DNA of 64,000 bases. It comes from Curvibacter microcysteis. Its GTDB lineage: Bacteria; Pseudomonadota; Gammaproteobacteria; Burkholderiales; Burkholderiaceae_C. How positions within the stretch are numbered: the first letter of the stretch is position 1; the number at the start of each line of letters is the position of its first letter. The notes beneath the pieces are model-generated. The model had not been told where the DNA came from. It did no database searches and saw only the letters and a program-made list of their open reading frames with translations. Shown here one piece after another: positions 1 to 64,000 of the stretch. Location of the stretch: positions 372,001 through 436,000 of the forward strand of contig NZ_JAQSIO010000003.1 in NCBI RefSeq assembly GCF_028649455.1, given 5' to 3'. The position numbers and the translations under genes were made by a program.

Positions 1-26
1 CCCGGATTTTTGTTTTCATTTCATTG

Positions 27-545
27 ATGGCCAATCGGATGGTTCACCGCACTGGGGCTCGGGCTGCACGCTCGGGTCGGCGCTCGCGTGGGCACGCCGT
101 GGTCCGGGGCGCTTTCTCGCTGAGCCTCGGGTGGCTGCTGCTGTTGGCCTTGTGGCTGGCCCCGGTCTTGGGGCAGATGCACCGGGCCTACCACGCCAGC
201 GGGCCGCGAGCGGTGCCGACGGCCGGGCTGCAGGCGTCTTTCGCCAGCCCCCCAACGGCCGGGTTGGCGGTTTCGGCGCCTTGGCGGGCCCCTGAACGCG
301 GGCACAGCGCGAAGGCTGAAGGGCCGGGCGCGCAGTCCTGGCTGGAGCGCCTGTTCGCCGCCCACACCAGCGATGCCGACTGCTTGGTCTTCGACCAGCT
401 CAGCCCTGATTCGGCCGCCACCCAGTGGGTGATGCCAGATGCGGCTTTGCCGCCCCTGCGTTTTGTGGCCTGGTGGCTGGACGCCGCCTTGGTGGCCACC
501 ACCGCCGCGCCTTGCCAGGCGCGCGCCCCCCCGGTCCTGCGTTGA
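27..545 (+). CDS. small exported or membrane protein, DUF2946-like, upstream of the TonB receptor
   Basis: A 172-residue protein of unknown function. A basic N-terminus is followed by one strong hydrophobic stretch (about residues 30-50), which could be a signal anchor. The rest is Ala/Pro-rich and contains a short LFAAH...C.VFDQL segment. That layout resembles the small DUF2946-type proteins that precede metal or TonB receptor genes in Burkholderiales, but this is from memory and weak. It ends about 100 bases before the TonB receptor on the same strand, so co-regulation with metal uptake is plausible. The start is uncertain: ATG at 27, an in-frame TTG at 24 and an ATG at 42 are all possible, and none has a good ribosome site. 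The window edge hides its promoter. Confidence 0.6.
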   Translation: MANRMVHRTGARAARSGRRSRGHAVVRGAFSLSLGWLLLLALWLAPVLGQMHRAYHASGPRAVPTAGLQASFASPPTAGLAVSAPWRAPERGHSAKAEGPGAQSWLERLFAAHTSDADCLVFDQLSPDSAATQWVMPDAALPPLRFVAWWLDAALVATTAAPCQARAPPVLR

Positions 546-560
546 TCTCTCTCACCCAGC

Positions 561-614
561 GGGGGCCCTGACAGGGCTCCCACGTGGGGCTGTGCGGCTT
601 GAGTGCGCACAGCC
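561..614 (+). repeat. two tandem GC-rich hairpins in the spacer before the TonB receptor
   Basis: Arms 561-569 and 573-581 pair in 8 of 9 positions around a three-base loop. A second hairpin has perfect 9-bp arms at 588-596 and 606-614. They fill most of the 100-base gap between the small upstream gene and the TonB receptor. No T-run follows directly, so this is not a standard intrinsic terminator. It could be a partial attenuator or an RNA-processing site. Confidence 0.5.
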
Positions 615-648
615 ACGCGGGTTTTGATGGTTTCAACCGGATTTTTTC

Positions 649-2859
649 ATGGCTTTTTCAATGTCTCGCGGGCGTGGCTCGCTGGGCGCCGCTGTGTCGG
701 GCGTCTTTTTCTCTCCTTTGTCTTCCTCTGCGGCGGCTTCTTTGACGGGGCCACGTTTTCGCCTCAGTGCGCTGTCAATGGCCTGCTTGGCCGGGGCGGT
801 CGCCGGGTTCAGTCACCCGGTGCAGGCCCAAGAGGCCAGCCCCCCGGCGGCGACGGCGGCAGCCTCAGGCCCCAGCCTGCGTGAGGTCACCGTGACCGGC
901 AACCCCTTGGGGGCCACCGACTTGATCGTGCCCGTCAGCACGTTGCAGGGGGCTGAACTGGCCCAGCAGGCGCGTGGCACCCTGGGGGAGACCTTGAACG
1001 GCACGCCCGGCGTCAGCAGCACCTACTTTGGCCCCAATGCCAGCCGCCCCATCATCCGCGGGCTGGACGGTGACCGCATCCGCGTGCTGAACAACGGTGG
1101 CGCCACGTTGGACGCGTCGGCCCTGAGTTTTGACCACGCCGTGCCGCTGGAGCCCATCACCGTGGACCGCATCGAGGTGCTGCGCGGCCCAGGTGCCCTG
1201 CAGTACGGCGGCAGCGCGGTCGGGGGCGTGGTCAATGTGATCGACAACCGCATCCCGCGTGAAGCACTGAATGGGGTCACCGGCAAGGTGGACCTGGGCG
1301 GGGCCACCGGCAATGGCGAGCGCAGCAGCGCCGCCATGGTCGAGGGCGGTAATGAACGCTATGCCCTGCACGTCGACGGCTTTGACCGCCGCACCGATGA
1401 CGTCAAGGTGCCCCTCAGCCTGGCTTGCGAGCGCGCTGGCTCGCCTGCCCAGGCCAGCCGCATCTGCAACTCGGCCAGCCGGGCGCAGGGCGGGGCGCTG
1501 GGCGGCAGCGTGTTTTTTGACCGGGGCTACCTGGGCGCGTCTGTGGCCACCTACCAAACCACCTACGGCACCGTGGCCGAGGACAACGTGAGCATTGGCA
1601 TGCGCTCCAACCGCTACGCGCTGGAAGGCGAATGGCGCCAACCTGTGGCGCTGCTGGAGAACCTGAAGTTCCAGTTCAGCCACAGCGACTACCGCCACAC
1701 CGAGTACGAATCCGGGGTGGCCGGCACGCGCTTCAGCAACCAGGGCAACGACCTGCGCCTGGAGGCGCGGCACCAGCCTTGGTCGGGCGTGCAGGGCGTG
1801 GTCGGCTTTCAGGCCGAATCCGGGCGCTTTGCGGCCGTGGGGGACGAGGCCTTTGCGCCCTACAGCCGCAGCAGCAGCCAAGCCTTGTTTGTGCATGAAG
1901 AGCTGCCCACGGCTTGGGGCAAGCTGAGTGCGGGGGCCCGCACGGAGCAGGTCACGGTGCGCTCGCTGGGCAATGCCGACGTGGACCGCTTCCAGGTCGG
2001 CGAGCGTCGCTTCAACCCGCACAGCCTGGCGCTCGGCGCGCTGTGGAACGTGGCGCCCGCCTGGCAACTGACCAGTAACCTGGCTTACACCGAACGTGCG
2101 CCCAAGGACTACGAGTTGTTTGCCAACGGCCCCCACCTGGCCACGGCGGCCTGGGAGACCGGCAACAGTGCGCTGGGCAAGGAGCGCTCGACCAGCCTCG
2201 AGTTGGGCGCGCAGTGGAAGTCGGGCCCGCACCAAGCGGCCCTGAACGCCTACCAGACCCGCTTTGCCAACTACATCGGCCTGCTGCCCAGTGGCGATGT
2301 GCTGAGTGCCGAGGGCCAACGCAACCCCAGCGACGCCAGCGTGAGCACCTACCCGGAGTACCGCTATGTGGGCATCCGCGCGCGCTTCACCGGCTTGGAA
2401 GGCCGTGCCACAGTGCGGCTGCAGGGCCCGGGCGGCCTGCGCCCCGTCAGCCACTGGGGGGCTTTGGACTTGCAACTGCGCGGCGACCTGGTGCGCGCCA
2501 TCAATGCCGACACCCAGGAGGCCTTACCCCGCATCGCCCCGGCCCGCTTGGGCGCCAGCCTGGCCTGGAGCCTGGGCCCCTGGTCGCTGCGCGGCGGCTT
2601 TGACCACGCGGCGGCGCAAAGCCGGGTCCCCAGCGACAGCCGTGCCACGGCGGCCTACACCTTGTGGAATGCCATGGGCAGCTACAAGACCACCGCCCAG
2701 TGGGGCGGCCAGCGCACCCAACTGCTGTGGTATGCGCGCCTGGACAACCTGACCAATCAGCTGGCCTACAGCGCCACGTCCATTCTGACCACCACGGCCT
2801 TCCCCAAGGCCCCGCTGCCAGGGCGCAGCCTCAAAGTGGGCTTGCAGCTCGCGTTCTGA
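649..2859 (+). CDS. TonB-dependent outer-membrane receptor, ZnuD-like (probable zinc uptake)
   Basis: Outer-membrane beta-barrel receptor of 736 residues that would import a metal or metallophore using TonB energy. A TonB-box-like REVTVTG (about residues 78-84) is followed by a plug domain (about 90-200) with IIRGLDGDRIRVL, FDHAV and VDRIEVLRGPGALQYGGSA. The barrel runs to a C-terminal Phe, as expected for outer-membrane insertion. The plug sequence and length match the ZnuD-type zinc receptor branch by eye; substrate is inferred. The N-terminus is unusually long before the signal-peptide core (about residues 40-60, ending near AQA), so the true start may be further in, for example ATG at 778. 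No Zur box was recognised. Confidence 0.85.
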   Translation: MAFSMSRGRGSLGAAVSGVFFSPLSSSAAASLTGPRFRLSALSMACLAGAVAGFSHPVQAQEASPPAATAAASGPSLREVTVTGNPLGATDLIVPVSTLQGAELAQQARGTLGETLNGTPGVSSTYFGPNASRPIIRGLDGDRIRVLNNGGATLDASALSFDHAVPLEPITVDRIEVLRGPGALQYGGSAVGGVVNVIDNRIPREALNGVTGKVDLGGATGNGERSSAAMVEGGNERYALHVDGFDRRTDDVKVPLSLACERAGSPAQASRICNSASRAQGGALGGSVFFDRGYLGASVATYQTTYGTVAEDNVSIGMRSNRYALEGEWRQPVALLENLKFQFSHSDYRHTEYESGVAGTRFSNQGNDLRLEARHQPWSGVQGVVGFQAESGRFAAVGDEAFAPYSRSSSQALFVHEELPTAWGKLSAGARTEQVTVRSLGNADVDRFQVGERRFNPHSLALGALWNVAPAWQLTSNLAYTERAPKDYELFANGPHLATAAWETGNSALGKERSTSLELGAQWKSGPHQAALNAYQTRFANYIGLLPSGDVLSAEGQRNPSDASVSTYPEYRYVGIRARFTGLEGRATVRLQGPGGLRPVSHWGALDLQLRGDLVRAINADTQEALPRIAPARLGASLAWSLGPWSLRGGFDHAAAQSRVPSDSRATAAYTLWNAMGSYKTTAQWGGQRTQLLWYARLDNLTNQLAYSATSILTTTAFPKAPLPGRSLKVGLQLAF

Positions 2860-3026
2860 GGGACGGGCTCGGTGGGTGGGCCCGGCAGGCTGGGCTAAAA
2901 GCGGCGACAATTCGAGCCCTCAAGGCCTGCGATCCCCGCCCGCCATCCACCCGGCTGCCGGTGCGTGAACGACAGGGAGCCTGCACCGGGCCCGTTTCTG
3001 TCCACCCCGACCGTTTTTGGGCCCCC

Positions 3027-3974
3027 GTGAACCACCCCGTCATCACCGCGCTGCTGCCTGTTGTTCTCTTCATTTTGGCGGGCTTCGTGGCCGGCCGGCG
3101 CCGCTGGATCGGTGGGGGCGCGGTGCGCGACCTGTCCAACCTGGTGTTCATGCTGCTGTTGCCGGCGCTGCTGTTTCGCACCATGAGCGCGGTGCACCTG
3201 GAGCAGCTGGACTTCAAGCCGATTGGCATGTACTTCCTGGCCGCCAGCCTGGTCTATGCCCTGGTGTTGCTGGTGCAGGGCTACAACCGCCGGGGGGCGG
3301 TGCTGGCCCTGGCGGGCACGTTCAGCAACACCGGCATGATCGGCATCCCGCTGATTGGCCTGGCGTACGGCCAGCCGGGCCTGGTGACCTTGTTCACGCT
3401 GATCTCGCTGCACTCGCTGGTGCTGTTGACGGCGGGCAACATCGTGCTGGAGCTGGCCGCCCAGCGCGAGGACCGATTGCGGGGCATCGCGCCTGCCCAT
3501 TCAGTGTGGGTGACCGTGCTGCGCGCCTTGCGCAACGGCATCATCCACCCCATTCCCCTGCCCATCATGGCCGGCCTGCTGTTTGGCCTGACCGGGCTGA
3601 GCATTCCGCCGTTGCTGGACCAGCCCTTGCAGCTGCTGGGCAGTGCCATGGGCCCCATGGCCCTGGTGCTGGTGGGCGTGACCCTGGCCTATGGCTCAGT
3701 GGGCGCCCAGCTCAAGGGGGCTTTGGCCATGGTTGGGGTGAAGAACCTGTTGCACCCGGCCATGGTGGGGGCGCTGGGCTGGCTGCTGGGTCTGGGGGGC
3801 GTGCCGCTGACCGTGATGGTGGTCACGGCCGGGCTGCCAATCGGGGCCAATGTTTATTTGTTTTCGCAGCGCTACGGCGTGGCCGAAGACCTGACCACGG
3901 CCAGCGTGGCCGTCACCACCGTCATGGCCCTGGTGACTTTGCCGCTGGTGATGTTGCTGGCTGGCCACCTGTGA
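3027..3974 (+). CDS. AEC (auxin efflux carrier) family transporter
   Basis: Inner-membrane permease of 315 residues with about ten hydrophobic segments covering nearly the whole length, as in the AEC family. Members export or exchange small organic acids such as malate or malonate; the substrate here cannot be read from sequence. Typical features are the early LLPVVLFILAGF helix, the LVFMLLLPALLF segment and the central FSNTGMIGIPLI motif. I chose a GTG start at 3027 because it places the first helix at the N-terminus. The longer frame back to 2664 overlaps the TonB receptor and reads as low-complexity shadow sequence. It ends 15 bases from the convergent pdxH. Confidence 0.85.
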   Translation: MNHPVITALLPVVLFILAGFVAGRRRWIGGGAVRDLSNLVFMLLLPALLFRTMSAVHLEQLDFKPIGMYFLAASLVYALVLLVQGYNRRGAVLALAGTFSNTGMIGIPLIGLAYGQPGLVTLFTLISLHSLVLLTAGNIVLELAAQREDRLRGIAPAHSVWVTVLRALRNGIIHPIPLPIMAGLLFGLTGLSIPPLLDQPLQLLGSAMGPMALVLVGVTLAYGSVGAQLKGALAMVGVKNLLHPAMVGALGWLLGLGGVPLTVMVVTAGLPIGANVYLFSQRYGVAEDLTTASVAVTTVMALVTLPLVMLLAGHL

Positions 3975-3989
3975 GGCGGCCAGCGGGGT

Positions 3990-4640
3990 TCAGGGCGCCA
4001 GGCGTTCGCGCACCCACAGGCCGGTGTCGTCCTGGCGGTAGCGCAGGCGGTCATGCAGACGGCTCTTGCGGCCTTGCCAGAACTGCCACTGCTCGGGCTT
4101 GAGTCGGTAGCCGCCCCAATGCGGTGGACGCGGCGGCTGCAGCATGAACTGCGCGCCGTAGCGCGCGGCATTGGCCACCAGCACGGCCCGACCGCCAATG
4201 ACTTCGCTTTGCGGGCTGGCCCAGGCGCCAATGCGCGAGTCCAGCGGGCGGCTGTGGAAGTAGGCGTCGCTCTCTTCGTCGCTGACCTTCTCGACCACGC
4301 CCTCGATGCGCACCACGCGCTCCAGTTCCACCCAATGGAACTGCAAGGCGGCAAAGGGGTTGCCGGCCAGTTCGCGGCCCTTGCGGCTGTCGTAATTGGT
4401 GTACCAGACGATGCCACGCTCATCCAAGCCCTTGATCAGCACCACGCGGGTGCTGGGGCGCAGGTCGGCGCCGACGGTGGCCAGGGTCATGGCGTTGGGC
4501 TCAGGCACCTCGCTGGAGATGGCCTCGTTGAGCCACTGCTCAAACTGCTTCAGCGGATCGGCTTGCGAGGCGTCTTCGCTGAGTTCGGCGCGCTCATAGC
4601 TTTTGCGCAGGTCGGCGATGGAGGTACTGGTTTTGCTCAT
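3990..4640 (-). CDS. pdxH: pyridoxamine/pyridoxine 5'-phosphate oxidase
   Basis: FMN enzyme that oxidises pyridoxamine or pyridoxine 5'-phosphate to pyridoxal 5'-phosphate, the last step of vitamin B6 biosynthesis and salvage. The 216-residue length is normal for PdxH. Recognisable blocks are [12 protein letters not shown] at the start, [21 protein letters not shown], the [22 protein letters not shown] region and the C-terminal [10 protein letters not shown]...[10 protein letters not shown]. The ATG at 4640 is used; the longer open frame upstream on this strand runs through the antisense of the pseudouridine synthase gene. Several nearby enzymes use PLP (gabT, the MocR regulator, the cystathionine synthase family protein), but no operon link is visible. 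Confidence 0.96.
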
Positions 4641-4790
4641 GCCTCGATTTTGCCTGGGTGTGGTGCTGTCGGTGCTTGACCCAGCGCAGAGTCCCCAGAC
4701 CCGGCAGGCCAGGGCCGGGTCTGGCTTATAGTTCGGGGCCTTGCGCTGGCCCGGTTCTGCGGCCGGCCCAGGCCTCTTTGACACCGCCCC

Positions 4791-5711
4791 ATGCACAAAC
4801 CCGATCGTCCCCAGGTCCTGCCCACCCGCCAGGGCGTCAGCCCCAGCTGCGTGGCGGTGCCCGCGGGGCCTTGGCCCACCTTGCTTGATTTCTTGCTGCA
4901 CCGCTTGCCGGCGGTGACCCGCGAGCAATGGCTGGAGCGCATGGCCCAGGGCGATGTGGTGGACGAGCGCGGTCAGCCCGTGACGCCCGAGCGGCCTTTC
5001 GAGCACAGCCTGCGCCTGTTCTATTACCGCCAGCTCGACACCGAGCCTCAGTTGCCGTTTGACGAGTCGGTGGTGTTCCAGGACGAGGAGCTGCTGGTCG
5101 CCGACAAGCCCCATTTCATGCCGGTCACCCCGGGCGGGCGCTACCTGCATGAGACCTTGCTGGTGCGCTTGAAGCACAAGCTCGGCATCGACACCTTGTC
5201 GCCCATCCACCGCATCGACCGCGAGACCGCGGGCCTGGTGCTGTTCTCGGTCAACCCGGCCACGCGGGGCGCTTACCAGGCCCTGTTCCGCGAGCGTCAG
5301 GTGGGCAAGCAGTACGAGGCCATCGCGCCCTGGCGCCCCGGGTTGAGCTTTCCGTTGCGCCGCCAAAGCCGCATCGTGGAGAGTGAGCAGTTCTTCCGCT
5401 GCTGCGAGGTGCCTGGTGAGCCCAATGCCGACACCACCATCGAGGTCCAGGAGGTGCGCGGTGACCTGGCGCTCTACCGCTTGAGCCCTGTGACCGGCAA
5501 GCGCCACCAACTGCGTGTGCACATGAACGCCCTGGGCCTGCCCATCCTGGACGACCACTTCTACCCGGTGGTGAACGACCCACCCGAAGGTGACTACGCC
5601 CAGCCGCTGCGCTTGTTGGCGCGCGGGCTCGCTTTTGAGGACCCGGTCACGGGCCAGTCGCGGCGCTTCAGCAGCGGGCTGCAGCTGAGTTGGCCCGCCA
5701 TGAAGGACTGA
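4791..5711 (+). CDS. RluA-family RNA pseudouridine synthase
   Basis: Converts specific uridines in rRNA or tRNA to pseudouridine. The 306-residue protein has an N-terminal S4-like region (about 28-75) and the RluA catalytic block [14 protein letters not shown], in which Asp143 is the expected nucleophile. A later [20 protein letters not shown] segment is also typical of the family. The exact RNA target (RluA, RluC or TruC type) cannot be assigned by eye. It ends four bases from the convergent RidA-family gene. A TATAGT hexamer at 4727-4732 could be a -10 element, but no matching -35 is clear. Confidence 0.9.
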
Positions 5712-5715
5712 GGCC

Positions 5716-6219
5716 TCAGCCGCCGGGCATTTCCAGCCGGGGCGGCGGCGGGTTGCAGGCGGCGATCAGGTCGATTTCCACGCTGGCGTTCTTGGGCAGT
5801 TGCCGCACGCCCACCGAGGTGCGCGTGTGCCGGCCCGCATCGCCGAGGATGTCAAACAGCAGGTCAGACGCGGCGTCGGCCACCTCGCTGTGCTGGGTGA
5901 AGTCGTCGCTGCACTGCACATACACCGTCACCCGCAGCACCTGGGCCAGGTCGTCCAGGCTGCCCAGGTGCCGGGCCAGCAGGGCCAGGGCGCGCAAGAT
6001 GCTGATCTGGGCGCCGGTGCGGGCTTGGTCCAGCGAGGTGTCGCTGCCCACCCGGCCCGTGACCACCACGGTGCTGCCCACGCGCGGCACCTGGCCGCTG
6101 ACATAGAGCGTCTCGCCGTGCTGCAGCACCGGCAGGTAATGGCCACCCGCTTGGATGGGGCCTTCAAAGGCGTCGCCCCAGGGGGCGCAGGCGGCGGTGA
6201 AACGGGATTGACGGGTCAT
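5716..6219 (-). CDS. RidA family protein (YjgF/YER057c/UK114)
   Basis: Member of the RidA superfamily, whose best-known members hydrolyse reactive enamine/imine intermediates made by PLP enzymes. The 167-residue length and the C-terminal [17 protein letters not shown] block fit the longer RidA subgroup rather than the 128-residue archetype. The archetype's catalytic Arg region is not obvious, so biochemical activity is uncertain. It starts 75 bases after the end of the OiaK-like kinase on the same strand and could be the last gene of that operon. No ribosome site is obvious upstream of the ATG at 6219. Confidence 0.85.
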
Positions 6220-6294
6220 GGCGGGGATCGGTTGAAATCTAGTCAGTCCGCCATGGTAGTCCCCGGGGAGCGGGCCCGCGGCCCCTGGCGCCGT

Positions 6295-7713
6295 TCAGCC
6301 CCCGTGCAAGGCCTGTCCGTAAAAGGACTCGCCCCCCATCTGCCCGCCCTTGAGCACCACTTCCAGCCCATCCCGCTGGGGGTGGGTGGACCAGGCGCGG
6401 CACAGCGGTGCCCCGGGGGTGAGCCGGGCCAGCACGGTCAGCGCGTCAAGTCCCAGCACGCTGGCCACTTCGCCAGAGCTGTCCCCGCCAGCCACCACAA
6501 TGCGCCGCAGCGGGTGTTGGTCGAGCAGGCGTTTCATGACCTCGGCCAGGCAGGCCCCCACGCAGCGGGCGGCCTCGGTCCGGCTCAGCCCGGCTTGCGC
6601 GGCATGCTGGTCGAAGGCCAGTACCTCCGGGTCATCAGGGCCTTCGGCGCTGAAGACCAGGGCGCTGCGCCCGGCCGACAGCGCCTGGCCCGCCTGGGCC
6701 AGCACGCGCTGCAGTTCGGCCTCGCGCCGCGCCGGCTGCAAGCAGGCCGCCACGGCCAGGCGTTCGGTGGCAAAGCCGTGCGCGCGCGCCCAGCGGATCT
6801 GGGCGGCTGACACGGGGGAACAGCTGCCACTGACGGCGGCGATCTGGGACACGGGCTGGGTCTCGGGCAACGCCGTGTGGGCCGGCAGCCAGCCCTCGCT
6901 GCGCCAGTAGGCGGTGAGGGCATAGCACAGACCCGAGGACGAGGCGCTGAACAAACCCTGGCCCCGTTGGCGCCAGACCAGCCGGCCCGCTTCGAGCAGG
7001 GTGTCCTCGTCCAGCACGTCGATGAACACGATGGGGGCCTCCGCCTGGGGGGACGTCGCGCCCGCTTCGTCGGCCTCAGGCTGGCGGCAGGCCGTGAGCT
7101 GGGCATGGGCGTCGCCCGATTTCAGTTGCACCATGTCCACCAGGCCCATGCGGCGGGGGGTTTGCGCGGCCAGATGGCGGCGCAGGTCCGATTCGCCCAT
7201 GGGGGTGACGGGGTGGCGCGACATGGTGGGGTGGCGGTCCAGCCGGTAGCCCACGCCGTCCACGGCCGCAAACAGGTGGCCAAACACTTGGTAGCGGCGC
7301 AGCCGGGGCGCGCCGACCACGGTGGGGCTCCAGTGGCCGCCCATGTGCTGCAGGCCGATCTCGATGGCGCAGCCAATCGAGCCGAGGCTGGGCGATGAAT
7401 CAAAGGTGGAGCACACCTTGTAATGCAGGATCGGGGCGCCCAGGGCCTTCAAGCTGGCAAAGGCCTGGGGCAGTTCAGCGCGCATCCACTCGGGGGAGCG
7501 GCCCCGTGAGGAGCCAGCCAGGCCCACGCAGCGCACACCGGGAAAGCGCTGCAGGGCCTCGGGCGTGGGGGGCGCCAGAAACAGCACGGTGGGCACGCCC
7601 GCCGCCGTCATGGCTTCCATGGCGTCGGTGGAGCCCGTGAAGTCATCGCCGTAATAGGCCAGCAGCAGGCCCTCGGGCAGTGGGGCAGGCTGGTGGTCGT
7701 CGTTGGGGCTCAT
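6295..7713 (-). CDS. oiaK: four-carbon acid sugar kinase family protein (DUF1537), probable 3-oxo-isoapionate kinase
   Basis: ATP-dependent kinase of the DUF1537 / four-carbon acid sugar kinase family, 472 residues. The N-terminal substrate domain carries the family hallmark YYGDDFTGSTDAMEA (residues 20-34). The C-terminal nucleotide domain carries VVAGGDSSGEVAS and PGAPLCRAW. Members phosphorylate acid sugars such as threonate, erythronate or 3-oxo-isoapionate. Its position after a RuBisCO-like protein and an ApnO-like oxidoreductase points to 3-oxo-isoapionate 4-kinase (OiaK). Its ATG overlaps the stop of the RuBisCO-like gene (ATGA), indicating translational coupling. A TTG start at 7719 is also possible. 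Family is secure; substrate is inferred from neighbours. Confidence 0.8.
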   Translation of the reverse strand: MSPNDDHQPAPLPEGLLLAYYGDDFTGSTDAMEAMTAAGVPTVLFLAPPTPEALQRFPGVRCVGLAGSSRGRSPEWMRAELPQAFASLKALGAPILHYKVCSTFDSSPSLGSIGCAIEIGLQHMGGHWSPTVVGAPRLRRYQVFGHLFAAVDGVGYRLDRHPTMSRHPVTPMGESDLRRHLAAQTPRRMGLVDMVQLKSGDAHAQLTACRQPEADEAGATSPQAEAPIVFIDVLDEDTLLEAGRLVWRQRGQGLFSASSSGLCYALTAYWRSEGWLPAHTALPETQPVSQIAAVSGSCSPVSAAQIRWARAHGFATERLAVAACLQPARREAELQRVLAQAGQALSAGRSALVFSAEGPDDPEVLAFDQHAAQAGLSRTEAARCVGACLAEVMKRLLDQHPLRRIVVAGGDSSGEVASVLGLDALTVLARLTPGAPLCRAWSTHPQRDGLEVVLKGGQMGGESFYGQALHGG

Positions 7714-8957
7714 CGCCAAAACTCCAAAGCCTGCCGCAGCGCCGGCGATTGTTGGGCTGCCTGCGCCAGCGGGACCCCCTCTTGCGCGGCTTGCCAGGCA
7801 TCGCGAAACGATTGCACCCCAGCGGCCACGCCCCCGGGGTGGCCAAAAATGCCGCCCCCTGCGGTGTGGATCAGGTCGGCGCAGCCCAGGCCGTCAAAGG
7901 TGTCCTGGGCCTGCAGCCCGGTCTGGCCCGAGCTGAAGACGGGCATGGCGGTCATGGGGGCGCTTTCCATGACCGGGGCCAGGACCGTGCGCGCCGCGGC
8001 CATCACGCTGTCGTCGGCTTCGCTGAATTTGTTGCGCAGGCCGTTCACATGCAGGTGGTCGGCCCCGGCCAGGCGCCAGATTTTTTGCCAGGGGCCGTAA
8101 TCGAAGCCCAGTTGGGGCGAGCGGCTCAGGTAACCCCAGCCGGCCCGGTGGGCGTGGATGGGCAGTTGGGCGTGGCGGCGCAGTTCGGTCATGCCGACCA
8201 GCCCGATCGAGTTGAGGCAGGCCATCACGCAGGTACCGCCCTCGGCCAGCACCAGGTCGTGGCGCCGCTTCATCTGGTCCAGGTTGCCCGTCAGGTTGAA
8301 GGCCACCATGGGCTGGCGGCCCAGCTTGTCGGCGGCCTGGCGCACCACACGCATCACGGCGCGCACGCGCTCGTCAAAGGGGCAGGCGGGGCCGTCGGCC
8401 TGCAGCTCGTCGTCCTTGATGAAGTCGATGCCGCCGTCCACCAGCAGTTGCACCTGCTGCTCGGTTTCGGCCACGCTGAGGCCGACGCTGGGCTTGATGA
8501 TGGTGCCGATCAAAGGGCCGTGCGCCACCCCACTCAGGTGCCGCGTGCCGTCCACCCCAAAGGCCGGACCTGGGTAGGCCTGGGCAAAGGCGGGCGGCAG
8601 TTGCAGGTCCAGCAGGCGCAAGCCGGTGACGCAGCGCAGCTCAAACAGGTTGCCAGCCACCGTGGCCATCAGCGTGGGCAGGCAAGGGCCCAGGTTGGCC
8701 AAGGGCCAGGACAGCGTCAAGCGCACCTGGGTGTAGCGGCCGCTGGGCGCTGGGGCCGGCGTGGGCAGGCTGGGCTGGGCGCTGTGGCCCAGGACTTCCA
8801 AGTGCTCGACCCGGGCTCCGGCCCGGGCCTTGAGTTCGGGCGTCTCGGTGGGCAGGGCGACAAAGGTGCCGCTGGACTGCTCGCCAGCAATCACCTCGGC
8901 CGCGTGCGCTGGGTCGTCGCCGGTCTCCAGCCAGTAGGTGGCGTAGATGCGTTCCAT
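7710..8957 (-). CDS. RuBisCO-like protein, probable 3-oxo-isoapionate-4-phosphate decarboxylase or transcarboxylase/hydrolase
   Basis: A 415-residue form IV (RuBisCO-like) protein. Compared with RuBisCO it keeps the first active-site lysine region (GTIIKPSVGLS, Lys155), the carbamylated-lysine metal site KDDE (Lys181, Asp183, Glu184), the IHAHRAGW His region (about 268-270), an FSSGQTG segment (342-347) and the phosphate-binding TAGGGIFGHPGG loop (366-376). It should therefore be a metal-dependent enolising enzyme acting on a phosphorylated keto sugar acid. With ApnO-like and OiaK-like partners the likely substrate is 3-oxo-isoapionate 4-phosphate. Two known outcomes exist, decarboxylation (OiaX) or transcarboxylation/hydrolysis (OiaT), and I cannot tell them apart by eye. 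Start ATG at 8957; a TTG at 8966 is possible. Confidence 0.82.
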   Translation of the reverse strand: MERIYATYWLETGDDPAHAAEVIAGEQSSGTFVALPTETPELKARAGARVEHLEVLGHSAQPSLPTPAPAPSGRYTQVRLTLSWPLANLGPCLPTLMATVAGNLFELRCVTGLRLLDLQLPPAFAQAYPGPAFGVDGTRHLSGVAHGPLIGTIIKPSVGLSVAETEQQVQLLVDGGIDFIKDDELQADGPACPFDERVRAVMRVVRQAADKLGRQPMVAFNLTGNLDQMKRRHDLVLAEGGTCVMACLNSIGLVGMTELRRHAQLPIHAHRAGWGYLSRSPQLGFDYGPWQKIWRLAGADHLHVNGLRNKFSEADDSVMAAARTVLAPVMESAPMTAMPVFSSGQTGLQAQDTFDGLGCADLIHTAGGGIFGHPGGVAAGVQSFRDAWQAAQEGVPLAQAAQQSPALRQALEFWR

Positions 8958-8973
8958 GGTGTCCAAAGGGGGC

Positions 8974-9804
8974 TCAGGTGATGCGGCGGATGCTTTCGGC
9001 GATCTCGTCGCGCTCGAAGACCTTGATCCAGTCGTCGCGCATCAGGCGAGGCTTGCCGAAAGTGATGGCCTTGTTGCAGGCGTCCGAGAAGGCGCCTGGC
9101 ACTTCCTTGAAGATCACCGCGGCCAGGATGTTCATGTGGCCCAGCAGGAAGTCGCGCGCGCACTCGGCGGGCACGCCCCGGCGCACGGTTTCGTCCATGG
9201 CTTCGCGCATCACGTCGAGCAGGGTGGCGCAGACGGTTTCGGACAGGCCGGGCTCCAGCAGCGCCATCTGCTCCACGGTCAGGCGGTAGGAGTTGAGGAT
9301 GGGGGCGTAAATGGTCTTGGCCAGTTCTTCGCCCAGGTCAAAGGCCGACTCGGGGCCTTGCATCAGCGCGCTGGTGATGGACTGCTTGGCAAAGCCGCCG
9401 CCAAAGTAGTCCTTGCGGGCCGCTTCGGTGGTTTCGTTGTTGTAGATCGGTGGGTGGCAAGGGTGGGCCACGAAGTAGGTCAGGTCGTCCCGTTGCGGCA
9501 GGTGGCCCGCAAATGGGGCGGCTGCGTCCAGCACCATGACCATGGTGCCGGGCTTGAGCAGGGGCTCGATCTGGTGCGAGATCTTGCCAATCAGGTTGTC
9601 GGGTACGGCGAGGATGACGACATCAGCACCTTGCAAAGCGTCTTCGGTGCTGACCACCGACAGGCCCAGCTCATCGCGCAGGCGCTGCTGGCCAGCGGCA
9701 CCGGGTTCGACGTGGGCCACGCGGAAGCGCGAGTTCAACAGGTTCTTGGACAGGCGTACGCCCATCTTGCCGCCGGCGCCAAACAAGGCAATTTTGGGAT
9801 TCAC
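8974..9804 (-). CDS. apnO: NAD(P)-dependent oxidoreductase with phosphogluconate dehydrogenase-like C-terminus, probable D-apionate oxidoisomerase
   Basis: First gene of the RuBisCO-like-protein operon, 276 residues. The N-terminal Rossmann fold has the dinucleotide motif GAGGKMG (residues 8-14). The C-terminal helical part resembles the phosphogluconate dehydrogenase C-terminal family that includes ApnO, which oxidises and isomerises D-apionate to 3-oxo-isoapionate. I chose the GTG at 9804 (VNPKIALFG) because a clear AAGGAG site lies 8 bases upstream (minus strand, 9813-9818) and the Rossmann strand then begins at once. The frame continues upstream to 9930 without recognisable protein features. 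Assignment rests on family plus the adjacent kinase and RuBisCO-like gene. Confidence 0.75.
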   Translation of the reverse strand: MNPKIALFGAGGKMGVRLSKNLLNSRFRVAHVEPGAAGQQRLRDELGLSVVSTEDALQGADVVILAVPDNLIGKISHQIEPLLKPGTMVMVLDAAAPFAGHLPQRDDLTYFVAHPCHPPIYNNETTEAARKDYFGGGFAKQSITSALMQGPESAFDLGEELAKTIYAPILNSYRLTVEQMALLEPGLSETVCATLLDVMREAMDETVRRGVPAECARDFLLGHMNILAAVIFKEVPGAFSDACNKAITFGKPRLMRDDWIKVFERDEIAESIRRIT

Positions 9805-9910
9805 GGGCTGATCTCCTTGAGGGCTGGCCCCGCTGTGGGGGCGCTGAATTGAAAAAGGCGGCATCGCACCCCTTGGGTTTGCGCAGCGTCGACACCGCAT
9901 TTGGCTTAAC

Positions 9911-9929
9911 TGGTGTGATGAGTAGACCA
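9911..9929. promoter_or_regulatory. candidate GntR/FadR-type operator between apnO and its regulator
   Basis: An interrupted palindrome with TGGT and ACCA ends separated by 11 bases, with further partial symmetry inside (TGGTnT...AnACCA). It sits about 107 bases before the apnO start and about 140 bases before the regulator start. TGG/CCA dyads are common for FadR-type regulators, but the spacing is longer than in the classical FadR site, so this is tentative. Confidence 0.35.
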
Positions 9930-10070
9930 CTTTGTGATTTCAGGAAAAACTGGGGTTTTCACGGACAGGGTCCCTGCACGGCTGGGTGAATCGGCCCGGG
10001 CCATAATCCAAAGCGGTGGCCCGTGCCACCCGTCCAAGCCCTCAGACCTCCCCATTCCCCCAAGCCCTGC

Positions 10071-10784
10071 ATGACCGAACCGATTCAGCGCCGCAAACTG
10101 TTCCAAGAGGTTCTGGACCGATTGATGAAGCGCATCCGTTCGGGGGACATCCCGCCCGGCGCGCAGCTGCCGTCGGAGCGGGAGCTGATGGAGGAATACG
10201 GGGTGGGACGCCCCGCCGTGCGCGAGGCTCTGCAAACCCTGGAGCGCTCGGGCATCGTGGAAATCGCGCATGGCGAGCGTGCACGCGTGGTGGTGCCCAC
10301 GGCGGCGCGCCTGATCGGCCAGGTGGCCGGAGGCGCCATGCACTTGCTGCGCAGTCAGCCCGATTCGCTGGAGCACCTGAAGGACGCGCGGCTTTTTCTG
10401 GAGACCGGCATGGCGCGCCTGGCGGCCGAACGCGCCACGGCGGCGGACATCGCGCGCCTGCGTGAGGCCGTGGCCCGGCACCGCGCCTCGCTGAATGACC
10501 TGGAAACCTTCATGGAGCTGGACATGGTGTTCCACCGCGAACTGGCCATGGTCAGCGGCAACCCCATCTTCCCGGCCATCGTCGAGGCCTTGTTCCGCTG
10601 GGCGGGGGAGTACTACCAGGCCATGGTGCGCGCCCCTGGGGTGGAGGACCTGACCCTGGCCGAGCACGAGCGCATCGTGGAGGCCATTGCCCAACACGAC
10701 CCCGAGGCCGCCGACCAAGCCATGCGGGCGCACCTGACACGGGCCAGCCAGCTGTACAAGACGACCAGGGAGCCCGCCGGCTGA
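10071..10784 (+). CDS. GntR-family transcriptional regulator, FadR subfamily (FCD domain)
   Basis: DNA-binding regulator of 237 residues, divergent from the apnO operon and therefore its probable local regulator. An N-terminal winged helix (about 8-75) includes IPPGAQLPSERELMEEYGVG and RPAVREALQTLE. A C-terminal all-helical FCD domain follows, with the expected metal/ligand residues Asp151, His155, His199 and His221. FCD regulators usually respond to an organic acid or its derivative, which would suit an apionate pathway intermediate. Start ATG at 10071 (MTEPIQRRKL) is preferred to an in-frame start at 10023, which only adds Pro-rich residues. No terminator is visible directly downstream. Confidence 0.88.
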   Translation: MTEPIQRRKLFQEVLDRLMKRIRSGDIPPGAQLPSERELMEEYGVGRPAVREALQTLERSGIVEIAHGERARVVVPTAARLIGQVAGGAMHLLRSQPDSLEHLKDARLFLETGMARLAAERATAADIARLREAVARHRASLNDLETFMELDMVFHRELAMVSGNPIFPAIVEALFRWAGEYYQAMVRAPGVEDLTLAEHERIVEAIAQHDPEAADQAMRAHLTRASQLYKTTREPAG

Positions 10785-10879
10785 GGCCGCTCAGTGGGGG
10801 CGGTGGCAGCCCCTGCGACCAGAGCCACTGCTCACAGAAATAACCGAGTGGCGGTGATCTGGTGGCATGGAAGACCGGG

Positions 10880-10917
10880 CAACAAAAAACCCGCTGCCAG
10901 AGGAAGGTCAGCGGGTT
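10880..10917 (-). terminator. intrinsic terminator of tRNA-Gly
   Basis: Perfect 9-bp arms 10888-10896 and 10909-10917 with a 12-base loop. On the minus strand the stem is followed by a T-rich run (complement of 10881-10889). It lies 34 bases beyond the 3' end of the tRNA gene. The gap between the GntR regulator and the porin (10785-11120) holds only this terminator, the tRNA and its promoter. Confidence 0.85.
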
Positions 10918-10951
10918 CTGAGGGGCCTTGAGGCCGGGTGAGACAGGAATC

Positions 10952-11025
10952 TGGAGCGGGTGAAGGGAATCGAACCCTCGTATGAAGCTTGGGAAGCTGC
11001 CGTTCTACCATTGAACTACACCCGC
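10952..11025 (-). tRNA. tRNA-Gly (anticodon CCC)
   Basis: A 74-base tRNA with encoded CCA. The 7-bp acceptor stem GCGGGTG/CACCCGC is perfect; the D-arm GTTC..GAAC and T-arm GAGGGTTCGATTCCCTT are standard. The anticodon loop TTCCCAA gives anticodon CCC, reading GGG codons, and the overall sequence resembles E. coli glyU from memory. The anticodon stem contains one C·U opposition at its second pair (GCAGC against GCTTC). Confidence 0.95.
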
Positions 11026-11035
11026 GAAGCCTCGC

Positions 11036-11041
11036 ATTATA
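11036..11041 (-). promoter_or_regulatory. -10 box of the tRNA-Gly promoter
   Basis: A perfect TATAAT on the minus strand lies 10 bases upstream of the tRNA 5' end. Between box and gene is a GC-rich stretch like a stringent discriminator. A -35 is less clear; a TGACGA about 21 bases upstream of the box is the nearest candidate. Confidence 0.55.
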
Positions 11042-11120
11042 CGGTCAGACCGAGGCTGGCTTCGTCACCGGAAGGTCATTTGCGCCACCTATACTCGCCG
11101 GCTCTGGTGACTGGAAACCC

Positions 11121-12473
11121 ATGAAGAACCGCATCCTCAAACCCCTGGGCCTCTTGGCTTGTACCTGGCCCTTGTTGTGGGGCGGCCTGGCCTCGGCAGC
11201 CGATGAGTCAGCAGGCGCTGCCGACACCGAGCAGGCCATGGCGCGCTTCCAAAGCACCTACATCTGGCAAAAGAAGTCCAACTTTTCTGCGGCCTACTCG
11301 GGACCCAACAGCCTGATCCCGCGATCTGAGCGCAGCTACACGCTGACTTTTGATGGCTACTTTGGCTTTCGGCCCTGGCAAAACGCCGAGTTGTACTTTG
11401 TGCCCGAGATCACCCAGGGCCTGCCTTTGTCCAACCTGACGGGCCTGGGCGGCTTCACCAGTGGTGAGGCGACCCGGGTCAGCGGCACCAACCCCACGCT
11501 TTACCGCCAAAAGCTCTTCCTGCGCCAGACCTGGAACCAGGGCGGTGGCCAGCAAAGGGTGGATGCCGATGTCGACCAGTTGGCCGGTTTTGTGGACCGT
11601 GACCGGGTGGTTCTGACCGCCGGTAACTTTTCTACCCTGGACATCTTTGACGACAACCTCTACGCCAAGGACCCGCGCAGCCAGTTTCTCAATTGGTCGG
11701 GCATGTCGCACCTCGCCTACGACTACGCGGCCGACGCGCGCGGCTTTGGCTGGGGGGCGGCGCTGGAGTGGTACACGGGGGACTGGGTGCTGCGCGCCGG
11801 TCGCATGACCGGGCCCACCACGCCCAATGGTTTGCCCACCGATCTGCGCATCTTCAAGCACTACGGCGACCAAGTTGAAGTCGAACACGCCCACACCCTG
11901 GCCGGTCAGCCGGGCAAGGTGCGGGTGCTGGCCTGGCGCTCTCGGGCCTTGCTGTCCAGTTATGCCGAAGCCTTGGCCTATGGCCAAGCCAACCCGAACG
12001 CCAGCAAAGAGTGGATTTCGGCGGTGCGCAACGGTGACAAGACCAAGTACGGTCTGGGCCTGAACGTGGAGCAGGCCGTCAACGACCGGTCGGGCGTCTT
12101 CCTGCGCGCCATGAAGGGCGATGGCAAGACCGAAACCTACGCTTTTGCCGAAGCCGATGCCTCGTTCTCCACCGGCTATTCGACCCGGGGCACCGCCTGG
12201 TCGCGCGACCAGGACACCTTGGGCCTGATGTACGCGCGCAACATGCTCTCGGCCGACCGGCGCAAGTACCTGGCGGCGGGTGGCATTTCTTTCTTCATTG
12301 GCGACGGCGCGCTGCGCTACCGGCCCGAGACCTTGTTCGAGGTCTACTACAACATGAAGGTGAGCAAGGGCCTGTGGGTGTCGCTGGACTACCAGCGCAT
12401 TGCCAACCCGGCCTACAACGCGGACCGGGGCCCGGTCAACGTGGGTTCTGTGCGCTTGCACGCGGAATTCTGA
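11121..12473 (+). CDS. carbohydrate porin (OprB-like outer-membrane channel)
   Basis: Outer-membrane beta-barrel channel of 450 residues. A signal peptide (about residues 1-26, ending near LASA-A) precedes a mature region rich in alternating aromatic/polar strands. The segments RFQSTYIWQKKSNFSAAYSG, LYFVPEITQG, LAGNF-like VLTAGNFSTLDIFDDNLYA and the final VGSVRLHAEF ending in Phe match carbohydrate-selective porins. Such proteins admit sugars or sugar acids. It lies next to the probable apionate module, so uptake of that substrate is conceivable, but no operon link exists. Start ATG at 11121 is chosen because it begins the signal peptide; the longer frame reads through the tRNA. Confidence 0.85.
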   Translation: MKNRILKPLGLLACTWPLLWGGLASAADESAGAADTEQAMARFQSTYIWQKKSNFSAAYSGPNSLIPRSERSYTLTFDGYFGFRPWQNAELYFVPEITQGLPLSNLTGLGGFTSGEATRVSGTNPTLYRQKLFLRQTWNQGGGQQRVDADVDQLAGFVDRDRVVLTAGNFSTLDIFDDNLYAKDPRSQFLNWSGMSHLAYDYAADARGFGWGAALEWYTGDWVLRAGRMTGPTTPNGLPTDLRIFKHYGDQVEVEHAHTLAGQPGKVRVLAWRSRALLSSYAEALAYGQANPNASKEWISAVRNGDKTKYGLGLNVEQAVNDRSGVFLRAMKGDGKTETYAFAEADASFSTGYSTRGTAWSRDQDTLGLMYARNMLSADRRKYLAAGGISFFIGDGALRYRPETLFEVYYNMKVSKGLWVSLDYQRIANPAYNADRGPVNVGSVRLHAEF

Positions 12474-12532
12474 TCGGCGCTCAGCCCCACCGGCGTCAGC
12501 CCGGCTGACGTTCATCGCGGTCTGGCAACATG

Positions 12533-12572
12533 AAAAAAAAGGCCCCGCTGGATGCAGTCCAGCGGGGCCTTT
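12533..12572. terminator. strong terminator between the porin and the gab operon
   Basis: Perfect 12-bp stem (12541-12552 with 12558-12569) and a 5-base loop. An A8 run at 12533-12540 becomes T8 on the minus strand, so it ends the gabT-gabD operon efficiently. On the plus strand only TTT follows, giving weaker termination of the porin gene. Confidence 0.9.
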
Positions 12573-12598
12573 GTGGTGTCAACCCGGCAGCGCAGGGC

Positions 12599-14077
12599 TT
12601 ACTTCAGGATGTCGCCCAGGCACAGGTACTTGAGTTCCACGTAGTCGTCCATGCCGTGGTGCGAGCCTTCGCGGCCCAGGCCGGACTGCTTGACGCCGCC
12701 AAACGGCACGTGCTCGGTGGCAATGACGCCCGCGTTGATGCCGACCATGCCGTACTCCAGCGCCTCGCTGACGCGGAAGATGCGGCCCACGTCGCGGCTG
12801 TAGAAGTAGCTGGCCAGGCCGAACTCGGTGTTGTTGGCCGCATCGATGGCTTCTTGCTCGGTCTTGAAGCGGAACACCGGGGCGAAGGGACCAAAGGTCT
12901 CTTCACGGGCGCACAGCATGTCGGCCGTGGCGTCGGCCACCACGGTGGGTTCAACAAACTGGCCTTCCAGGGGCGTGCCGCCCGCCACCACGCGGCCACC
13001 CTTGGCCAGGGCGTCGGCCAGGTGGCGCTGCACTTTCTGCACCGCGGCGGGCTCGATCAGCGGGCCTTGGTTCACGCCGTCGGTGAAACCATTGCCCACC
13101 TTCAGGGCCTTGACCTTGGCGGCAAACTTCTCGACGAAGGCGTCGTACACACCGTCTTGCACGTAGAGGCGGTTGGCACAGACGCAGGTCTGGCCCGCGT
13201 TGCGGTACTTGCTGGCCATGGCGCCTTCGACGGCGCTGTCCAGGTCGGCGTCGTCAAACACGATGAAGGGCGCGTTGCCGCCCAGTTCGAGCGACATCTT
13301 CTTGACCGTGGGCGCGCTTTGCGCCATCAGGATGCGACCCACCTCGGTGCTGCCCGTGAAGCTGATGTGGCGCACGATGTCGCTGGCGCAGAACACCTTG
13401 CCCACGGCAATGCTGTTGTCGCCATCGGCGCTCAGCAGGTTCAGCACGCCGGCGGGGATGCCGGCGCGCACGGCCAGTTCGGCTGCGGCCAGGGCGGTCA
13501 GCGGGGTCAGCTCGGCGGGCTTGATGACCACGGTGCAGCCGGCGGCCAGGGCCGGGGCGACCTTGCGCGTGATCATGGCCAGCGGGAAGTTCCAGGGCGT
13601 GATGGCGGCGCAGACCCCGATCGGCTGCTTCATCACCATCAGGCGGCGGTTGTTGTCGAACTGGGGCAGGGTTTCACCGTTGACGCGTTTGGCTTCTTCG
13701 GCAAACCACTCCACAAAGCTGGCGCCATAGGCGACTTCGCCCTTGGCTTCGGCAAAGGGCTTGCCTTGCTCGGCGGTCATGATGCGGCCCAGGTCTTCCT
13801 GGTGGGCCATCAGCAGGTGGAACCACTTCAGCAGGATGGCGTGGCGCTCTTTGCCGGTCTTGGCGCGCCAGGCGGGCCAGGCGGCGTTGGCGGCGGCGAT
13901 GGCGGCTTCGGCGTCGGCCGGGCCCAGGTTGGCGACGTCGGCCAGCTTCAGGCCGGTGGCCGGGTCGTGCACGTCAAAACGGCTGCTGCCAGGCACCCAT
14001 TGGCCGTTGATCAAGGCGTCGGTCTTGAGCAGGCTGGGGTCGTTGAGCAGGGCGAGGGGGGAGGTCTTCATGTCCAT
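12599..14077 (-). CDS. gabD: succinate-semialdehyde dehydrogenase (NAD(P)+)
   Basis: Oxidises succinate semialdehyde to succinate, the last step of GABA catabolism. The 492-residue aldehyde dehydrogenase has the cofactor segment ITPWNFPLAMITRKVAPALAAG (159-180) with IKPAEL (Lys186). The general base Glu264 lies in LELGG and the catalytic Cys298 in NAGQTCVCANR, whose paired cysteines are typical of GabD. The start at 14077 has AGGA 10 bases upstream; ATG at 14071 is an alternative. It is the last gene of the operon, 51 bases after the ureohydrolase, and is followed by a strong terminator. The presence of gabT at the other end of the operon supports succinate semialdehyde over other aldehydes. 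Confidence 0.93.
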   Translation of the reverse strand: MDMKTSPLALLNDPSLLKTDALINGQWVPGSSRFDVHDPATGLKLADVANLGPADAEAAIAAANAAWPAWRAKTGKERHAILLKWFHLLMAHQEDLGRIMTAEQGKPFAEAKGEVAYGASFVEWFAEEAKRVNGETLPQFDNNRRLMVMKQPIGVCAAITPWNFPLAMITRKVAPALAAGCTVVIKPAELTPLTALAAAELAVRAGIPAGVLNLLSADGDNSIAVGKVFCASDIVRHISFTGSTEVGRILMAQSAPTVKKMSLELGGNAPFIVFDDADLDSAVEGAMASKYRNAGQTCVCANRLYVQDGVYDAFVEKFAAKVKALKVGNGFTDGVNQGPLIEPAAVQKVQRHLADALAKGGRVVAGGTPLEGQFVEPTVVADATADMLCAREETFGPFAPVFRFKTEQEAIDAANNTEFGLASYFYSRDVGRIFRVSEALEYGMVGINAGVIATEHVPFGGVKQSGLGREGSHHGMDDYVELKYLCLGDILK

Positions 14078-14128
14078 GGCTTGGATTTCCTGGGTTGGAA
14101 GGGGTCGTTGATCAGGGAGGCGTGGCGC

Positions 14129-15088
14129 TCAGCGGCAGGGCACGCCAGGCAACACACACAGCATTTCGTACAGCAGGTTGGCCGCCAGCAAGGCGGTGTT
14201 GCCGCTGCTGTCGTAGGGTGGGCTGACTTCAACGAGGTCGCAGCCTATCACGTTCAGGCCACGGCAGCCGCGCACGATTTCAAGGCCTTGCGCGACACTC
14301 AGACCGCCGATTTCCGGGGTGCCGGTGCCGCCTGCAAAGCTGGGGTCCAGGCCGTCGATGTCGAAGCTGATGTACACCGGGTGATCGGGGCCGATGCGCT
14401 TGCGCACCTGGGCCATCAGCGGGGCCAGCGACTGCCACCAGACCTCGTGCGCGGGCACGACGGTGAAGCCTTGCTGGCGCGGCCAGTCGAAGTCGTCGCT
14501 CGCGTAGCCGGTGCCGCGCAGGCCGATCTGCCAGACCTTGTCGCCCGCCAGCAGGCCTTCCTCCACGGCCCGGCGAAAGGGCGTGCCGTGGGCGATGGGT
14601 TCGCCAAACATGTGTTCGTTGACGTCGGCGTGCGCGTCCACGTGGATCAGGGCCACGGGACCATGGCGCTTGGCCACCGCGCGCAGGATCGGCAGGGCAA
14701 TCGTGTGGTCACCGCCCAGGGTCAGGGGCGTGCAGCCGTGGGCCAGCACCTCGTCGTAGAAGGACTCGATCAAATCCACCGACTTGCTCAGCGAGTAGGG
14801 GTTGATCGGCACATCGCCGAGGTCGGCCACTTGCAGCGCGTCAAACGGCGCGGCCCCGGTGGCCATGTTGTAGGGCCGCAGCAGGCAGGACTCGGCGCGG
14901 ATCTGGCGCGGCCCGAAGCGGGCGCCCGATCGGTTCGAGGTGCCCAGGTCCAGCGGCACGCCAATGAAGGCGGCGTTCAGGCCTTGCGCGGTGTTCACCA
15001 CGGGCAGGCGCATCATGCTAGCGATGCCGCCAAAGCGCGGCATGGTGTTGCCGCCCAAGGGCTGGTTGAGGTCGGATGAAGTGGTCAT
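14129..15088 (-). CDS. gbuA: ureohydrolase of the agmatinase family, probable guanidinobutyrase
   Basis: Mn-dependent ureohydrolase of 319 residues that splits urea from a guanidino compound. All metal ligands are present: His128 (GGDHT), Asp151, His153 and Asp155 (DAHADVN), and Asp243 and Asp245 (SFDIDGLDPS). The N-terminal NQPLGGNTMPRFGGIASMMR and the RPYNMATGAAPFD segment resemble, from memory, Pseudomonas 4-guanidinobutyrase (GbuA) more than E. coli SpeB. The operon also holds gabT and gabD, so a product of GABA, made from 4-guanidinobutyrate, fits best. Guanidinopropionase or agmatinase cannot be excluded. Start ATG at 15088 is preferred to upstream codons that overlap the permease. Confidence 0.8.
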   Translation of the reverse strand: MTTSSDLNQPLGGNTMPRFGGIASMMRLPVVNTAQGLNAAFIGVPLDLGTSNRSGARFGPRQIRAESCLLRPYNMATGAAPFDALQVADLGDVPINPYSLSKSVDLIESFYDEVLAHGCTPLTLGGDHTIALPILRAVAKRHGPVALIHVDAHADVNEHMFGEPIAHGTPFRRAVEEGLLAGDKVWQIGLRGTGYASDDFDWPRQQGFTVVPAHEVWWQSLAPLMAQVRKRIGPDHPVYISFDIDGLDPSFAGGTGTPEIGGLSVAQGLEIVRGCRGLNVIGCDLVEVSPPYDSSGNTALLAANLLYEMLCVLPGVPCR

Positions 15089-15107
15089 GACCAGGTCTCG
15101 GGGCCGA

Positions 15108-15926
15108 TCAGCGCTTGCGACCGCGCAGCCATTCAAGGGCCAGCAGCAAGCTGGTGGTGAACAGGATCAGCAGGGTGGCCACCGCGGCGATGGTGGGAGA
15201 GATGTTTTCGCGGATGCCGGTGAACATCTGGCGCGGCAGCGTGGCCTGCTCGGCACCAGCCAGGAACAGCGTCACCACCACCTCGTCAAAAGACGTGGCA
15301 AAGGCAAACAGCGCGCCCGACACCACGCCCGGTGCGATCACCGGCAGGGTGATGCGGAAGAAGGTGTTGAACGGCGTTTCGCCCAGGCTCAGCGAGGCTC
15401 GCACCAGGTTGTGGTTGAAGCCCGCCAGCGTGGCCAGCACCGTGGTCAGCACAAAGGGCGCGCCCAGCGCGGCGTGCACGATGATCAGGCCCACATAGCT
15501 GTCGGCCAGGCCCAGCGGTGCAAAGTACAGGTAAGCGGCCACGCCCACCACCACGATGGGCACCACCATGGGCGCGATCAGGATGCCCATCAGCAAGCCC
15601 TTGAAGGGGAAGCTGGCGCGCGAGAGACCCACCGCCGCCAGCGTGCCCAGCGTCGTGGCAATGAGCGTGGCCGCAGGGGCCACCATGAAGCTGTTGCGGG
15701 TGGCGCGGGCCCATTCGGGCGACTCAAACAAATGCACATACCACTTGGTCGACCAAGCCGGAATCGGGTAGGCCAGGAAGGAGCTGTCCGAGAACGACAG
15801 CGGCACCATCACCAGGATGGGGGCCAGCAAAAAAGCCAGCACCAGCACGCAGACGATGCGCACCAGCCACCAGCCGGCCTTGTCGGCCGCCGTGGCATAG
15901 AGGGGGAACACAGGCATTTTGATCAT
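15108..15926 (-). CDS. ABC transporter permease, PotC-like
   Basis: Inner-membrane permease of a spermidine/putrescine-type (PotABCD) importer, 272 residues with about six transmembrane segments. The EAA-type loop facing the ATPase is visible as RASLSLGETPFNTFFRITLPVIAPGV-like sequence. It starts 18 bases after the first permease and ends 19 bases before gbuA, in the middle of the catabolic operon. The substrate is therefore likely a polyamine-like or guanidino compound such as 4-guanidinobutyrate or GABA. That is inferred from neighbours only. Confidence 0.88.
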   Translation of the reverse strand: MIKMPVFPLYATAADKAGWWLVRIVCVLVLAFLLAPILVMVPLSFSDSSFLAYPIPAWSTKWYVHLFESPEWARATRNSFMVAPAATLIATTLGTLAAVGLSRASFPFKGLLMGILIAPMVVPIVVVGVAAYLYFAPLGLADSYVGLIIVHAALGAPFVLTTVLATLAGFNHNLVRASLSLGETPFNTFFRITLPVIAPGVVSGALFAFATSFDEVVVTLFLAGAEQATLPRQMFTGIRENISPTIAAVATLLILFTTSLLLALEWLRGRKR

Positions 15927-15944
15927 GTTGTCGTCCTTTCTGGG

Positions 15945-17192
15945 TTAGCCCAGACTGAGTTCTGCTTTGCCGATGCGGCGGTACACGCCGTACAGCAGCA
16001 GCGTGGCGGCCAGCAGCAGGGCGCCCAGGGCGCAGGCCATGCCCCAGTTCACTTCCACATTGGTGTAGCGGGCGATGTAGTAGCTCAGCATCTGGTCGTC
16101 CGCACCGCCCAGCAAGGCCGGGGTCACGTAGTAGCCAATCGACAGGATGAAAACCAGCAGGGCGCCTGCGCCGATCCCGGGGTAGGTTTGGGGCACGTAG
16201 ACGCGGAAGAAGGCGGCCAGCGGGGAGCTGCCCAGCGACACCGCTGCGCGCAGGTAGGTGGGCGGCACGCTTTTCATCACGCTGTACAGCGGCAAGATCA
16301 TGAAGGGCAGCAGGATGTGCACCATGGCAATCACCACGCCAGTGCGGTTGAACAGCAGGGGCAGGGGCTCGCTGATCAGGCCGATGCCCATCAGGCCGCG
16401 GTTGACCAGGCCTTCGGACTGCAGCAGCACGATCCAGGCGGCCACGCGCACCAGGATGGAGGTCCAGAACGGCACCAGCACCACGATCATCAGCACATTG
16501 GCGCTGCGCTCGGGCAGCGAGGCCAGCCACCAGGCCAGCGGGTAGGCCAGCAACAGGCACAGCACGGTCACCACCAGGCTGATGTGGAAGGTGCGCAGCA
16601 AGATGGCGCCAAACGCGCGCTGGTCTTCGGGCATGCGCTCGACCTGGCCTTGCGCGTCGCGCTTGAGGTCGACCGAGGCCAAGAGGTAGTCGGGCGTCCA
16701 GCGCGAGCCATTCTTGGCAATCGCCTGCCAGAAGCTGGGCTGGCCCCAGCGGGCGTCGGTTTGCAGCAGGCGCTCGCGCACCTCGTCGGCACTGCCCGCC
16801 ATGGGCAGCGCGCGGTAAGCGCCCATCACCAGCGAGCGGGCGCCGGGCACTTCGGAATTGAGGCGCCGCGCCAGTTGCCCGGCGTCGGCGCTGTCGGGCA
16901 GGTGGGCCAGGTCGCGCATCAGCGCGGCGTAGGCCGAGGCGCCCGGGGCCTCGCGCCCATCCCAGCCGTCCAGCGCACGCACGGTCTGGGGCAGGGCATT
17001 GGCGACCTCGGGGTTCTCCACCGCGCGCTGCAGCAGCGCGACGATGGGCACCAGCAGGGTCAGGAGCAAAAACACCAGCAAAGGCAGGGTCAGCCCGAAC
17101 GCCCGCCATTGGCGGCGCGATTCAGCGCGGGAGAGGGCGCGGCGCAGCGCGCCGGGCTCAGCGCCGTCGAGGGCGGTCAGGGTGTCGGCCAT
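15945..17192 (-). CDS. ABC transporter permease, PotB-like with large periplasmic insert
   Basis: First permease of the PotABCD-like importer, 415 residues. It is longer than E. coli PotB (about 275-285) because a hydrophilic insert of roughly 120 residues lies between transmembrane helix 1 (about 33-53) and the next helix (about 197-217). The insert is Ala/Arg-rich, with MRDLAHLPDSADAGQLARR-like helices. The C-terminal permease domain has the EAA loop (RAAVSLGSSPLAAFFRVYVP). This enlarged type occurs in other polyamine-like importers of Burkholderiales to my knowledge. It starts 48 bases after the binding protein gene. Confidence 0.87.
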   Translation of the reverse strand: MADTLTALDGAEPGALRRALSRAESRRQWRAFGLTLPLLVFLLLTLLVPIVALLQRAVENPEVANALPQTVRALDGWDGREAPGASAYAALMRDLAHLPDSADAGQLARRLNSEVPGARSLVMGAYRALPMAGSADEVRERLLQTDARWGQPSFWQAIAKNGSRWTPDYLLASVDLKRDAQGQVERMPEDQRAFGAILLRTFHISLVVTVLCLLLAYPLAWWLASLPERSANVLMIVVLVPFWTSILVRVAAWIVLLQSEGLVNRGLMGIGLISEPLPLLFNRTGVVIAMVHILLPFMILPLYSVMKSVPPTYLRAAVSLGSSPLAAFFRVYVPQTYPGIGAGALLVFILSIGYYVTPALLGGADDQMLSYYIARYTNVEVNWGMACALGALLLAATLLLYGVYRRIGKAELSLG

Positions 17193-17240
17193 GGGGTCGG
17201 GGCTCCGTCTTCTACTCAGGGTCGGTCAGGTGGGCGGGGC

Positions 17241-18272
17241 TTACTGGGTGGCCCAGGCGGCGAAACGCTTCTCCAGCGCCTCACCCTGGTCGGCCCAGAA
17301 GCTCACGTTGAACTGCAGGGCTTCCTTGGCGTTGCTGGCCGAGGTCGGCAGGTCGTCGAGCACCTTCTTGTCGAGCTTGGCCAGGGCCTTGGTGTTGGTC
17401 GGGCCGTAGGCGATGTTCTGGGCGTACACGGCCTGGTTGTTGGCTTGGGTGCCGAAGGCCAGGAACTTCATGGCCAGGTCCTTGTTCGGGGCGCCCTTGG
17501 GGATGACCCAGTAGTCCAGGTCGTAAATGCCGCCCGGCCAGTAGATCTTCAGGTTGCGGCCTTCGCGGTTGGCGGCGTCGATGCGGCCGTTGTAGACCGT
17601 GCTCAGCACCACGTCGCCCGCGACCAGGAACTGCGGCGCCTGGGCACCGGCTTCCCACCACTGGATGTTGGGTTTGAGTTCGGTCAGCTTCTTGAAGGCG
17701 CGGTCAGCGCCTTCCTTGGTGGCCAGCACCTTGTAGACGTCAGCGGGCTTGACGCCATCGGCGATCAGCGCGAACTCGAGGTTGTAGCGGGCGCCCTTGC
17801 GCATGCCGCGCTTGCCCGGGATCTTCTTGGTGTCAAAGAAGTCGGCCCAGCTGTTCGGGGCGGTCTTGAGCTTGTCGCCGTTGTAGGCCATGACGGTGGA
17901 CCACACGAACACGCCCACACCGCACTCGGTGACGGCCGCGGGCAGGAAGTCCGCCTTGTCGCCGATCTTGCTGTAGTCGAGCTTCTCGAACAGGCCTTCA
18001 TCGCAGCCGCGCACCGCGTCGGGCGATTCGACTTCCACCACGTCCCAGGTCACTTTCTTGGTCTCGACCATGGCCTTGATCTTGGCCTGTTCGCCGTTGT
18101 ATTCGACAGCCACCACCTTGGTGCCCGTCTTCTCGAAGGGCTCGTAGTACGCCTTCTTCTGGGCGTTGGCATTGGCACCGCCAAAGTTGACGATGGTCAG
18201 TTGCTGCTGCGCAAAGCTGGGCAGCGCCACACAGGCGGCCAGGGCGGCGCAGGTGATCAGGCTCTTTTTCAT
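17241..18272 (-). CDS. periplasmic substrate-binding protein of a PotD-like ABC importer
   Basis: Captures the substrate in the periplasm for the two permeases and the ATPase. The 343-residue precursor has a signal peptide (1-22, MKKSLITC...PSFA). The mature region begins LTIVNFGGANANAQKKAYY, which is typical of the PotD / extracellular solute-binding family that binds polyamines and related amines. Start ATG at 18272 is chosen because it begins the signal peptide and has AAGGA upstream; the longer frame is not credible. It sits between the ATPase and the first permease. Substrate is inferred from the linked gabT, gbuA and gabD. Confidence 0.9.
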   Translation of the reverse strand: MKKSLITCAALAACVALPSFAQQQLTIVNFGGANANAQKKAYYEPFEKTGTKVVAVEYNGEQAKIKAMVETKKVTWDVVEVESPDAVRGCDEGLFEKLDYSKIGDKADFLPAAVTECGVGVFVWSTVMAYNGDKLKTAPNSWADFFDTKKIPGKRGMRKGARYNLEFALIADGVKPADVYKVLATKEGADRAFKKLTELKPNIQWWEAGAQAPQFLVAGDVVLSTVYNGRIDAANREGRNLKIYWPGGIYDLDYWVIPKGAPNKDLAMKFLAFGTQANNQAVYAQNIAYGPTNTKALAKLDKKVLDDLPTSASNAKEALQFNVSFWADQGEALEKRFAAWATQ

Positions 18273-18360
18273 GGCACGGGTTCCTTGAGGTTGGGAGAGA
18301 AAAAATCGACTTACAACAAACACAGGGGAAGGGGCGAGCGCGTCGGGCGGCGCGCTCGGC

Positions 18361-19449
18361 TCAAACGGCATACAAACGGGTGGAGGGCGCTTCGAACACC
18401 AGACGCACCGCCTCGCCCGCTTGCGGGTGGGGGTTGCTGTCGGCGCGGGTCAGCGGCACCTTGACGGTGGCTTCGGCCTGGCCAGCGCCCAGCGCGCACA
18501 ACAGGCGCAGGTGGTCACCGTAGTAGATGGCGCGGGCCACGCGGGCGTCCAGGGCATTGGCCGGGGTGGGGCCGCTGGCCGCTTGCAAGGCGATGCGCTC
18601 GGGGCGCACACAGGCTTCCACGCGGGCACCGGCGGCGGCCTGGTTGACGTTCACGCCTTGCAGGCATTGGCCGTCGGGCAGTCGCAGGGTGTCACGGCCT
18701 TCCAGCGTGCCTTGCAGCACCGTGCTGTCGCCCACAAAGCCCGCCACAAAGCGGTTGGCCGGGGTTTCGTACAAGGCCTCGGGCGAGGCCAGGTGCTGGA
18801 TCACGCCTTCGTTGAAGACGGCCACGCGGTCGCTCATGGTCAGGGCTTCGCCTTGGTCGTGGGTCACGTAGACAAAGGTCACGCCGAGCTGGCGGTGCAG
18901 CTCCTTGAGTTCGATCTGCATGTGCTCGCGCAGCTGCTTGTCCAGCGCGCCCAGGGGCTCGTCCATCAGCACCAGCTGCGGCTCGAACACCAGGGCGCGG
19001 GCCAGGGCCACGCGCTGCTGCTGGCCGCCCGACAGCCGGGTGGGCAAGCGGTCGGCCATGCCCCCCAAGCGCACCATGTCCAGGGCCTTGGCGACGCGAC
19101 GGGCCTGCTCGTCCTTGGGCACTTTGCGCACGGTCAGCGGGTAGGCCACGTTCTGCCCCACGGTGAGGTGGGGAAACAGCGCGTAGTTCTGAAACACCAT
19201 GCCGAAGTTGCGCTTGTGGGGCGGCGTGCCGGTGATCTGGCGACCATCGAGCAGGATGTCGCCCGCGGTGGGCGACTCGAACCCGGCCAGCATCATCAGC
19301 GTCGTGGTTTTGCCCGAACCGGACGGGCCCAGCAGGCTGAGAAACTCGCCGCGCTGGATGTCCAGGTTCAGATCGCGCACCACCAGCTGTTCGCCGTCGT
19401 AGGTTTTTTGCACGCCAGTGAAGCGCACCAAGGGTTCTGCGTGAGACAT
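18361..19449 (-). CDS. ABC transporter ATP-binding protein, PotA-like
   Basis: ATPase subunit of the PotABCD-like importer, 362 residues. Walker A GPSGSGKT (41-48), Q-loop VFQNYALFPHLTVGQN, signature LSGGQQQR (139-146), Walker B LVLMDEP (159-165) and the switch VTHDQGEA are all present. A C-terminal TOBE-like regulatory region follows (about 270-362). It lies 38 bases after gabT and 88 bases before the binding protein, all on the minus strand. Everything needed for ATP hydrolysis is intact. Confidence 0.92.
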   Translation of the reverse strand: MSHAEPLVRFTGVQKTYDGEQLVVRDLNLDIQRGEFLSLLGPSGSGKTTTLMMLAGFESPTAGDILLDGRQITGTPPHKRNFGMVFQNYALFPHLTVGQNVAYPLTVRKVPKDEQARRVAKALDMVRLGGMADRLPTRLSGGQQQRVALARALVFEPQLVLMDEPLGALDKQLREHMQIELKELHRQLGVTFVYVTHDQGEALTMSDRVAVFNEGVIQHLASPEALYETPANRFVAGFVGDSTVLQGTLEGRDTLRLPDGQCLQGVNVNQAAAGARVEACVRPERIALQAASGPTPANALDARVARAIYYGDHLRLLCALGAGQAEATVKVPLTRADSNPHPQAGEAVRLVFEAPSTRLYAV

Positions 19450-19487
19450 GTTGTTCTGGTTTGGCGGGGGAGGTGGGCGTTGGCAGC

Positions 19488-20783
19488 TCAGCGCGCGGCG
19501 GCGAAGCTGTCGGCCAGGATGGCCAGGCCTTCGTCAAGAAGGGCGTCGGAAGCGGTCAGGGGCACCAGGATGCGGATCACGTTGCCGTAGGTACCGCAGG
19601 ACAGCAGCACCAGGCCCCGTTGGGCGGCTTCGGTCACCACGCGCTTGGTCAGGGCCGCGTCGGGTCGCAGGCCTTCGCCACCTTCTTCAAACAGCTCGAT
19701 GGCGACCATGGCACCCAGACCGCGCACATCACCAATGGCAGGGACCTTGGTGGCCAGTGCTTGCAAGCTTTGGACCAGGTGTTGGCCCATGGCCTGGCTG
19801 CGGGCCAGCAGTTGTTCCTCTTCAAACACCTTCAACACGGCCAGGGCGGCGGCGCAAGCCACCGGGCTGCCCGCGTAGGTGCCGCCCAGGCCGCCCGCTG
19901 CGGGGGCGTCGATCACCTCGGCGCGGCCCACCACGCCCGACAGCGGGAAGCCGCCGGCCATCGACTTGGCGGTGGTGATCAGGTCGGGTGCCACGGGCCA
20001 TTGTTCGCAGGCAAACCAGGTGCCGGTGCGGCCGGCGCCGGTCTGCACTTCGTCGGCGATCAGCAAGATGCCGTAACGGTCGGCCAGGGCCTTGAGGCCG
20101 CTGATGAATTCAGCCGGCGCCACATAGAAACCGCCTTCGCCTTGCACCGGCTCGACGATGAAGGCCGCCACGCGCTCGGGCTCGATGTCGTTCTTGAAGA
20201 TCAGTTCCACCGAGTGCAGGGCGTCGGCCACGCTGACCCCGTGCAGGGCATTGGGGAACAGGGCGTGGTAGACCTCGCCGGGGAAGGGGCCGAAGCCGAT
20301 CTTGTAGGGCGCGACCTTGCCGGTCAGGCCGAGGGTCAGGTTGGTGCGGCCGTGGTAGCCGCCGGTGAAGGCGATGACGCCGGGGCGCTTGGTGTAGGCG
20401 CGGGCGATCTTGATGGCGTTTTCCACGGCTTCGGCGCCGGTGGTCAGCAGCAGGCTCTTCTTGGCAAAGGCGCCCGGGGCCAGGGTGTTGAGGCGTTCGC
20501 ACACTTCGACGTAGGGCTCATAGGCCACGACTTGGAAGCAGGTGTGGGTGTAGAGGTCGAGCTGGGCCTTGACGGCCTCGATGATCTCGGGGTGCAGGTG
20601 GCCCGTGTTGAGCACGGCAATGCCGCCGGCGAAGTCGATGTACCGGCGGCCTTCGACGTCCCAGAACTCGGCGTTCAGCGCTTTCTGGATGAAGATTTCG
20701 TGCGACTGACCCACGCCTCGGGCCACGGCGGCTTGGCGGCGGGTGAGGAGGGCGGCGTTGGTGAAATGGCGTTCGTTTTGCAT
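19488..20783 (-). CDS. gabT: 4-aminobutyrate--2-oxoglutarate transaminase
   Basis: PLP enzyme that transfers the amino group of GABA to 2-oxoglutarate, giving succinate semialdehyde and glutamate. The 431-residue class III aminotransferase has the cofactor Asp244 in LLIADEVQTGAGRTG and the Schiff-base Lys273 in ITTAKSMAGGFPLSG. The SHEIFIQKALNAEFWDVEG N-terminal region also fits GabT. It is the first gene of the operon and is divergent from a MocR-type regulator. Start ATG at 20783 (MQNERHFTN) is used; the open frame extending upstream is antisense to the regulator. A role on 5-aminovalerate is also possible. Confidence 0.92.
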   Translation of the reverse strand: MQNERHFTNAALLTRRQAAVARGVGQSHEIFIQKALNAEFWDVEGRRYIDFAGGIAVLNTGHLHPEIIEAVKAQLDLYTHTCFQVVAYEPYVEVCERLNTLAPGAFAKKSLLLTTGAEAVENAIKIARAYTKRPGVIAFTGGYHGRTNLTLGLTGKVAPYKIGFGPFPGEVYHALFPNALHGVSVADALHSVELIFKNDIEPERVAAFIVEPVQGEGGFYVAPAEFISGLKALADRYGILLIADEVQTGAGRTGTWFACEQWPVAPDLITTAKSMAGGFPLSGVVGRAEVIDAPAAGGLGGTYAGSPVACAAALAVLKVFEEEQLLARSQAMGQHLVQSLQALATKVPAIGDVRGLGAMVAIELFEEGGEGLRPDAALTKRVVTEAAQRGLVLLSCGTYGNVIRILVPLTASDALLDEGLAILADSFAAAR

Positions 20784-20871
20784 GGTGTGCACCGGGCGTT
20801 GAAGGAATGGATGGACTGTAAAAAGCCCGCCACCCGCCGTCCATGTACACCGCCACGAGAATTTCCACACA

Positions 20872-20898
20872 CTGTGCAGGTCTAAAATCCTGTACAGG
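20872..20898. promoter_or_regulatory. candidate MocR/GabR operator: two direct repeats
   Basis: Near-identical 9-mers CTGTGCAGG (20872-20880) and CTGTACAGG (20890-20898) lie 18 bases apart start to start, in the 171-base spacer between gabT and the divergent regulator. The second also contains the perfect palindrome CTGTACAG, so the pair reads as an imperfect inverted repeat too. MocR/GabR regulators are known to bind repeated half-sites in such divergent spacers. Confidence 0.5.
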
Positions 20899-20954
20899 GT
20901 TTCCCTGATTTGGTGCGTCCGGCGCCAGCGCACTTCGTTCTTTTTCCTTCCCAG

Positions 20955-22373
20955 ATGCTCACACTCAGCCCTGAACTCCAGACTCCCTTGGTCAGCCAGA
21001 TCGTGGACGGCCTGCGGGGCCTGATTGCCGGCCAGGTGCTCAAACCCGGCAGCAAGCTGCCTTCCATCCGCGCTTTTGCGGTCACCCACGGCGTCAGCGT
21101 GTTCACCGTGGTCGAGGCCTATGACCGCCTGGTGGCCCAGGGTTGGCTGGTGTCGCGCGCCAATGCGGGCTTTTTCGTCAAGCGCCGCGATGAGGGCGGG
21201 CCCTTGGTGGGCGCGGCCTCGGTGGCGCGTGAGGCGCCCCGTTTTGATGCACGCTGGTACCTCAAGCAGATTTTTGAGAACCGCAACCTGCCGCTCAAGC
21301 CGGGTTGTGGCTGGTTGCCACACGATTGGTTGTTTGGCGATGCTGTGCGGCGCAGCATGCGGCAGCTTTCCAACGAGGGGCCCGAACTCGACGGCTATGG
21401 CCTGCCCTCGGGCCACATGGCGCTGCGCATGATGATTGCGGAGTCGCTGGCCGAGCACCAGATCGCCGTCGAAGCCGAGCAGGTGCTGCTGACCCATGGC
21501 TCCAGCCAGGCGCTGGACCTGGTGGCGCGGCGGGTGCTGAAGCCCGGCGATGCCGTGCTGGTCGACGACCCCGGCTACCCCAATTTGCTGTTCATGCTGC
21601 ACTTTGTGGGTGCGCGCCCGATCGGCGTGCCGCGCACGCCCACGGGTTACGACCTGGTGGCGCTGGAGGCCTTGATCCTTGAACACAAGCCCAAGGCTTT
21701 TTTCACCCAGCCTCGGCTGCAAAGCCCCACCTGCTCGATGGCCTCGGCGGCCCACCTGCACCGCCTGCTGCAATTGGCGGAGCAGCATGACTTCCTGCTG
21801 GTCGAGAACGACCTCTACGCCGACATGGATGCCAGCTCGCGGCCGTCCCTGGCCAGCCTGGATCAATTACACCGCGTCATCTACATCGGCAGCTATTCCA
21901 AAACCATTTCACCCAACCTGCGCGTGGGCTACCTGCTGGCGCGGCCTGATTTGCTGGCCGAGCTGGTGCAGCTCAAGATGATCGCCGGCCTGACCTCCTC
22001 GGACATTGCCGAGCGGGTGACCTTTGGCGTCATCACCGATGGGCGCTGGCGCAAGCACCTCAAGTCCTTGCGCGATCGCCTGGCCGAGGCGCACCGCCGG
22101 GTCGGCCGGCGCCTGGACAGCCTGGGTTTTGAGCTCTTTCACGAACCCGAGGCGGGCATGTACCTGTGGGCGCGCCACCCCGACCTGCCCGACAGCGCTG
22201 AGCTGTCCCAACTGGGCACGCAGGAGGGCATCATGCTCGGCCCGGGCCAGTTGTTTTTGGTCGAACCGCGCCCCACGGGCTGGTTGCGCTTCAACGTCGC
22301 CTTCAGCGAGGACGAGCGCCTGTGGCGCTTTCTGGCCCAGCGCATCGAGCAAGGCCAGCAGCTCGCCCAGTGA
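20955..22373 (+). CDS. MocR/GabR-type transcriptional regulator (GntR winged helix fused to aminotransferase domain)
   Basis: Probable PLP-dependent regulator of the divergent gabT operon, 472 residues. An N-terminal GntR winged helix (about 8-78) includes VLKPGSKLPSIRAFAVTHGV and AQGWLVSRANAGFFV. It is fused to an aminotransferase class I fold with DDPGYPN, Asp286 in VENDLYAD and the PLP-binding Lys316 in SYSKTISPNLRVGY. In GabR the PLP-GABA adduct switches transcription of gabT and gabD; the same logic is inferred here. Start ATG at 20955 is preferred over 20910. It ends 126 bases before alaS on the same strand. Confidence 0.9.
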   Translation: MLTLSPELQTPLVSQIVDGLRGLIAGQVLKPGSKLPSIRAFAVTHGVSVFTVVEAYDRLVAQGWLVSRANAGFFVKRRDEGGPLVGAASVAREAPRFDARWYLKQIFENRNLPLKPGCGWLPHDWLFGDAVRRSMRQLSNEGPELDGYGLPSGHMALRMMIAESLAEHQIAVEAEQVLLTHGSSQALDLVARRVLKPGDAVLVDDPGYPNLLFMLHFVGARPIGVPRTPTGYDLVALEALILEHKPKAFFTQPRLQSPTCSMASAAHLHRLLQLAEQHDFLLVENDLYADMDASSRPSLASLDQLHRVIYIGSYSKTISPNLRVGYLLARPDLLAELVQLKMIAGLTSSDIAERVTFGVITDGRWRKHLKSLRDRLAEAHRRVGRRLDSLGFELFHEPEAGMYLWARHPDLPDSAELSQLGTQEGIMLGPGQLFLVEPRPTGWLRFNVAFSEDERLWRFLAQRIEQGQQLAQ

Positions 22374-22388
22374 GGCGGCGCCAAATCC

Positions 22389-22394
22389 TATAAT
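22389..22394 (+). promoter_or_regulatory. candidate -10 box for alaS
   Basis: Perfect TATAAT hexamer about 110 bases upstream of the alaS ATG. The leader then contains a 6-bp hairpin, 22411-22416 with 22420-22425 around a three-base loop. No convincing -35 lies at 16-18 bases upstream, where the end of the regulator gene is. Confidence 0.45.
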
Positions 22395-22499
22395 CCGGGG
22401 TTTGGCCCGACCGGCCTCAGGCCGGGTGCACAGGGCACGACCGGGGCGGTTGGCGTCCCGAGCCGCCCCTCTCATCCCAGAACGATCCGTTGGCACCTC

Positions 22500-25124
22500 A
22501 TGAGCACACCTAACATCACCGTCGCGCAGATCCGCAAGACCTTCCTCGACTTCTTTGCCTCCAAGGGCCACACCGTGGTGGCGTCGAGCTCGCTGGTGCC
22601 GGGCAACGACCCGACGCTGATGTTCACCAACTCCGGCATGGTGCAGTTCAAGGACGTGTTCCTGGGCACCGACAAGCGCCCCTACGTGCGCGCGGCCTCG
22701 GTGCAGGCCTGCCTGCGTGCCGGTGGCAAGCACAACGACCTGGAGAACGTGGGCTACACCGCGCGCCACCACACCTTCTTTGAAATGCTGGGCAACTGGA
22801 GCTTTGGCGACTACTTCAAGCGCGAGTCGCTGAAGTGGGCCTGGGAGCTGCTGACCGAGGTCTACAAGCTGCCCGCGGACAAGCTCTGGGCCACGGTCTA
22901 CATCGATGACGACGAGGCCTACGACATCTGGACGAAGGAAATCGGCCTGCCGCCCGAGCGCGTGGTGCGCATTGGCGACAACAAGGGCGCCAAGTACGCC
23001 TCCGACAACTTCTGGATGATGGCCGACACCGGCCCTTGCGGCCCTTGCTCGGAAATCTTCTACGACCACGGCCCCGAAATCGCTGGCGGCCCCCCGGGCA
23101 GCCCCGATCAGGACGGCGACCGCTACATCGAGATCTGGAACAACGTGTTCATGCAGTTCGACATGCAGCCCGATGGCTCGGTCAAGCCGCTGCCCGCGCC
23201 CTGCGTGGACACCGGCATGGGCCTGGAGCGCCTGGCCGCCATCCTGCAGCACGTGCACAGCAATTACGAAATCGACATCTTTGATGCCCTGATCAAGGCC
23301 GCTTCGCGCGAAACCGGCGAACAAGACCTGGGCAACAAGAGCCTGCGCGTGATCGCCGACCACATCCGCGCCACCGCCTTCCTGGTGAGCGACGGCGTGA
23401 TCCCGTCCAACGAAGGCCGCGGCTATGTGCAGCGCCGCATCGTGCGCCGAGCCATCCGCCACGGCTACAAGCTGGGCCAGAAGACCCCGTTCTTCCACAA
23501 GCTGGTGAAGGACCTGGTCGTGCTGATGGGCGAGGCTTACCCCAAGCTGCGCGAAGACGAAAAGCGCATCACCGAGGTGCTGAAGGCCGAAGAAGAGCGC
23601 TTCTTTGAAACCCTGGCCAATGGCATGGAGATCCTCGACGCGGCCCTCGCCGACGGCGGCAAGACCCTGCCGGGCGAAGTGGCCTTCAAGCTGCACGACA
23701 CCTATGGCTTCCCGCTCGACCTGTCAGCCGACGTCTGCCGCGAGCGCGATGTGGCCGTTGACGAAGACGGCTTCAAGGTCGCCATGGACAAGCAAAAGGC
23801 GCAGGCCCGCGCCGCCGGCAAGTTCAAGATGGACCGCGCCCTCGAATACACCGGCGCTGGCAACACCTTCGTGGGCTACGAGCAGCTCGAAGCCCCGGCC
23901 AAGATCGTCGCCCTGTACGTGGACGGCACGCCGGCCGCCGAACTGAAGGCCGGCCAGACCGGCGTGGTGGTGCTCGACACCACCCCGTTCTACGCTGAAA
24001 GCGGCGGCCAAGTGGGCGACGAAGGCTGGATCCGCAGTGGCTCGGCCAGCTTCGCGGTGGGCGACACGCTCAAGATCAAGGCCGATGTGTTTGGCCACCA
24101 CGGCACGCTGGAAGCGGGCACGCTGAACGTGGGTGACACCGTGACGGCGGCCGTCAACACCACGGTGCGCGCCGCCACCATGCGCAACCACTCGGTCACC
24201 CACATCATGCACAAGGCCTTGCGCGAAGTGCTGGGTGACCACGTGCAGCAAAAGGGCTCGCTGGTGAATGCCGAGCGCACCCGTTTCGACTTCGCGCACA
24301 ACGCCGCCGTCACCGACGCGCAGATCCGTGAGATCGAGGCCCGCGTCAACGCCGAAATCTTCGCCAACTCGCCGACCCAGGCGCGGGTGATGGACATCGA
24401 ATCGGCCCAGAAGACCGGCGCCATGATGCTGTTCGGCGAGAAGTACGGCGAAACCGTGCGGGTGCTCGACATCGGCAGCAGCCGCGAACTGTGTGGCGGC
24501 ACCCACGTGCAGCGCACCGGTGACATCGGCCTGTTCAAGGTGGTGGGCGAGGGCGGTGTGGCCGCTGGCGTGCGCCGCATCGAAGCCGTCACGGGCGCCA
24601 ACGCGCTGGCGTACCTGCAAAACCTGGAAGACACGGTCAACCAGGCCGCCGGCACGCTGAAGGCCCCGACCGCCGAGCTGCAAGGCCGCATCAGCCAGGT
24701 GCTGGAGCAGGTCAAGACGCTGGAGAAGGAAGTCGCCGCGCTCAAGGGCAAGCTGGCTTCGTCGCAAGGCGATGAACTGGTGGGCCAGGCCGTGGAGGTC
24801 AAGGGCATCAAGGTGCTGGCCGCCTTGCTGGACGGCGCCGACGCCAAGACGCTGCGCGACACCCTGGACAAGCTCAAGGACAAGCTCAAGACCGCCGCCA
24901 TCGTGCTGGCCGCTGTCGACGGCGGCAAGGTGCAGCTGGCCGCAGGTGTGACCGCTGACAGCATTGGCAAGGTCAAGGCCGGCGAGCTGGTCAACTTTGT
25001 GGCCAGCCAAGTGGGTGGCAAGGGCGGTGGCAAGCCCGACATGGCCATGGCTGGCGGCACCGACCCGTCCGGTCTGGCCAAGGCCCTGGCTTCGGTGCCG
25101 GCCTGGGTCGCCGACCGCGCCTGA
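22500..25124 (+). CDS. alaS: alanine--tRNA ligase
   Basis: Charges tRNA-Ala with alanine and edits mischarged Ser or Gly. The 874-residue length is normal for bacterial AlaRS. The catalytic core starts with [18 protein letters not shown] and includes [21 protein letters not shown] and [18 protein letters not shown]. The editing domain has the metal site HSVTHIMH and CGGTH. The C-terminal domain ends with [15 protein letters not shown]. The ATG at 22500 is unambiguous. It is a single gene followed by its own terminator. Confidence 0.98.
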
Positions 25125-25221
25125 GCCTGAACCCACTGCGTCCGGCCCTTTGGGCTGGACGGCGGTGGGGGGCAGGTCCCCCGGCACCGGCTTGGGTCCC
25201 AGCGCCACATGGTGACCTGAG

Positions 25222-25241
25222 CCCCTCGCTTAGGGGTTTTT
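25222..25241 (+). terminator. intrinsic terminator downstream of alaS
   Basis: Five-bp stem CCCCT (25222-25226) with AGGGG (25232-25236), a 5-base loop and T5 (25237-25241). It lies about 97 bases after the alaS stop and before the binding-protein gene. The short stem makes it moderate in strength. Confidence 0.7.
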
Positions 25242-25368
25242 CTGCGGACCTCAGGCGCAGCCAAGGCATTGATAATGCCTTTCATGCTCTTGTCCAATGC
25301 CTTTGATCCTGCCGGCGCGCCATGGATGTGGATGCCCGCTGCGGGGGCTCGCTGAACCTGTCCCACCT

Positions 25369-26460
25369 ATGTTGCAACGCCTGGCCTTGTTTTTGATCGC
25401 CGCCCTCCTGTCCTGGCCTGCCCAGGCGGTGTCGGTGGCCTTCATCAACCCTGGTCGATCCTCCGAGGCGTTTTGGCTGGCGGCTTCCAATGCGATGGCC
25501 CAGGCCTCGCAGAGTCTGGGCATTCGCCTCGAAGTGCTCTACGCCGAGCGCGAGCACCTGCGCGGGCTGGAGCTGGTCAAAGCCCTGGTGGCCCGGCCGC
25601 CGGCCGAGCGGCCCGATTACCTCCTGTTTTCCAATGACTACGGCACGGCTCCTGAAATGTTGCGCCTGGTCGACGGCTCGGGCATCCGGGTGCTTTTGGT
25701 CTTCAGCTCCATTCACGGGGCGGATCAGCGCCAGGTGGGCCGGCCGCGCGAGAAGTACCCCTTCTGGTTGGGCTCGCTGGAGCCCGATGCCGAGGAGGCG
25801 GGCTACCTGACGGCCAAATCCCTGATCGAAAAAGGACGGCAAGCGCGGCTGCAAGGCGCGGATGGTCTGCTGCATTTGCTGGCATTGGCGGGGGACCGAT
25901 CCACCCCGAGTTCAGCCGCCCGCAATTCCGGCTTGCAGCGGGCTCTGGCCGAGGCGCCCGATGTGGTTTTGGATCAACTGGTCTACGCCAACTGGAATCT
26001 GGACAAGGCGGCCGAGAAGACCCGCTGGCTGATCCGCCGTCACCCCGAGGCCCGGCTGCTGTGGTCGGGCAGCGATCAAATCGCGTTTGGTGCCATGAAG
26101 GCCTGGCGCGAACGGGGTGGCACCCCTGGCCGTGACGGCTTGTTCAGTGGCGTGAACACCTCGACCCAAGCCATGGAGGCCATTCAGCGCGGTGAACTCA
26201 GCGCCTTGGCAGGTGGCCATTTTCTGGCGGGGGCCTGGGGACTGGTCATGGTTCACGACCACGCCCGGGGGCGTGACTTCAGCGAGGAAGGCCTGGATTT
26301 GGTGCGCCCGATGTTCACCCTGTTCAACCCGGAGCGCGCCCGTTATTTTGTGCAGCGCTTTGGCGGCGCGCAGCTGCCGCTGGACTTTCGCCAGTACAGC
26401 AAGGCCCTGAATCCCCGTGTGCAGCGCTATCAATTTGATGTCGCGGTGCTGTTACGCTAG
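25369..26460 (+). CDS. periplasmic sugar-type binding protein, paired with a diguanylate cyclase
   Basis: A 363-residue precursor with a signal peptide (1-20, ending WPAQA). The mature region begins VSVAFINPGRSSEAFWLAASNAM, typical of the type I periplasmic binding fold (ribose-binding / LacI-like). No permease or ATPase gene is adjacent. Instead the next gene, nine bases downstream, is a membrane diguanylate cyclase. This suggests the protein presents a ligand to that receptor rather than to a transporter, which is inference from gene pairing. Start ATG at 25369 is selected for the signal peptide; the longer frame from 25297 is not credible. The ligand is unknown. Confidence 0.82.
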   Translation: MLQRLALFLIAALLSWPAQAVSVAFINPGRSSEAFWLAASNAMAQASQSLGIRLEVLYAEREHLRGLELVKALVARPPAERPDYLLFSNDYGTAPEMLRLVDGSGIRVLLVFSSIHGADQRQVGRPREKYPFWLGSLEPDAEEAGYLTAKSLIEKGRQARLQGADGLLHLLALAGDRSTPSSAARNSGLQRALAEAPDVVLDQLVYANWNLDKAAEKTRWLIRRHPEARLLWSGSDQIAFGAMKAWRERGGTPGRDGLFSGVNTSTQAMEAIQRGELSALAGGHFLAGAWGLVMVHDHARGRDFSEEGLDLVRPMFTLFNPERARYFVQRFGGAQLPLDFRQYSKALNPRVQRYQFDVAVLLR

Positions 26461-26469
26461 CAAGCATTC

Positions 26470-27714
26470 ATGTTTCAGAACCGATCTCGTTTTCGCTCCA
26501 TCGCGGCCACGCTGATCCAGCGCATCGTGTGGCTGGCGGGGGGGTGCTTGCTGGTCATGCTGGTGTTGCAGGGCTGGTTGACCTTCCGCGAGACCCAACT
26601 GCGCATGGACCATGCCCTGGCCGAAATTGCAGACAACAGCCTGCCCATGTTGTCGGTGTCACTGTGGGACATCGAGCCCGAGGTGGTGCAGCGCCAGGTC
26701 AACTGGTTGGCCAGCCTGCCCGAGATTGGGCGCGTGCGCGTGTTGGCCAGCACCGGGCAGACTTTCGAAGCCGGTGCGTTGGCCATGGATTTGCGGGGCG
26801 AGCCCCTGCGCACCCTGGAGATCCCGGCTCCGCAGGGCGTCAAGCCGGTGGGGCGTTTGGAGTTGTGGGTCGAGCCTGGCTACCAAGCTGAGCAGGTGCT
26901 GCACGACACCCTGGGCATCGTGGCAGGCTATGTGTTGTTCACGGTGCTGCTGTGCCTCTTGGTGGGCTGGATGCTGCGCCGTGACCTGCAGCGACCGATG
27001 CAGCAAATTGCACGCTTCGCCGCGGAGCTCAAGCCGCAAGAGCTGTCGCGCCCCTTGTTGCTGGAACGCCCGCCGCGCGACCACCAAGATGAGATCGATT
27101 TGGTCACCCAGGGTTTTGCGCAGTTGCAAAGCGATCTGCGCAGCCACATTGCCAACCTGGACCAGATGGTGGCTGAGCGCACCCAGCAGCTGGAGCGCCT
27201 GATCGAGGAAGTCCATCGCCTGTCCATCACCGACGCTCTGACCGGCTGCTACAACCGCCGTGTGATTGAGGAGCGCCTGCCCGCTGAAATCGAACGCTCG
27301 CGCCGCTATGCCCGACCTTTGTCGGTGATTTTTGTCGACATCGACCACTTCAAGACCATCAACGATGGCCTGGGGCATGCCGCGGGGGATTCGGTGTTGC
27401 GCGATGTCGGCGCCCTGTTGCTGGGGCAGTTGCGCACGCCGGTGGACTGGGTAGCCCGCTACGGCGGTGAGGAGTTTTTGATTGTGCTGCCCGAAAGCGA
27501 CTTGGACCACGCCTCGCGCGCGGCCAACCGCTTGCGCGAAATGATCGAGGCCCAGCCCGTGCATGTCGAAGGCCGTCTGGTGCCCATGACGGCCAGTTTT
27601 GGCGTGGCCCAGTGTGGTCCCGACGAGGGTGTGGCCGACTTGCTGGCCCGTGCCGACGCCATGCTCTACCACGCCAAGACCGAAGGTCGCAACCGGGTGT
27701 CGGTCAGCGGCTGA
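26470..27714 (+). CDS. membrane diguanylate cyclase with periplasmic sensor and GGEEF domain
   Basis: Makes the second messenger c-di-GMP from two GTP. The 414-residue protein has transmembrane helices at about 17-37 and 148-169 flanking a periplasmic region of about 110 residues. A HAMP-like/coiled-coil linker follows (170-250), then a GGDEF domain from SITDALTGCYNRR (252-264). The active site is GGEEF (332-336), so catalysis should be intact. The usual product-inhibition I-site RxxD, five residues before GGEEF, reads TPVD here (Thr323 to Asp326, with Arg at 322). It starts nine bases after the binding protein and is very likely co-transcribed with it. Confidence 0.9.
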   Translation: MFQNRSRFRSIAATLIQRIVWLAGGCLLVMLVLQGWLTFRETQLRMDHALAEIADNSLPMLSVSLWDIEPEVVQRQVNWLASLPEIGRVRVLASTGQTFEAGALAMDLRGEPLRTLEIPAPQGVKPVGRLELWVEPGYQAEQVLHDTLGIVAGYVLFTVLLCLLVGWMLRRDLQRPMQQIARFAAELKPQELSRPLLLERPPRDHQDEIDLVTQGFAQLQSDLRSHIANLDQMVAERTQQLERLIEEVHRLSITDALTGCYNRRVIEERLPAEIERSRRYARPLSVIFVDIDHFKTINDGLGHAAGDSVLRDVGALLLGQLRTPVDWVARYGGEEFLIVLPESDLDHASRAANRLREMIEAQPVHVEGRLVPMTASFGVAQCGPDEGVADLLARADAMLYHAKTEGRNRVSVSG

Positions 27715-27718
27715 GGCG

Positions 27719-27749
27719 GGGCCCAGCCAGCAGGCCTGGGCCTGGGCCC
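27719..27749. terminator. hairpin between convergent genes, terminator-like
   Basis: Perfect 8-bp arms GGGCCCAG (27719-27726) and CTGGGCCC (27742-27749) with a 15-base loop, in the 41-base gap between the convergent diguanylate cyclase and the aldolase-like gene. No T-run is adjacent, so it is only a candidate bidirectional terminator. Confidence 0.35.
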
Positions 27750-27755
27750 TGAAGC

Positions 27756-28526
27756 TCAATCCTTGTAGCTGGGGTCCAGCCGCTCCAGCTTGCGCAGCAA
27801 GGACGGCCACACAAAAGCGCCCCCAATGCCGCCGGTCTGCACCTTCATGGCGTGCGCCACGCCGTTGAGGATGTTGGGGTCCACCTGCACCAAGTCCAGC
27901 CCACCCGCCAGCGCGTCGACCTGGATGCGGCAGGTGTTCTCAAACGTGTACATGGACAAAAAGGCCTCGGCAATGCCTCGCCCCACGGTCAGCAAGCCAT
28001 GGTTGCGCAGCACCAGGTAGTTGGCTTTGCCCAGGTCGGCTTGCAGGCGGGCCTTCTCGTCGTCGCGGATGGCCACGCCCTCGTAGTCATGGTAGGCCAG
28101 CGAGCTCAGCACAAAGGTGGACTGCTGGCTGATGGGCAGGATGCCGGTTTTTTGCGCGCTGACGGCAATGCCGGCACGGGTGTGGGTGTGCAGCACGCAG
28201 CCCGCTTCAGGCCGAGCTTCGTGCACGGCGCTGTGGATGACAAAGCCGGCCGGGTTGACCGGGAACGGGCTCTCATGGAGCTTGTTGCACTGCATGTCGA
28301 CCTTCACCAGGCTGGACGCCGTGATTTCATCGAACATCAAGCCGTAGGGGTTGATCAGGAACTGGTGCTCATCACCCGAGACGGAGTGCGGCAGCTTGGC
28401 GCTGATGTGGGTGAAGACCAGGTCGCTCCAGCCGTAGGCAGCGACCAGGCGGTAGCAGGCCGCGAGGTCGACCCGCAGCTGCCATTCTTCGGCGCTGACC
28501 TGGTTCTTGAGCGAGGGGATGTTCAT
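27756..28526 (-). CDS. class II aldolase/adducin family protein
   Basis: A 256-residue protein of the class II aldolase/adducin N-terminal family. The Zn-binding His triad is visible as His113 and His115 (VLHTHTRAG) and His176 (LRNHGLL). Related enzymes are fuculose- and rhamnulose-phosphate aldolases. The acidic residue that acts as base in fuculose aldolase, just before the HSAVHEARP helix, appears to be missing here (sequence VNPAGFVIH), as in many non-aldolase members. Start ATG at 28526 is preferred to an upstream alternative at 28574. It stands alone between two c-di-GMP genes and no partner kinase is nearby, so the reaction is unknown. Confidence 0.85.
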   Translation of the reverse strand: MNIPSLKNQVSAEEWQLRVDLAACYRLVAAYGWSDLVFTHISAKLPHSVSGDEHQFLINPYGLMFDEITASSLVKVDMQCNKLHESPFPVNPAGFVIHSAVHEARPEAGCVLHTHTRAGIAVSAQKTGILPISQQSTFVLSSLAYHDYEGVAIRDDEKARLQADLGKANYLVLRNHGLLTVGRGIAEAFLSMYTFENTCRIQVDALAGGLDLVQVDPNILNGVAHAMKVQTGGIGGAFVWPSLLRKLERLDPSYKD

Positions 28527-28704
28527 GGTGTCTGTCTCCGGTTTGATGGGGGGCTGATTGCGGCCCTGGCGCATCTTGCCCGAGGCCGGGCAGGGCGCAT
28601 GTCAAGGACTTGACAGCCGGGCTGGCTTGGCCGTTTCTTGACTGGGATCAACAGGCGATTCAAGGGCGTTTCTAGAATCGGCCCAGCCCGACCCACCCCA
28701 TCTG

Positions 28705-31700
28705 ATGCTCCGTTCCTTGATCTCTCGCCGGTTGTTGTTTTTAGCCCTGGCCTTGACACTGCTGATTGCGGGTTTGTCGGCCTACTTGGCACGCGCCGAC
28801 TTCCAGGCGACCTGGGACCGGGCTGATGAACGCGATGCCCATTTGCTGATCCACGTGGGCCAACAACTCGACCGCCTGTTCTCGGCCGCTGACAGTACGT
28901 TGCAGGGGCTGCAAAGCGATCTGCACGACCCGCTGGTGCAGAGCGCCTCCCCTGTCTTGCGCCACCGCTTGTTGTTTGGGCGTCTGCAAGACCGGCCCGC
29001 CCTGGGCTCCCTGCAGGTGATGGACCGATTCGGCCTGGTGAAGGAAGAGGCGGCCAGTCTGAACTCTGCCCCTGGCGAGGTGGACGAGCGCGACTACTTC
29101 CGTGCTCAGCGTGACGCCAATGAAGATGCCCTGTTCGTGAGCGGGCCTTACCTGTCCAAGGTGACGGGGCAACGCGAGCTGGGTCTGAGTCGCCGCCTCA
29201 ATGGGGGCCAAGGTCAGTTCCAGGGCGTGGTGCTGGGGACGCTCAACCAGGCTTATTTGCAGAACCTGATCGAAGGGCTGGAGTTGGAGCACGGGGCTGC
29301 GCTGTGGCTGGAGCGCCGGGATGGCACCTGGCTGGCGGGGGCACCTCGGCCTGCCGAGGCCACTGAGTGGCTCCCGCAGCTCTCCGAGCTGTCCGGCCCT
29401 GGGCACCTGCGCCTGCCGGCGGCGCGCGGCCTGCCGACGCGGGTGATCAGTTACCTCAATGTGCAGGATTGGCCGCTGCGGCTGGTGTTGGCCCGCAGCC
29501 GGGGGTCCATCGAGGCGGCCTGGTGGCAACGCACGGCCGGCATTGCCGGGGTGACCCTGATGCTGATGATCGGCTGCCTGGGCATGGCCGCTTTGTTTGA
29601 GCGTGAACTGCGACGCCGCCAGCGGGTGTCCCTGCAGCTGAGCCACGCTGAAGGGCATTTGCGCACCATCCTCAACCACCTGCCATCCCTGGTCAGCTAC
29701 TGGGACCGGGATTGGCGCAATTTGTTTGCCAACCATTTGCATCGGGACTGGTTTGGCCTGCTGCCGGAGTTCATGCGTGGTGAGCGCTTGCCTGATCTGC
29801 TGGGCGCGACCATGACCCGCCGCTATGGCTACCACCTGGAACAGGCTTTGTTGGGCCGGGCCCAGACTTTTGAGTGGCCGGTCCAGGGGCCGGATCACGT
29901 GCCGCGCACCTTGCTGGTGTCACTGGCCCCCGACCTGCGCGCGGGCGAGGTGGCAGGGGTGTTTGCGCAAATTGTGGACATCAGCGAACGCAAGCAGGCC
30001 GAGGCCCAGGTGTTTGAGGAGAAGGAGCGCTTTCGCGTCACCCTCAGCTCCATTGGTGACGCCGTGATCACGGTGGATGTGCACGGTCGGGTCACCTACC
30101 TCAACCCGGTGGCAGAACTGATGACCGGATGGCGCAATGACCTGGCCCAAGGTTTGGCGGTGGAGCGGGTGATGCCCATCGTGCACTCCCAGGACGGCAG
30201 CCCGGTGCGCAGCCCGGTCCGGGTGGCGCTGGAGCTCCAAAAGACCGTCGGTCTGGCCACCGAAAGCGCTCTCGTGCGCCTGGATGGCCAGCGCTTTGAC
30301 ATCGAGGACTCGGCCGCCCCCATCACGGACCGGCATGGCGACATCATTGGCGCGGTGATGGTCTTCCACGACATCTCGGAGATGCGCTCCATGGCCATCC
30401 GCATGGCCCACCTGGCACAGCACGATGCGCTCACAGGCCTGCCCAACCGCTTGCTCCTGCACGACCGGGCCCAGCACGCGATTGACATGGCGCAGCGTGA
30501 TGGGCGTCAGGTGGCGGTGATGTACCTGGACCTGGACCGCTTCAAGACGGTCAACGACTCGCTGGGACACGAGGCCGGTGACCGCTTGCTGGTGGAGTTC
30601 TCGCGGCGCCTGTCCACCGCCATCCGCAACACCGACATCCTGAGTCGCCAGGGCGGCGACGAGTTTGTGGTGCTGCAAACCGGGCTCAGCGACCCAGCCC
30701 AGGCCGGGCAGTTGGCTCAGAAATTGTTGCGCCTGTGCGCTGCGCCCTTCATGCTCCACGGCCACGAGCTCAATGTGTCGGCCTCGATCGGCATCAGCCT
30801 TTACCCCGGCGATGGTGAGAGTTTTGACGAGTTGGCCAAGCATGCCGACGCCGCGCTGTACGCGGCCAAGAGCGCTGGGCGCAACCGCTTCCATTTCTTC
30901 ACCCGGGCCTTGGGGGTGGCAGCGCAGGAGCGCTTGCAGCAAGAGCAGGCGCTGAAGTCGGCCCTGCAAAACCAAGAAATCTATGTGGAGTACCAGCCCA
31001 AGGTGGACTTCAGCAGCGATGAGCTGGTCGGGGTGGAAGCCCTGGTGCGCTGGCGCCGCAATGGGCAGGTGGTGTCGCCCGCCCAATTCATTCCCGTGGC
31101 TGAAGACAGCGGCCAGATTGTGGAGATCGGCCGCCATGTGCTGCGCACCGCTTGCCGTGATGCCTGTGAGGTGCTGGTGGGGCCTTTGTTCTCGGTGCCG
31201 GTGGCGGTGAATGTGTCGATTCGTCAACTGACGGATCCCGGCTTCATTGGGGACTTGAAGGCGGCCCTGGCCGAGAGCGGTCTGCCAGGTCACGCGTTGG
31301 AGATCGAGGTCACCGAGAGCGTCCTGATGCAAAACATGGAGGCCGCCGCCGAGGTGCTGGGCAAGATCAAGGCGCTGGGCGTGCGCATTGCCATTGACGA
31401 CTTCGGCACCGGCTATTCCAGCCTGGCTTACCTGGCCTCCTTGCCTGTGGATGTGCTGAAGATCGACAAGTTCTTTGTCGACGCCTACGCGACCCACCCC
31501 AAGAACATGGCGGTGATCACCGCCATCATCGACCTGGCCCAGCATTTGCGACTGGACGTCATCGCGGAAGGGGTGGAGACCCGCAGCCAGGCCGACTTTT
31601 TGCTGGCCCATGGCTGCCGTTGCATGCAGGGCTTTTACTTCAGTCGCCCCTTGTCCCTGGCCGCCTTGCAAGAGTACGCCAAGCGCATGCAAACCGAGTT

Positions 31701-31713
31701 GCTGCGCGCCTGA
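28705..31713 (+). CDS. Cache-PAS-PAS-GGDEF-EAL c-di-GMP signalling protein
   Basis: Large membrane sensor (1002 residues) that may both make and degrade c-di-GMP. A first transmembrane helix (about 9-29) and a second (about 278-298) flank a periplasmic Cache-like sensor. Two PAS domains follow (about 312-430 and 440-560). The GGDEF domain has GGDEF at 650-654 and a complete I-site RNTD (641-644). The EAL domain has EAL at 778-780, EVTES, IDDFGTGYSSL, KIDKFF and EGVET, so its metal ligands appear intact. Net activity may be phosphodiesterase with GTP regulation, which cannot be read from sequence. ATG at 28705 gives a clean first helix. Confidence 0.93.
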   Translation: MLRSLISRRLLFLALALTLLIAGLSAYLARADFQATWDRADERDAHLLIHVGQQLDRLFSAADSTLQGLQSDLHDPLVQSASPVLRHRLLFGRLQDRPALGSLQVMDRFGLVKEEAASLNSAPGEVDERDYFRAQRDANEDALFVSGPYLSKVTGQRELGLSRRLNGGQGQFQGVVLGTLNQAYLQNLIEGLELEHGAALWLERRDGTWLAGAPRPAEATEWLPQLSELSGPGHLRLPAARGLPTRVISYLNVQDWPLRLVLARSRGSIEAAWWQRTAGIAGVTLMLMIGCLGMAALFERELRRRQRVSLQLSHAEGHLRTILNHLPSLVSYWDRDWRNLFANHLHRDWFGLLPEFMRGERLPDLLGATMTRRYGYHLEQALLGRAQTFEWPVQGPDHVPRTLLVSLAPDLRAGEVAGVFAQIVDISERKQAEAQVFEEKERFRVTLSSIGDAVITVDVHGRVTYLNPVAELMTGWRNDLAQGLAVERVMPIVHSQDGSPVRSPVRVALELQKTVGLATESALVRLDGQRFDIEDSAAPITDRHGDIIGAVMVFHDISEMRSMAIRMAHLAQHDALTGLPNRLLLHDRAQHAIDMAQRDGRQVAVMYLDLDRFKTVNDSLGHEAGDRLLVEFSRRLSTAIRNTDILSRQGGDEFVVLQTGLSDPAQAGQLAQKLLRLCAAPFMLHGHELNVSASIGISLYPGDGESFDELAKHADAALYAAKSAGRNRFHFFTRALGVAAQERLQQEQALKSALQNQEIYVEYQPKVDFSSDELVGVEALVRWRRNGQVVSPAQFIPVAEDSGQIVEIGRHVLRTACRDACEVLVGPLFSVPVAVNVSIRQLTDPGFIGDLKAALAESGLPGHALEIEVTESVLMQNMEAAAEVLGKIKALGVRIAIDDFGTGYSSLAYLASLPVDVLKIDKFFVDAYATHPKNMAVITAIIDLAQHLRLDVIAEGVETRSQADFLLAHGCRCMQGFYFSRPLSLAALQEYAKRMQTELLRA

Positions 31714-31716
31714 GGG

Positions 31717-31748
31717 GGGCGCTGGCCGCGGGCACGGGCCAGCCGCCC
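31717..31748. terminator. hairpin between convergent c-di-GMP genes, terminator-like
   Basis: An 11-bp stem with one bulged base (31717-31727 with 31737-31748) in the 48-base gap between the convergent GGDEF-EAL and GGDEF genes. GC-rich and without a T-run, so only a candidate bidirectional terminator. Confidence 0.4.
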
Positions 31749-31761
31749 AGCTGCGCCAGAC

Positions 31762-32775
31762 TCAGAACAGTTCGACGTCCTCGGCCACCACCGTTTGGGT
31801 GGCCAATTCACCGCTGTTGACCAGCTCGTCGTAGTGGCAGACCTGGTTGCGACCATGCTCTTTGGCGTAATACAGCGCCTGGTCCGCGTGGCCCAGGATC
31901 TCCACGGCCGTGCCGCGCTGGGTGCTGACAAAGCCCAGGCTGACGGTGACCTGTCCCACCTGTGGAAAAGCGTGTGACTCCACCGAGGCCCGGAAGCGGT
32001 TGAAGATCTGGCGTGCGGTCTCCAACGTGGCCGAGCGCAGCAAGATGACGAATTCTTCGCCGCCAAAGCGGAAGATGCGATCCTGCGCGCGGAAGGACGA
32101 GCGCAGCAAATTGGCCATCAGGATCAGCACTTCGTCCCCGTAAAGGTGGCCAAAGCGGTCGTTGACTTGCTTGAAGTGGTCGATGTCCACGACTGCCAGC
32201 CAGTGCTGCGGCGCATCGGCCGGGGTGGCGGTCCCGGCCGAGCCGGTGGCGCCAGGGCGGGCAAACTCCGCATCAAAGGTTTTGCGGTTGAACAAGCCCG
32301 TCAGGGCGTCGCGCTCGCTGTAATCGAGCAGGCTTTGGTAGTTGCGGTAAACATGAAAAATGCCATGGATGACATTGAGCATGTCTTGGCTGAGCGGCTT
32401 GTCATTGCGCAACTCCAGGCAGGCCACCACCTTTTCGTGCAACCACACGGGCAACCACAACTCGGTCTCTCCCGCCTCGCCTTGGGTCTCAAGGTTGCTC
32501 AGGTGCTTTTGAATGCACTCACCGAGCGCCGGGTAGGCGGCCAGCGGCAGCCGGGGCAGGTCGGCGTGTTCAGACTCTTCGATGGAGTGCAGCTTGCCAT
32601 CCTGAATCCAGGCCTTGGGTCGGACGTGGGTTTCCTCGCCAATGCTGACCACCTCCAAGGCGCGAATTTCCTTCACTTCGCCCAGCTGGTGCAGGGCTGA
32701 GATGACGGAAATTTCCAAGCGTGCATGATCACGGTGACCCGTGATTTCAACCAGATGCTGCAGTAAAGGCTTCAT
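31762..32775 (-). CDS. cytoplasmic diguanylate cyclase with GAF-like N-terminus
   Basis: Diguanylate cyclase of 337 residues without transmembrane helices. The N-terminal part (about 1-150) looks like a GAF-type sensor, including a beta-rich TELWLPVWLHEKVVACLELRN stretch. The GGDEF domain starts at ERDALTGLFNRKTF and has GGEEF at 238-242. The I-site RAQD (229-232) is exactly five residues before it, so product inhibition should work. The domain carries a Gly/Ala/Pro-rich insertion (about 174-188) before the HWLAVVDIDHFK strand. It is convergent with the GGDEF-EAL gene. Start ATG at 32775. Confidence 0.9.
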   Translation of the reverse strand: MKPLLQHLVEITGHRDHARLEISVISALHQLGEVKEIRALEVVSIGEETHVRPKAWIQDGKLHSIEESEHADLPRLPLAAYPALGECIQKHLSNLETQGEAGETELWLPVWLHEKVVACLELRNDKPLSQDMLNVIHGIFHVYRNYQSLLDYSERDALTGLFNRKTFDAEFARPGATGSAGTATPADAPQHWLAVVDIDHFKQVNDRFGHLYGDEVLILMANLLRSSFRAQDRIFRFGGEEFVILLRSATLETARQIFNRFRASVESHAFPQVGQVTVSLGFVSTQRGTAVEILGHADQALYYAKEHGRNQVCHYDELVNSGELATQTVVAEDVELF

Positions 32776-32940
32776 TGTCAGAACCGCTTTGCGCTGTGAT
32801 CAACCGAGCTCTCATCCATCCGTGCAGGCAATGACCACGGCGGCCCGTCGACCCCTCAGTGGACTGGCTGCACGGGGTGCAGCCGCCAAAGGCATCAGCC
32901 AGGCTGAGGCTTGTTTGGCCCATTGCAGGGTCGGAAACGC

Positions 32941-33025
32941 GCGATGTTAGCTAAAAAATATGACGAACGAGGGTATTTGATGGTCAAGTGCGTGCAAATA
33001 AAAAATATGTCATTCATTTGTCGCG
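32941..33025. other. AT-rich island with repeated 11-mer in a 284-base intergenic gap
   Basis: The gap between the cyclase start (32775) and trmB (33060) holds no gene. Within it a distinctly AT-rich stretch contains the 11-mer TAAAAAATATG twice (32952-32962 and 32999-33009), 47 bases apart. A-tracts like these can act as UP elements or nucleoid-protein sites. No clear promoter hexamer pair or terminator was found. Confidence 0.45.
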
Positions 33026-33059
33026 TGGGCGCCGCAGGTTGGGGCGACGCCTCAGGGCC

Positions 33060-33824
33060 TCAGCGCTTTTCGAACACCACGTCCCAGACGCCGTGGCCCA
33101 GTTTGAGGCCGCGTTTTTCAAACTTGGTCAGGGGCCGGTAAGCAGGTTTTTCGGCATACCCGCCATCGGCTTGGCGGTTGCGCAGGCTGGGCTCTGCGCC
33201 CAGCACTTCCAGGATCTGCTCGGCATAGGGCTGCCAGTCGGTGGCGCAGTGCAGGTAGCCGCCCGGGCGCAGGCGAGCCGCCAACTTGGCCACCAGCGGG
33301 CTTTGAATCAGGCGGCGCTTGTTGTGCTTGGTCTTGTGCCAGGGGTCGGGAAAGAAGATGTGGACGCCGTCCAGCACTTGCTCGGGCAGCATGTGGTCAA
33401 TCACCTCGACCGCGTCGTGCTGCAGGATGCGGATGTTGGTCAGGTTGCGCTCGCCAATGTGCTTGAGCAGGGCGCCGACGCCGGGCTCGTGCACCTCGCA
33501 GCACAAGAAGTGGGTCTCGGGCATCAGGCCGGCAATGTGGGCGGTGGCGTCGCCCATGCCAAAGCCAATTTCCATCACCACCGGGCCGGGGCCGCCAAAG
33601 GCTTTTTCAAGGTCCAGGGTCTGGGCCTGGTAGGGCAGCACATAGGCGGGGCCCCAGGCTTCAAAGGCCTTGGCCTGGCCCGTGGTGGTGCGGCCTGCAC
33701 GGCGCACAAAGCTCTTGATGGTCTTGGGGAAGGCCACGCCGGCGGGAGCCCCGCCCACCGTGGTGCCGGGAGCGGCATCGGTGTCAGGGGACGAGGGCGG
33801 GGTGGTGGCTTGGGGTTCTTGCAT
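33060..33824 (-). CDS. trmB: tRNA (guanine-N7-)-methyltransferase
   Basis: Methylates N7 of G46 in the variable loop of tRNAs using S-adenosylmethionine. The 254-residue protein has the SAM-binding [16 protein letters not shown] segment and the family signature [17 protein letters not shown]. An N-terminal extension of about 45 residues is Pro/Thr-rich and probably disordered. The ATG at 33824 is chosen; a TTG at 33842 would add six residues. It lies 99 bases after gluQ on the same strand and both act on tRNA, so weak co-transcription is possible. Confidence 0.95.
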
Positions 33825-33923
33825 GGGGGCCTTGGGGGTCAATCGTGCCGGCCGGGTCAGCGCTGGGCTGTCCGGTCGGGCGTGAGGGCTGAATTGTAGG
33901 CAAGCTGGAGGCGCGCTGGGCGC

Positions 33924-34886
33924 TCACCCGTGGCGCGGGCTGTACAACGCTTGCCAGGCAGGCACCCAGCGTTGCAGCCATTCAGCTGGTGTTCGGGCGC
34001 TGCCCTCCACAGGCAGCCCCAGTGCGCTGGCGGCTGCGCACAGGGCGGCACTGGCCGCGGGCGTCCCTTCGGTGGGCACGGCCGGCGCGCCGTGTTGTTT
34101 GGAGAGCTTGTCGCCGCGCGCGTCCAACACCAAGGGGGTGTGCAGGTAGCCCGGGATGGGCAGGCCCAGGGCCCGCTGCAGCAGGATCTGGCGTGCGGTG
34201 TTGTCGCACAGGTCAGCGCCACGCACGATGTGGCTCACGCCTTGGGCGGCGTCATCCACCACCACGGCCAACTGGTAGGCCCACAGGCCGTCAGCGCGGC
34301 GCAGCACAAAGTCACCCACCTCAGCCGCCACATCCTGCTGTTGCGCGCCCAAACGGCGGTCTTGCCAGGCGATCTGTGACGTGTGGGGGTCGGTGCGCAA
34401 ACGCCAGGCGCGGGCGGCGCGACCCTTCAGCCCCTGGCGGCAAGTGCCTGGGTAGACCGCCGCCTGGTGGCGGGCCCGGGTCTGTCCGCTGGCCGCCAGT
34501 GCGTCTTCAATGTCCTTGCGCGTGCAGGCGCAGCCATAGGCCAAGCCGCCCTTGAGCAGTTGCTGCAGGGCTTGGTCGTAGTGTGCATGGCGCTGGGACT
34601 GCCACACGGGCGGCGCATCGGGCAGCAAGGCGCAGTCCTGCAACTGCTTGAGCAGCACCCGGTCTGCGCCTACCTGGCAACGGGGCGGGTCGATGTCTTC
34701 GATGCGCAGCAGCCATTGGCCCTGGTGGGCCCGGGCATCGAGCCAACTGGCCAGGGCCGCCACCAGCGAGCCCGCGTGCAGCGGGCCGGTGGGCGAGGGG
34801 GCGAAGCGGCCGATGTAAGGCCGCGCGAGGGCTGGAGCCTCCGCAGCGATGGGTTGCGGCGGGCGAGAACTCAATTCGTCGGGCAT
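33924..34886 (-). CDS. gluQ: glutamyl-Q tRNA(Asp) synthetase
   Basis: Truncated paralogue of glutamyl-tRNA synthetase that attaches glutamate to queuosine at the wobble position of tRNA-Asp. The 320 residues cover only the catalytic half, as expected. It has the HIGH-like block [20 protein letters not shown], a zinc site with Cys residues in YGCACTRKD and YPGTCRQG, and the KMSKS-like KLSKQHGAP. No anticodon-binding domain is present. It lies 68 bases downstream of the FAD oxidoreductase on the same strand. ATG at 34886 is used. Confidence 0.93.
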
Positions 34887-34954
34887 GGGGCAAAGGCAGG
34901 GGCCGCGCCACGCTCCCGGTGTGGGGCGTGGCGCATCACATCACGGGGAACCGC

Positions 34955-36052
34955 TCAGGCCAGGGTCAGGGCCAGGCTCAGACCGGAGACAAAAGCGTCT
35001 TCCACACGGTGGCCCAGGCACCAGTCACCGCACAGGCCCAGGCCGTTGGCCGGGTCCCAGACATGGGTCTGGCCCAAGGGCTGCAAGGTCTTGGCGTAGC
35101 GCCACAGCTTGACCTCCTGGTGCGCAGGCTCCGCGCGGATGCCGGTCACGTCGACAAAGGCGCGCAGCAGTTTGGCCTGCACGCGGGCCGGATCGTCGTT
35201 CAGGTGTTCGGTGGACCACACGTCGCTGGCTTGCACAGTCCAGCGTTCGACCTGGCTGCGGCCAGGCTTGGACGACTCGCGTGCCAGCCAGGCGATGCGG
35301 TGGTGGGTGCTGCGCGCCACGTTCCACTGCGGGCCCAGGGTGATCAGACCCGGTTGCTCGGCCTGCGGGAAGGCCAGCATCAGCGTCCAGCACGGGGCGG
35401 TGCGGGTTTGTTGGGCGGCGGTGGCCAGCTCGGCGGCCACGCTCAGCGGGGCCAGCAGGGCGGCGGCCTGCGGAGCGGGCAGGGCCAGCAGCACGGTGTC
35501 AAATCCGGCGTGCACGCCTTGGCTGGGGCCGCTGCCTTCGCAGCGCAGTTGCCAGCGTTCAGGGTTCAGGCTGTCGCGCTCAATGGCGCTGACGAGGGTG
35601 TTCAGGTGCAAGCGGCCAGCGGCTTGCAAGGGCGCGGCCCAGCCGCGCACCAGGCGGTTCATGGCTGGTGCGCCGACCCAGTGGGCCTCGGGGTGGGCCA
35701 GGCTGGGCGAGGACAGTTGGCCGTGTTCGTCGAGCACGCGCACGGCGTTGGCGCTCCAGGGGCGGGCGGCTTGTGGCGTGGTGGCCAGGGCTTGCTGAAA
35801 GCGTGGGTCGCGCACGGTGAAGTACTGGGCACCGCTGTCAAAACTGCCAAAGGGGGATTCGGTGCTGGCCATGCGCCCGCTGGCGCCCTGGCTCTTTTCA
35901 AACACGGTCACATCGTGGCCGGCCTGGACCAGGGTGCGGGCACAACTGATGCCGGCCATGCCGGCGCCAATGACGGCGATGCGCTGGCGCGGCAGGGGGG
36001 CGGACGCTGCCTTCTTGCGGGGGCCGGGGGTGTTGCGTGAGCGGGATGCCAT
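34955..36052 (-). CDS. NAD(P)/FAD-dependent oxidoreductase (amine oxidase / renalase-like)
   Basis: Flavoprotein of 365 residues. After a basic N-terminal tail comes the FAD-binding Rossmann motif IAVIGAGMAGISCARTL (about 24-40) with a downstream acidic strand end (VTVFEKSQGASGRMAS). The FDSGAQYFTVRDPRF segment and C-terminal GLCGDWCLGHRVEDAFVSG FAD contact are typical of amine-oxidase-like proteins annotated as renalase homologues. The substrate is unknown. A GGAG site lies about 9 bases before the ATG at 36052. It may be co-transcribed with gluQ and trmB. Confidence 0.87.
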   Translation of the reverse strand: MASRSRNTPGPRKKAASAPLPRQRIAVIGAGMAGISCARTLVQAGHDVTVFEKSQGASGRMASTESPFGSFDSGAQYFTVRDPRFQQALATTPQAARPWSANAVRVLDEHGQLSSPSLAHPEAHWVGAPAMNRLVRGWAAPLQAAGRLHLNTLVSAIERDSLNPERWQLRCEGSGPSQGVHAGFDTVLLALPAPQAAALLAPLSVAAELATAAQQTRTAPCWTLMLAFPQAEQPGLITLGPQWNVARSTHHRIAWLARESSKPGRSQVERWTVQASDVWSTEHLNDDPARVQAKLLRAFVDVTGIRAEPAHQEVKLWRYAKTLQPLGQTHVWDPANGLGLCGDWCLGHRVEDAFVSGLSLALTLA

Positions 36053-36183
36053 GGCGTGTCTCCGTTGGGGATGTGGACAAGCAAAGACTAACGCAATTCA
36101 GAGCACCGCCTCTTGAGTTGGGTCGCGCCGCAGCCGCTTTGCGCTGGGGGATTTCCCTTGGGTGTGTGGGCCTGCGTCGCGCT

Positions 36184-37143
36184 TCACTGGGCAGAGATGT
36201 AGGCCTGTTGCAGCAGGGCCTGGCGCGTGGCGGGCGACTCCAGACGGTCCAGCCACCACTGCAAGGCCCGGCCGGGCCGGGTGCCTGGGGCGGCACGCCA
36301 GGCGTAGCCGCTGCGGATGACCCGCGGGGGGCGCTCCAAGGTCTTTTGGACCAACATGCCGGTGTCCAGGTAGGCCTTGACCATGGACTCGGGCAGGTAG
36401 CCTGCGCCCAGGCCGCGCAGCTGGGCGTCGACCTTGGCCTGCATGGTGGGCACGGTGAAGACGTCCTGGCCGGGCAGCAGGTTGACGGTCATGCCGCGCC
36501 CGCGCTGGCTGGTGTCGGCCACGGCCACAGCGCGGTGCTGGCGTACCTGCTCGTCGCGCAGCGGGCCCTCGATGGCGGCCAGGGGGTGGTGGGGGGCCAC
36601 CACATAGACAAAGTTCATCACGCCCAATTCGCGCTGCTGGATGTCAGTTTGCGTGGAGGTGTCCATCACCACCCCCAGGGCCAGATCGGCCTGGCCCAGC
36701 ACCAGGGCTTGCAAGGTGCCTGTCATGATCTCGTCGCGGATGCGCAAGCGCGTGGGCGGTTGCAGGGCGAAGAAGTCACCACATATTTCCAGGGTGGTGG
36801 TGCGGTTGATGATGCCGTCGCAGGCCAGGGTGAACTGGGGTTCCCAGCCGGTGGCCACGCGTTTGACCCGGTTGGCCACGGCGTCGATCTCATTGAGCAG
36901 GCGTTCGCCCTCGCGCAGCAGCTCCTGGCCAGCCTCGGTCAGCTTGGCCTGGCGGCTGCTGCGGTCGAACAGCAGCACGTCCAGTGCTTCTTCGATCGCG
37001 CGCACCCGGTAGGTCAGTGCGCTGGGCACCAGGTCCAGCTGGCGCGCTGCCGCCGCAAAACTGCCGCTTTGGGCGATCTCTTGCAGCATGCCCAGGGCGT
37101 CGGGCGTGAGCACATCGCGGGGGGTGGGAGGGTGGCCGGCCAT
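36184..37143 (-). CDS. LysR-family transcriptional regulator
   Basis: DNA-binding regulator of 319 residues. The N-terminal winged helix (about 10-70) contains LQEIAQSGSFAAAARQLDLVPSALTYRVRAIEEALDVLLFDR, and the C-terminal effector domain has two periplasmic-binding-like lobes. It is divergent from the first pirin gene, with 90 bases between the two starts, so it probably controls the pirin/flavodoxin/OsmC cluster. The ATG at 37143 is chosen; an in-frame TTG at 37152 is possible. No clear T-N11-A operator could be fixed by eye. The effector is unknown but may be a redox-active or electrophilic compound given its targets. Confidence 0.9.
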   Translation of the reverse strand: MAGHPPTPRDVLTPDALGMLQEIAQSGSFAAAARQLDLVPSALTYRVRAIEEALDVLLFDRSSRQAKLTEAGQELLREGERLLNEIDAVANRVKRVATGWEPQFTLACDGIINRTTTLEICGDFFALQPPTRLRIRDEIMTGTLQALVLGQADLALGVVMDTSTQTDIQQRELGVMNFVYVVAPHHPLAAIEGPLRDEQVRQHRAVAVADTSQRGRGMTVNLLPGQDVFTVPTMQAKVDAQLRGLGAGYLPESMVKAYLDTGMLVQKTLERPPRVIRSGYAWRAAPGTRPGRALQWWLDRLESPATRQALLQQAYISAQ

Positions 37144-37233
37144 GAGCTTCAAAAAAAGTGAATGATGCCATCAAAGCCCGCGCAACGCGCTGCCGGTGCT
37201 GCGGCCTACAGTACGAACTCACAGGAGCACACC

Positions 37234-37935
37234 ATGTTGACCGTTCGCAAATCACGAGACCGCGGCTGGGCCGATCACGGCTGGTTGAAGTCGCACCACA
37301 GTTTTTCTTTCGCGGGTTATTACGACCCCCGCCACATGGGCTGGGGCAATCTGCGCGTCATCAACGAAGACCGCATCGCCCCCGGCGCTGGCTTTGGCAC
37401 CCATGGCCACCGTGACATGGAAATCATCAGCTATGTGCTCAGCGGTGAGCTGGCGCACAAGGACAGCCTGGGCAACGTGGTCGGCATCCCGCCGGGCGAA
37501 GTCCAGCGCATGAGCGCGGGCCGCGGCGTACAGCACAGCGAGTTCAACCATGCGCCAGAGCAGACCACGCATTTTCTGCAAATCTGGATCGAGCCGAACG
37601 TGACGGGCATCCCGCCCAGTTACGAGCAAAAAGCTTTTCCCGAGAGCGACAAGCGTGGCCAACTGCGCCTGGTAGCCTCGCCTGACGCGGCGCAGGGCTC
37701 GGTGCTGATCCATGCCGACGCCCGGCTTTACGCCGGCTTGTTTGACGCTGGGGAGCAGGCGGAGCTGGCGCTGGCACCCGGGCGCAAGGCCTATGTGCAG
37801 GTGCTTCAAGGCCAGATCAGCGTGAACGGCCAGGCCCTGGAGGCAGGCGACGCCGTGCAGGCCGAAGGCGTGGCGCTGCTGCAACTGAACCAAGGCCTTG
37901 GGGCCGAGGTGCTGGTGTTCGATTTGGCGCCCTGA
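37234..37935 (+). CDS. pirin family protein (YhaK-like cupin)
   Basis: Two-domain cupin of 233 residues. The metal ligands His57 and His59 (THGHRDMEI), His101 and Glu103 (GVQHSEFNH) are all present. Pirins bind iron; some, such as YhaK-type proteins, respond to oxidative stress and some have quercetinase activity. The RDRGWADHGWLKSHHSFSF N-terminus is typical of the short pirin group. An AGGAG site lies seven bases before the ATG at 37234; a start at 37162 is less likely. First plus-strand gene of the redox-defence cluster, divergent from a LysR regulator. Confidence 0.92.
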   Translation: MLTVRKSRDRGWADHGWLKSHHSFSFAGYYDPRHMGWGNLRVINEDRIAPGAGFGTHGHRDMEIISYVLSGELAHKDSLGNVVGIPPGEVQRMSAGRGVQHSEFNHAPEQTTHFLQIWIEPNVTGIPPSYEQKAFPESDKRGQLRLVASPDAAQGSVLIHADARLYAGLFDAGEQAELALAPGRKAYVQVLQGQISVNGQALEAGDAVQAEGVALLQLNQGLGAEVLVFDLAP

Positions 37936-37992
37936 ACGGCCGAATTGACCGCAAAATAGACTGAAGTTTCACCCCCCTAACCGGAGTTTTTC

Positions 37993-38547
37993 ATGGCAAA
38001 GATCGTTGTTGTTTTTCACTCGGGCTACGGCCACACCCTGCGTCTGGCGCAAGCCGTGGCTGAAGGCGCTGATGCCACGCTGCTGGCCATCGACGCCGAA
38101 GGCAATCTGCCCGAGGGCGGCTGGGACACGCTGAACGCCGCCGACGCCATCATCATGGGCTCGCCCACCTACATGGGCAGCGTGAGCTGGCAGTTCAAGA
38201 AGTTTGCGGATGCCTCGTCCAAGGCCTGGTTCACCCAAGCCTGGAAGGACAAGCTGTTCGCCGGCTTCACCAACAGCGCCACCATGAACGGTGACAAGCT
38301 GTCCACGCTGCACTACCTGTTCACCCTGGCCATGCAGCACAGCGGCCTGTGGGTCGGCACGGGCCAGATGCCCAGCAACAGCAAGGCGGCTCAGCGCAAC
38401 GACATCAACTTCGTGGGCTCGTTCTCGGGCGCCATGGCGCAATCGCCGTCGGACGCTTCGCCCGCTGAAATGCCCCAGGGCGACCTGGACACGGCCCGCC
38501 TGTTCGGCACCCGAGTCGCCGCAGCTGCCGCCCGCTGGGTGAAGTAA
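37993..38547 (+). CDS. flavodoxin-fold FMN oxidoreductase (NAD(P)H:quinone oxidoreductase-like)
   Basis: Flavodoxin-fold protein of 184 residues. The FMN phosphate loop is HSGYGHT (9-15) and the isoalloxazine-contact loop GSPTYMGSV lies at 56-64, as in WrbA-type and related NAD(P)H:quinone reductases. It probably performs two-electron reduction of quinones or similar electrophiles in the cytoplasm, avoiding semiquinone radicals. It is 57 bases downstream of the pirin gene and 72 bases upstream of osmC-like. A CGGAG ribosome site precedes the ATG at 37993. The length is slightly below WrbA (about 200), so it is not called WrbA. Confidence 0.9.
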   Translation: MAKIVVVFHSGYGHTLRLAQAVAEGADATLLAIDAEGNLPEGGWDTLNAADAIIMGSPTYMGSVSWQFKKFADASSKAWFTQAWKDKLFAGFTNSATMNGDKLSTLHYLFTLAMQHSGLWVGTGQMPSNSKAAQRNDINFVGSFSGAMAQSPSDASPAEMPQGDLDTARLFGTRVAAAAARWVK

Positions 38548-38557
38548 GCCCGCAGGC

Positions 38558-38601
38558 CCCGCCACGCAGTGTGTGGCGGGCTTCTGGGCCCCACGGGGCC
38601 C
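38558..38601 (+). repeat. two adjacent hairpins between the flavodoxin and OsmC genes
   Basis: Perfect 8-bp arms 38558-38565 and 38573-38580, then a second palindromic stem GGGCCCC/GGGGCCC (38586-38592 and 38595-38601) just before the osmC ribosome site. Neither is followed by a T-run. They may slow transcription or protect mRNA ends so that the two genes differ in expression. Confidence 0.5.
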
Positions 38602-38619
38602 GTGACCCAAGGAGACCCC

Positions 38620-39030
38620 ATGTCCGTCGAGCTTCAACGTGAGCCGGGGGCTGCCATGGCGCAGCGCCTGCAAATCCGCAGCCACCGCTTGCTGTCCGAT
38701 GTGTCGGTGGCGGAAGGCGGCGAGGACGCCGGCCCCAGCCCACACGACCTCTATGACGCCGCTTTGGGTGCCTGCAAGGCCCTGACCGTGCTGTGGTACG
38801 CCCGGCGCAAAGGCTTGCCGGTAGAGGATGTGCGCTCGGAGGTGAAGCGCGACGATTCGGCCGAGCGCCAGGGCGTGTACCGCCTGGCCGCCCATTTGGT
38901 GATCGTGGGCCCCCAGCTCACGCCCGCCCAGGTGGCCGAGTTGCGCACGGTGGCCGACAAATGCCCGGTGCACAAGCTCATGAGTTCGGTCACCACCGAG
39001 ATCAGCACCACGGTGGAGCACCAGGCATGA
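38620..39030 (+). CDS. OsmC family protein (peroxiredoxin-like)
   Basis: OsmC/Ohr-fold protein of 136 residues, a family that reduces organic hydroperoxides with a pair of cysteines. Cys52 (ALGACKALTV) and Cys115 (DKCPVHKLMSS) match the peroxidatic and resolving positions. The length is normal for OsmC. A clear AAGGAG lies before the ATG at 38620, which is preferred to an upstream in-frame ATG at 38569 lying in the hairpin region. Its stop overlaps the start of the second pirin gene (ATGA), so these two are translationally coupled. Confidence 0.92.
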   Translation: MSVELQREPGAAMAQRLQIRSHRLLSDVSVAEGGEDAGPSPHDLYDAALGACKALTVLWYARRKGLPVEDVRSEVKRDDSAERQGVYRLAAHLVIVGPQLTPAQVAELRTVADKCPVHKLMSSVTTEISTTVEHQA

Positions 39031-39914
39031 GTGCCCTGCAAGCCATCAAGCCCCACGAAAAAGACCTGGGCGGCGGCTTTGTGGTGCGCCGCCTGCTACC
39101 CTCGGCGCTGCGCCAGGCGGTGGGACCGTTTTTGTTTTTTGACCACTTTGGCCCGGTGTCTGTTCGGCCCGACGATCAGTTTGATGTGCGGCCGCACCCC
39201 CACATCGGCCTGGCCACAGTGACCTACCTCTTCGAGGGCGCCATCCTGCACCGCGACAACCTGGGTTTTGAGCAGCGCATCGAGCCGGGCGCCATCAATT
39301 GGATGACGGCGGGGCGCGGCATCGTGCATTCCGAGCGCCGTCCCGCCGATCTGGCGGGCCAGCACTACACCAACCACGGCCTGCAACTGTGGGTGGCTTT
39401 GCCTGCAGCGCTGGAGCAGGTGGCGCCGAGCTTTGTCCACACCCCGGCCGATGCGATTCCGCAGGCCGCGGTGCAGGGCGCTGCCGTGCGGGTGCTGGTG
39501 GGGGAGGCCTTTGGTCTGCGCTCGCCTGTGGCCACGCTGTCGCCCACGCTGTACCTGGATCTGAACCTGGCACCGGGTCAGTCGTTTGACTTGCCCATGC
39601 TGGCTCAGGAACAGGCCCTTTATGCCGTCACAGGCAGCGTCTCGCTCTCGGGCGAGGTCTTGCCCGAGCGGCACCTCGGGGTGCTCAGCCAGGCCAGCGT
39701 GTTGCAGGCGGGGCCTGAGGGGTGCCGTCTGGTGTTGGTGGGCGGTCAACCCCTGGGGCACCGGCACATCCGCTGGAATTTTGTGTCCTCCGATCCCGCC
39801 CGCCTGGATCAAGCCGGGCGCGATTGGGAAGCCGGCGTGGCCGAGGCCGGCATGGGGCAGGTGCCTGGTGAAACCGAGCGCATCCCCATGCCGCCGCGAC
39901 CAGGCGCGCACTGA
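39027..39914 (+). CDS. pirin family protein (long form)
   Basis: Second pirin of the cluster, 295 residues with the usual two cupin domains. The metal ligands His57, His59 (RPHPHIGLATVTY), His101 and Glu103 (GIVHSERRP) are conserved at the same positions as in the first pirin, but overall the two are different pirin types. Start ATG at 39027 overlaps the osmC-like stop by four bases. It is followed by an intrinsic terminator that ends the cluster. Likely role in oxidative or quinone stress by association; the reaction is not known. Confidence 0.92.
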   Translation: MSALQAIKPHEKDLGGGFVVRRLLPSALRQAVGPFLFFDHFGPVSVRPDDQFDVRPHPHIGLATVTYLFEGAILHRDNLGFEQRIEPGAINWMTAGRGIVHSERRPADLAGQHYTNHGLQLWVALPAALEQVAPSFVHTPADAIPQAAVQGAAVRVLVGEAFGLRSPVATLSPTLYLDLNLAPGQSFDLPMLAQEQALYAVTGSVSLSGEVLPERHLGVLSQASVLQAGPEGCRLVLVGGQPLGHRHIRWNFVSSDPARLDQAGRDWEAGVAEAGMGQVPGETERIPMPPRPGAH

Positions 39915-39934
39915 GGCGCGTGGCCAGACCAGGG

Positions 39935-39959
39935 CGGGGGCGCGTCAGCCCCCGTTTTT
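39935..39959 (+). terminator. intrinsic terminator of the pirin/OsmC cluster, overlapping the 3' end of trhO
   Basis: Perfect 7-bp stem CGGGGGC (39935-39941) with GCCCCCG (39948-39954), a 6-base loop and T5 (39955-39959). It lies 21 bases after the pirin stop. Half of the hairpin is also the last codons of trhO on the opposite strand. Confidence 0.85.
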
Positions 39960-40697
39960 CAGGGCAGCGAGGTCGGGCGCCAAGGCTTCGCGCTCGTCAA
40001 ACACAAAGCAGTGCCCTTGGTAATGGGCGCCATCGGTTTCTTCAAAGTACTTGAGGATGCCGCCTTCGAGCTGGTAGACGTGCTCCAGGCCTTCTTCACG
40101 CATCAGGATGGCGGCTTTTTCGCAGCGGATGCCACCGGTGCAAAAGCTCACCACGGTCTTGTCCTGCAGGTCTTGCTTGTGGGCGCGCAAGGCATCGGGA
40201 AATTCGGTGAACTTGCTGATGCGCCAGTCGATGGCGCCCGTGAAGGTGCCATGGTCCACCTCGAACGCGTTGCGCGTGTCCAGCGTCACCACGGGCCGGC
40301 CCGCATCGTCATGCCCCTGGTCCAGCCAGCGCCGCACGGTGGCGGCTGCCACGGCGGGGGCCCGGCCTTCAGCGGGTCGGATGGTGGGGTGGTTCATGCG
40401 GATGATTTCACGCTTGACCTTGACCAGCATCTTCTTGAAAGGCTGTTCAGCGGACCAGCTTTCTTTGGGCGCCAGGTCCGCCAGGCGCGGATCGGCGCGC
40501 AGCGTGCCCACCACGGCGTGGACGGCTTCAGGGGGCCCGGCCAGAAAGAAATTGATGCCTTCCTCGGCCAGCAAGATGGTGCCTTTGAGGCCCAGGGCTT
40601 GGCATTGGGCGGCCAGGCGTTCGCGCCAGGCCTCGGCGTCGGGCAAGGGGACGAACTTGTAGCAGGAGATGTTGAGGACGGTGTTCACGGCGCGCAT
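39945..40697 (-). CDS. trhO: tRNA uridine(34) hydroxylase, rhodanese domain
   Basis: Hydroxylates uridine 34 of certain tRNAs to 5-hydroxyuridine, an oxygen-dependent step toward cmo5U or mo5U. The 250-residue protein has the UPF0176 N-terminal domain ([14 protein letters not shown] and [16 protein letters not shown]). A rhodanese domain follows, with the active Cys186 in [14 protein letters not shown]. The short form, lacking the C-terminal extension of E. coli TrhO, is common in betaproteobacteria to my knowledge. ATG at 40697 is used; the longer frame upstream overlaps nothing recognisable. Convergent with the pirin cluster. Confidence 0.92.
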
Positions 40698-40770
40698 TGT
40701 AGGGGCCCCGCCTGGCAGTGAGCTGGGGGCCAGCGGGTTGAGGGGATGTGCCCGGGTCAGCGCCAGCGCG

Positions 40771-41358
40771 TCACTGGGTGGCTGTGGTGGTGCAGGTCGT
40801 GTCGGTGGCGGGCTTGCAGACACGCACCCTACCGGATTGCGAAACCACCACGATGCGCGATTCGGTGCTTTGGGCGCTGCTGGCGACATCGGTGCGCCGC
40901 ACCCGCAGTGTCATGGCTTGGAAGGCGGCGCCAGCAGCGTTTCGGGAATAGCCTGAGCCATCAAACCGGATTTGGTTCACCGCCGTGCCCGTGGTGTCGC
41001 TGGTGCTGACGGCGATGTAGCCTGGCATGGCCTCTTGTTGCTGAATCAGCAGGTCGGTGCCTTCGGTGTAGGTGGTCGCATTCGCGCCGTAGGTCTGGGA
41101 CACGTAAACGCGCCAGCCCCCAGCCCAGTTGGTGCCACTGACAGGCACGACCAAGGCATGTTGGTTGCGCTTCATGGCCTCGCTGCGGGCGGCATTGATC
41201 GAGGCCAGCAGCGTGTTGCTGATCGAGGTCAGCTCGGAGTTGCGCTGGTAAGCGATGAAGCTGGGCGCGGCGATGGTGGCCAGCACGGCCACCAGGGCCA
41301 GCACGACCATCAATTCGATCAAGGTGAAGCCCCGCGTGGGCCCGCGCTGCAGCGTCAT
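40771..41358 (-). CDS. fimT: type IV pilus minor pilin, GspH/FimT family
   Basis: Pseudopilin of 195 residues, last gene of the minor pilin operon. It has the prepilin cleavage signal [24 protein letters not shown] with Glu at mature position 5, so it is processed by PilD and inserted in the inner membrane. The GspH domain follows ([20 protein letters not shown]). A C-terminal Cys pair ([11 protein letters not shown]) may form a disulfide. The ATG at 41358 overlaps the pilE stop (ATGA). Minor pilins of this kind prime pilus assembly. Confidence 0.88.
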
Positions 41359-41882
41359 GGCCAGCACAGTTTGGGGTTGCCCGAGGAGGCCGTTCCGGTG
41401 CAGGTCTTGGTGCCGGTGCTGGTCATCTGCAAGGTGCCCACCACCGGGTCCGCCACGATGGGGGTGGCCGCCACCCGCACGCACAGGTCAATCGTCAGCG
41501 TGGTGCTGCACTTGGCCGAACTCAGCAGGTAGGCCGCATTGCTGGCGGTATCGCCCGAGAAGTTCTTGAATGGGAAGGTGGACGAGGTGAAGCTGGGGGT
41601 GACGCCACCGCACAGCGTGCCGCCGTAATCGCCCGAGGCCACCGTCGCTGCGCCGGGCGCCGTCGAGGTGAAGGCCAGGTAGCAGTTGCGCTGGGTCATG
41701 AAGCGCTCTTGCTGCTGCATCAGCTCGATCACCGCGCTGCGGCCCTGGGCCCGTTTGCCTTTCAGCACCGAGTCCTGATAGGCCCCCAGGCCCACCTTGG
41801 CCAGGATGGCCACGATGGCCACGGTGATCATGAGTTCGATGAGGGTGAAACCCCGCTGGGTGGGGTGAGGGGCGTAGGTCAT
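41355..41882 (-). CDS. pilE: type IV pilus minor pilin PilE-like
   Basis: Pilin of 175 residues with the cleavage signal [30 protein letters not shown]. The ComP_DUS-like region AQGRSAVIELMQQQERFMTQRN after the first helix is the hallmark of PilE-type minor pilins of this operon. Several Cys residues in the globular part suggest disulfides. It overlaps both neighbours by ATGA (pilY1 upstream, fimT downstream), so the three are translationally coupled. The short leader of nine residues before the cleavage Gly is typical. Confidence 0.9.
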   Translation of the reverse strand: MTYAPHPTQRGFTLIELMITVAIVAILAKVGLGAYQDSVLKGKRAQGRSAVIELMQQQERFMTQRNCYLAFTSTAPGAATVASGDYGGTLCGGVTPSFTSSTFPFKNFSGDTASNAAYLLSSAKCSTTLTIDLCVRVAATPIVADPVVGTLQMTSTGTKTCTGTASSGNPKLCWP

Positions 41883-44800
41883 TCGGTGGCTTTCTGGTGC
41901 AGGTCCCAGTAATTATTGACTTGGCGCCAGCTCAGGCGACCATAGGCTTCCTTGATTTCGACCTTGGTGTTGGTCAGGGCCGAGCCGGACGAGCCGGTGC
42001 TGATGGACTCGTAGGTGATTTTTCTTTCTTTGCGCCCCGTGCTGTTGCTGGGGCCTGGCGTGATCAGCCCCGAGTTTTTGACGTACATGGTCGAGCCCAG
42101 CAGCCCTACAGAGGACGAAATGTAGGTGCCGTTGCCTGTCGCAATGTTCACGCTGTAAGAGTTGCCCGAGCCCGGCGTGGCCGTGCATGAGCCCGCCGCC
42201 CCGGCTGCGCCCGGGACGATGGTGTTGAAGGTGGCGTAGTTGGTCAGGCCCAGGAAGGCGCTGATCATCTTCTCGCCCGTGCTGGGCAGGTCGAAGTACC
42301 AGCCCGAACGCTGGGTGGTGTCGGCGTTGGAGGCGGCTCGGCCCCACAGGAAGGCCGGCACGGTGATGGTCAAGGTGCTGGTGTTCACGGTGCCGCTCTG
42401 CAGGCGGCCCCGGCCACTGATGACGTTGGCCGTGGTTGCGCTGGTGGGGCTGGAGTCGGACTGGTTCACCCCGGTGACGCCGTTGTCAAAGATGGTGTAG
42501 ATCGTGTTCTGGGCGGTCGAGGTCTTGTCACTGGCTTCCAGGAATTTACCGGTCCCAAACAGCACGTAGTAGGTCTTTTTGCCGTTCACCACCGGCCCGG
42601 TGAAGATGCGCGGTGCCGAGAAAATCGGCTGGATATTGGGTGTCGTGGCCGCGTCCGTGGCGCTGTACATGGGGTAGGGGATGGGGGTGGTGGCGGTGCC
42701 CTTGTTGAAGAAGGACAGGCGCTCCATGGTCCAGTGGCTGCTGTTGCTGGGGTCGAAGGCACTGGTGGGGTGGGTGGCGTCACGTGGTGTGAAGTCGAGC
42801 TTCCACAGCTTGCCGTGCAAGTCGCCTGCAAACAGATAGGTCACCTCACCGGCGCCCCCGTACATGGGCGTGAAGTTGGCCACCCCGGTGGCTTTGGTGA
42901 TGGCCAGCGTGGCGTCAAAGGGCAGCAAGACCTTGTAGTAGTTGGTCCCTTGGGTCCAGGCGTCCCCGGCGGCCTTGTCCAGGGCCAAGAAGAAGATGGC
43001 GGGGTTGCCGGTGGTGCTGAAGCGGCCGGCGCTGTCGCTCACGTAGTTATTGACGCCGCTGGCCACGGCGACAAACCAGCGGTAGGTCGGCGTGGTGGCG
43101 GTGTTGCTGCTGACCTTCATCTTCACGATTTGCGGTGCGCCGACCACATAGCCCATGTCGGCGTCGTCGGTCTTGGTGAACTCCCACATGACCTTGGAGG
43201 CCGAGAAGGCGGTCGGATCAGTCACATCCAGGGCAAAGACACCTTGGCCACCGGCGCCGGTGCCCGAGGCCAGCACCGTCTTCCAAGTGCAGGTGGTGGC
43301 GGTCAGGGTGTGGGCGGGGCCCACGCAGGCTTCGCCCACGACGGGGACGCCATCCACATAGCTTTGGTGGTTGTTGAGGTAGCTGGTGGAGGTCAGCTCA
43401 GAGAGCTTGGAGGACATCCAGCTGGGGATGTAGGCGAACAACTCCGTGCCACCGCTGGTGCCCTTGCTGGCGTTGAAGGCGTGCAGCATGCCGTCATTGG
43501 CGCCCACGAACACGGCCGGCGTGCGGCTCTTGTTGTTGGTGTAGAAGGTGCTGTAGCTGTTTTCGATGTAGGCCGTGGTGGGTGTGCCTGAATACACCAC
43601 GCTGGAGTTGATGATGTCGCCCAGCAGCTTGCTGCGTGAGCGGAAGGTGCTGCCTTCCAGTGATCGGTCTCCGCGCAGAAAGGCCACCCGGCTGGAACCC
43701 AGCCCGTCGGCAGCGGCATTGCTCGAAGCCTTGTTCAGGTCACTTTTGATGCTGGCGTCGGTGATGGCGGCCCAGGTGAAGTCGGTGGCGGTCGGGTTGG
43801 CCGTGGCGCCGGGTCGGCCCATGACGATGGTGCGGGTGGTCGATGGGTTGGCCCGGTTGGTCAGGATGTCGGCGGCGCTCCAGTCCGCCTGGCTGCTCAG
43901 GGTCAGGGTGCTGGTGCCGACCACGGTCAGCGGCAAGGCCAGCACATCGCCGGTCCAGCTGCTGGTGTCAAAAGCACCTTGGTAGATCACGTTGTCCACC
44001 GTGGTGCTGACTTCGCGCGACTGGATGGCGACGCCGGCGATGTTGCGCGAGGAGTTGGCTGCCCGGCTGAAGATGCCGTCGAAGGCGCTCAGCACGCCGC
44101 GCGCACTGCTTTGCAGGTAATAGGTGCTGGCTTCGCCGGGGGAGCTGAGGTTTTGCCAGACGTTGTTGTCGGCGCCACCGCTTTGGTTGCGGAAGGGGTT
44201 GCCCCAGGTGTTGTAGGGGTTGCTGCCGGTGTTGCTGGCGTCACTTTCAAAACCACCGTATTTGGAGGCCATGAAGAACTGGTTGCTGAAACGGCGGTTG
44301 TTCGCGTCGGATTGACTGCCGTATTCGTTGACGTCAAACAGGTAGTTTTTCACCCGCAAACCGGGGCGCACCTTGGTCGGGGCGTTGGTCCAAGTGCTGG
44401 GGCGGATGTCGTGGGTGTGCGACCAGTAGGCGCTGCCCATGATCTGGCTGGTGCTGCTGCCGCTGGGCACGCCGCCGTTGGCGCCATTGGGGTTGCCCGT
44501 GTTGCGGGTGACACCTTGACCGTCGACATAGGTGGCACTGGTCACGTTTTGCTCGAAGTTCTGCACCACCGTGCGCCAGGCATTGATGTCAATGATGTTG
44601 TTGGCCACGCTGGGGGAGGGCAGGCGGTTGCCGTCGTGGGTGTTGATGTCACCGATCACCACGATGTTGCTGCGCACACAGGAGTAATCCGCCGTGGCCG
44701 AGCGGGTGCCGCCATAGGGATCGGTCCAGGTGGTGTAGACGGGGAAGCCGTCCTTCATGTCGGTGGTGATGTTGCTGATGGCGTCGGCGCTGGGGCTCAG

Positions 44801-46372
44801 GCCTTGCAGGTAGCGCAGGGTCTCGTAATGCAGTTCACCCACAGGATCGTATTGCTTGTAGCGGCCCGCCACGGAGCCCGTGCGACCGAACTTGTTGAGG
44901 TAGTTGATCACCCCGCTGATGCTGAAGCTGGAGTCGCCGTCCGGGTTGGTCTTGAACACCCCGGTGGTGTTGTCCCACTCCATGTTGGCGTTGCCGGTGC
45001 TGGGGGTGGTGTCGGCGCCGTTTTCGTCGAAGGTCTTGTAGCCCACGTACTTCATGGGGGCGCGCAAGACGCCGCCATAGCGGCCGTCGCTGTAGCTGGC
45101 GGTTTGATCCATCAGGTAGCCAAAGGCCGCCAAGCGCAGCTGGTCGCTGTACTTCTGGATCACACCGGCGGGCTTGTAGTTGCCGCTGGGGTAGAGCTTG
45201 CACAGGCCGTAGTCGCGCACATCGGCCAGTACGCCACTGACCTTGTTGCAGACCTGAACCCGAGAGAAGAAATAGCCGTCTGAATTCAACATCGTGCCCT
45301 GGCCCTCTGGCGGGGTCCAAGTGCCCGTGTAGTCCTTGATGTAGCAGGCCTTGCCCGTGCCGGGGATGGGGTCGCCAAACACGCCGTTGGTGCAGTCCAC
45401 CCCGTTGGAGGCGGGCGCCCAGCGCCATTTGTTGGAGGCGCCGTACCAAACTTGCTTGGTGCCAGTGAAGTTGCAGACGCCACCTTCATCCGCGCACTTG
45501 GTGGTGCCGCTACCGCGGGAACTGACGGTGGAGCTCACGGTTCCGATCGCCTTGTTGGAGGCTGGCGAATTGAGCACATAGTTGGCTGGGCCGCTCCAGC
45601 AATCCCCTGTGGCCGAGGTGCCAAAGTAAATGCGGTTGAGCGTGTTGGCCACGTAGATGTCGTTGCCGTTTGCGGCGGTGATCATGGCCGTGGGCACGGC
45701 GCCCCAGTAGGTGCCACTGCCGCCACCGTTGCGGGTCAGTTGCTTGGCGGGGAAGTTGCTGGTGTTCCAGAAGCAGGTCGGGTCGCCGTTGGGCAGCACG
45801 GCGCGCTGCAGGATGGTCAAACCATCCTGATCGATGTAGCGGTCGCCCCCCGACAGGGCCAGGCGCAGCATGTCGATGGCCGAGCTGGTGGCCCAGTTCA
45901 GGAAGTTGCCGCTGAAAGCGTTGCTGCACTTGCGGTTGGTGGCGGCGCCACTGCGGTCAAAGCGCTTGTAATCGGTGGTGGTGAGTCCACCGGCTGGGGT
46001 TTCGCTGGGCGCGTCGTTGTAGGTGTAGCAACTCTCGGCGTCGTAGTAGCCCAGGTACTCGGTGGTGTTGGCGTAGCTGCTGTCGTTGGAGCCCCCTGAC
46101 GGGTATTGCGAACCCACGGTCGGGAATTCCACCGACAGGGCCAGCGCCAACGAAGGCTTGTCGATTGGCGTGGCAGCGTACAGCGGCGTGGACGACAGGG
46201 CAATGGCCTGGATGTTGGGCGGCGTCGCAGCCCCCCGCACCATGAACGACAGGCCCAGGCTGCCCAGCACCAGGGCGCCGAGGGCCCAGCTGAGCGTTTG
46301 CCGGGGGGTGCCTGTCCATTGGGGGCGCAGGCGCGCGAGCCAGGAGGCGGCGGGGGACAAGGTCTGGTTCAT
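41879..46372 (-). CDS. pilY1: type IV pilus tip adhesin/assembly protein PilY1
   Basis: Large (1497-residue) pilus-tip and biogenesis protein. A hydrophobic N-terminal segment (about 28-47) acts as signal or anchor. The N-terminal two-thirds is Ser/Thr/Gly/Asn-rich adhesin-like sequence. The C-terminal third is the PilC/PilY1 beta-propeller, seen in PAVFVGANDGMLHAFNASKG, FALDVTDPTAFSASKVMWEF and FAGDLHGKLWKLDF. I do not see a clear DxDxNxDxxD calcium loop in the propeller or a MIDAS DxSxS in the N-terminus, but these are easy to miss. It lies 16 bases after pilX and overlaps pilE. Needed for twitching or adhesion in relatives. Confidence 0.93.
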   Translation of the reverse strand: MNQTLSPAASWLARLRPQWTGTPRQTLSWALGALVLGSLGLSFMVRGAATPPNIQAIALSSTPLYAATPIDKPSLALALSVEFPTVGSQYPSGGSNDSSYANTTEYLGYYDAESCYTYNDAPSETPAGGLTTTDYKRFDRSGAATNRKCSNAFSGNFLNWATSSAIDMLRLALSGGDRYIDQDGLTILQRAVLPNGDPTCFWNTSNFPAKQLTRNGGGSGTYWGAVPTAMITAANGNDIYVANTLNRIYFGTSATGDCWSGPANYVLNSPASNKAIGTVSSTVSSRGSGTTKCADEGGVCNFTGTKQVWYGASNKWRWAPASNGVDCTNGVFGDPIPGTGKACYIKDYTGTWTPPEGQGTMLNSDGYFFSRVQVCNKVSGVLADVRDYGLCKLYPSGNYKPAGVIQKYSDQLRLAAFGYLMDQTASYSDGRYGGVLRAPMKYVGYKTFDENGADTTPSTGNANMEWDNTTGVFKTNPDGDSSFSISGVINYLNKFGRTGSVAGRYKQYDPVGELHYETLRYLQGLSPSADAISNITTDMKDGFPVYTTWTDPYGGTRSATADYSCVRSNIVVIGDINTHDGNRLPSPSVANNIIDINAWRTVVQNFEQNVTSATYVDGQGVTRNTGNPNGANGGVPSGSSTSQIMGSAYWSHTHDIRPSTWTNAPTKVRPGLRVKNYLFDVNEYGSQSDANNRRFSNQFFMASKYGGFESDASNTGSNPYNTWGNPFRNQSGGADNNVWQNLSSPGEASTYYLQSSARGVLSAFDGIFSRAANSSRNIAGVAIQSREVSTTVDNVIYQGAFDTSSWTGDVLALPLTVVGTSTLTLSSQADWSAADILTNRANPSTTRTIVMGRPGATANPTATDFTWAAITDASIKSDLNKASSNAAADGLGSSRVAFLRGDRSLEGSTFRSRSKLLGDIINSSVVYSGTPTTAYIENSYSTFYTNNKSRTPAVFVGANDGMLHAFNASKGTSGGTELFAYIPSWMSSKLSELTSTSYLNNHQSYVDGVPVVGEACVGPAHTLTATTCTWKTVLASGTGAGGQGVFALDVTDPTAFSASKVMWEFTKTDDADMGYVVGAPQIVKMKVSSNTATTPTYRWFVAVASGVNNYVSDSAGRFSTTGNPAIFFLALDKAAGDAWTQGTNYYKVLLPFDATLAITKATGVANFTPMYGGAGEVTYLFAGDLHGKLWKLDFTPRDATHPTSAFDPSNSSHWTMERLSFFNKGTATTPIPYPMYSATDAATTPNIQPIFSAPRIFTGPVVNGKKTYYVLFGTGKFLEASDKTSTAQNTIYTIFDNGVTGVNQSDSSPTSATTANVISGRGRLQSGTVNTSTLTITVPAFLWGRAASNADTTQRSGWYFDLPSTGEKMISAFLGLTNYATFNTIVPGAAGAAGSCTATPGSGNSYSVNIATGNGTYISSSVGLLGSTMYVKNSGLITPGPSNSTGRKERKITYESISTGSSGSALTNTKVEIKEAYGRLSWRQVNNYWDLHQKATE

Positions 46373-46388
46373 GGGCGGCCTCTGGCGG

Positions 46389-47027
46389 TCAATCGCGGTA
46401 AATCATTTGCAGCACCCCTTGGGTGGTCGGGTTGGGCCCGAAGCCCATGGCGGTGACGCGGTACACATAGCGGCGGTCGGCAGGCTTTTCGACTTCGGCG
46501 TCGCGCGGGTCGGGAATGGCTTCGATCACGTAACGGGGCTTCAAGGCGGCTTGCAAGCCCTTGCCGACGCTGAACGGGCGAGCACTTCCTGACGCACTGG
46601 TGAAATCACCGTAGGTCACGTACCTGGTGCTGCTGGTGGCCAAAAAATCGACCGTCAGCCAGTAGGGGCGATCGCCCTCGACATAGGCGCACAGGCCTTT
46701 TTGATTGCCCGTGGTGCCGCAGTCGGCGATGAAGTTGGTCAGGTCGGGTTTGTCGCTGAACAGGGCGCGCCGGGTGCCGGTGATTCCCCCCACGCTTTCC
46801 GTGTCGATGTCGAACTCCGCGTCCATCAGGGCGGCTTCGGCCCCTTGCCAGGCGATTTGCAGATCACGGTCGTTGCGGGTGGTGCGCTCGGCCATGGTGG
46901 CGATCTGGATGCCGCCAATCCCCAGCAAAGACACGACCACCAGCAGCAGCAGCACGACCACCAGCGACGCCCCGCTCTGGAGCGGGCGCGCTGGTGACCG
47001 ATGCAATGAGATGGGCTGGGCGTGCAT
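46389..47027 (-). CDS. pilX: type IV pilus minor pilin PilX
   Basis: Minor pilin of 212 residues. The N-terminal RPLQSG/ASLVVVLLLLVVVSLLGIGGIQIA segment is the PilX form of the pilin helix, which lacks the usual mature Glu5. It continues TTRNDRDLQIAWQGAEAALMDAE, a typical PilX_N block. The globular part has Cys residues in IADCGTTGNQKGLCAY. Start ATG at 47027 lies one base after the pilW stop; an overlapping long frame reaching 47606 is a shadow of pilW. In other bacteria PilX works with PilV, PilW and PilY1 as the tip-priming complex. Confidence 0.88.
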   Translation of the reverse strand: MHAQPISLHRSPARPLQSGASLVVVLLLLVVVSLLGIGGIQIATMAERTTRNDRDLQIAWQGAEAALMDAEFDIDTESVGGITGTRRALFSDKPDLTNFIADCGTTGNQKGLCAYVEGDRPYWLTVDFLATSSTRYVTYGDFTSASGSARPFSVGKGLQAALKPRYVIEAIPDPRDAEVEKPADRRYVYRVTAMGFGPNPTTQGVLQMIYRD

Positions 47028-47028
47028 G

Positions 47029-48090
47029 TCAGAGGTCCTGGGCATTGCGCAGGTGGATGGTGAAAGTGAAGGCCTTGCGCATGCGGCCGTCGGGCGTGGG
47101 GCTGTAGACCGTATTGCGGTCGTTGGAGTTGGTGTTGGACATCGCGGAGCCCAGCGTGCCCGAGTTGCTGTCCTTGCCCAGACCCAGGGGGTAGTAGGTG
47201 AGCGTGGTGCTCCTGTCCGGCGCCTGGTTCGGGGCCCCGCGCACCACCATGCCCACGCGCAAGGCGCGCACTCGGCTCCAGTTGAAGTAGGTGGCGGTTT
47301 GGTTGCCTGTGACCGTGATCTGGTCGGCCCGCAGGTAGCGGTCGGGCACCGAGTCTGCCGTGGTGGGGGTGGAGGTGGCCGTGACCGTCGTGTTGTTGGC
47401 ACCGATGCCGTCCACCCCGTAAAGCACTTGGAAGTTTTCCACCCCGCGCACCAAGGGGGTGACGGTGAAGGTGGTGGTGCCGGCATTGGCCACCGAGCAC
47501 AGCAGTGCCGGTTCGCCGTCGACGTCGGCTCCCACATGCAAGATGCTGGTGGAGCGGTCATCCCGGTTGAGCGGCACGGTGGCGAGGGGCGTTCCCGTGC
47601 AGTCAATCATGCTGGCGTCGGTGCTGCTGGCGTTGAGGGAGGTGCTGGCTGGCTGAAAGCGCAGCACCAGGATGTCGCTGCCATCGCCCAAGGTGTTGGC
47701 GGTGCGGGTGGTGCCACCATCCCAGGCGTCGGTGCTGACGCGGCTGGCGTTGTTCAACCCATAAACATTGGGGATGGGCGTGACCGCAATGCCGTTGGTG
47801 TTGGTTTCGCGGGGGGTCGCGACGTAGGTCAGGTCTCGGAACCCGGTTTGCACCCCCAGGCGTTGCAGCAGGTCGGTCACGAAGCGGGCGCTGTCCCGCA
47901 GTTGCGAGCTGGCGTCGTTGGCGTTGAAGCCCTGGCGCGCAATGCTCAGGGCCGCCACGGCCGCCAGGGCCACGACCGTGCTGATGGCCAGTGCCACCAT
48001 CAACTCCACCAGGGTCAAGCCCTTTTGGGTCTCGCGGGCTCCCTGGCCCGGCGCCGGGAGCTTGAAAAGATGCCAATGGTTTCGCATCAT
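47029..48090 (-). CDS. pilW: type IV pilus minor pilin PilW
   Basis: Minor pilin of 353 residues with the cleavage signal KG/LTLVELMVALAISTVVALAAVAAL and Glu5. PilW proteins are the large minor pilins, and this length is normal. A central CTGTPLATVPLNRD and a C-terminal VRALRVGMVVRG segment are characteristic. The ATG at 48090 overlaps the pilV stop by four bases, and pilX follows after one base. It belongs to the PilV-W-X-Y1-E complex at the pilus tip. Confidence 0.9.
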   Translation of the reverse strand: MMRNHWHLFKLPAPGQGARETQKGLTLVELMVALAISTVVALAAVAALSIARQGFNANDASSQLRDSARFVTDLLQRLGVQTGFRDLTYVATPRETNTNGIAVTPIPNVYGLNNASRVSTDAWDGGTTRTANTLGDGSDILVLRFQPASTSLNASSTDASMIDCTGTPLATVPLNRDDRSTSILHVGADVDGEPALLCSVANAGTTTFTVTPLVRGVENFQVLYGVDGIGANNTTVTATSTPTTADSVPDRYLRADQITVTGNQTATYFNWSRVRALRVGMVVRGAPNQAPDRSTTLTYYPLGLGKDSNSGTLGSAMSNTNSNDRNTVYSPTPDGRMRKAFTFTIHLRNAQDL

Positions 48091-48752
48091 GAGTTACCAC
48101 TGGTGACCGGGAAGACCAAAGCGGGGCGCGAGCCTGTGGCGCCGCTCAGGTTGAACGCGCTTTCGCCGGTGTTGCTGCGGTTGGTGCTGGTCTGGGTCCA
48201 GCCCATCTTGATCATGATCAGCCCGTCGGTCCCGGTGCCGCTGCAGGCCCAGACCGGCAGGCCGTTGCTGTCGTAGGGGGCGTTGTCATAGCAGATGCTG
48301 ACGCGGGCACCGGGCAGCTCTTGCGCCACGCGGGTCAGCCAATCCGTCATCTCAGCGTTGGCCACGTCGGCGGTGCTGGTGCAGTTGGTGGTGGCGGTGG
48401 CGTTCAAGCAGTAGGAGGTGGTGGCGGGCGCCATGGCGCTGCCACTGAACGTGCCCAGGTAAAGGTTGGCGCCGGCGGCTCTCAGACCTTCGTCCTTGTT
48501 GCCGCGCATCATTTCGGCCAGTTCCCGGGCCAGGGCTGCCGCGCTGGACTGGAGCCGGGCTTGGGTGTTGGACTGCAAGGCAAAGGCCTGCATCCCTACC
48601 ATGCCCAGCATGCCGAACGACAAAACAAAGATGGCCACCAGCACTTCCAGCAAAGAAAAACCCCGGGCACGACGCGGCGCTTGTGGCAGCGCCGCTGCCT
48701 GGCTTTGGCCGGGCAAGGGGGCACACGGGGCAGGGGGGGGGCTGTTTTTCAT
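48087..48752 (-). CDS. pilV: type IV pilus minor pilin PilV
   Basis: First gene of the minor pilin operon, 221 residues. A long basic leader (about 31 residues) ends with the cleavage signal RG/FSLLEVLVAIFVLSFGMLGMVGMQA and Glu5. The QSNTQARLQSSAAALARELAEMMRGN block is typical of PilV. A conserved C-terminal segment around VSICYDNAPYD follows. Divergent from dnaE with a 213-base spacer that must contain the operon promoter. Confidence 0.9.
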   Translation of the reverse strand: MKNSPPPAPCAPLPGQSQAAALPQAPRRARGFSLLEVLVAIFVLSFGMLGMVGMQAFALQSNTQARLQSSAAALARELAEMMRGNKDEGLRAAGANLYLGTFSGSAMAPATTSYCLNATATTNCTSTADVANAEMTDWLTRVAQELPGARVSICYDNAPYDSNGLPVWACSGTGTDGLIMIKMGWTQTSTNRSNTGESAFNLSGATGSRPALVFPVTSGNS

Positions 48753-48823
48753 GTGTTTCTGTTACGTAACCGGATGTAGGGTATTTAACATCCTTGTTGA
48801 AATTTAGCAGCAAGGTTCGTAAT

Positions 48824-48869
48824 CGTTCATTTTTGACGGTTTTGCCAGATGATTGGCCGAAAGTGAACG
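48824..48869. promoter_or_regulatory. imperfect dyad in the pilV-dnaE divergent spacer
   Basis: Outer arms CGTTCA (48824-48829) and TGAACG (48864-48869) are perfect, and the symmetry extends inward with mismatches for about 13 bases per side. The site sits 72 bases upstream of pilV and 96 bases upstream of dnaE. No matching known operator was recognised. Confidence 0.35.
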
Positions 48870-48965
48870 ATGAGTGGTGCATCTGACCGCTGAGCGGATG
48901 GTGAGCGGCTCAGCTTGGGCGTCAGTTTGATGAGGGGCGGTGCCGCCGTTTCCTACAATGGGCAG

Positions 48966-51900
48966 ATGTTTGTTCACCTGCGCCTTCACTCCGAGTTCTC
49001 CGTCGTTGACGGAACCACCCGCATCGACGAAGTCGTCAAAATGGCCGCCAAGAACGGCCAGCCCGCTCTGGCCTTGACGGACTTCAACAACCTGTTTGGC
49101 GCCATCAAGCTCTACAAGGAAGCCCGGGGCAAGGGCGTCAAGCCCATCATCGGGGCCGAAATCGTGCTAGAGGGGCCCCCCCACGCGCCGACGCAGTTGT
49201 CGCGCATGCTGCTGCTGGTTCAAAACACCCAGGGCTACCTGAACCTGTGCGAACTGTTGGCCCGTGGCTGGACGCGCAATGTGGTGGGTGCCCTGGCGGT
49301 GTGCCAGCGCGAGTGGCTGGCCGAGCTCAACGAGGGTTTGATTGCCTTGTCCGGGGCCCATTCCGGGGCAGTGGGTCAGGCCTTGCTGCGCGGCGATGAG
49401 GCGGGTGCGTCGGAGCTGGCCCTGCAGATGGCAGGCCTGTTTCCGCACCGCTTCTACCTGGAGCTGCAACGCGCGGGGCGCGCCGACGATGAGGCGCATG
49501 TGATCGCCGCCGTCAAATTGGCGGCCCGTTTGAAGCTGCCGGTGGTGGCCACCCACCCGGTGCAGTTTGCCGGGCCCGATGACTATGAGGCCCATGAGGC
49601 ACGGGTTTGCATTTCCGAGGGCGAAATCCTGGGCAACCAGCGCCGGGTGCGCAAGTTCACCCGGGAGCAGTACTTCAAGAGCACTGAGCAGATGCAGGCC
49701 TTGTTCGCCGACCTGCCGTCCGCCTTGGAAAACACCCTGGAGATCGCGCGCCGTTGCAGCCTGACCCTGGTGCTGGGCAAACCGCAGTTGCCCAACTTCC
49801 CCACGCCCAACGGCATGCCGATTGACGAGTACTTCCGCTTCGCGTCGCATGAGGGCCTGGAAGAGCGTCTGAAGCTGCTGTTCGCCACCGACGCTGAGCG
49901 CGACGCCCAGCGCCCGCGCTATGTGGAGCGGCTGGAGTTTGAACTCGTCACGATTTTGAAGATGGGCTTTCCGGGCTACTTCCTGATCGTGGGTGATTTC
50001 ATTCAATGGGCCAAGAACAATGGCTGTCCGGTGGGACCGGGCCGGGGCTCGGGTGCAGGCTCTCTGGTGGCCTATGCGCTCAAGATCACCGACTTGGACC
50101 CGCTGCAATACAACCTGCTGTTCGAGCGTTTTCTGAACCCGGAGCGGGTGTCCATGCCTGACTTTGACATCGATTTCTGTCAAAGCAACCGCGACCGCGT
50201 GATCGACTACGTGAAGGACAAGTACGGCAAGAACGCTGTCAGCCAGATCGCCACCTTCGGCACCATGGCGGCCAAGGCCGCCATCCGCGACGTGGGCCGG
50301 GTGATGGACATGAGCTACACCTTCTGCGACGGCATTTCCAAGCTGGTGCCGGGCAAGCCGGGCATGTCCTACACCTTGCAGTACCCGCCCAATCCCAAAA
50401 AGGAAGGCGACAAGAACAACTACGCCATCGAGCTGGAGCCGGTGCTGGCCGAACGCATCCAGAAGGAAGAAGACGTCAAGACCATCATCGAGATGGCGCA
50501 AAAACTCGAAGGCATGACCCGCAACATCGGCATGCACGCCGGGGGCGTGTTGATTGCGCCGGGCAAGCTGACCGATTTCTGCCCGCTCTACCAACAGCCG
50601 GGCAGTGAGTCGGCGGTGAGTCAGTACGACAAGGACGACGTGGAGGCCATCGGCCTGGTGAAGTTCGACTTCTTGGGGCTGGCCACGCTGACCATCCTGG
50701 AAATTGCGCGCGAATTCATCATGAAGCGCCACAAGGGGCAGGAGGACTTCACCTTCGAGACCATTCCACTGGACGACGGTCCCACCTACCGCCTGTTCCA
50801 AGAGGGCAAGACCGAGGCCGTGTTCCAGTTTGAAAGCCGCGGCATGCAAGGCATGTTGCGCGACGCCAAGCCCTCGCGCCTGGAAGACCTGATCGCCCTG
50901 AACGCGCTGTACCGCCCCGGCCCGATGGACCTGATTCCCAGCTTCGTGGCGCGCAAGCACGGCCGCGAAGAGGTGATCTACCCCCACCCCTTGGTCGAGC
51001 CCGTGCTGGCCGAGACCTACGGCATCATGGTGTACCAGGAGCAGGTGATGCAGACCGCCCAGGTGCTGGGCGGCTACTCCCTCGGGGGCGCCGACATGCT
51101 GCGCCGCGCCATGGGCAAGAAAAAAGCCGAAGAAATGGCCGAGCACCGGACCATCTTCCGCAAGGGCGCGGCCGAGAAGGGCATTGATCAAGAAAAGGCC
51201 GACGAGGTCTTCGACTTGATGGAGAAGTTCGCAGGCTACGGCTTCAACAAGTCGCACGCCGCTGCTTACTCGCTCTTGGCCTACCACACGGCCTGGCTCA
51301 AGGTGCACTACACGGCGGAGTTCTTCTGCGCCAACATGACCGTCGAAATGGACGACACGGACAAGCTCAAGGTCTTGTACGAGGACGCTGTGAAGATGGG
51401 ACTGACCTTTGAGCCGCCGGACGTCAACCGGGGCCGCTACCGTTTTGAGCCGGTCACCAACAAAATCATCCGCTACGGCCTGGGCGCCATCAAGGGCACG
51501 GGCCAGGCGGCGATCGAAGCCATGGTGGCTGCGCGTGAGAAGGACGGCCCCTTCAAGAGTCTGTTTGACTTCTGCGTTCGTGTGGACAAGAGCCGCATGA
51601 ACAAGCGCACGGTCGAGGCCTTGATCAAAGGCGGTGCGTTTGATGCCATCAATCCGCACCGCGCCTCGCTGGTGGCCAGCATCGACCGCGCCTTTGAATT
51701 CGCTGCCGCGACGGCGGCCAACGCCAATCAGGGCGGCCTGTTCGACATGATGGGCGATGACGCCCACGGCTCCAGCACCCAGGAGCCCGACCTGGTCGAA
51801 GTGCTGCCCTGGGGCATCAAGGAGCGCTTGACCCTCGAGAAGACGGCGATCGGTTTCTACCTCTCCGGGCACTTGTTCGATGAGGTCTCGACCGAAGTGC

Positions 51901-52478
51901 GCCGCTTCGTGCGCCGCCAGCTCGATGAACTCGCCGAGAGCCGCGACCCGCAAATGGTGGCCGGCATCGTGAGCGACTTGCGCGTCATCAATGGGCAGCG
52001 CGGCAAACTGGCCATCTTCAAGTTGGATGACAAGACCCGCACCATCGAAGCCACCGCCGACGAGGCCGTGATCAACGCCAACAAGAACCTGCTCAAGGAC
52101 GATGAAATGCTCATCGTCAGCGTCAAGTGCCAGCCGGACCGGTTCTCCGGTGGATTGCGCCTGAGCGTGCAGCAGGTCTGGGACCTGCCCACGGCGCGCT
52201 GCCGCTTCGGCAAGCACCTGCAGGTGGCGGTCAATGGGCGCGCGCCTGACATCGCCAGGCTGCTGCGCGAGTTCCCCGCCAAGGTGGAGGAGTCTGAACA
52301 AGGCACTTTCGAGCGCGGGCTGGACATCCGCCTGCTGGTTCACCGTGAAAAAGACGGCGTGGCGGCCACGGCCGAGCTGCATTTGGGCGATGGCGCCAAG
52401 TTCTTCCCCACCGACGCGGCTTTGGCCAGTTGGGTGGCCCAGGCCCACGAGGGGCGCGCCCGCATCGTGTATGACTGA
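48966..52478 (+). CDS. dnaE: DNA polymerase III alpha subunit
   Basis: Catalytic subunit of the replicative polymerase, 1170 residues, normal for DnaE. An N-terminal PHP domain (starting FVHLRLHSEFSVVDGTTRIDE) is followed by the polymerase core. Active-site aspartates lie in PDFDIDFCQSNRDRVIDYV, preceded by the GPGRGSGAGSLVAYAL loop. The C-terminal HhH, OB-fold and tau-binding regions are recognisable (IVSDLRVINGQRGKLAIFKLDD). The ATG at 48966 is chosen; the frame is open to 48915 but that adds non-conserved residues. Single gene, no frameshift seen. Confidence 0.98.
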   Translation: MFVHLRLHSEFSVVDGTTRIDEVVKMAAKNGQPALALTDFNNLFGAIKLYKEARGKGVKPIIGAEIVLEGPPHAPTQLSRMLLLVQNTQGYLNLCELLARGWTRNVVGALAVCQREWLAELNEGLIALSGAHSGAVGQALLRGDEAGASELALQMAGLFPHRFYLELQRAGRADDEAHVIAAVKLAARLKLPVVATHPVQFAGPDDYEAHEARVCISEGEILGNQRRVRKFTREQYFKSTEQMQALFADLPSALENTLEIARRCSLTLVLGKPQLPNFPTPNGMPIDEYFRFASHEGLEERLKLLFATDAERDAQRPRYVERLEFELVTILKMGFPGYFLIVGDFIQWAKNNGCPVGPGRGSGAGSLVAYALKITDLDPLQYNLLFERFLNPERVSMPDFDIDFCQSNRDRVIDYVKDKYGKNAVSQIATFGTMAAKAAIRDVGRVMDMSYTFCDGISKLVPGKPGMSYTLQYPPNPKKEGDKNNYAIELEPVLAERIQKEEDVKTIIEMAQKLEGMTRNIGMHAGGVLIAPGKLTDFCPLYQQPGSESAVSQYDKDDVEAIGLVKFDFLGLATLTILEIAREFIMKRHKGQEDFTFETIPLDDGPTYRLFQEGKTEAVFQFESRGMQGMLRDAKPSRLEDLIALNALYRPGPMDLIPSFVARKHGREEVIYPHPLVEPVLAETYGIMVYQEQVMQTAQVLGGYSLGGADMLRRAMGKKKAEEMAEHRTIFRKGAAEKGIDQEKADEVFDLMEKFAGYGFNKSHAAAYSLLAYHTAWLKVHYTAEFFCANMTVEMDDTDKLKVLYEDAVKMGLTFEPPDVNRGRYRFEPVTNKIIRYGLGAIKGTGQAAIEAMVAAREKDGPFKSLFDFCVRVDKSRMNKRTVEALIKGGAFDAINPHRASLVASIDRAFEFAAATAANANQGGLFDMMGDDAHGSSTQEPDLVEVLPWGIKERLTLEKTAIGFYLSGHLFDEVSTEVRRFVRRQLDELAESRDPQMVAGIVSDLRVINGQRGKLAIFKLDDKTRTIEATADEAVINANKNLLKDDEMLIVSVKCQPDRFSGGLRLSVQQVWDLPTARCRFGKHLQVAVNGRAPDIARLLREFPAKVEESEQGTFERGLDIRLLVHREKDGVAATAELHLGDGAKFFPTDAALASWVAQAHEGRARIVYD

Positions 52479-52500
52479 TGTTGAGAAGGCGCTGGCCGTC

Positions 52501-52530
52501 GCCGCCGCAGGCTTGGCTGCCCGCGGCGGC
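52501..52530 (+). repeat. GC hairpin after dnaE
   Basis: Perfect 8-bp arms GCCGCCGC (52501-52508) and GCGGCGGC (52523-52530), 23 bases after the dnaE stop. Only TT follows, so it is a weak terminator candidate at best. The rest of the gap to clpS shows no gene. Confidence 0.35.
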
Positions 52531-52662
52531 TTCCGAACTGGGCTTGAACTGCGCTAATTCAGCATCAAATGAAAAAGATGGCCTGGAAAACCCTTCCAGA
52601 ACCGGCCAAATGGACGGCCAGCCTCGGCGAGCCCCTGCGGCGTCATTAGAATGAAATTCATC

Positions 52663-53022
52663 ATGGCAACGAAATCACCTTCCCAACCTGCCGCACCCAA
52701 GCTCACGCCCTCCGATGGCGAGGGCGGCGCCTCGGTGGTGCTGGAGCGACTGACCCAAAAAGTGCAGCCGCCTCAGATGTACCAGGTGGTCATGCTCAAT
52801 GACGATTACACCCCGATGGAGTTCGTGGTGTTCGTGATTCAAGAGTTTTTCAACAAGGACCGTGAAACGGCGACCCAAATCATGCTGAAGATTCACCTCG
52901 ACGGCAAAGGGATTTGTGGGGTTTATTCACGCGACGTGGCGGCCACCAAGGTTGACCAGGTCATGGATGCGGCCAACAAGGCGGGTCATCCATTGCAATG
53001 CGTGAGTGAGCCTGTTGAATAA
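52663..53022 (+). CDS. clpS: ATP-dependent Clp protease adaptor ClpS
   Basis: Adaptor that binds N-degrons and delivers them to ClpAP, 119 residues from this start. The core has [22 protein letters not shown] with the peptide-binding Asn-Asp pair, [23 protein letters not shown] and a C-terminal [12 protein letters not shown] flexible N-terminal tail of about 35 residues is used to contact ClpA. An in-frame ATG at 52651 adds four residues; I prefer 52663 (MATKSP) because homologues begin like this to my knowledge. No clear ribosome site precedes either. It lies 57 bases before clpA. Confidence 0.95.
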
Positions 53023-53079
53023 ATGGCTTTCAATCCGATTTAAAGTTAAACCACTCAACGCAAGGCAAAAGGAATTCAC

Positions 53080-55419
53080 ATGATTGCCCAGGAATTGGAA
53101 GTCAGCTTGCACATGGCCTTTGTTGAGGCCCGTCAGCAACGTCACGAGTTCATCACCGTGGAGCACCTGTTGCTCGCCTTGTTGGACAACCCCAGCGCCG
53201 CCGAGGTGCTGCGCGCCTGCTCGGCCAGCATCGACGACTTGCGAAAGTCCTTGACTAACTTCATCAAGGACAACACGCCCCAGGTGGCCGGGACCGACGA
53301 TGTCGACACCCAACCCACCTTGGGCTTCCAGCGCGTCATTCAGCGCGCCATCATGCACGTCCAGTCGACTGGCAATGGCAAAAAAGAAGTCACCGGCGCC
53401 AATGTGCTGGTGGCGATCTTTGGTGAAAAAGACTCCCACGCGGTCTATTACCTGCACCAGCAGGGCGTGACCCGTTTGGACGTGGTCAACTTCATCGCCC
53501 ACGGCATCAAGAAGGGCGAGCCGCCAGAGCCTGTCAAGGGCGCTGACGCAGCCCCTGCGGAGCAGGAAGAAGGCGGCGAGCGCAACGAAAAGGCCTCGCC
53601 ACTGGAGCAGTTCACGCAGAACCTCAACCAGATGGCCAAGGACGGCAAGATCGATCCCCTGATCGGGCGCGACTACGAGGTCGAGCGCGTCATCCAGATC
53701 CTGTGCCGCCGCCGCAAGAACAACCCGCTGCTGGTCGGCGAGGCCGGTGTGGGCAAGACCGCCATCGCGGAAGGTCTGGCCTGGCGCATCACCCAAAACG
53801 ACGTGCCGGAAATCCTGGCCGAAGCGCAGGTGTATTCGCTGGACATGGGCGCTTTGCTGGCGGGTACCAAGTACCGCGGCGACTTCGAGCAGCGCCTCAA
53901 GGGCGTGCTCAAGGTGCTCAAGGAAAAGCCCAACGCGATCCTGTTCATTGACGAAATCCACACCTTGATCGGTGCCGGTGCCGCCTCGGGTGGCACGCTG
54001 GATGCTTCCAACCTGCTCAAGCCTGCCCTGTCCAGTGGCCAGCTCAAGTGCTTGGGTGCGACCACCTTCACCGAGTACCGTGGCATCTTTGAAAAAGACG
54101 CCGCCCTGTCGCGCCGCTTCCAGAAGGTTGACGTGGTCGAGCCCACCGTGGACCAGACCGTGGAAATCCTCAAGGGCCTGAAGTCGCGCTTCGAAGAGCA
54201 CCACAACGTGAAGTACGCTGCGGCGGCCCTGCAAGCCGCTGCCGAGCTGAGCGCCAAGTACATCAACGACCGCCACCTGCCTGACAAAGCCATCGACGTG
54301 ATCGATGAAGCCGGTGCGGCCCAGCGCATCCTGGCGCCGTCCAAGCGCAAGAAGACCATTGGCAAGACCGAGGTCGAGGAGATCGTGGCCAAGATCGCCC
54401 GCATTCCGCCCGCCAACGTCTCCAACGACGACCGCGGCAAGCTGCAAACCCTGGAGCGCGACCTCAAGAGCGTGGTCTTCGGCCAGGACAAGGCCCTCGA
54501 AGTGCTGGCCTCCTCGGTCAAGATGGCGCGTTCGGGCCTGGGCAAGGGCGACAAGCCGATTGGCACCTTCTTGTTCAGCGGCCCCACCGGCGTGGGCAAG
54601 ACCGAAGCGGCCAAGCAGCTGGCCTACATCATGGGCATCGACCTGATCCGCTTCGACATGTCGGAGTACATGGAGCGCCATGCCGTGAGCCGCCTGATTG
54701 GCGCGCCGCCCGGCTATGTGGGCTTTGACCAGGGCGGTCTGTTGACCGAAGCCATCACCAAGAAGCCGCACGCGGTGCTGCTGCTCGATGAAATCGAGAA
54801 GGCGCACCCGGACATCTTCAACGTGCTGCTGCAGGTCATGGACCATGGCACCTTGACCGACAACAACGGGCGCAAGGCCGACTTCCGCAACGTGATCCTG
54901 ATCATGACCACGAACGCGGGTGCCGAGACCATGAACAAGGCCACCATCGGCTTCACCAACCCGCGCGAAGCGGGTGACGAGATGGCCGACATCAAGCGCT
55001 TGTTCACGCCTGAGTTCCGCAACCGTCTGGATGCCATCGTTGGCTTCAAGGCGCTGGACGAGCAGATCATCCTGCGCGTGGTCGACAAGTTCTTGCTGCA
55101 GCTCGAAACGCAACTGGCCGAGAAGAAGGTGGATGTCACCTTCACCGACAAGCTGCGCAAGCACCTGGCCAAGAAGGGCTTCGATCCGCTCATGGGCGCC
55201 CGCCCGATGCAGCGCCTGATCCAGGACACCATCCGCCGGGCCCTGGCCGACGAGCTGCTGTTCGGTCGCCTGACCGATGGCGGTCGCTTGACCGTGGACC
55301 TGGACGAGAAGGATGCGGCCAAGCCCGAGGTCATGCTGGACATCCAGCCGCTGCCCAAGAAGGAAGGCAAGGCCAAGGCCGAGCCGACCGAGCCCGAAGA
55401 GGCCGCTGCCGCCGACTGA
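53080..55419 (+). CDS. clpA: ATP-dependent Clp protease ATP-binding subunit ClpA
   Basis: AAA+ unfoldase that feeds substrates to ClpP, 779 residues (E. coli 758). An N-terminal Clp_N repeat domain (about 1-150) binds ClpS. The linker (about 150-180) is acidic. AAA-1 has Walker [10 protein letters not shown] and Walker [13 protein letters not shown]-2 has GPTGVGKTE and [10 protein letters not shown]. The ClpP-docking loop is seen as an IGF tripeptide in KATIGFTNP. Directly after clpS, so adaptor and unfoldase are probably co-transcribed. Ends at a strong terminator. Confidence 0.98.
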
Positions 55420-55463
55420 AGCGACCCAGCCCCAAGAGCCGTGGCTCAGCCCAGGTTCATGCC

Positions 55464-55492
55464 AAAAGGCGGTGCAGTGCACCGCCTTTTTT
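55464..55492 (+). terminator. intrinsic terminator downstream of clpA
   Basis: Stem GGCGGTGC (55468-55475) with GCACCGCC (55479-55486), a 3-base loop, preceded by A4 and followed by T6. It lies 48 bases after the clpA stop. The flanking A and T runs could also extend the stem and allow some termination from the other strand. Confidence 0.9.
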
Positions 55493-55573
55493 CTTGGGAC
55501 TTGGGGCCGCGGCAGCGTGCTTTGGCGCTTGCTTGTCCAGTCACGGCTGCGCGGGCAAGGATAATGGGCGCCC

Positions 55574-57013
55574 ATGTCGCATACCTTTCTCTGGCACGAT
55601 TACGAAACCTTTGGCGCCAACACCCGGCGTGACCGACCGGCTCAGTTTGCGGCCATCCGCACCGATGCGGACCTGAACGAAATCGGCGCGCCGATGATGT
55701 TCTACTGCCAGCCGGCGCCAGACTACCTGCCCGACCCACAGTCTTGCCTGATCACGGGCATCACGCCGCAGCTGTGCCTGGAAAAAGGCCTGCCCGAGCA
55801 CGATTTCGCTGCGCGCATCGAGGCGGCATTCTCCGAGCCCGGTACCGTCGGCGTGGGCTACAACACCATTCGCTTCGATGACGAGATCACGCGCTTCATG
55901 TTCTGGCGCAACCTCATCGACCCCTATGCGCGCGAGTGGCAAAACGGCTGTGGCCGCTGGGACCTGTTGGATGTGGTGCGCATGGCGTATGCGCTGCGGC
56001 CTGATGGCATCGTGTTTCCACCCAAAGAGGATGGCAACCCCAGTTTCAAGCTGGAGGACTTGAGCCGGGCCAATGGCCTGTTGCACGAAGCGGCGCACGA
56101 TGCCTTGTCGGATGTGCGTGCCACCATCGCGTTGGCGCGCTTGATCCGCGACAAGCAGCCGCGCCTGTTTGACTTCTGCTTCAGCCTGCACAAAAAAGAC
56201 CGCGTCGCCAGCGAACTGGGCTTACCCACCTCGCCCCAGCACGCCAAGCCGTTTTTGCATGTCTCGGGCATGTTCCCGGCAGCCCAGGGCTGCCTGGCCG
56301 TGATGTGGCCGCTCGCCAGCCACCCCAGCAACAAGAACGAATTGCTGGCCTGGGACCTGGCCCACGACCCCAGTGAGTTGGCCAGCCTGGACGCGGCCAC
56401 CGTGCGCCAGCGCCTGTTCAGCAAGCGCGACGAACTGCCCGAGGGTGTCACCCGTCTGCCCCTCAAGTCGGTTCACCTGAACAAGTCGCCCATGGTGGTG
56501 GGCAACTTGAAAACCCTGAGCCCGGCCATGGCCGCGCGCTGGGGCACCGACCTGCCGCTGGCCTTGCAACACGCCGAGCGTGCCTTGGCTTTGCCCGACC
56601 TCAGTGCGCTGTGGGCTGAGGTGTTCACCCGCGCCCTCGAGGCCCCAGCCGATGTGGACCAGGACCTGTACGGTGGTTTTGTCGGCAACAACGACCGCCG
56701 CCGCCTCAACCAGGTGCGCGCCCAGTCACCCGAAGAGCTGGCCACCAACCGCACTGGCTTTGACGACCCGCGCTTGAGTGAGCTGCTGTTCCGCTACCGG
56801 GCGCGCAACTTTCCGCACACCTTGCAGCCTGAAGAGGCGCAGCGCTGGGAGGCCTTGCGTGCGGCGCGCCTGTTTGAAGGGGAGGGTGGGGCCCGCACCC
56901 TGGACCAGCTGTTTGCCGAGATCGACACGCTTTCCGAGACCGCAGACGAGCGAGGCGAGGCCTTGCTGGGCGCCCTGTACGATTACGCCGAACACATTGC
57001 CCCCGAGTTTTGA
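55574..57013 (+). CDS. sbcB: exodeoxyribonuclease I
   Basis: Single-strand 3'-5' DNA exonuclease used in recombination and mismatch repair, 479 residues. DEDD-type motifs are present: HDYETFGANTRRDRPAQFAAIRTD at the start, VGVGYNTIRFDDE in the second motif and HDALSDVRATIALA in the third. The central SH3-like and C-terminal helical regions (NNDRRRLNQVR, FDDPRLSELLFRYRARNFP) match bacterial ExoI. The ATG at 55574 is clear. It is followed after 55 bases by the PLP enzyme gene. Confidence 0.96.
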   Translation: MSHTFLWHDYETFGANTRRDRPAQFAAIRTDADLNEIGAPMMFYCQPAPDYLPDPQSCLITGITPQLCLEKGLPEHDFAARIEAAFSEPGTVGVGYNTIRFDDEITRFMFWRNLIDPYAREWQNGCGRWDLLDVVRMAYALRPDGIVFPPKEDGNPSFKLEDLSRANGLLHEAAHDALSDVRATIALARLIRDKQPRLFDFCFSLHKKDRVASELGLPTSPQHAKPFLHVSGMFPAAQGCLAVMWPLASHPSNKNELLAWDLAHDPSELASLDAATVRQRLFSKRDELPEGVTRLPLKSVHLNKSPMVVGNLKTLSPAMAARWGTDLPLALQHAERALALPDLSALWAEVFTRALEAPADVDQDLYGGFVGNNDRRRLNQVRAQSPEELATNRTGFDDPRLSELLFRYRARNFPHTLQPEEAQRWEALRAARLFEGEGGARTLDQLFAEIDTLSETADERGEALLGALYDYAEHIAPEF

Positions 57014-57068
57014 GCTGCAGCTCCTCCGCTTGACCCCAATTCGACCCTGACCCGAACTGATTTTTGCC

Positions 57069-58310
57069 ATGACCGATTCCCACACCCCCGGCTTCACGAC
57101 GCAAATCGTCCATGCCGACCGCCGCGCTACCGTGGAGCACGGTGCCATCCACAAGCCCATCCACACCTCGGTGCAGTATGGGTTTGATCGGGTGGAAGAC
57201 CTGATTGCCGTGTTCCAGGGCACGGCCAAGGGCGGCTTCAACTATGCCCGCCAAGGCACGCCGACCACCAACGCGCTCGAGGCCAAGCTGACCCAGATGG
57301 AGCAAGGCCTGGGCACCATCACCTTCGCCACGGGCATGGCCGGCATCAGCGCCATCTTCTTCACCTTGTTGAAGGCCGGCGACCACCTGGTGGCCAGCCG
57401 CTATGTGTTTGGCAACACCAACAGCGTCTTTGGCACTTTGGCCGATCTGGGCATCAGCGTGACCACGGTGGACGCCACCGACGCCGCCCAAGTGGCCGCC
57501 GCCGTGCAGCCCAACACGCGCATGGTGTTTGTTGAAACCATTGCCAACCCCGGCACGCAGGTGGCCGACCTCGAAGGCATTGGTCAGCTGTGCCGCGACA
57601 AGGGGCTGCTCTACGTGGTGGACAACACCGTGGGCTCGCCGTACCTGTTCAAGCCCGCCAGCGTGGGCGCCGGCCTGGTGGTTCACTCGCTGACCAAGAG
57701 CATTGGTGGCCACGGCAATGCCTTGGGCGGCTCGGTCACCGACACGGGTTTGTTTGACTGGGCGAGCTACCCCAACATCTTCCCGGCTTACCGCAAGGGC
57801 GACGCCAAGGGCTGGGGCCTGCAGCAGATCCGCAAAAAGGGCTTGCGCGACCTGGGCGGCACGCTGTCGTCCACCGCCGCTCACCAGATCGCTGCCGGCG
57901 CCGAGACCCTGGGCCTGCGCATGGACCGCACCAGTGCCACCGCCCTGGCCCTGGCCCAGTGGCTGGAGCAGCACCCCGCCATTGCCCGCGTCCACTACCC
58001 GATGCTGGCCTCGCACCCGCAGCATGCACGCGCCAAAAAGCATTTCAAGGCGGGCTCCTGGCTGCTGTCTTTTGAGTTGAAGAACGCCGACGACTGTCTG
58101 GGCCTGTGCAACCGCCTGCAGCTGCCGATCAAGGCCACGGGCCTGGCGGACACCCGCACGCTGATCATCCCGGTGGCGCACACCATCTTCTGGGAGGCCG
58201 GCCCCGAGGTGCGCGCTGCCATGGGCATTGGCGACAGCTTGATCCGGCTGTCGGTGGGTTTGGAGGAGGCGGAAGACCTGATCGCTGACTTCGCTCAAGC
58301 CCTGGGCTGA
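57069..58310 (+). CDS. cystathionine gamma-synthase family PLP enzyme
   Basis: Trans-sulfuration family enzyme of 413 residues that acts on a cysteine, homoserine or methionine derivative. The PLP lysine lies in HSLTKSIGGHGNALGG and the cofactor-stacking region is ATGMAGISAIFF. PLP-phosphate contacts appear in YARQGTPTTNALE. These fit the Cys/Met metabolism PLP family (MetB, MetC, MetZ, methionine gamma-lyase). The large segment DWASYPNIFPAYRKGDAKGWG is a feature of an unassigned Burkholderiales group annotated as cystathionine gamma-synthase family. The precise substrate cannot be set. Confidence 0.88.
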   Translation: MTDSHTPGFTTQIVHADRRATVEHGAIHKPIHTSVQYGFDRVEDLIAVFQGTAKGGFNYARQGTPTTNALEAKLTQMEQGLGTITFATGMAGISAIFFTLLKAGDHLVASRYVFGNTNSVFGTLADLGISVTTVDATDAAQVAAAVQPNTRMVFVETIANPGTQVADLEGIGQLCRDKGLLYVVDNTVGSPYLFKPASVGAGLVVHSLTKSIGGHGNALGGSVTDTGLFDWASYPNIFPAYRKGDAKGWGLQQIRKKGLRDLGGTLSSTAAHQIAAGAETLGLRMDRTSATALALAQWLEQHPAIARVHYPMLASHPQHARAKKHFKAGSWLLSFELKNADDCLGLCNRLQLPIKATGLADTRTLIIPVAHTIFWEAGPEVRAAMGIGDSLIRLSVGLEEAEDLIADFAQALG

Positions 58311-58341
58311 GCGAGCGCTTGGACCGGGTCCCCACGCCGGG

Positions 58342-58378
58342 GGGCTCGGCAGAGCGTCCCGCGCAGAGGGCTCGGCAG
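58342..58378. repeat. 11-bp direct repeat in a convergent gap
   Basis: GGGCTCGGCAG occurs at 58342-58352 and 58368-58378, in the 75-base gap between the convergent PLP enzyme and cheB. No hairpin with a T-run was seen. Probably of little meaning. Confidence 0.4.
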
Positions 58379-58385
58379 CGCAGCC

Positions 58386-59474
58386 TCAGCCGCGCGCGTC
58401 GAACTGCAAAATGGCGCGCGCCACCTGATCCAGTGGCAGGATGTCGTCCACGCCACCGAGCTTGATGGCTTCGTTCGGCATGCCAAACACCACGCAGCTG
58501 GCTTCGTTTTGCGCGATGGTGCGGGCGCCGCCGTCGTGCATCAGTTTCATGCCCCGAGCCCCATCGTCGCCCATGCCGGTCAGGATGATGGCCAAGGCGT
58601 CACGGCCCGCACATTCCGCCACCGACTTGAACAGCACGTCCACCGAGGGGCGATGCCGGTTCACGGGCGGGCCATCGCTGACCACGGCAAAGTACTGGCC
58701 TGCGGCCTTGCGCAGGTGCAGGTGGCGACCTCCCGGGGCGATCAGCACCAGGCCACGCTCCAGCCGGTCACCATCGCGCGCTTCGCGCACCTGCATGGCG
58801 CAGGCTTGGTTCATGCGGTCGGCATACATGGCGGTGAACTTCTCCGGCATGTGTTGGGTGATGGCGATGCCGGGCGCATCGGCCGGCAGGGCCGTCAGGA
58901 TCTGTTCCAGGGCCTGCGTGCCACCGGTGGAGCTGCCAATCACCACCGGCTTGTTGACGGCAAAAGCGTGCAGCCCGCTGCTGCCCGCCACGCGCGCTGG
59001 CGTGCTCATCGCGCCCGTGGTGGGGCCCGCGCTTTGGCGTAGCGCCGGTGCGTTTTGCACCCGCAAACGCGGGTGGGCCCGGGCCGCCGCCTTGAGGGCA
59101 GCCACCAGTTCTTGGCGTGACTCTTCTAAAAACTGCTTCAAGCCCAGCTTGGGTTTGGCCACCACCGACACGGCCCCGGCGGCCAAGGCGTCCAGGGCCA
59201 CCTTGCTGCCCTGGGTGCTGAGGCTGGAGCAGATCACCGTGGGGATGGGGTCTTGGGCCATCACCTGGCGCAAAAAAGTCAGCCCATCCATGCCCGGCAT
59301 TTCGATGTCCAGCAGCAGCACGTCGGGGCGCTGCTGTTGCAGGCTGCGCATGGCGATCAAGGGGTTGGGGGCGCTGCCCAGCAGCTCCACATCGGGCAAG
59401 TCTTTGAGCAAATAGGCGATGGTCTGCCGCATCACGGCGGAGTCGTCGACGAGAAAGACCTTGATGGCGGCCAT
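58386..59474 (-). CDS. cheB: chemotaxis response regulator protein-glutamate methylesterase CheB
   Basis: Removes methyl groups from chemoreceptors and deamidates glutamines, giving adaptation. The 362-residue protein has an N-terminal receiver with phospho-acceptor Asp56 (DVLLLDIEMPGMDG). The C-terminal methylesterase has the catalytic Ser in VIGSSTGGTQAL, His in ITQHMPEKF and Asp in GMGDDGARG. The linker is long and Ala/Pro-rich. It is the last gene of the chemotaxis operon, 20 bases after cheD. Phosphorylated by CheA. Confidence 0.97.
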   Translation of the reverse strand: MAAIKVFLVDDSAVMRQTIAYLLKDLPDVELLGSAPNPLIAMRSLQQQRPDVLLLDIEMPGMDGLTFLRQVMAQDPIPTVICSSLSTQGSKVALDALAAGAVSVVAKPKLGLKQFLEESRQELVAALKAAARAHPRLRVQNAPALRQSAGPTTGAMSTPARVAGSSGLHAFAVNKPVVIGSSTGGTQALEQILTALPADAPGIAITQHMPEKFTAMYADRMNQACAMQVREARDGDRLERGLVLIAPGGRHLHLRKAAGQYFAVVSDGPPVNRHRPSVDVLFKSVAECAGRDALAIILTGMGDDGARGMKLMHDGGARTIAQNEASCVVFGMPNEAIKLGGVDDILPLDQVARAILQFDARG

Positions 59475-59494
59475 AACGAAACGTGTCCTTGTAC

Positions 59495-60007
59495 TCAGTG
59501 GCTCAGGTCTTCGACCGGAATTTCTTCGATGATGGGTTCGGCGTCGCCAATCGTCCAGGCGATGCGGCGGTAAAACGGGCCTCCGACGGATTCCGCCAGC
59601 ACCGGGATGCCGGCGTTGGCCAAGAATTCATTGACCCAGTCTAGGTTGGCATCGCCGACGGCGTAGCTGTTCACCCGCTCCGGGAACATGTTGCCACCGC
59701 CGCAGACCCAGGCCTCGCAATGCTCGGGCGCGAAGCCCACGGCGCGCAACTGGGCGAACAGCGTGCGCATGGCGGCTTGTCCGTGTCGGGTGTCGTGTGG
59801 GTCCTGTGGCGCGCGCTGCGAGGTGTGGACGATGTGGCACATCGCTCCCACCGTGCGTTTGGGGTCGGTCAGCAGCACCGCCACGCAGGAGCCCAGCAAG
59901 GTGTCCAGGCGCTCGCCGCGTTGAGCCAGCGCCACGTCACCCGGGTGCAAGAAGCGCACCCGTGGTTCCAGGGGTTGGGAGGGCAAAAACTCAAAAGGGC
60001 GGCTCAT
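59495..60007 (-). CDS. cheD: chemoreceptor glutamine deamidase CheD
   Basis: Deamidates glutamines in chemoreceptors, 170 residues. It has the hallmark LLGSCVAVLLTDPKR with catalytic Cys, a conserved His in GAMCHIVH, and the CGGGNMF segment. In some bacteria CheD also binds CheC. ATG at 60007 overlaps the cheR stop by four bases (ATGA), so it is coupled to cheR. A longer frame to 60058 lies inside cheR. Confidence 0.94.
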   Translation of the reverse strand: MSRPFEFLPSQPLEPRVRFLHPGDVALAQRGERLDTLLGSCVAVLLTDPKRTVGAMCHIVHTSQRAPQDPHDTRHGQAAMRTLFAQLRAVGFAPEHCEAWVCGGGNMFPERVNSYAVGDANLDWVNEFLANAGIPVLAESVGGPFYRRIAWTIGDAEPIIEEIPVEDLSH

Positions 60008-60816
60008 GCCATCTTCCGAAACACCCCGGGCGACAGGGCTTGCAGCGGCGTCTTGCAAGGCACGCGGCCTTCGGCCGTGCCGACAAAAAACAGGCCCCCG
60101 GGCTTGAGTGCGCCCAGCACGCGGTCGACGACCGCGGTTTTGGTGGGTGGGTCAAAGTAGATCAGCACATTGCGCAGAAAAATCGCGTCGAAGGGGCCCA
60201 GGCCGCTGAAAGGCTGGGTCAGGTTGAGCTGGCCAAACTTCACGCGCGTGCGCAACTCGGGTTTGATCATGGCCTGGCCTTCGGCGGGGCCCTCGCCGCA
60301 CAGGCAGTAGCGGCGCAGGCGCTCGGGGCTGACATAGCGCAGCCGGCTTTCGGGGTAAATGCCTTCGCGCGCGGCGGTCAACACCCGGTGACTGATGTCG
60401 GTGGCCAGGATGGACCAGTTGTTGTTCACCAAGCCCTGGGCCTGCAAGTCGGACAGCAGCATGGCCAGGCTGAAGGCTTCGTCGCCAAAAGACGAGGCTG
60501 CGCTCCAGATCGACAAGCCTGGCCGGGGGCGCTGGCTGAGCAGTTCCTGCTGCAGCCACTCGAAATGGCGCGGCTCGCGGAAGAAATACGTTTCGTTGGT
60601 GGTCAACAGGTCGACCGCCATCTGGAATTCGGCCCCTTCGTCGGGGTCTTCCAGCAACTCGGCATAGTCCTCGAAGCGGCTCAGCCCCAGGCGTTGCAGG
60701 CGAAGCGCGAGGCGCGAGGACATCAAGGCTTTTTTATGGTCGGCAAAGGAGAGCCCCACACTCTCGTACATGAGGGCGCTGATGCGTTGGAAGGTTGCGT
60801 CGCTGAGTTGGGGCAT
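60004..60816 (-). CDS. cheR: chemotaxis protein methyltransferase CheR
   Basis: Methylates glutamates of chemoreceptors with S-adenosylmethionine, 270 residues. The N-terminal CheR_N domain (about 5-60) is followed by LLTTNETYFFREPRHFEWLQ and the SAM-binding IWSAASSFGDEAFSLAMLLSD region. The latter departs slightly from the usual CSSGEEPYSIAM motif. The DAIFLRNVLIYFDP block is typical. It starts 12 bases after cheW and overlaps cheD. Confidence 0.95.
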   Translation of the reverse strand: MPQLSDATFQRISALMYESVGLSFADHKKALMSSRLALRLQRLGLSRFEDYAELLEDPDEGAEFQMAVDLLTTNETYFFREPRHFEWLQQELLSQRPRPGLSIWSAASSFGDEAFSLAMLLSDLQAQGLVNNNWSILATDISHRVLTAAREGIYPESRLRYVSPERLRRYCLCGEGPAEGQAMIKPELRTRVKFGQLNLTQPFSGLGPFDAIFLRNVLIYFDPPTKTAVVDRVLGALKPGGLFFVGTAEGRVPCKTPLQALSPGVFRKMA

Positions 60817-60828
60817 CGAAGGGCGTTC

Positions 60829-61356
60829 TCAGCCAGCCGTTGCAGGCGAGCCGCCCGGCGCCGCGAGGGCGGCCATCTCGTCCACGTCCAGGGCCTTGGC
60901 CGGGTCCAGGATGATGACAAATCGCCCCTTCACCTTGCCCATGCCGAGGATGAATTCACGCTGGATGCTGGTGCCAAAAGGCGGTGGGGGCTCGATCTCG
61001 GTGGCGGGAATGTCCAGCACTTCACTGACCGCGTCCACCAACAGGCCCAGGGCGATGGTTTCGCCCTCGCGCTCAGCCTGAAAGATCACGATACAGGTCT
61101 TCTTGCCGGCCACGGCGGGCGGCTTGCCCAGTCGGGCTTGCAGATCAATCACCGGCACCACGGCACCGCGCAGGTTGATGACGCCCCGCACAAACGCCGG
61201 CATCAAGGGCACGGGCGTCAGGGGGCCGGGCTGGATGATCTCCCGCACGCTGCTGATGTCCATGGCGTAGACGCCATCGGCCAACACGAAGGTGAGGTAC
61301 TGGGCGGCGGCCTCGCTGGGCGGCTCGTCGCGGGTCGGTGCCTGGCGGATGCTCAT
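60829..61356 (-). CDS. cheW: chemotaxis coupling protein CheW
   Basis: SH3-like adaptor linking chemoreceptors to CheA, 175 residues. The core runs from YLTFVLADGVYAMDISSVREI through VINLRGAVVPVIDLQARLG, the conserved receptor-contact segment, to GRFVIILDPAKAL. N- and C-terminal extensions are Ala/Pro-rich. Start ATG at 61356 is chosen; a longer frame upstream is antisense/shadow sequence. It lies 49 bases after the chemoreceptor and 12 bases before cheR. Confidence 0.95.
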   Translation of the reverse strand: MSIRQAPTRDEPPSEAAAQYLTFVLADGVYAMDISSVREIIQPGPLTPVPLMPAFVRGVINLRGAVVPVIDLQARLGKPPAVAGKKTCIVIFQAEREGETIALGLLVDAVSEVLDIPATEIEPPPPFGTSIQREFILGMGKVKGRFVIILDPAKALDVDEMAALAAPGGSPATAG

Positions 61357-61405
61357 GGGAACCTTTGGTCTCAAGGGGGGCGGGAGGCGCTGCGGTCGGT
61401 GGGCT

Positions 61406-63550
61406 TCAGTAGGGGCGGAAGTTGGCTTCACCGCTGGCCCCACGCAGGCCTGCACCACCCAGGCGCGGCACGGGGGCGCTGTCGGCCAGTCGGCGGCGGG
61501 GCAGGGCTTCGGCATCGCTGCGGCGGGTGCGCACGGGCGTCAGTTCAAGCTCGGCCACGTTGAAGAAACCGATCACGTCCTGCAGTTGCTCGGCCTGGCC
61601 CGACAGTTCTTCCGAGGTGGCCGCCAGTTCTTCCGACGCCGACGCGTTTTGCTGCGTGGCCTTGCTGAGCTGGTTCATGGCGCTGCCGATCTGGTTGACA
61701 GTGGTGCTTTGCTCCTCCGAGGCTGCGGTGATCTCCTGCACCAGGTCCGAGGTGCGCTTGATCGAGGGCACGATCTCGTCCAGCAGCTTGCCAGCACGCT
61801 CGGCGGTGGACACGCTGTGGCTGGCGAGGTCGCCAATTTCCTTGGCCGCTTCCTGGCTGCGTTCGGCGAGCTTGCGCACCTCGGCGGCCACCACGGCAAA
61901 ACCTTTGCCATGTTCACCGGCCCGCGCAGCTTCGATGGCGGCGTTGAGTGCCAGCAGGTTGGTTTGGTAGGCGATGTCGTCGACGATGCCGATCTTGGAG
62001 GCGATCTGTTTCATGGCCTTGACCGTGTCAGCCACGGCGCCGCCGCCCTCATCGGCTTCAGCCGCGGTCTTGGTGGCCATGGAGTCGGTGACCTTGGCGT
62101 TGTCGCTGTTTTGCGAGATCGAGGCGGACATCTGCTCGATCGACGCCGTGGTTTCTTCCACCGAGGCGGCCTGTTCACTGGCCGCTTGCGACAGCGATTG
62201 CGCGGTGGCGCTGACCTGGCCCGCCGCCCCGCTGAGCGCGCTGGCTGCGGCGCGCACCTCGCCCATGATCCGGGTCAGTTCGTCGGCGGTCTTGTTGCCA
62301 CTGGCTTTGACGCGGCCAAACAGGCCGTCGTAGTCGCGCTCGATGCGGAAGGTCAGGTCGCCGCGCGAGAAGGCCTCCAGCAGGCTGGCCACATCGTTCA
62401 GCCCGTCTTCACTGGTTTCCATCAAGGCGTTCACGCCGGAGCCCAGCTTGGCAAAGAAGCCGCTCTTGCCGTCCAGGTTGACGCGCTTGGCAAAGTCGCC
62501 GTGGGTGGCGGCTTCGACGATGGCGGCCACTTCGTTTTCAATGCCCACTTCCTGGGTGCGGTCCTCCCACTCGACCACGGTGCCAATGCGCTGGCCTTCG
62601 GCATCGATGATGGGGTTGGCCGTCAGGCCGAAATGCAGGGCGCCGACACGGATCTGGGTGCGGTGCGTGCTGCGCAGCAGGGCCAGCATGCCGGCCTGGT
62701 GGGCCGGGTTCTTGTGGAACACGTCGATGCTTTGGCCAATCAGGTTGCGGCTGTCAAAGTGCGGCAGGCTCTTGCGCAGCTCGGGTTCGTTGCGCTGCAT
62801 CATCTGCGTGACGGTTTCGTTCATGTAGATGATGTGGTTGCCGGCGTCGGCAATCATCACATTGGTGCTGCAGCGGTCCAGCGCATTGCGGATGCGGGCG
62901 TTCTCCGCAGCCACCTCGGCCGCTGCCGCCGCTGCGGCCTGCTCGCGTGCCTGAGCCGCGACTTCGGCCGTGCGGTCAGCCCACTCGACCACCGTGCCCA
63001 GGCGGGTGCCGGCGGCGTCCAAGATGGGGTTGGCCACCAAGCCAAAGCTCACCGAACCCACCTTGATTTGCGTGCGGTGGGTGCCACGCAGGCTGGCCAG
63101 CATGCTGGTCTGGTGGGCCGGATTTTTGTGGAAGGTGTCGATGCTTTGACCAATCAGGCGGCGGGCGTCGAACTCGGGCAGCATCTTGCGCAGCTCGCTT
63201 TCGTTCTTTTGCATCATCTCCGTCACCGTCTGGTTCATGTAGACGATGTGGTTGCTGTCGTCGGCAATCATGACGTTGGTGGAGCAGTTGTCCAGCGCGG
63301 TCTTGATGCGGAAGTTGCGCTCCGATTCCACCAGCAGCGTGTTGATGCCCTTGCACAGCTGCGCCAGCGCGCTGCTTTGATCACCCACGTCGATGCGCTG
63401 TGACAGGTCCCCCAGGGCGGCCGCCTGCATGGCAGCCTGGGCCTGCTTCATCAGCTCGGCCTCTTTGGCGGCTTGCGCCAGTTCTTCCGGGCTGGGCCCA
63501 GAGGAAAAAACGCGGGAGATCCAGGAGGTTTGGTGGCTGGTGTTGGACAT
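61406..63550 (-). CDS. soluble methyl-accepting chemotaxis protein with two duplicated PAS domains
   Basis: Cytoplasmic chemoreceptor of 714 residues with no transmembrane helix. A HAMP-like segment (about 38-78) is followed by two PAS domains (about 84-195 and 222-333) that are near copies. Each has CSTNVMIAD, a YMN(Q/E)TVT segment, [15 protein letters not shown] and GTVVEW. Two further HAMP-like units (about 340-430) lead to a signalling domain with the conserved hairpin [32 protein letters not shown] (about 524-555). No CheR-docking pentapeptide of the NWETF type is at the C-terminus. A PAS cofactor such as haem or flavin is possible but not proven. Start ATG at 63550; upstream frame is shadow sequence. 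Confidence 0.95.
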
Positions 63551-63605
63551 GGGACGCTCTCTTTTGGACAGGGTTGTTCTGAAGGACGTTGTGAGGCAGG
63601 GCGAC

Positions 63606-64000
63606 TCAGGGCGACAGGCTGCTGGCTTGGGGGCTGGGGCGACGCAGCCCCTGCACCGCGAGTGACCCCAGGGCCAGGACGTCAAAAATCAGGGCCACCT
63701 CTCCGCTGCCCAGGACGGAGGAGCCCGAGATCCCGCGCAGCGTGTGGAACAGGCGCCCCAGGGGCTTGATCACGGTCTGGTGTTGGCCCAGCAACTGGTC
63801 AACTTCCAGACCAAAGCGGGTCGGGCCGGCTTGCACCACGACGATGCTGACCCGGTCTGGGCGGGGGCTGTCCAACCCGTAAAGCTGGCGCAGGCTGATC
63901 ACCGGCAGCAACTGGCCGCGCAGGGGCATGCAAAAACGGCCGGATGGGTCAGCCGATGGCGCCAGTTGCGCCTCGTGCTGCCCGGCCTGGCCTTCGACCA
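63606..64000 (-). CDS. cheA: chemotaxis histidine kinase CheA, C-terminal part (cut by window end)
   Basis: Only the C-terminal CheW-like regulatory domain lies in the window: residues reading [21 protein letters not shown], then [32 protein letters not shown] and [21 protein letters not shown]. These are typical of the CheA P5 domain that binds CheW and receptors. The frame is open to the window edge, so the HPt, dimerisation and kinase domains lie beyond 64000. It ends 55 bases before the chemoreceptor gene and is the upstream member of the same operon. Confidence 0.9.

Follow-up and report, generated by a model that had tools for sequence, protein, structure and literature searches.

In the 64,000-nucleotide stretch of Curvibacter microcysteis DNA analyzed here (the window), three adjoining minus-strand genes very probably constitute an OiaT-type D-apionate catabolic operon; sequence comparison shows the identities, order, orthology and co-occurrence of the genes, from which we infer the reactions. 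The gene trio probably lets the bacterium degrade a plant-derived branched sugar acid with the help of a RuBisCO relative. It is an ordinary catabolic operon, very similar to a pathway known from Xanthobacter.

Layout and gene content of the operon

A first-pass annotation had described an ApnO-like gene, a gene for a form IV RuBisCO-like protein (RLP) and a DUF1537 kinase gene on the minus strand at positions 6295 to 9804, and reading frames, coordinates and Pfam matches (for the kinase, also an NCBIfam match) agree with this description (Table 1). The genes follow each other in the order ApnO-like gene, RLP gene, kinase gene. Sixteen bases separate the ApnO-like stop from the RLP start, and the ATGA overlap previously noted between the last two genes is present, with the kinase ATG at 7713 to 7711 and the RLP TGA at 7712 to 7710. 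Genes for an ABC transporter, an agmatinase and an aldehyde dehydrogenase adjoin the operon region at 12.6 to 19.4 kb. Joining them to the operon was considered and set aside because they resemble a polyamine or guanidino operon, and the comparison with relatives did not include them as queries.

Table 1. Features of the operon region in the window
Feature	Position	Strand	Description
apnO-like gene	8974..9804	-	GTG start, 276 aa; probable NAD-dependent D-apionate oxidoisomerase
oiaT-like gene	7710..8957	-	ATG start, 415 aa; form IV RLP, probable 3-oxo-isoapionate-4-phosphate transcarboxylase/hydrolase
oiaK	6295..7713	-	ATG start, 472 aa; DUF1537 3-oxo-isoapionate kinase
Operator-like site TGGTCTACTCATCACACCA	9911..9929	-	Between regulator and operon; occurs once in the window (expectation 0.03)
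GntR/FCD regulator, NanR-like subfamily	10065..10784	+	Divergent; probable operon regulator
OprB carbohydrate-selective porin	11118..12473	+	Uncertain member; possible substrate entry; Pfam OprB 111.9 bits

The ApnO-like protein matches Pfam PGDH_C with 237.5 bits and PDB entry 5T57 with 488.8 bits across its whole length; no curated ApnO model matched it in the NCBIfam search, and the family itself (PGDH_C) fits. The kinase combines Pfam SBD_N and NBD_C and passes the NCBIfam equivalog model for OiaK, NF042436 (806.5 bits, cut-off 700). The same three genes stand in the same order in genome G1059, which we take to be Xanthobacter autotrophicus Py2, with identities to the window's proteins of 77.2% for the ApnO-like protein, 70.0% for the RLP and 64.5% for the kinase. 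With the OiaK equivalog model passed and the RLP grouping with its Py2-like counterpart (see below), the D-apionate catabolism proposed in the first-pass annotation stands as a prediction.

The two loci differ in their surroundings. Upstream of ApnO, the Py2-like operon carries an MFS gene and, further out, one of LysR type, whereas in the window the neighbor is a divergent gene of GntR type and an MFS gene is absent. The 20-kb stretch around the Py2-like operon holds neither an ApnL-like nor a Gfo/Idh match. RLP queries find two matches in that genome, namely the RLP of the operon and a partial one at 34% that resembles its RuBisCO. In the passage concerned, PMC6302742 gives the X. autotrophicus RLP, by order of mention, as a transcarboxylase/hydrolase; the D-apionate system of Carter et al. 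2018 is touched on in passages of PMC6302742, PMC11747546 and PMC10103415 and listed among the references of PMC10176493.

Occurrence of the gene trio in related loci

The OiaK cut-off was passed by 14 of the 250 family genomes searched, the window's own among them. In every one of these 14, the kinase gene is adjoined by that of an RLP 64.7 to 100% identical to the window's, and both an ApnO-like gene and a homologue of the regulator lie within the examined stretch (14.6 to 22 kb). Among RLP loci pooled from several searches and not de-duplicated (L136, from Limnohabitans parvus, and L189 are probably one genome), a DUF1537 kinase gene lies no more than 700 bases from the RLP gene in 92/98; of the 123 loci that exceed 6 kb, these 98 are the ones flanked by 5 kb or more in either direction. 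A gene was counted as present there if tblastn gave a match with an E value of at most 1e-8 that covered 40% or more of a reference protein; one contig scan kept 80 of at least 501 loci, without Py2, whose locus was sought separately. The co-occurrence of the three genes is beyond chance.

The OiaX-type D-apiose clusters (NF042437; L178 and L208 to L212) are like the window in that all six have an ApnO-like gene, a DUF1537 kinase, an RLP and a NanR-like regulator. Their RLPs score above the OiaX cut-off, and the clusters also hold an RbsB-like ABC transporter and a Gfo/Idh gene (6/6 each), an ApnL-like gene (5/6) and TIM plus RpiB (4/6). The cluster on plasmid pl1WSM5005 of Paraburkholderia sprentiae (L172) shares with the window the ApnO-like gene, OiaK, a regulator recorded as NanR and an OiaT-clade RLP at 76.3% identity. 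This D-apiose-type cluster goes beyond the window in having an ABC sugar transporter, a Gfo/Idh oxidoreductase and ApnL, its RLP and OiaK genes are non-adjacent, and a protein in the same region as the RLP scores 770.4 with the D-apionate lactonase model (cut-off 750).

Predicted pathway and its supply

In the proposed pathway, ApnO would oxidize and rearrange D-apionate to 3-oxo-isoapionate, which OiaK would phosphorylate at the expense of ATP to 3-oxo-isoapionate 4-phosphate. The RLP, as an OiaT orthologue, would then convert this intermediate to 3-phosphoglycerate and glycolate, which Carter et al. in 2018 reportedly found to be the products of OiaT cleavage. The 3-phosphoglycerate would enter glycolysis, and the glycolate would be oxidized by the glycolate oxidase of the host. 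GlcE and GlcF are both over their cut-offs in the window's genome; the best GlcD candidate falls below both GlcD cut-offs and is encoded on a contig (C13) apart from GlcE and GlcF, outside any glcDEF operon, where its neighbors match the WS/DGAT and AMP-binding families.

As for the preceding steps, the profile model for the D-apionate lactonase ApnL matched nothing in the window's genome, nor in any of the 14 OiaK-positive family genomes; of the 24 genomes in the same search, four were over the cut-off and one more was below it. The putative D-apiose dehydrogenase belongs to a Gfo/Idh-type family, for which the window's genome yielded only partial matches at 26 to 27% (with the P. sprentiae protein as query and without a positive control). 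The MFS transporter of a same-genus relative has no close homologue in the window's genome, the best match, at 41%, being encoded beside another kinase gene. Because there is no ApnL match, the dehydrogenase matches are weak and a close homologue of the MFS transporter is missing, the host probably takes up apionate rather than apiose. Like the low-scoring GlcD candidate, these findings count against the operon reading. Since none of the 14 OiaK-positive genomes has an ApnL match, apionate operons without the apiose steps may be usual in the family; a sharing of apionate between community members would be speculation.

Assignment of the RuBisCO-like protein and alternative readings

The first-pass annotation had left the choice between OiaX and OiaT undecided, and here the evidence favors OiaT. 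The RLP matches Pfam RuBisCO_large and RuBisCO_large_N; NCBIfam searches, which did match OiaK and OiaX models, matched no OiaT model. In a tree of 60 hand-picked rows, rooted on OiaX by choice, the RLP and its Py2-like counterpart fall into one 12-row clade (support 100/96). The OiaX rows are a separate clade in a RuBisCO-rooted tree; thinning at 82% identity had left 105 of 154 sequences for it, and a single RuBisCO row served as the outgroup. A place among the methionine-salvage enolases or in some other clade, named beforehand as the outcome that would speak against the D-apionate reading, is thus not what was found. At 50 columns that discriminate OiaT from OiaX, the window's RLP matches OiaT at 49 and OiaX at none. 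The Py2-like RLP shares with it residues N103, K155, K181-D182-D183-E184, H270-R271 and K310, which by analogy with RuBisCO would have metal-binding and catalytic roles. PDB entry 3NWR, titled 'A rubisco-like protein', is of the same superfamily and keeps the KDDE motif, but its clade differs from that of the window's RLP.

Were the RLP an OiaX-type enzyme after all, it would decarboxylate its substrate to CO2 and a tetrulose phosphate, which isomerases convert to D-erythrose 4-phosphate in the OiaX route. We regard this as very unlikely: the kinase and ApnO partners are identical in kind and the RLP is 41 to 43% identical to six OiaX proteins, but it reaches just 426.8 bits against the OiaX cut-off of 700, sits in a different clade and fits OiaX at no discriminating column. 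TIM and RpiB (RpiB/DerI) had no match in the first 22 kb of the window, and their genes occur near the four OiaX loci noted above and near 0/92 other RLP loci (flanks of 5 kb or more); two of the six OiaX loci lack them as well, so a locus without them may still be of the OiaX type. We rejected the OiaX assignment on the curated cut-off, the clade, the discriminating columns and the missing isomerases taken together. In such genomes, clade and discriminating columns separate OiaT from OiaX, and missing TIM and RpiB genes do so less strictly. That a methionine-salvage enolase (MtnW) or a true RuBisCO stands beside the other two genes by chance is hardly credible. The superfamily is indeed shared and the MtnW and form III models do match, but with scores far enough below their cut-offs (152.7 bits against 513.6 and 228.9 against 497.45) that both identities were rejected, and the kinase gene lies close to the RLP gene in nearly all pooled loci.

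An operon of this kind might also serve another branched sugar acid, for example hamamelonate, which we consider quite unlikely. The missing ApnL match and the lack of a clear D-apiose dehydrogenase in the window's genome would be compatible with such a role, and an SDR gene stands in for ApnO in 10 of the 30 ApnO-less RLP loci. As described in passages of PMC8914248, an RLP is found among the hamamelose genes of Ochrobactrum anthropi and its last step is connected with 3-phosphoglycerate and glycolate; the work of Kim et al. 2018 on hamamelose is described there and listed among the references of PMC10176493. Yet the window combines an OiaK over its curated cut-off with an ApnO-like gene, each sharing high identity with its Py2-like counterpart, the first 22 kb of the window contain no SDR match, and ApnL-like genes accompany members of the same RLP clade (L172, L123). 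Also unlikely is a stand-alone acid-sugar module, lacking upstream sugar enzymes and a transporter of its own, in which ApnO, OiaK and the RLP would accept a non-apionate branched acid entering through the OprB porin and an unlinked carrier.

Porin, regulator and operator-like site

The link of the OprB porin to the predicted D-apionate operon is weak because the matches in the other stretches used for comparison included no homologue of it. The GntR/FCD regulator scores 324.6 bits with the NCBIfam subfamily model NF003011 (cut-off 260). This divergent regulator, whose site and ligand are both predicted, may act at the motif at 9911 to 9929. Among 33 hand-picked loci, the motif (up to five mismatches) is absent from 15, of which three have a LysR-type gene (L240, L242 and L243) and 12 have a GntR-type match, the latter counting against such a role. 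The remaining 18 loci contain 22 sites, compared with an average of 0.8 loci, and at most 8, for 60 shuffled motifs, and 20 of the 22 sites precede an MFS, ApnO or GntR match by no more than about 120 bases.

A predicted OiaT-type D-apionate operon

The first-pass annotation had recognized three minus-strand genes, for a protein like the D-apionate oxidoisomerase ApnO, a form IV RuBisCO-like protein (RLP) and a DUF1537 kinase, and had read them as a D-apionate operon. Coordinates and frames agree with this layout, the ATGA overlap coupling the RLP and kinase genes is present at their junction, and the family calls match the Pfam domains listed in the table; 16 bases separate the ApnO-like and RLP genes. 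The pathway reading is likewise upheld and narrowed to the OiaT (transcarboxylase/hydrolase) type, as the kinase exceeds the curated cut-off for 3-oxo-isoapionate kinase (OiaK) and the RLP falls into a clade with one likened to that of Xanthobacter autotrophicus Py2. From sequence comparison, we predict with considerable confidence that the three genes form an OiaT-type D-apionate operon. The pathway is of a known kind, to which this operon adds another member.

Features of the window, with positions and supporting matches
Feature	Position	Strand	Remarks
DUF1537 kinase gene	7713-6295	minus	Pfam SBD_N + NBD_C
RLP gene	8957-7710	minus	Pfam RuBisCO_large and its N-terminal domain
ApnO-like gene	9804-8974	minus	GTG start; Pfam PGDH_C
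Operator-like site	9911-9929		TGGTCTACTCATCACACCA
GntR/NanR-type regulator gene	10065-10784	plus	divergent
Aldehyde dehydrogenase, agmatinase, ABC transporter, class III aminotransferase run	12599-21866	minus	profile matches

On the NCBIfam OiaK equivalog, the kinase scored 806.5 bits (cut-off 700), the next-best NCBIfam model being 3-oxo-tetronate kinase with 176.7 bits, under its cut-off of 350. The second DUF1537 match of this genome, on contig C6, is a 3-oxo-tetronate kinase by the latter model (626.2 bits) and adjoins an L-threonate dehydrogenase and an MFS gene. As a side observation, the OiaK match at G672:C1:4123820-4125168 (loci L074 and L221) is split over two slightly overlapping frames, a possible frameshift or assembly error.

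The RLP groups with a probable OiaT and not with OiaX

The RLP retains K181, D183 and E184 among further residues; the equivalent lysine and acidic residues bind metal in RuBisCO. An assignment to the decarboxylase type, OiaX, was rejected, the curated model (NF042437) giving 426.8 bits, far below its cut-off of 700; in profile searches, no genome among 300 from the order passed this cut-off, and 6 of 398 from the phylum did. No OiaT model in NCBIfam was matched by the window RLP.

Two trees place the protein. The first, a quick reconstruction from 105 sequences with one RuBisCO as root, puts it in a 12-row set (support 95) nested in a 47-row set (99) and two OiaX rows in a separate clade (100). 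The second was built more carefully from 60 hand-picked rows and rooted on OiaX by our own choice; in it, a 12-row clade (100/96) holds both the window and Py2-like RLPs; branching order within it is not settled, a 9-row set with these two receiving 88/94. The protein of PDB entry 3NWR falls outside the group in both trees. At 50 columns fixed in 13 OiaT-clade proteins and differently fixed in 6 OiaX proteins, chosen with the window excluded, the RLP shows the OiaT state 49 times, the OiaX state never and neither once, although these columns mark off OiaX better than they define OiaT because many RLPs beyond the clade also carry the OiaT state at 30 to 44 of them.

Genome G1059, which we take to be X. 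autotrophicus Py2 (strain Py2 is ATCC BAA-1158), has the gene order MFS, ApnO, RLP, OiaK, the last three being 77.2%, 70.0% and 64.5% identical to the window's. It shares a family with G388, whose RLP has 87% identity to the Ancylobacter dichloromethanicus protein. The RLP query found two matches in G1059, the OiaT-like RLP and a partial 34% one that looks like RuBisCO. PMC6302742 names RLPs from Agrobacterium radiobacter K84 and X. autotrophicus, the order of mention making the latter the transcarboxylase/hydrolase.

Conserved context, upstream steps and predicted products

Within the window's family, 14 of 250 genomes passed the OiaK cut-off; in all 14, the kinase adjoins an RLP with 64.7-100% identity to the window's, and the stretch examined holds both an ApnO-like gene and a match of NanR/GntR type. 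Among 98 RLP loci flanked by at least 5 kb on each side, 92 have a kinase no more than 700 bases from the RLP and 68 have an ApnO-like gene within the stretch. TIM and RpiB occur together at 4 of 6 OiaX loci versus 0 of the remaining 92; the RpiB of one OiaX locus (L178) exceeds the DerI cut-off (252.9 bits versus 240).

Paraburkholderia sprentiae (plasmid pl1WSM5005) has the window's gene families plus an ABC transporter, a Gfo/Idh oxidoreductase and a protein over the D-apionate lactonase (ApnL) cut-off (770.4 bits versus 750). PMC11747546 reports a marine strain that grows on D-apiose and whose gene cluster comprises a lactonase, dehydrogenase, oxidoisomerase, kinase and decarboxylase. ApnL had no match in the window's genome or the 13 other OiaK-positive family genomes, the same 24-genome search matching 5 (4 over cut-off), and the P. 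sprentiae dehydrogenase found only partial 26-27% matches in the window's genome. Neither an ApsD-like (putative D-apiose dehydrogenase) nor an ApnL-like gene occurs in the stretch at 47 of the 68 ApnO-bearing loci; 19 of these have a TRAP permease, 9 an MFS gene (at least 35% identity) and 19, the window among them, none of the transporters sought. In the same-genus relative G853, unlike in the window, an MFS gene separates ApnO from the regulator; the best match to this gene elsewhere in the window's genome is a 41% homologue adjoining the 3-oxo-tetronate kinase.

The end products would be 3-phosphoglycerate and glycolate, which the OiaT-type route yields. For glycolate oxidase, contig C1 carries GlcE (516.4 bits, cut-off 284) and GlcF (686.8, cut-off 333), and the best GlcD candidate (contig C13) reached 726.8 versus 897 on one model and 491.2 versus 567.9 on another.

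An operator-like motif

The operator-like site occurs once in the window, versus 0.03 expected. Allowing up to 5 mismatches in 33 hand-picked loci, the window included, sites were found in 18, compared with a mean of 0.8 and a maximum of 8 for 60 shuffled motifs. All but two of the 22 sites (one each in L142 and L189) precede an MFS, ApnO or GntR match by no more than about 120 bases. Three of the 15 motif-less loci, including the Py2-like one, carry a LysR-type gene. The other 12 contain a match of GntR type, which means that regulators of this type do not generally go with the motif.

Other RLP loci and a probable neighboring operon

Ten of the 30 RLP loci with no ApnO in the stretch (L094, L098, L100, L157, L166, L169, L173, L174, L182 and L223) carry an SDR gene that shares at least 48% identity with a reference SDR, that of L174 being itself a reference; 9 have a DUF1537 kinase within 700 bases of the RLP. 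They may represent the hamamelose pathway or an undescribed acid-sugar pathway. Cupriavidus pinatubonensis plasmid p2 (L175) carries an RLP-kinase pair that falls not in the OiaT clade but in the larger group shared with 3NWR; it neighbors two enolases, pyruvate kinase, PEP carboxylase, 3-oxo-tetronate genes and an ApnO-family gene, as if 3-phosphoglycerate were the product. RLP-kinase pairs also occur in haloarchaea, Bacteroidota, Chloroflexi and Acidobacteria (L161, L149, L162, L156, L141, L115, L116 and L118), with an ApnO-like gene in 5 of the 8. A Rhizobium phaseoli plasmid (hit H9) encodes an RLP with 65.2% identity to the window's. Rhizobial rlp mutants have been interpreted as pointing to CO2 fixation. 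PMC8914248 ties rlp neighbors to ribose transport; we note a resemblance to the ABC genes of D-apiose clusters.

Elsewhere in the window, the run containing an agmatinase (204.5 bits, cut-off 174.3) probably makes up a guanidino or polyamine operon of its own. The frame of its class III aminotransferase stays open for about 380 residues upstream of the domain.
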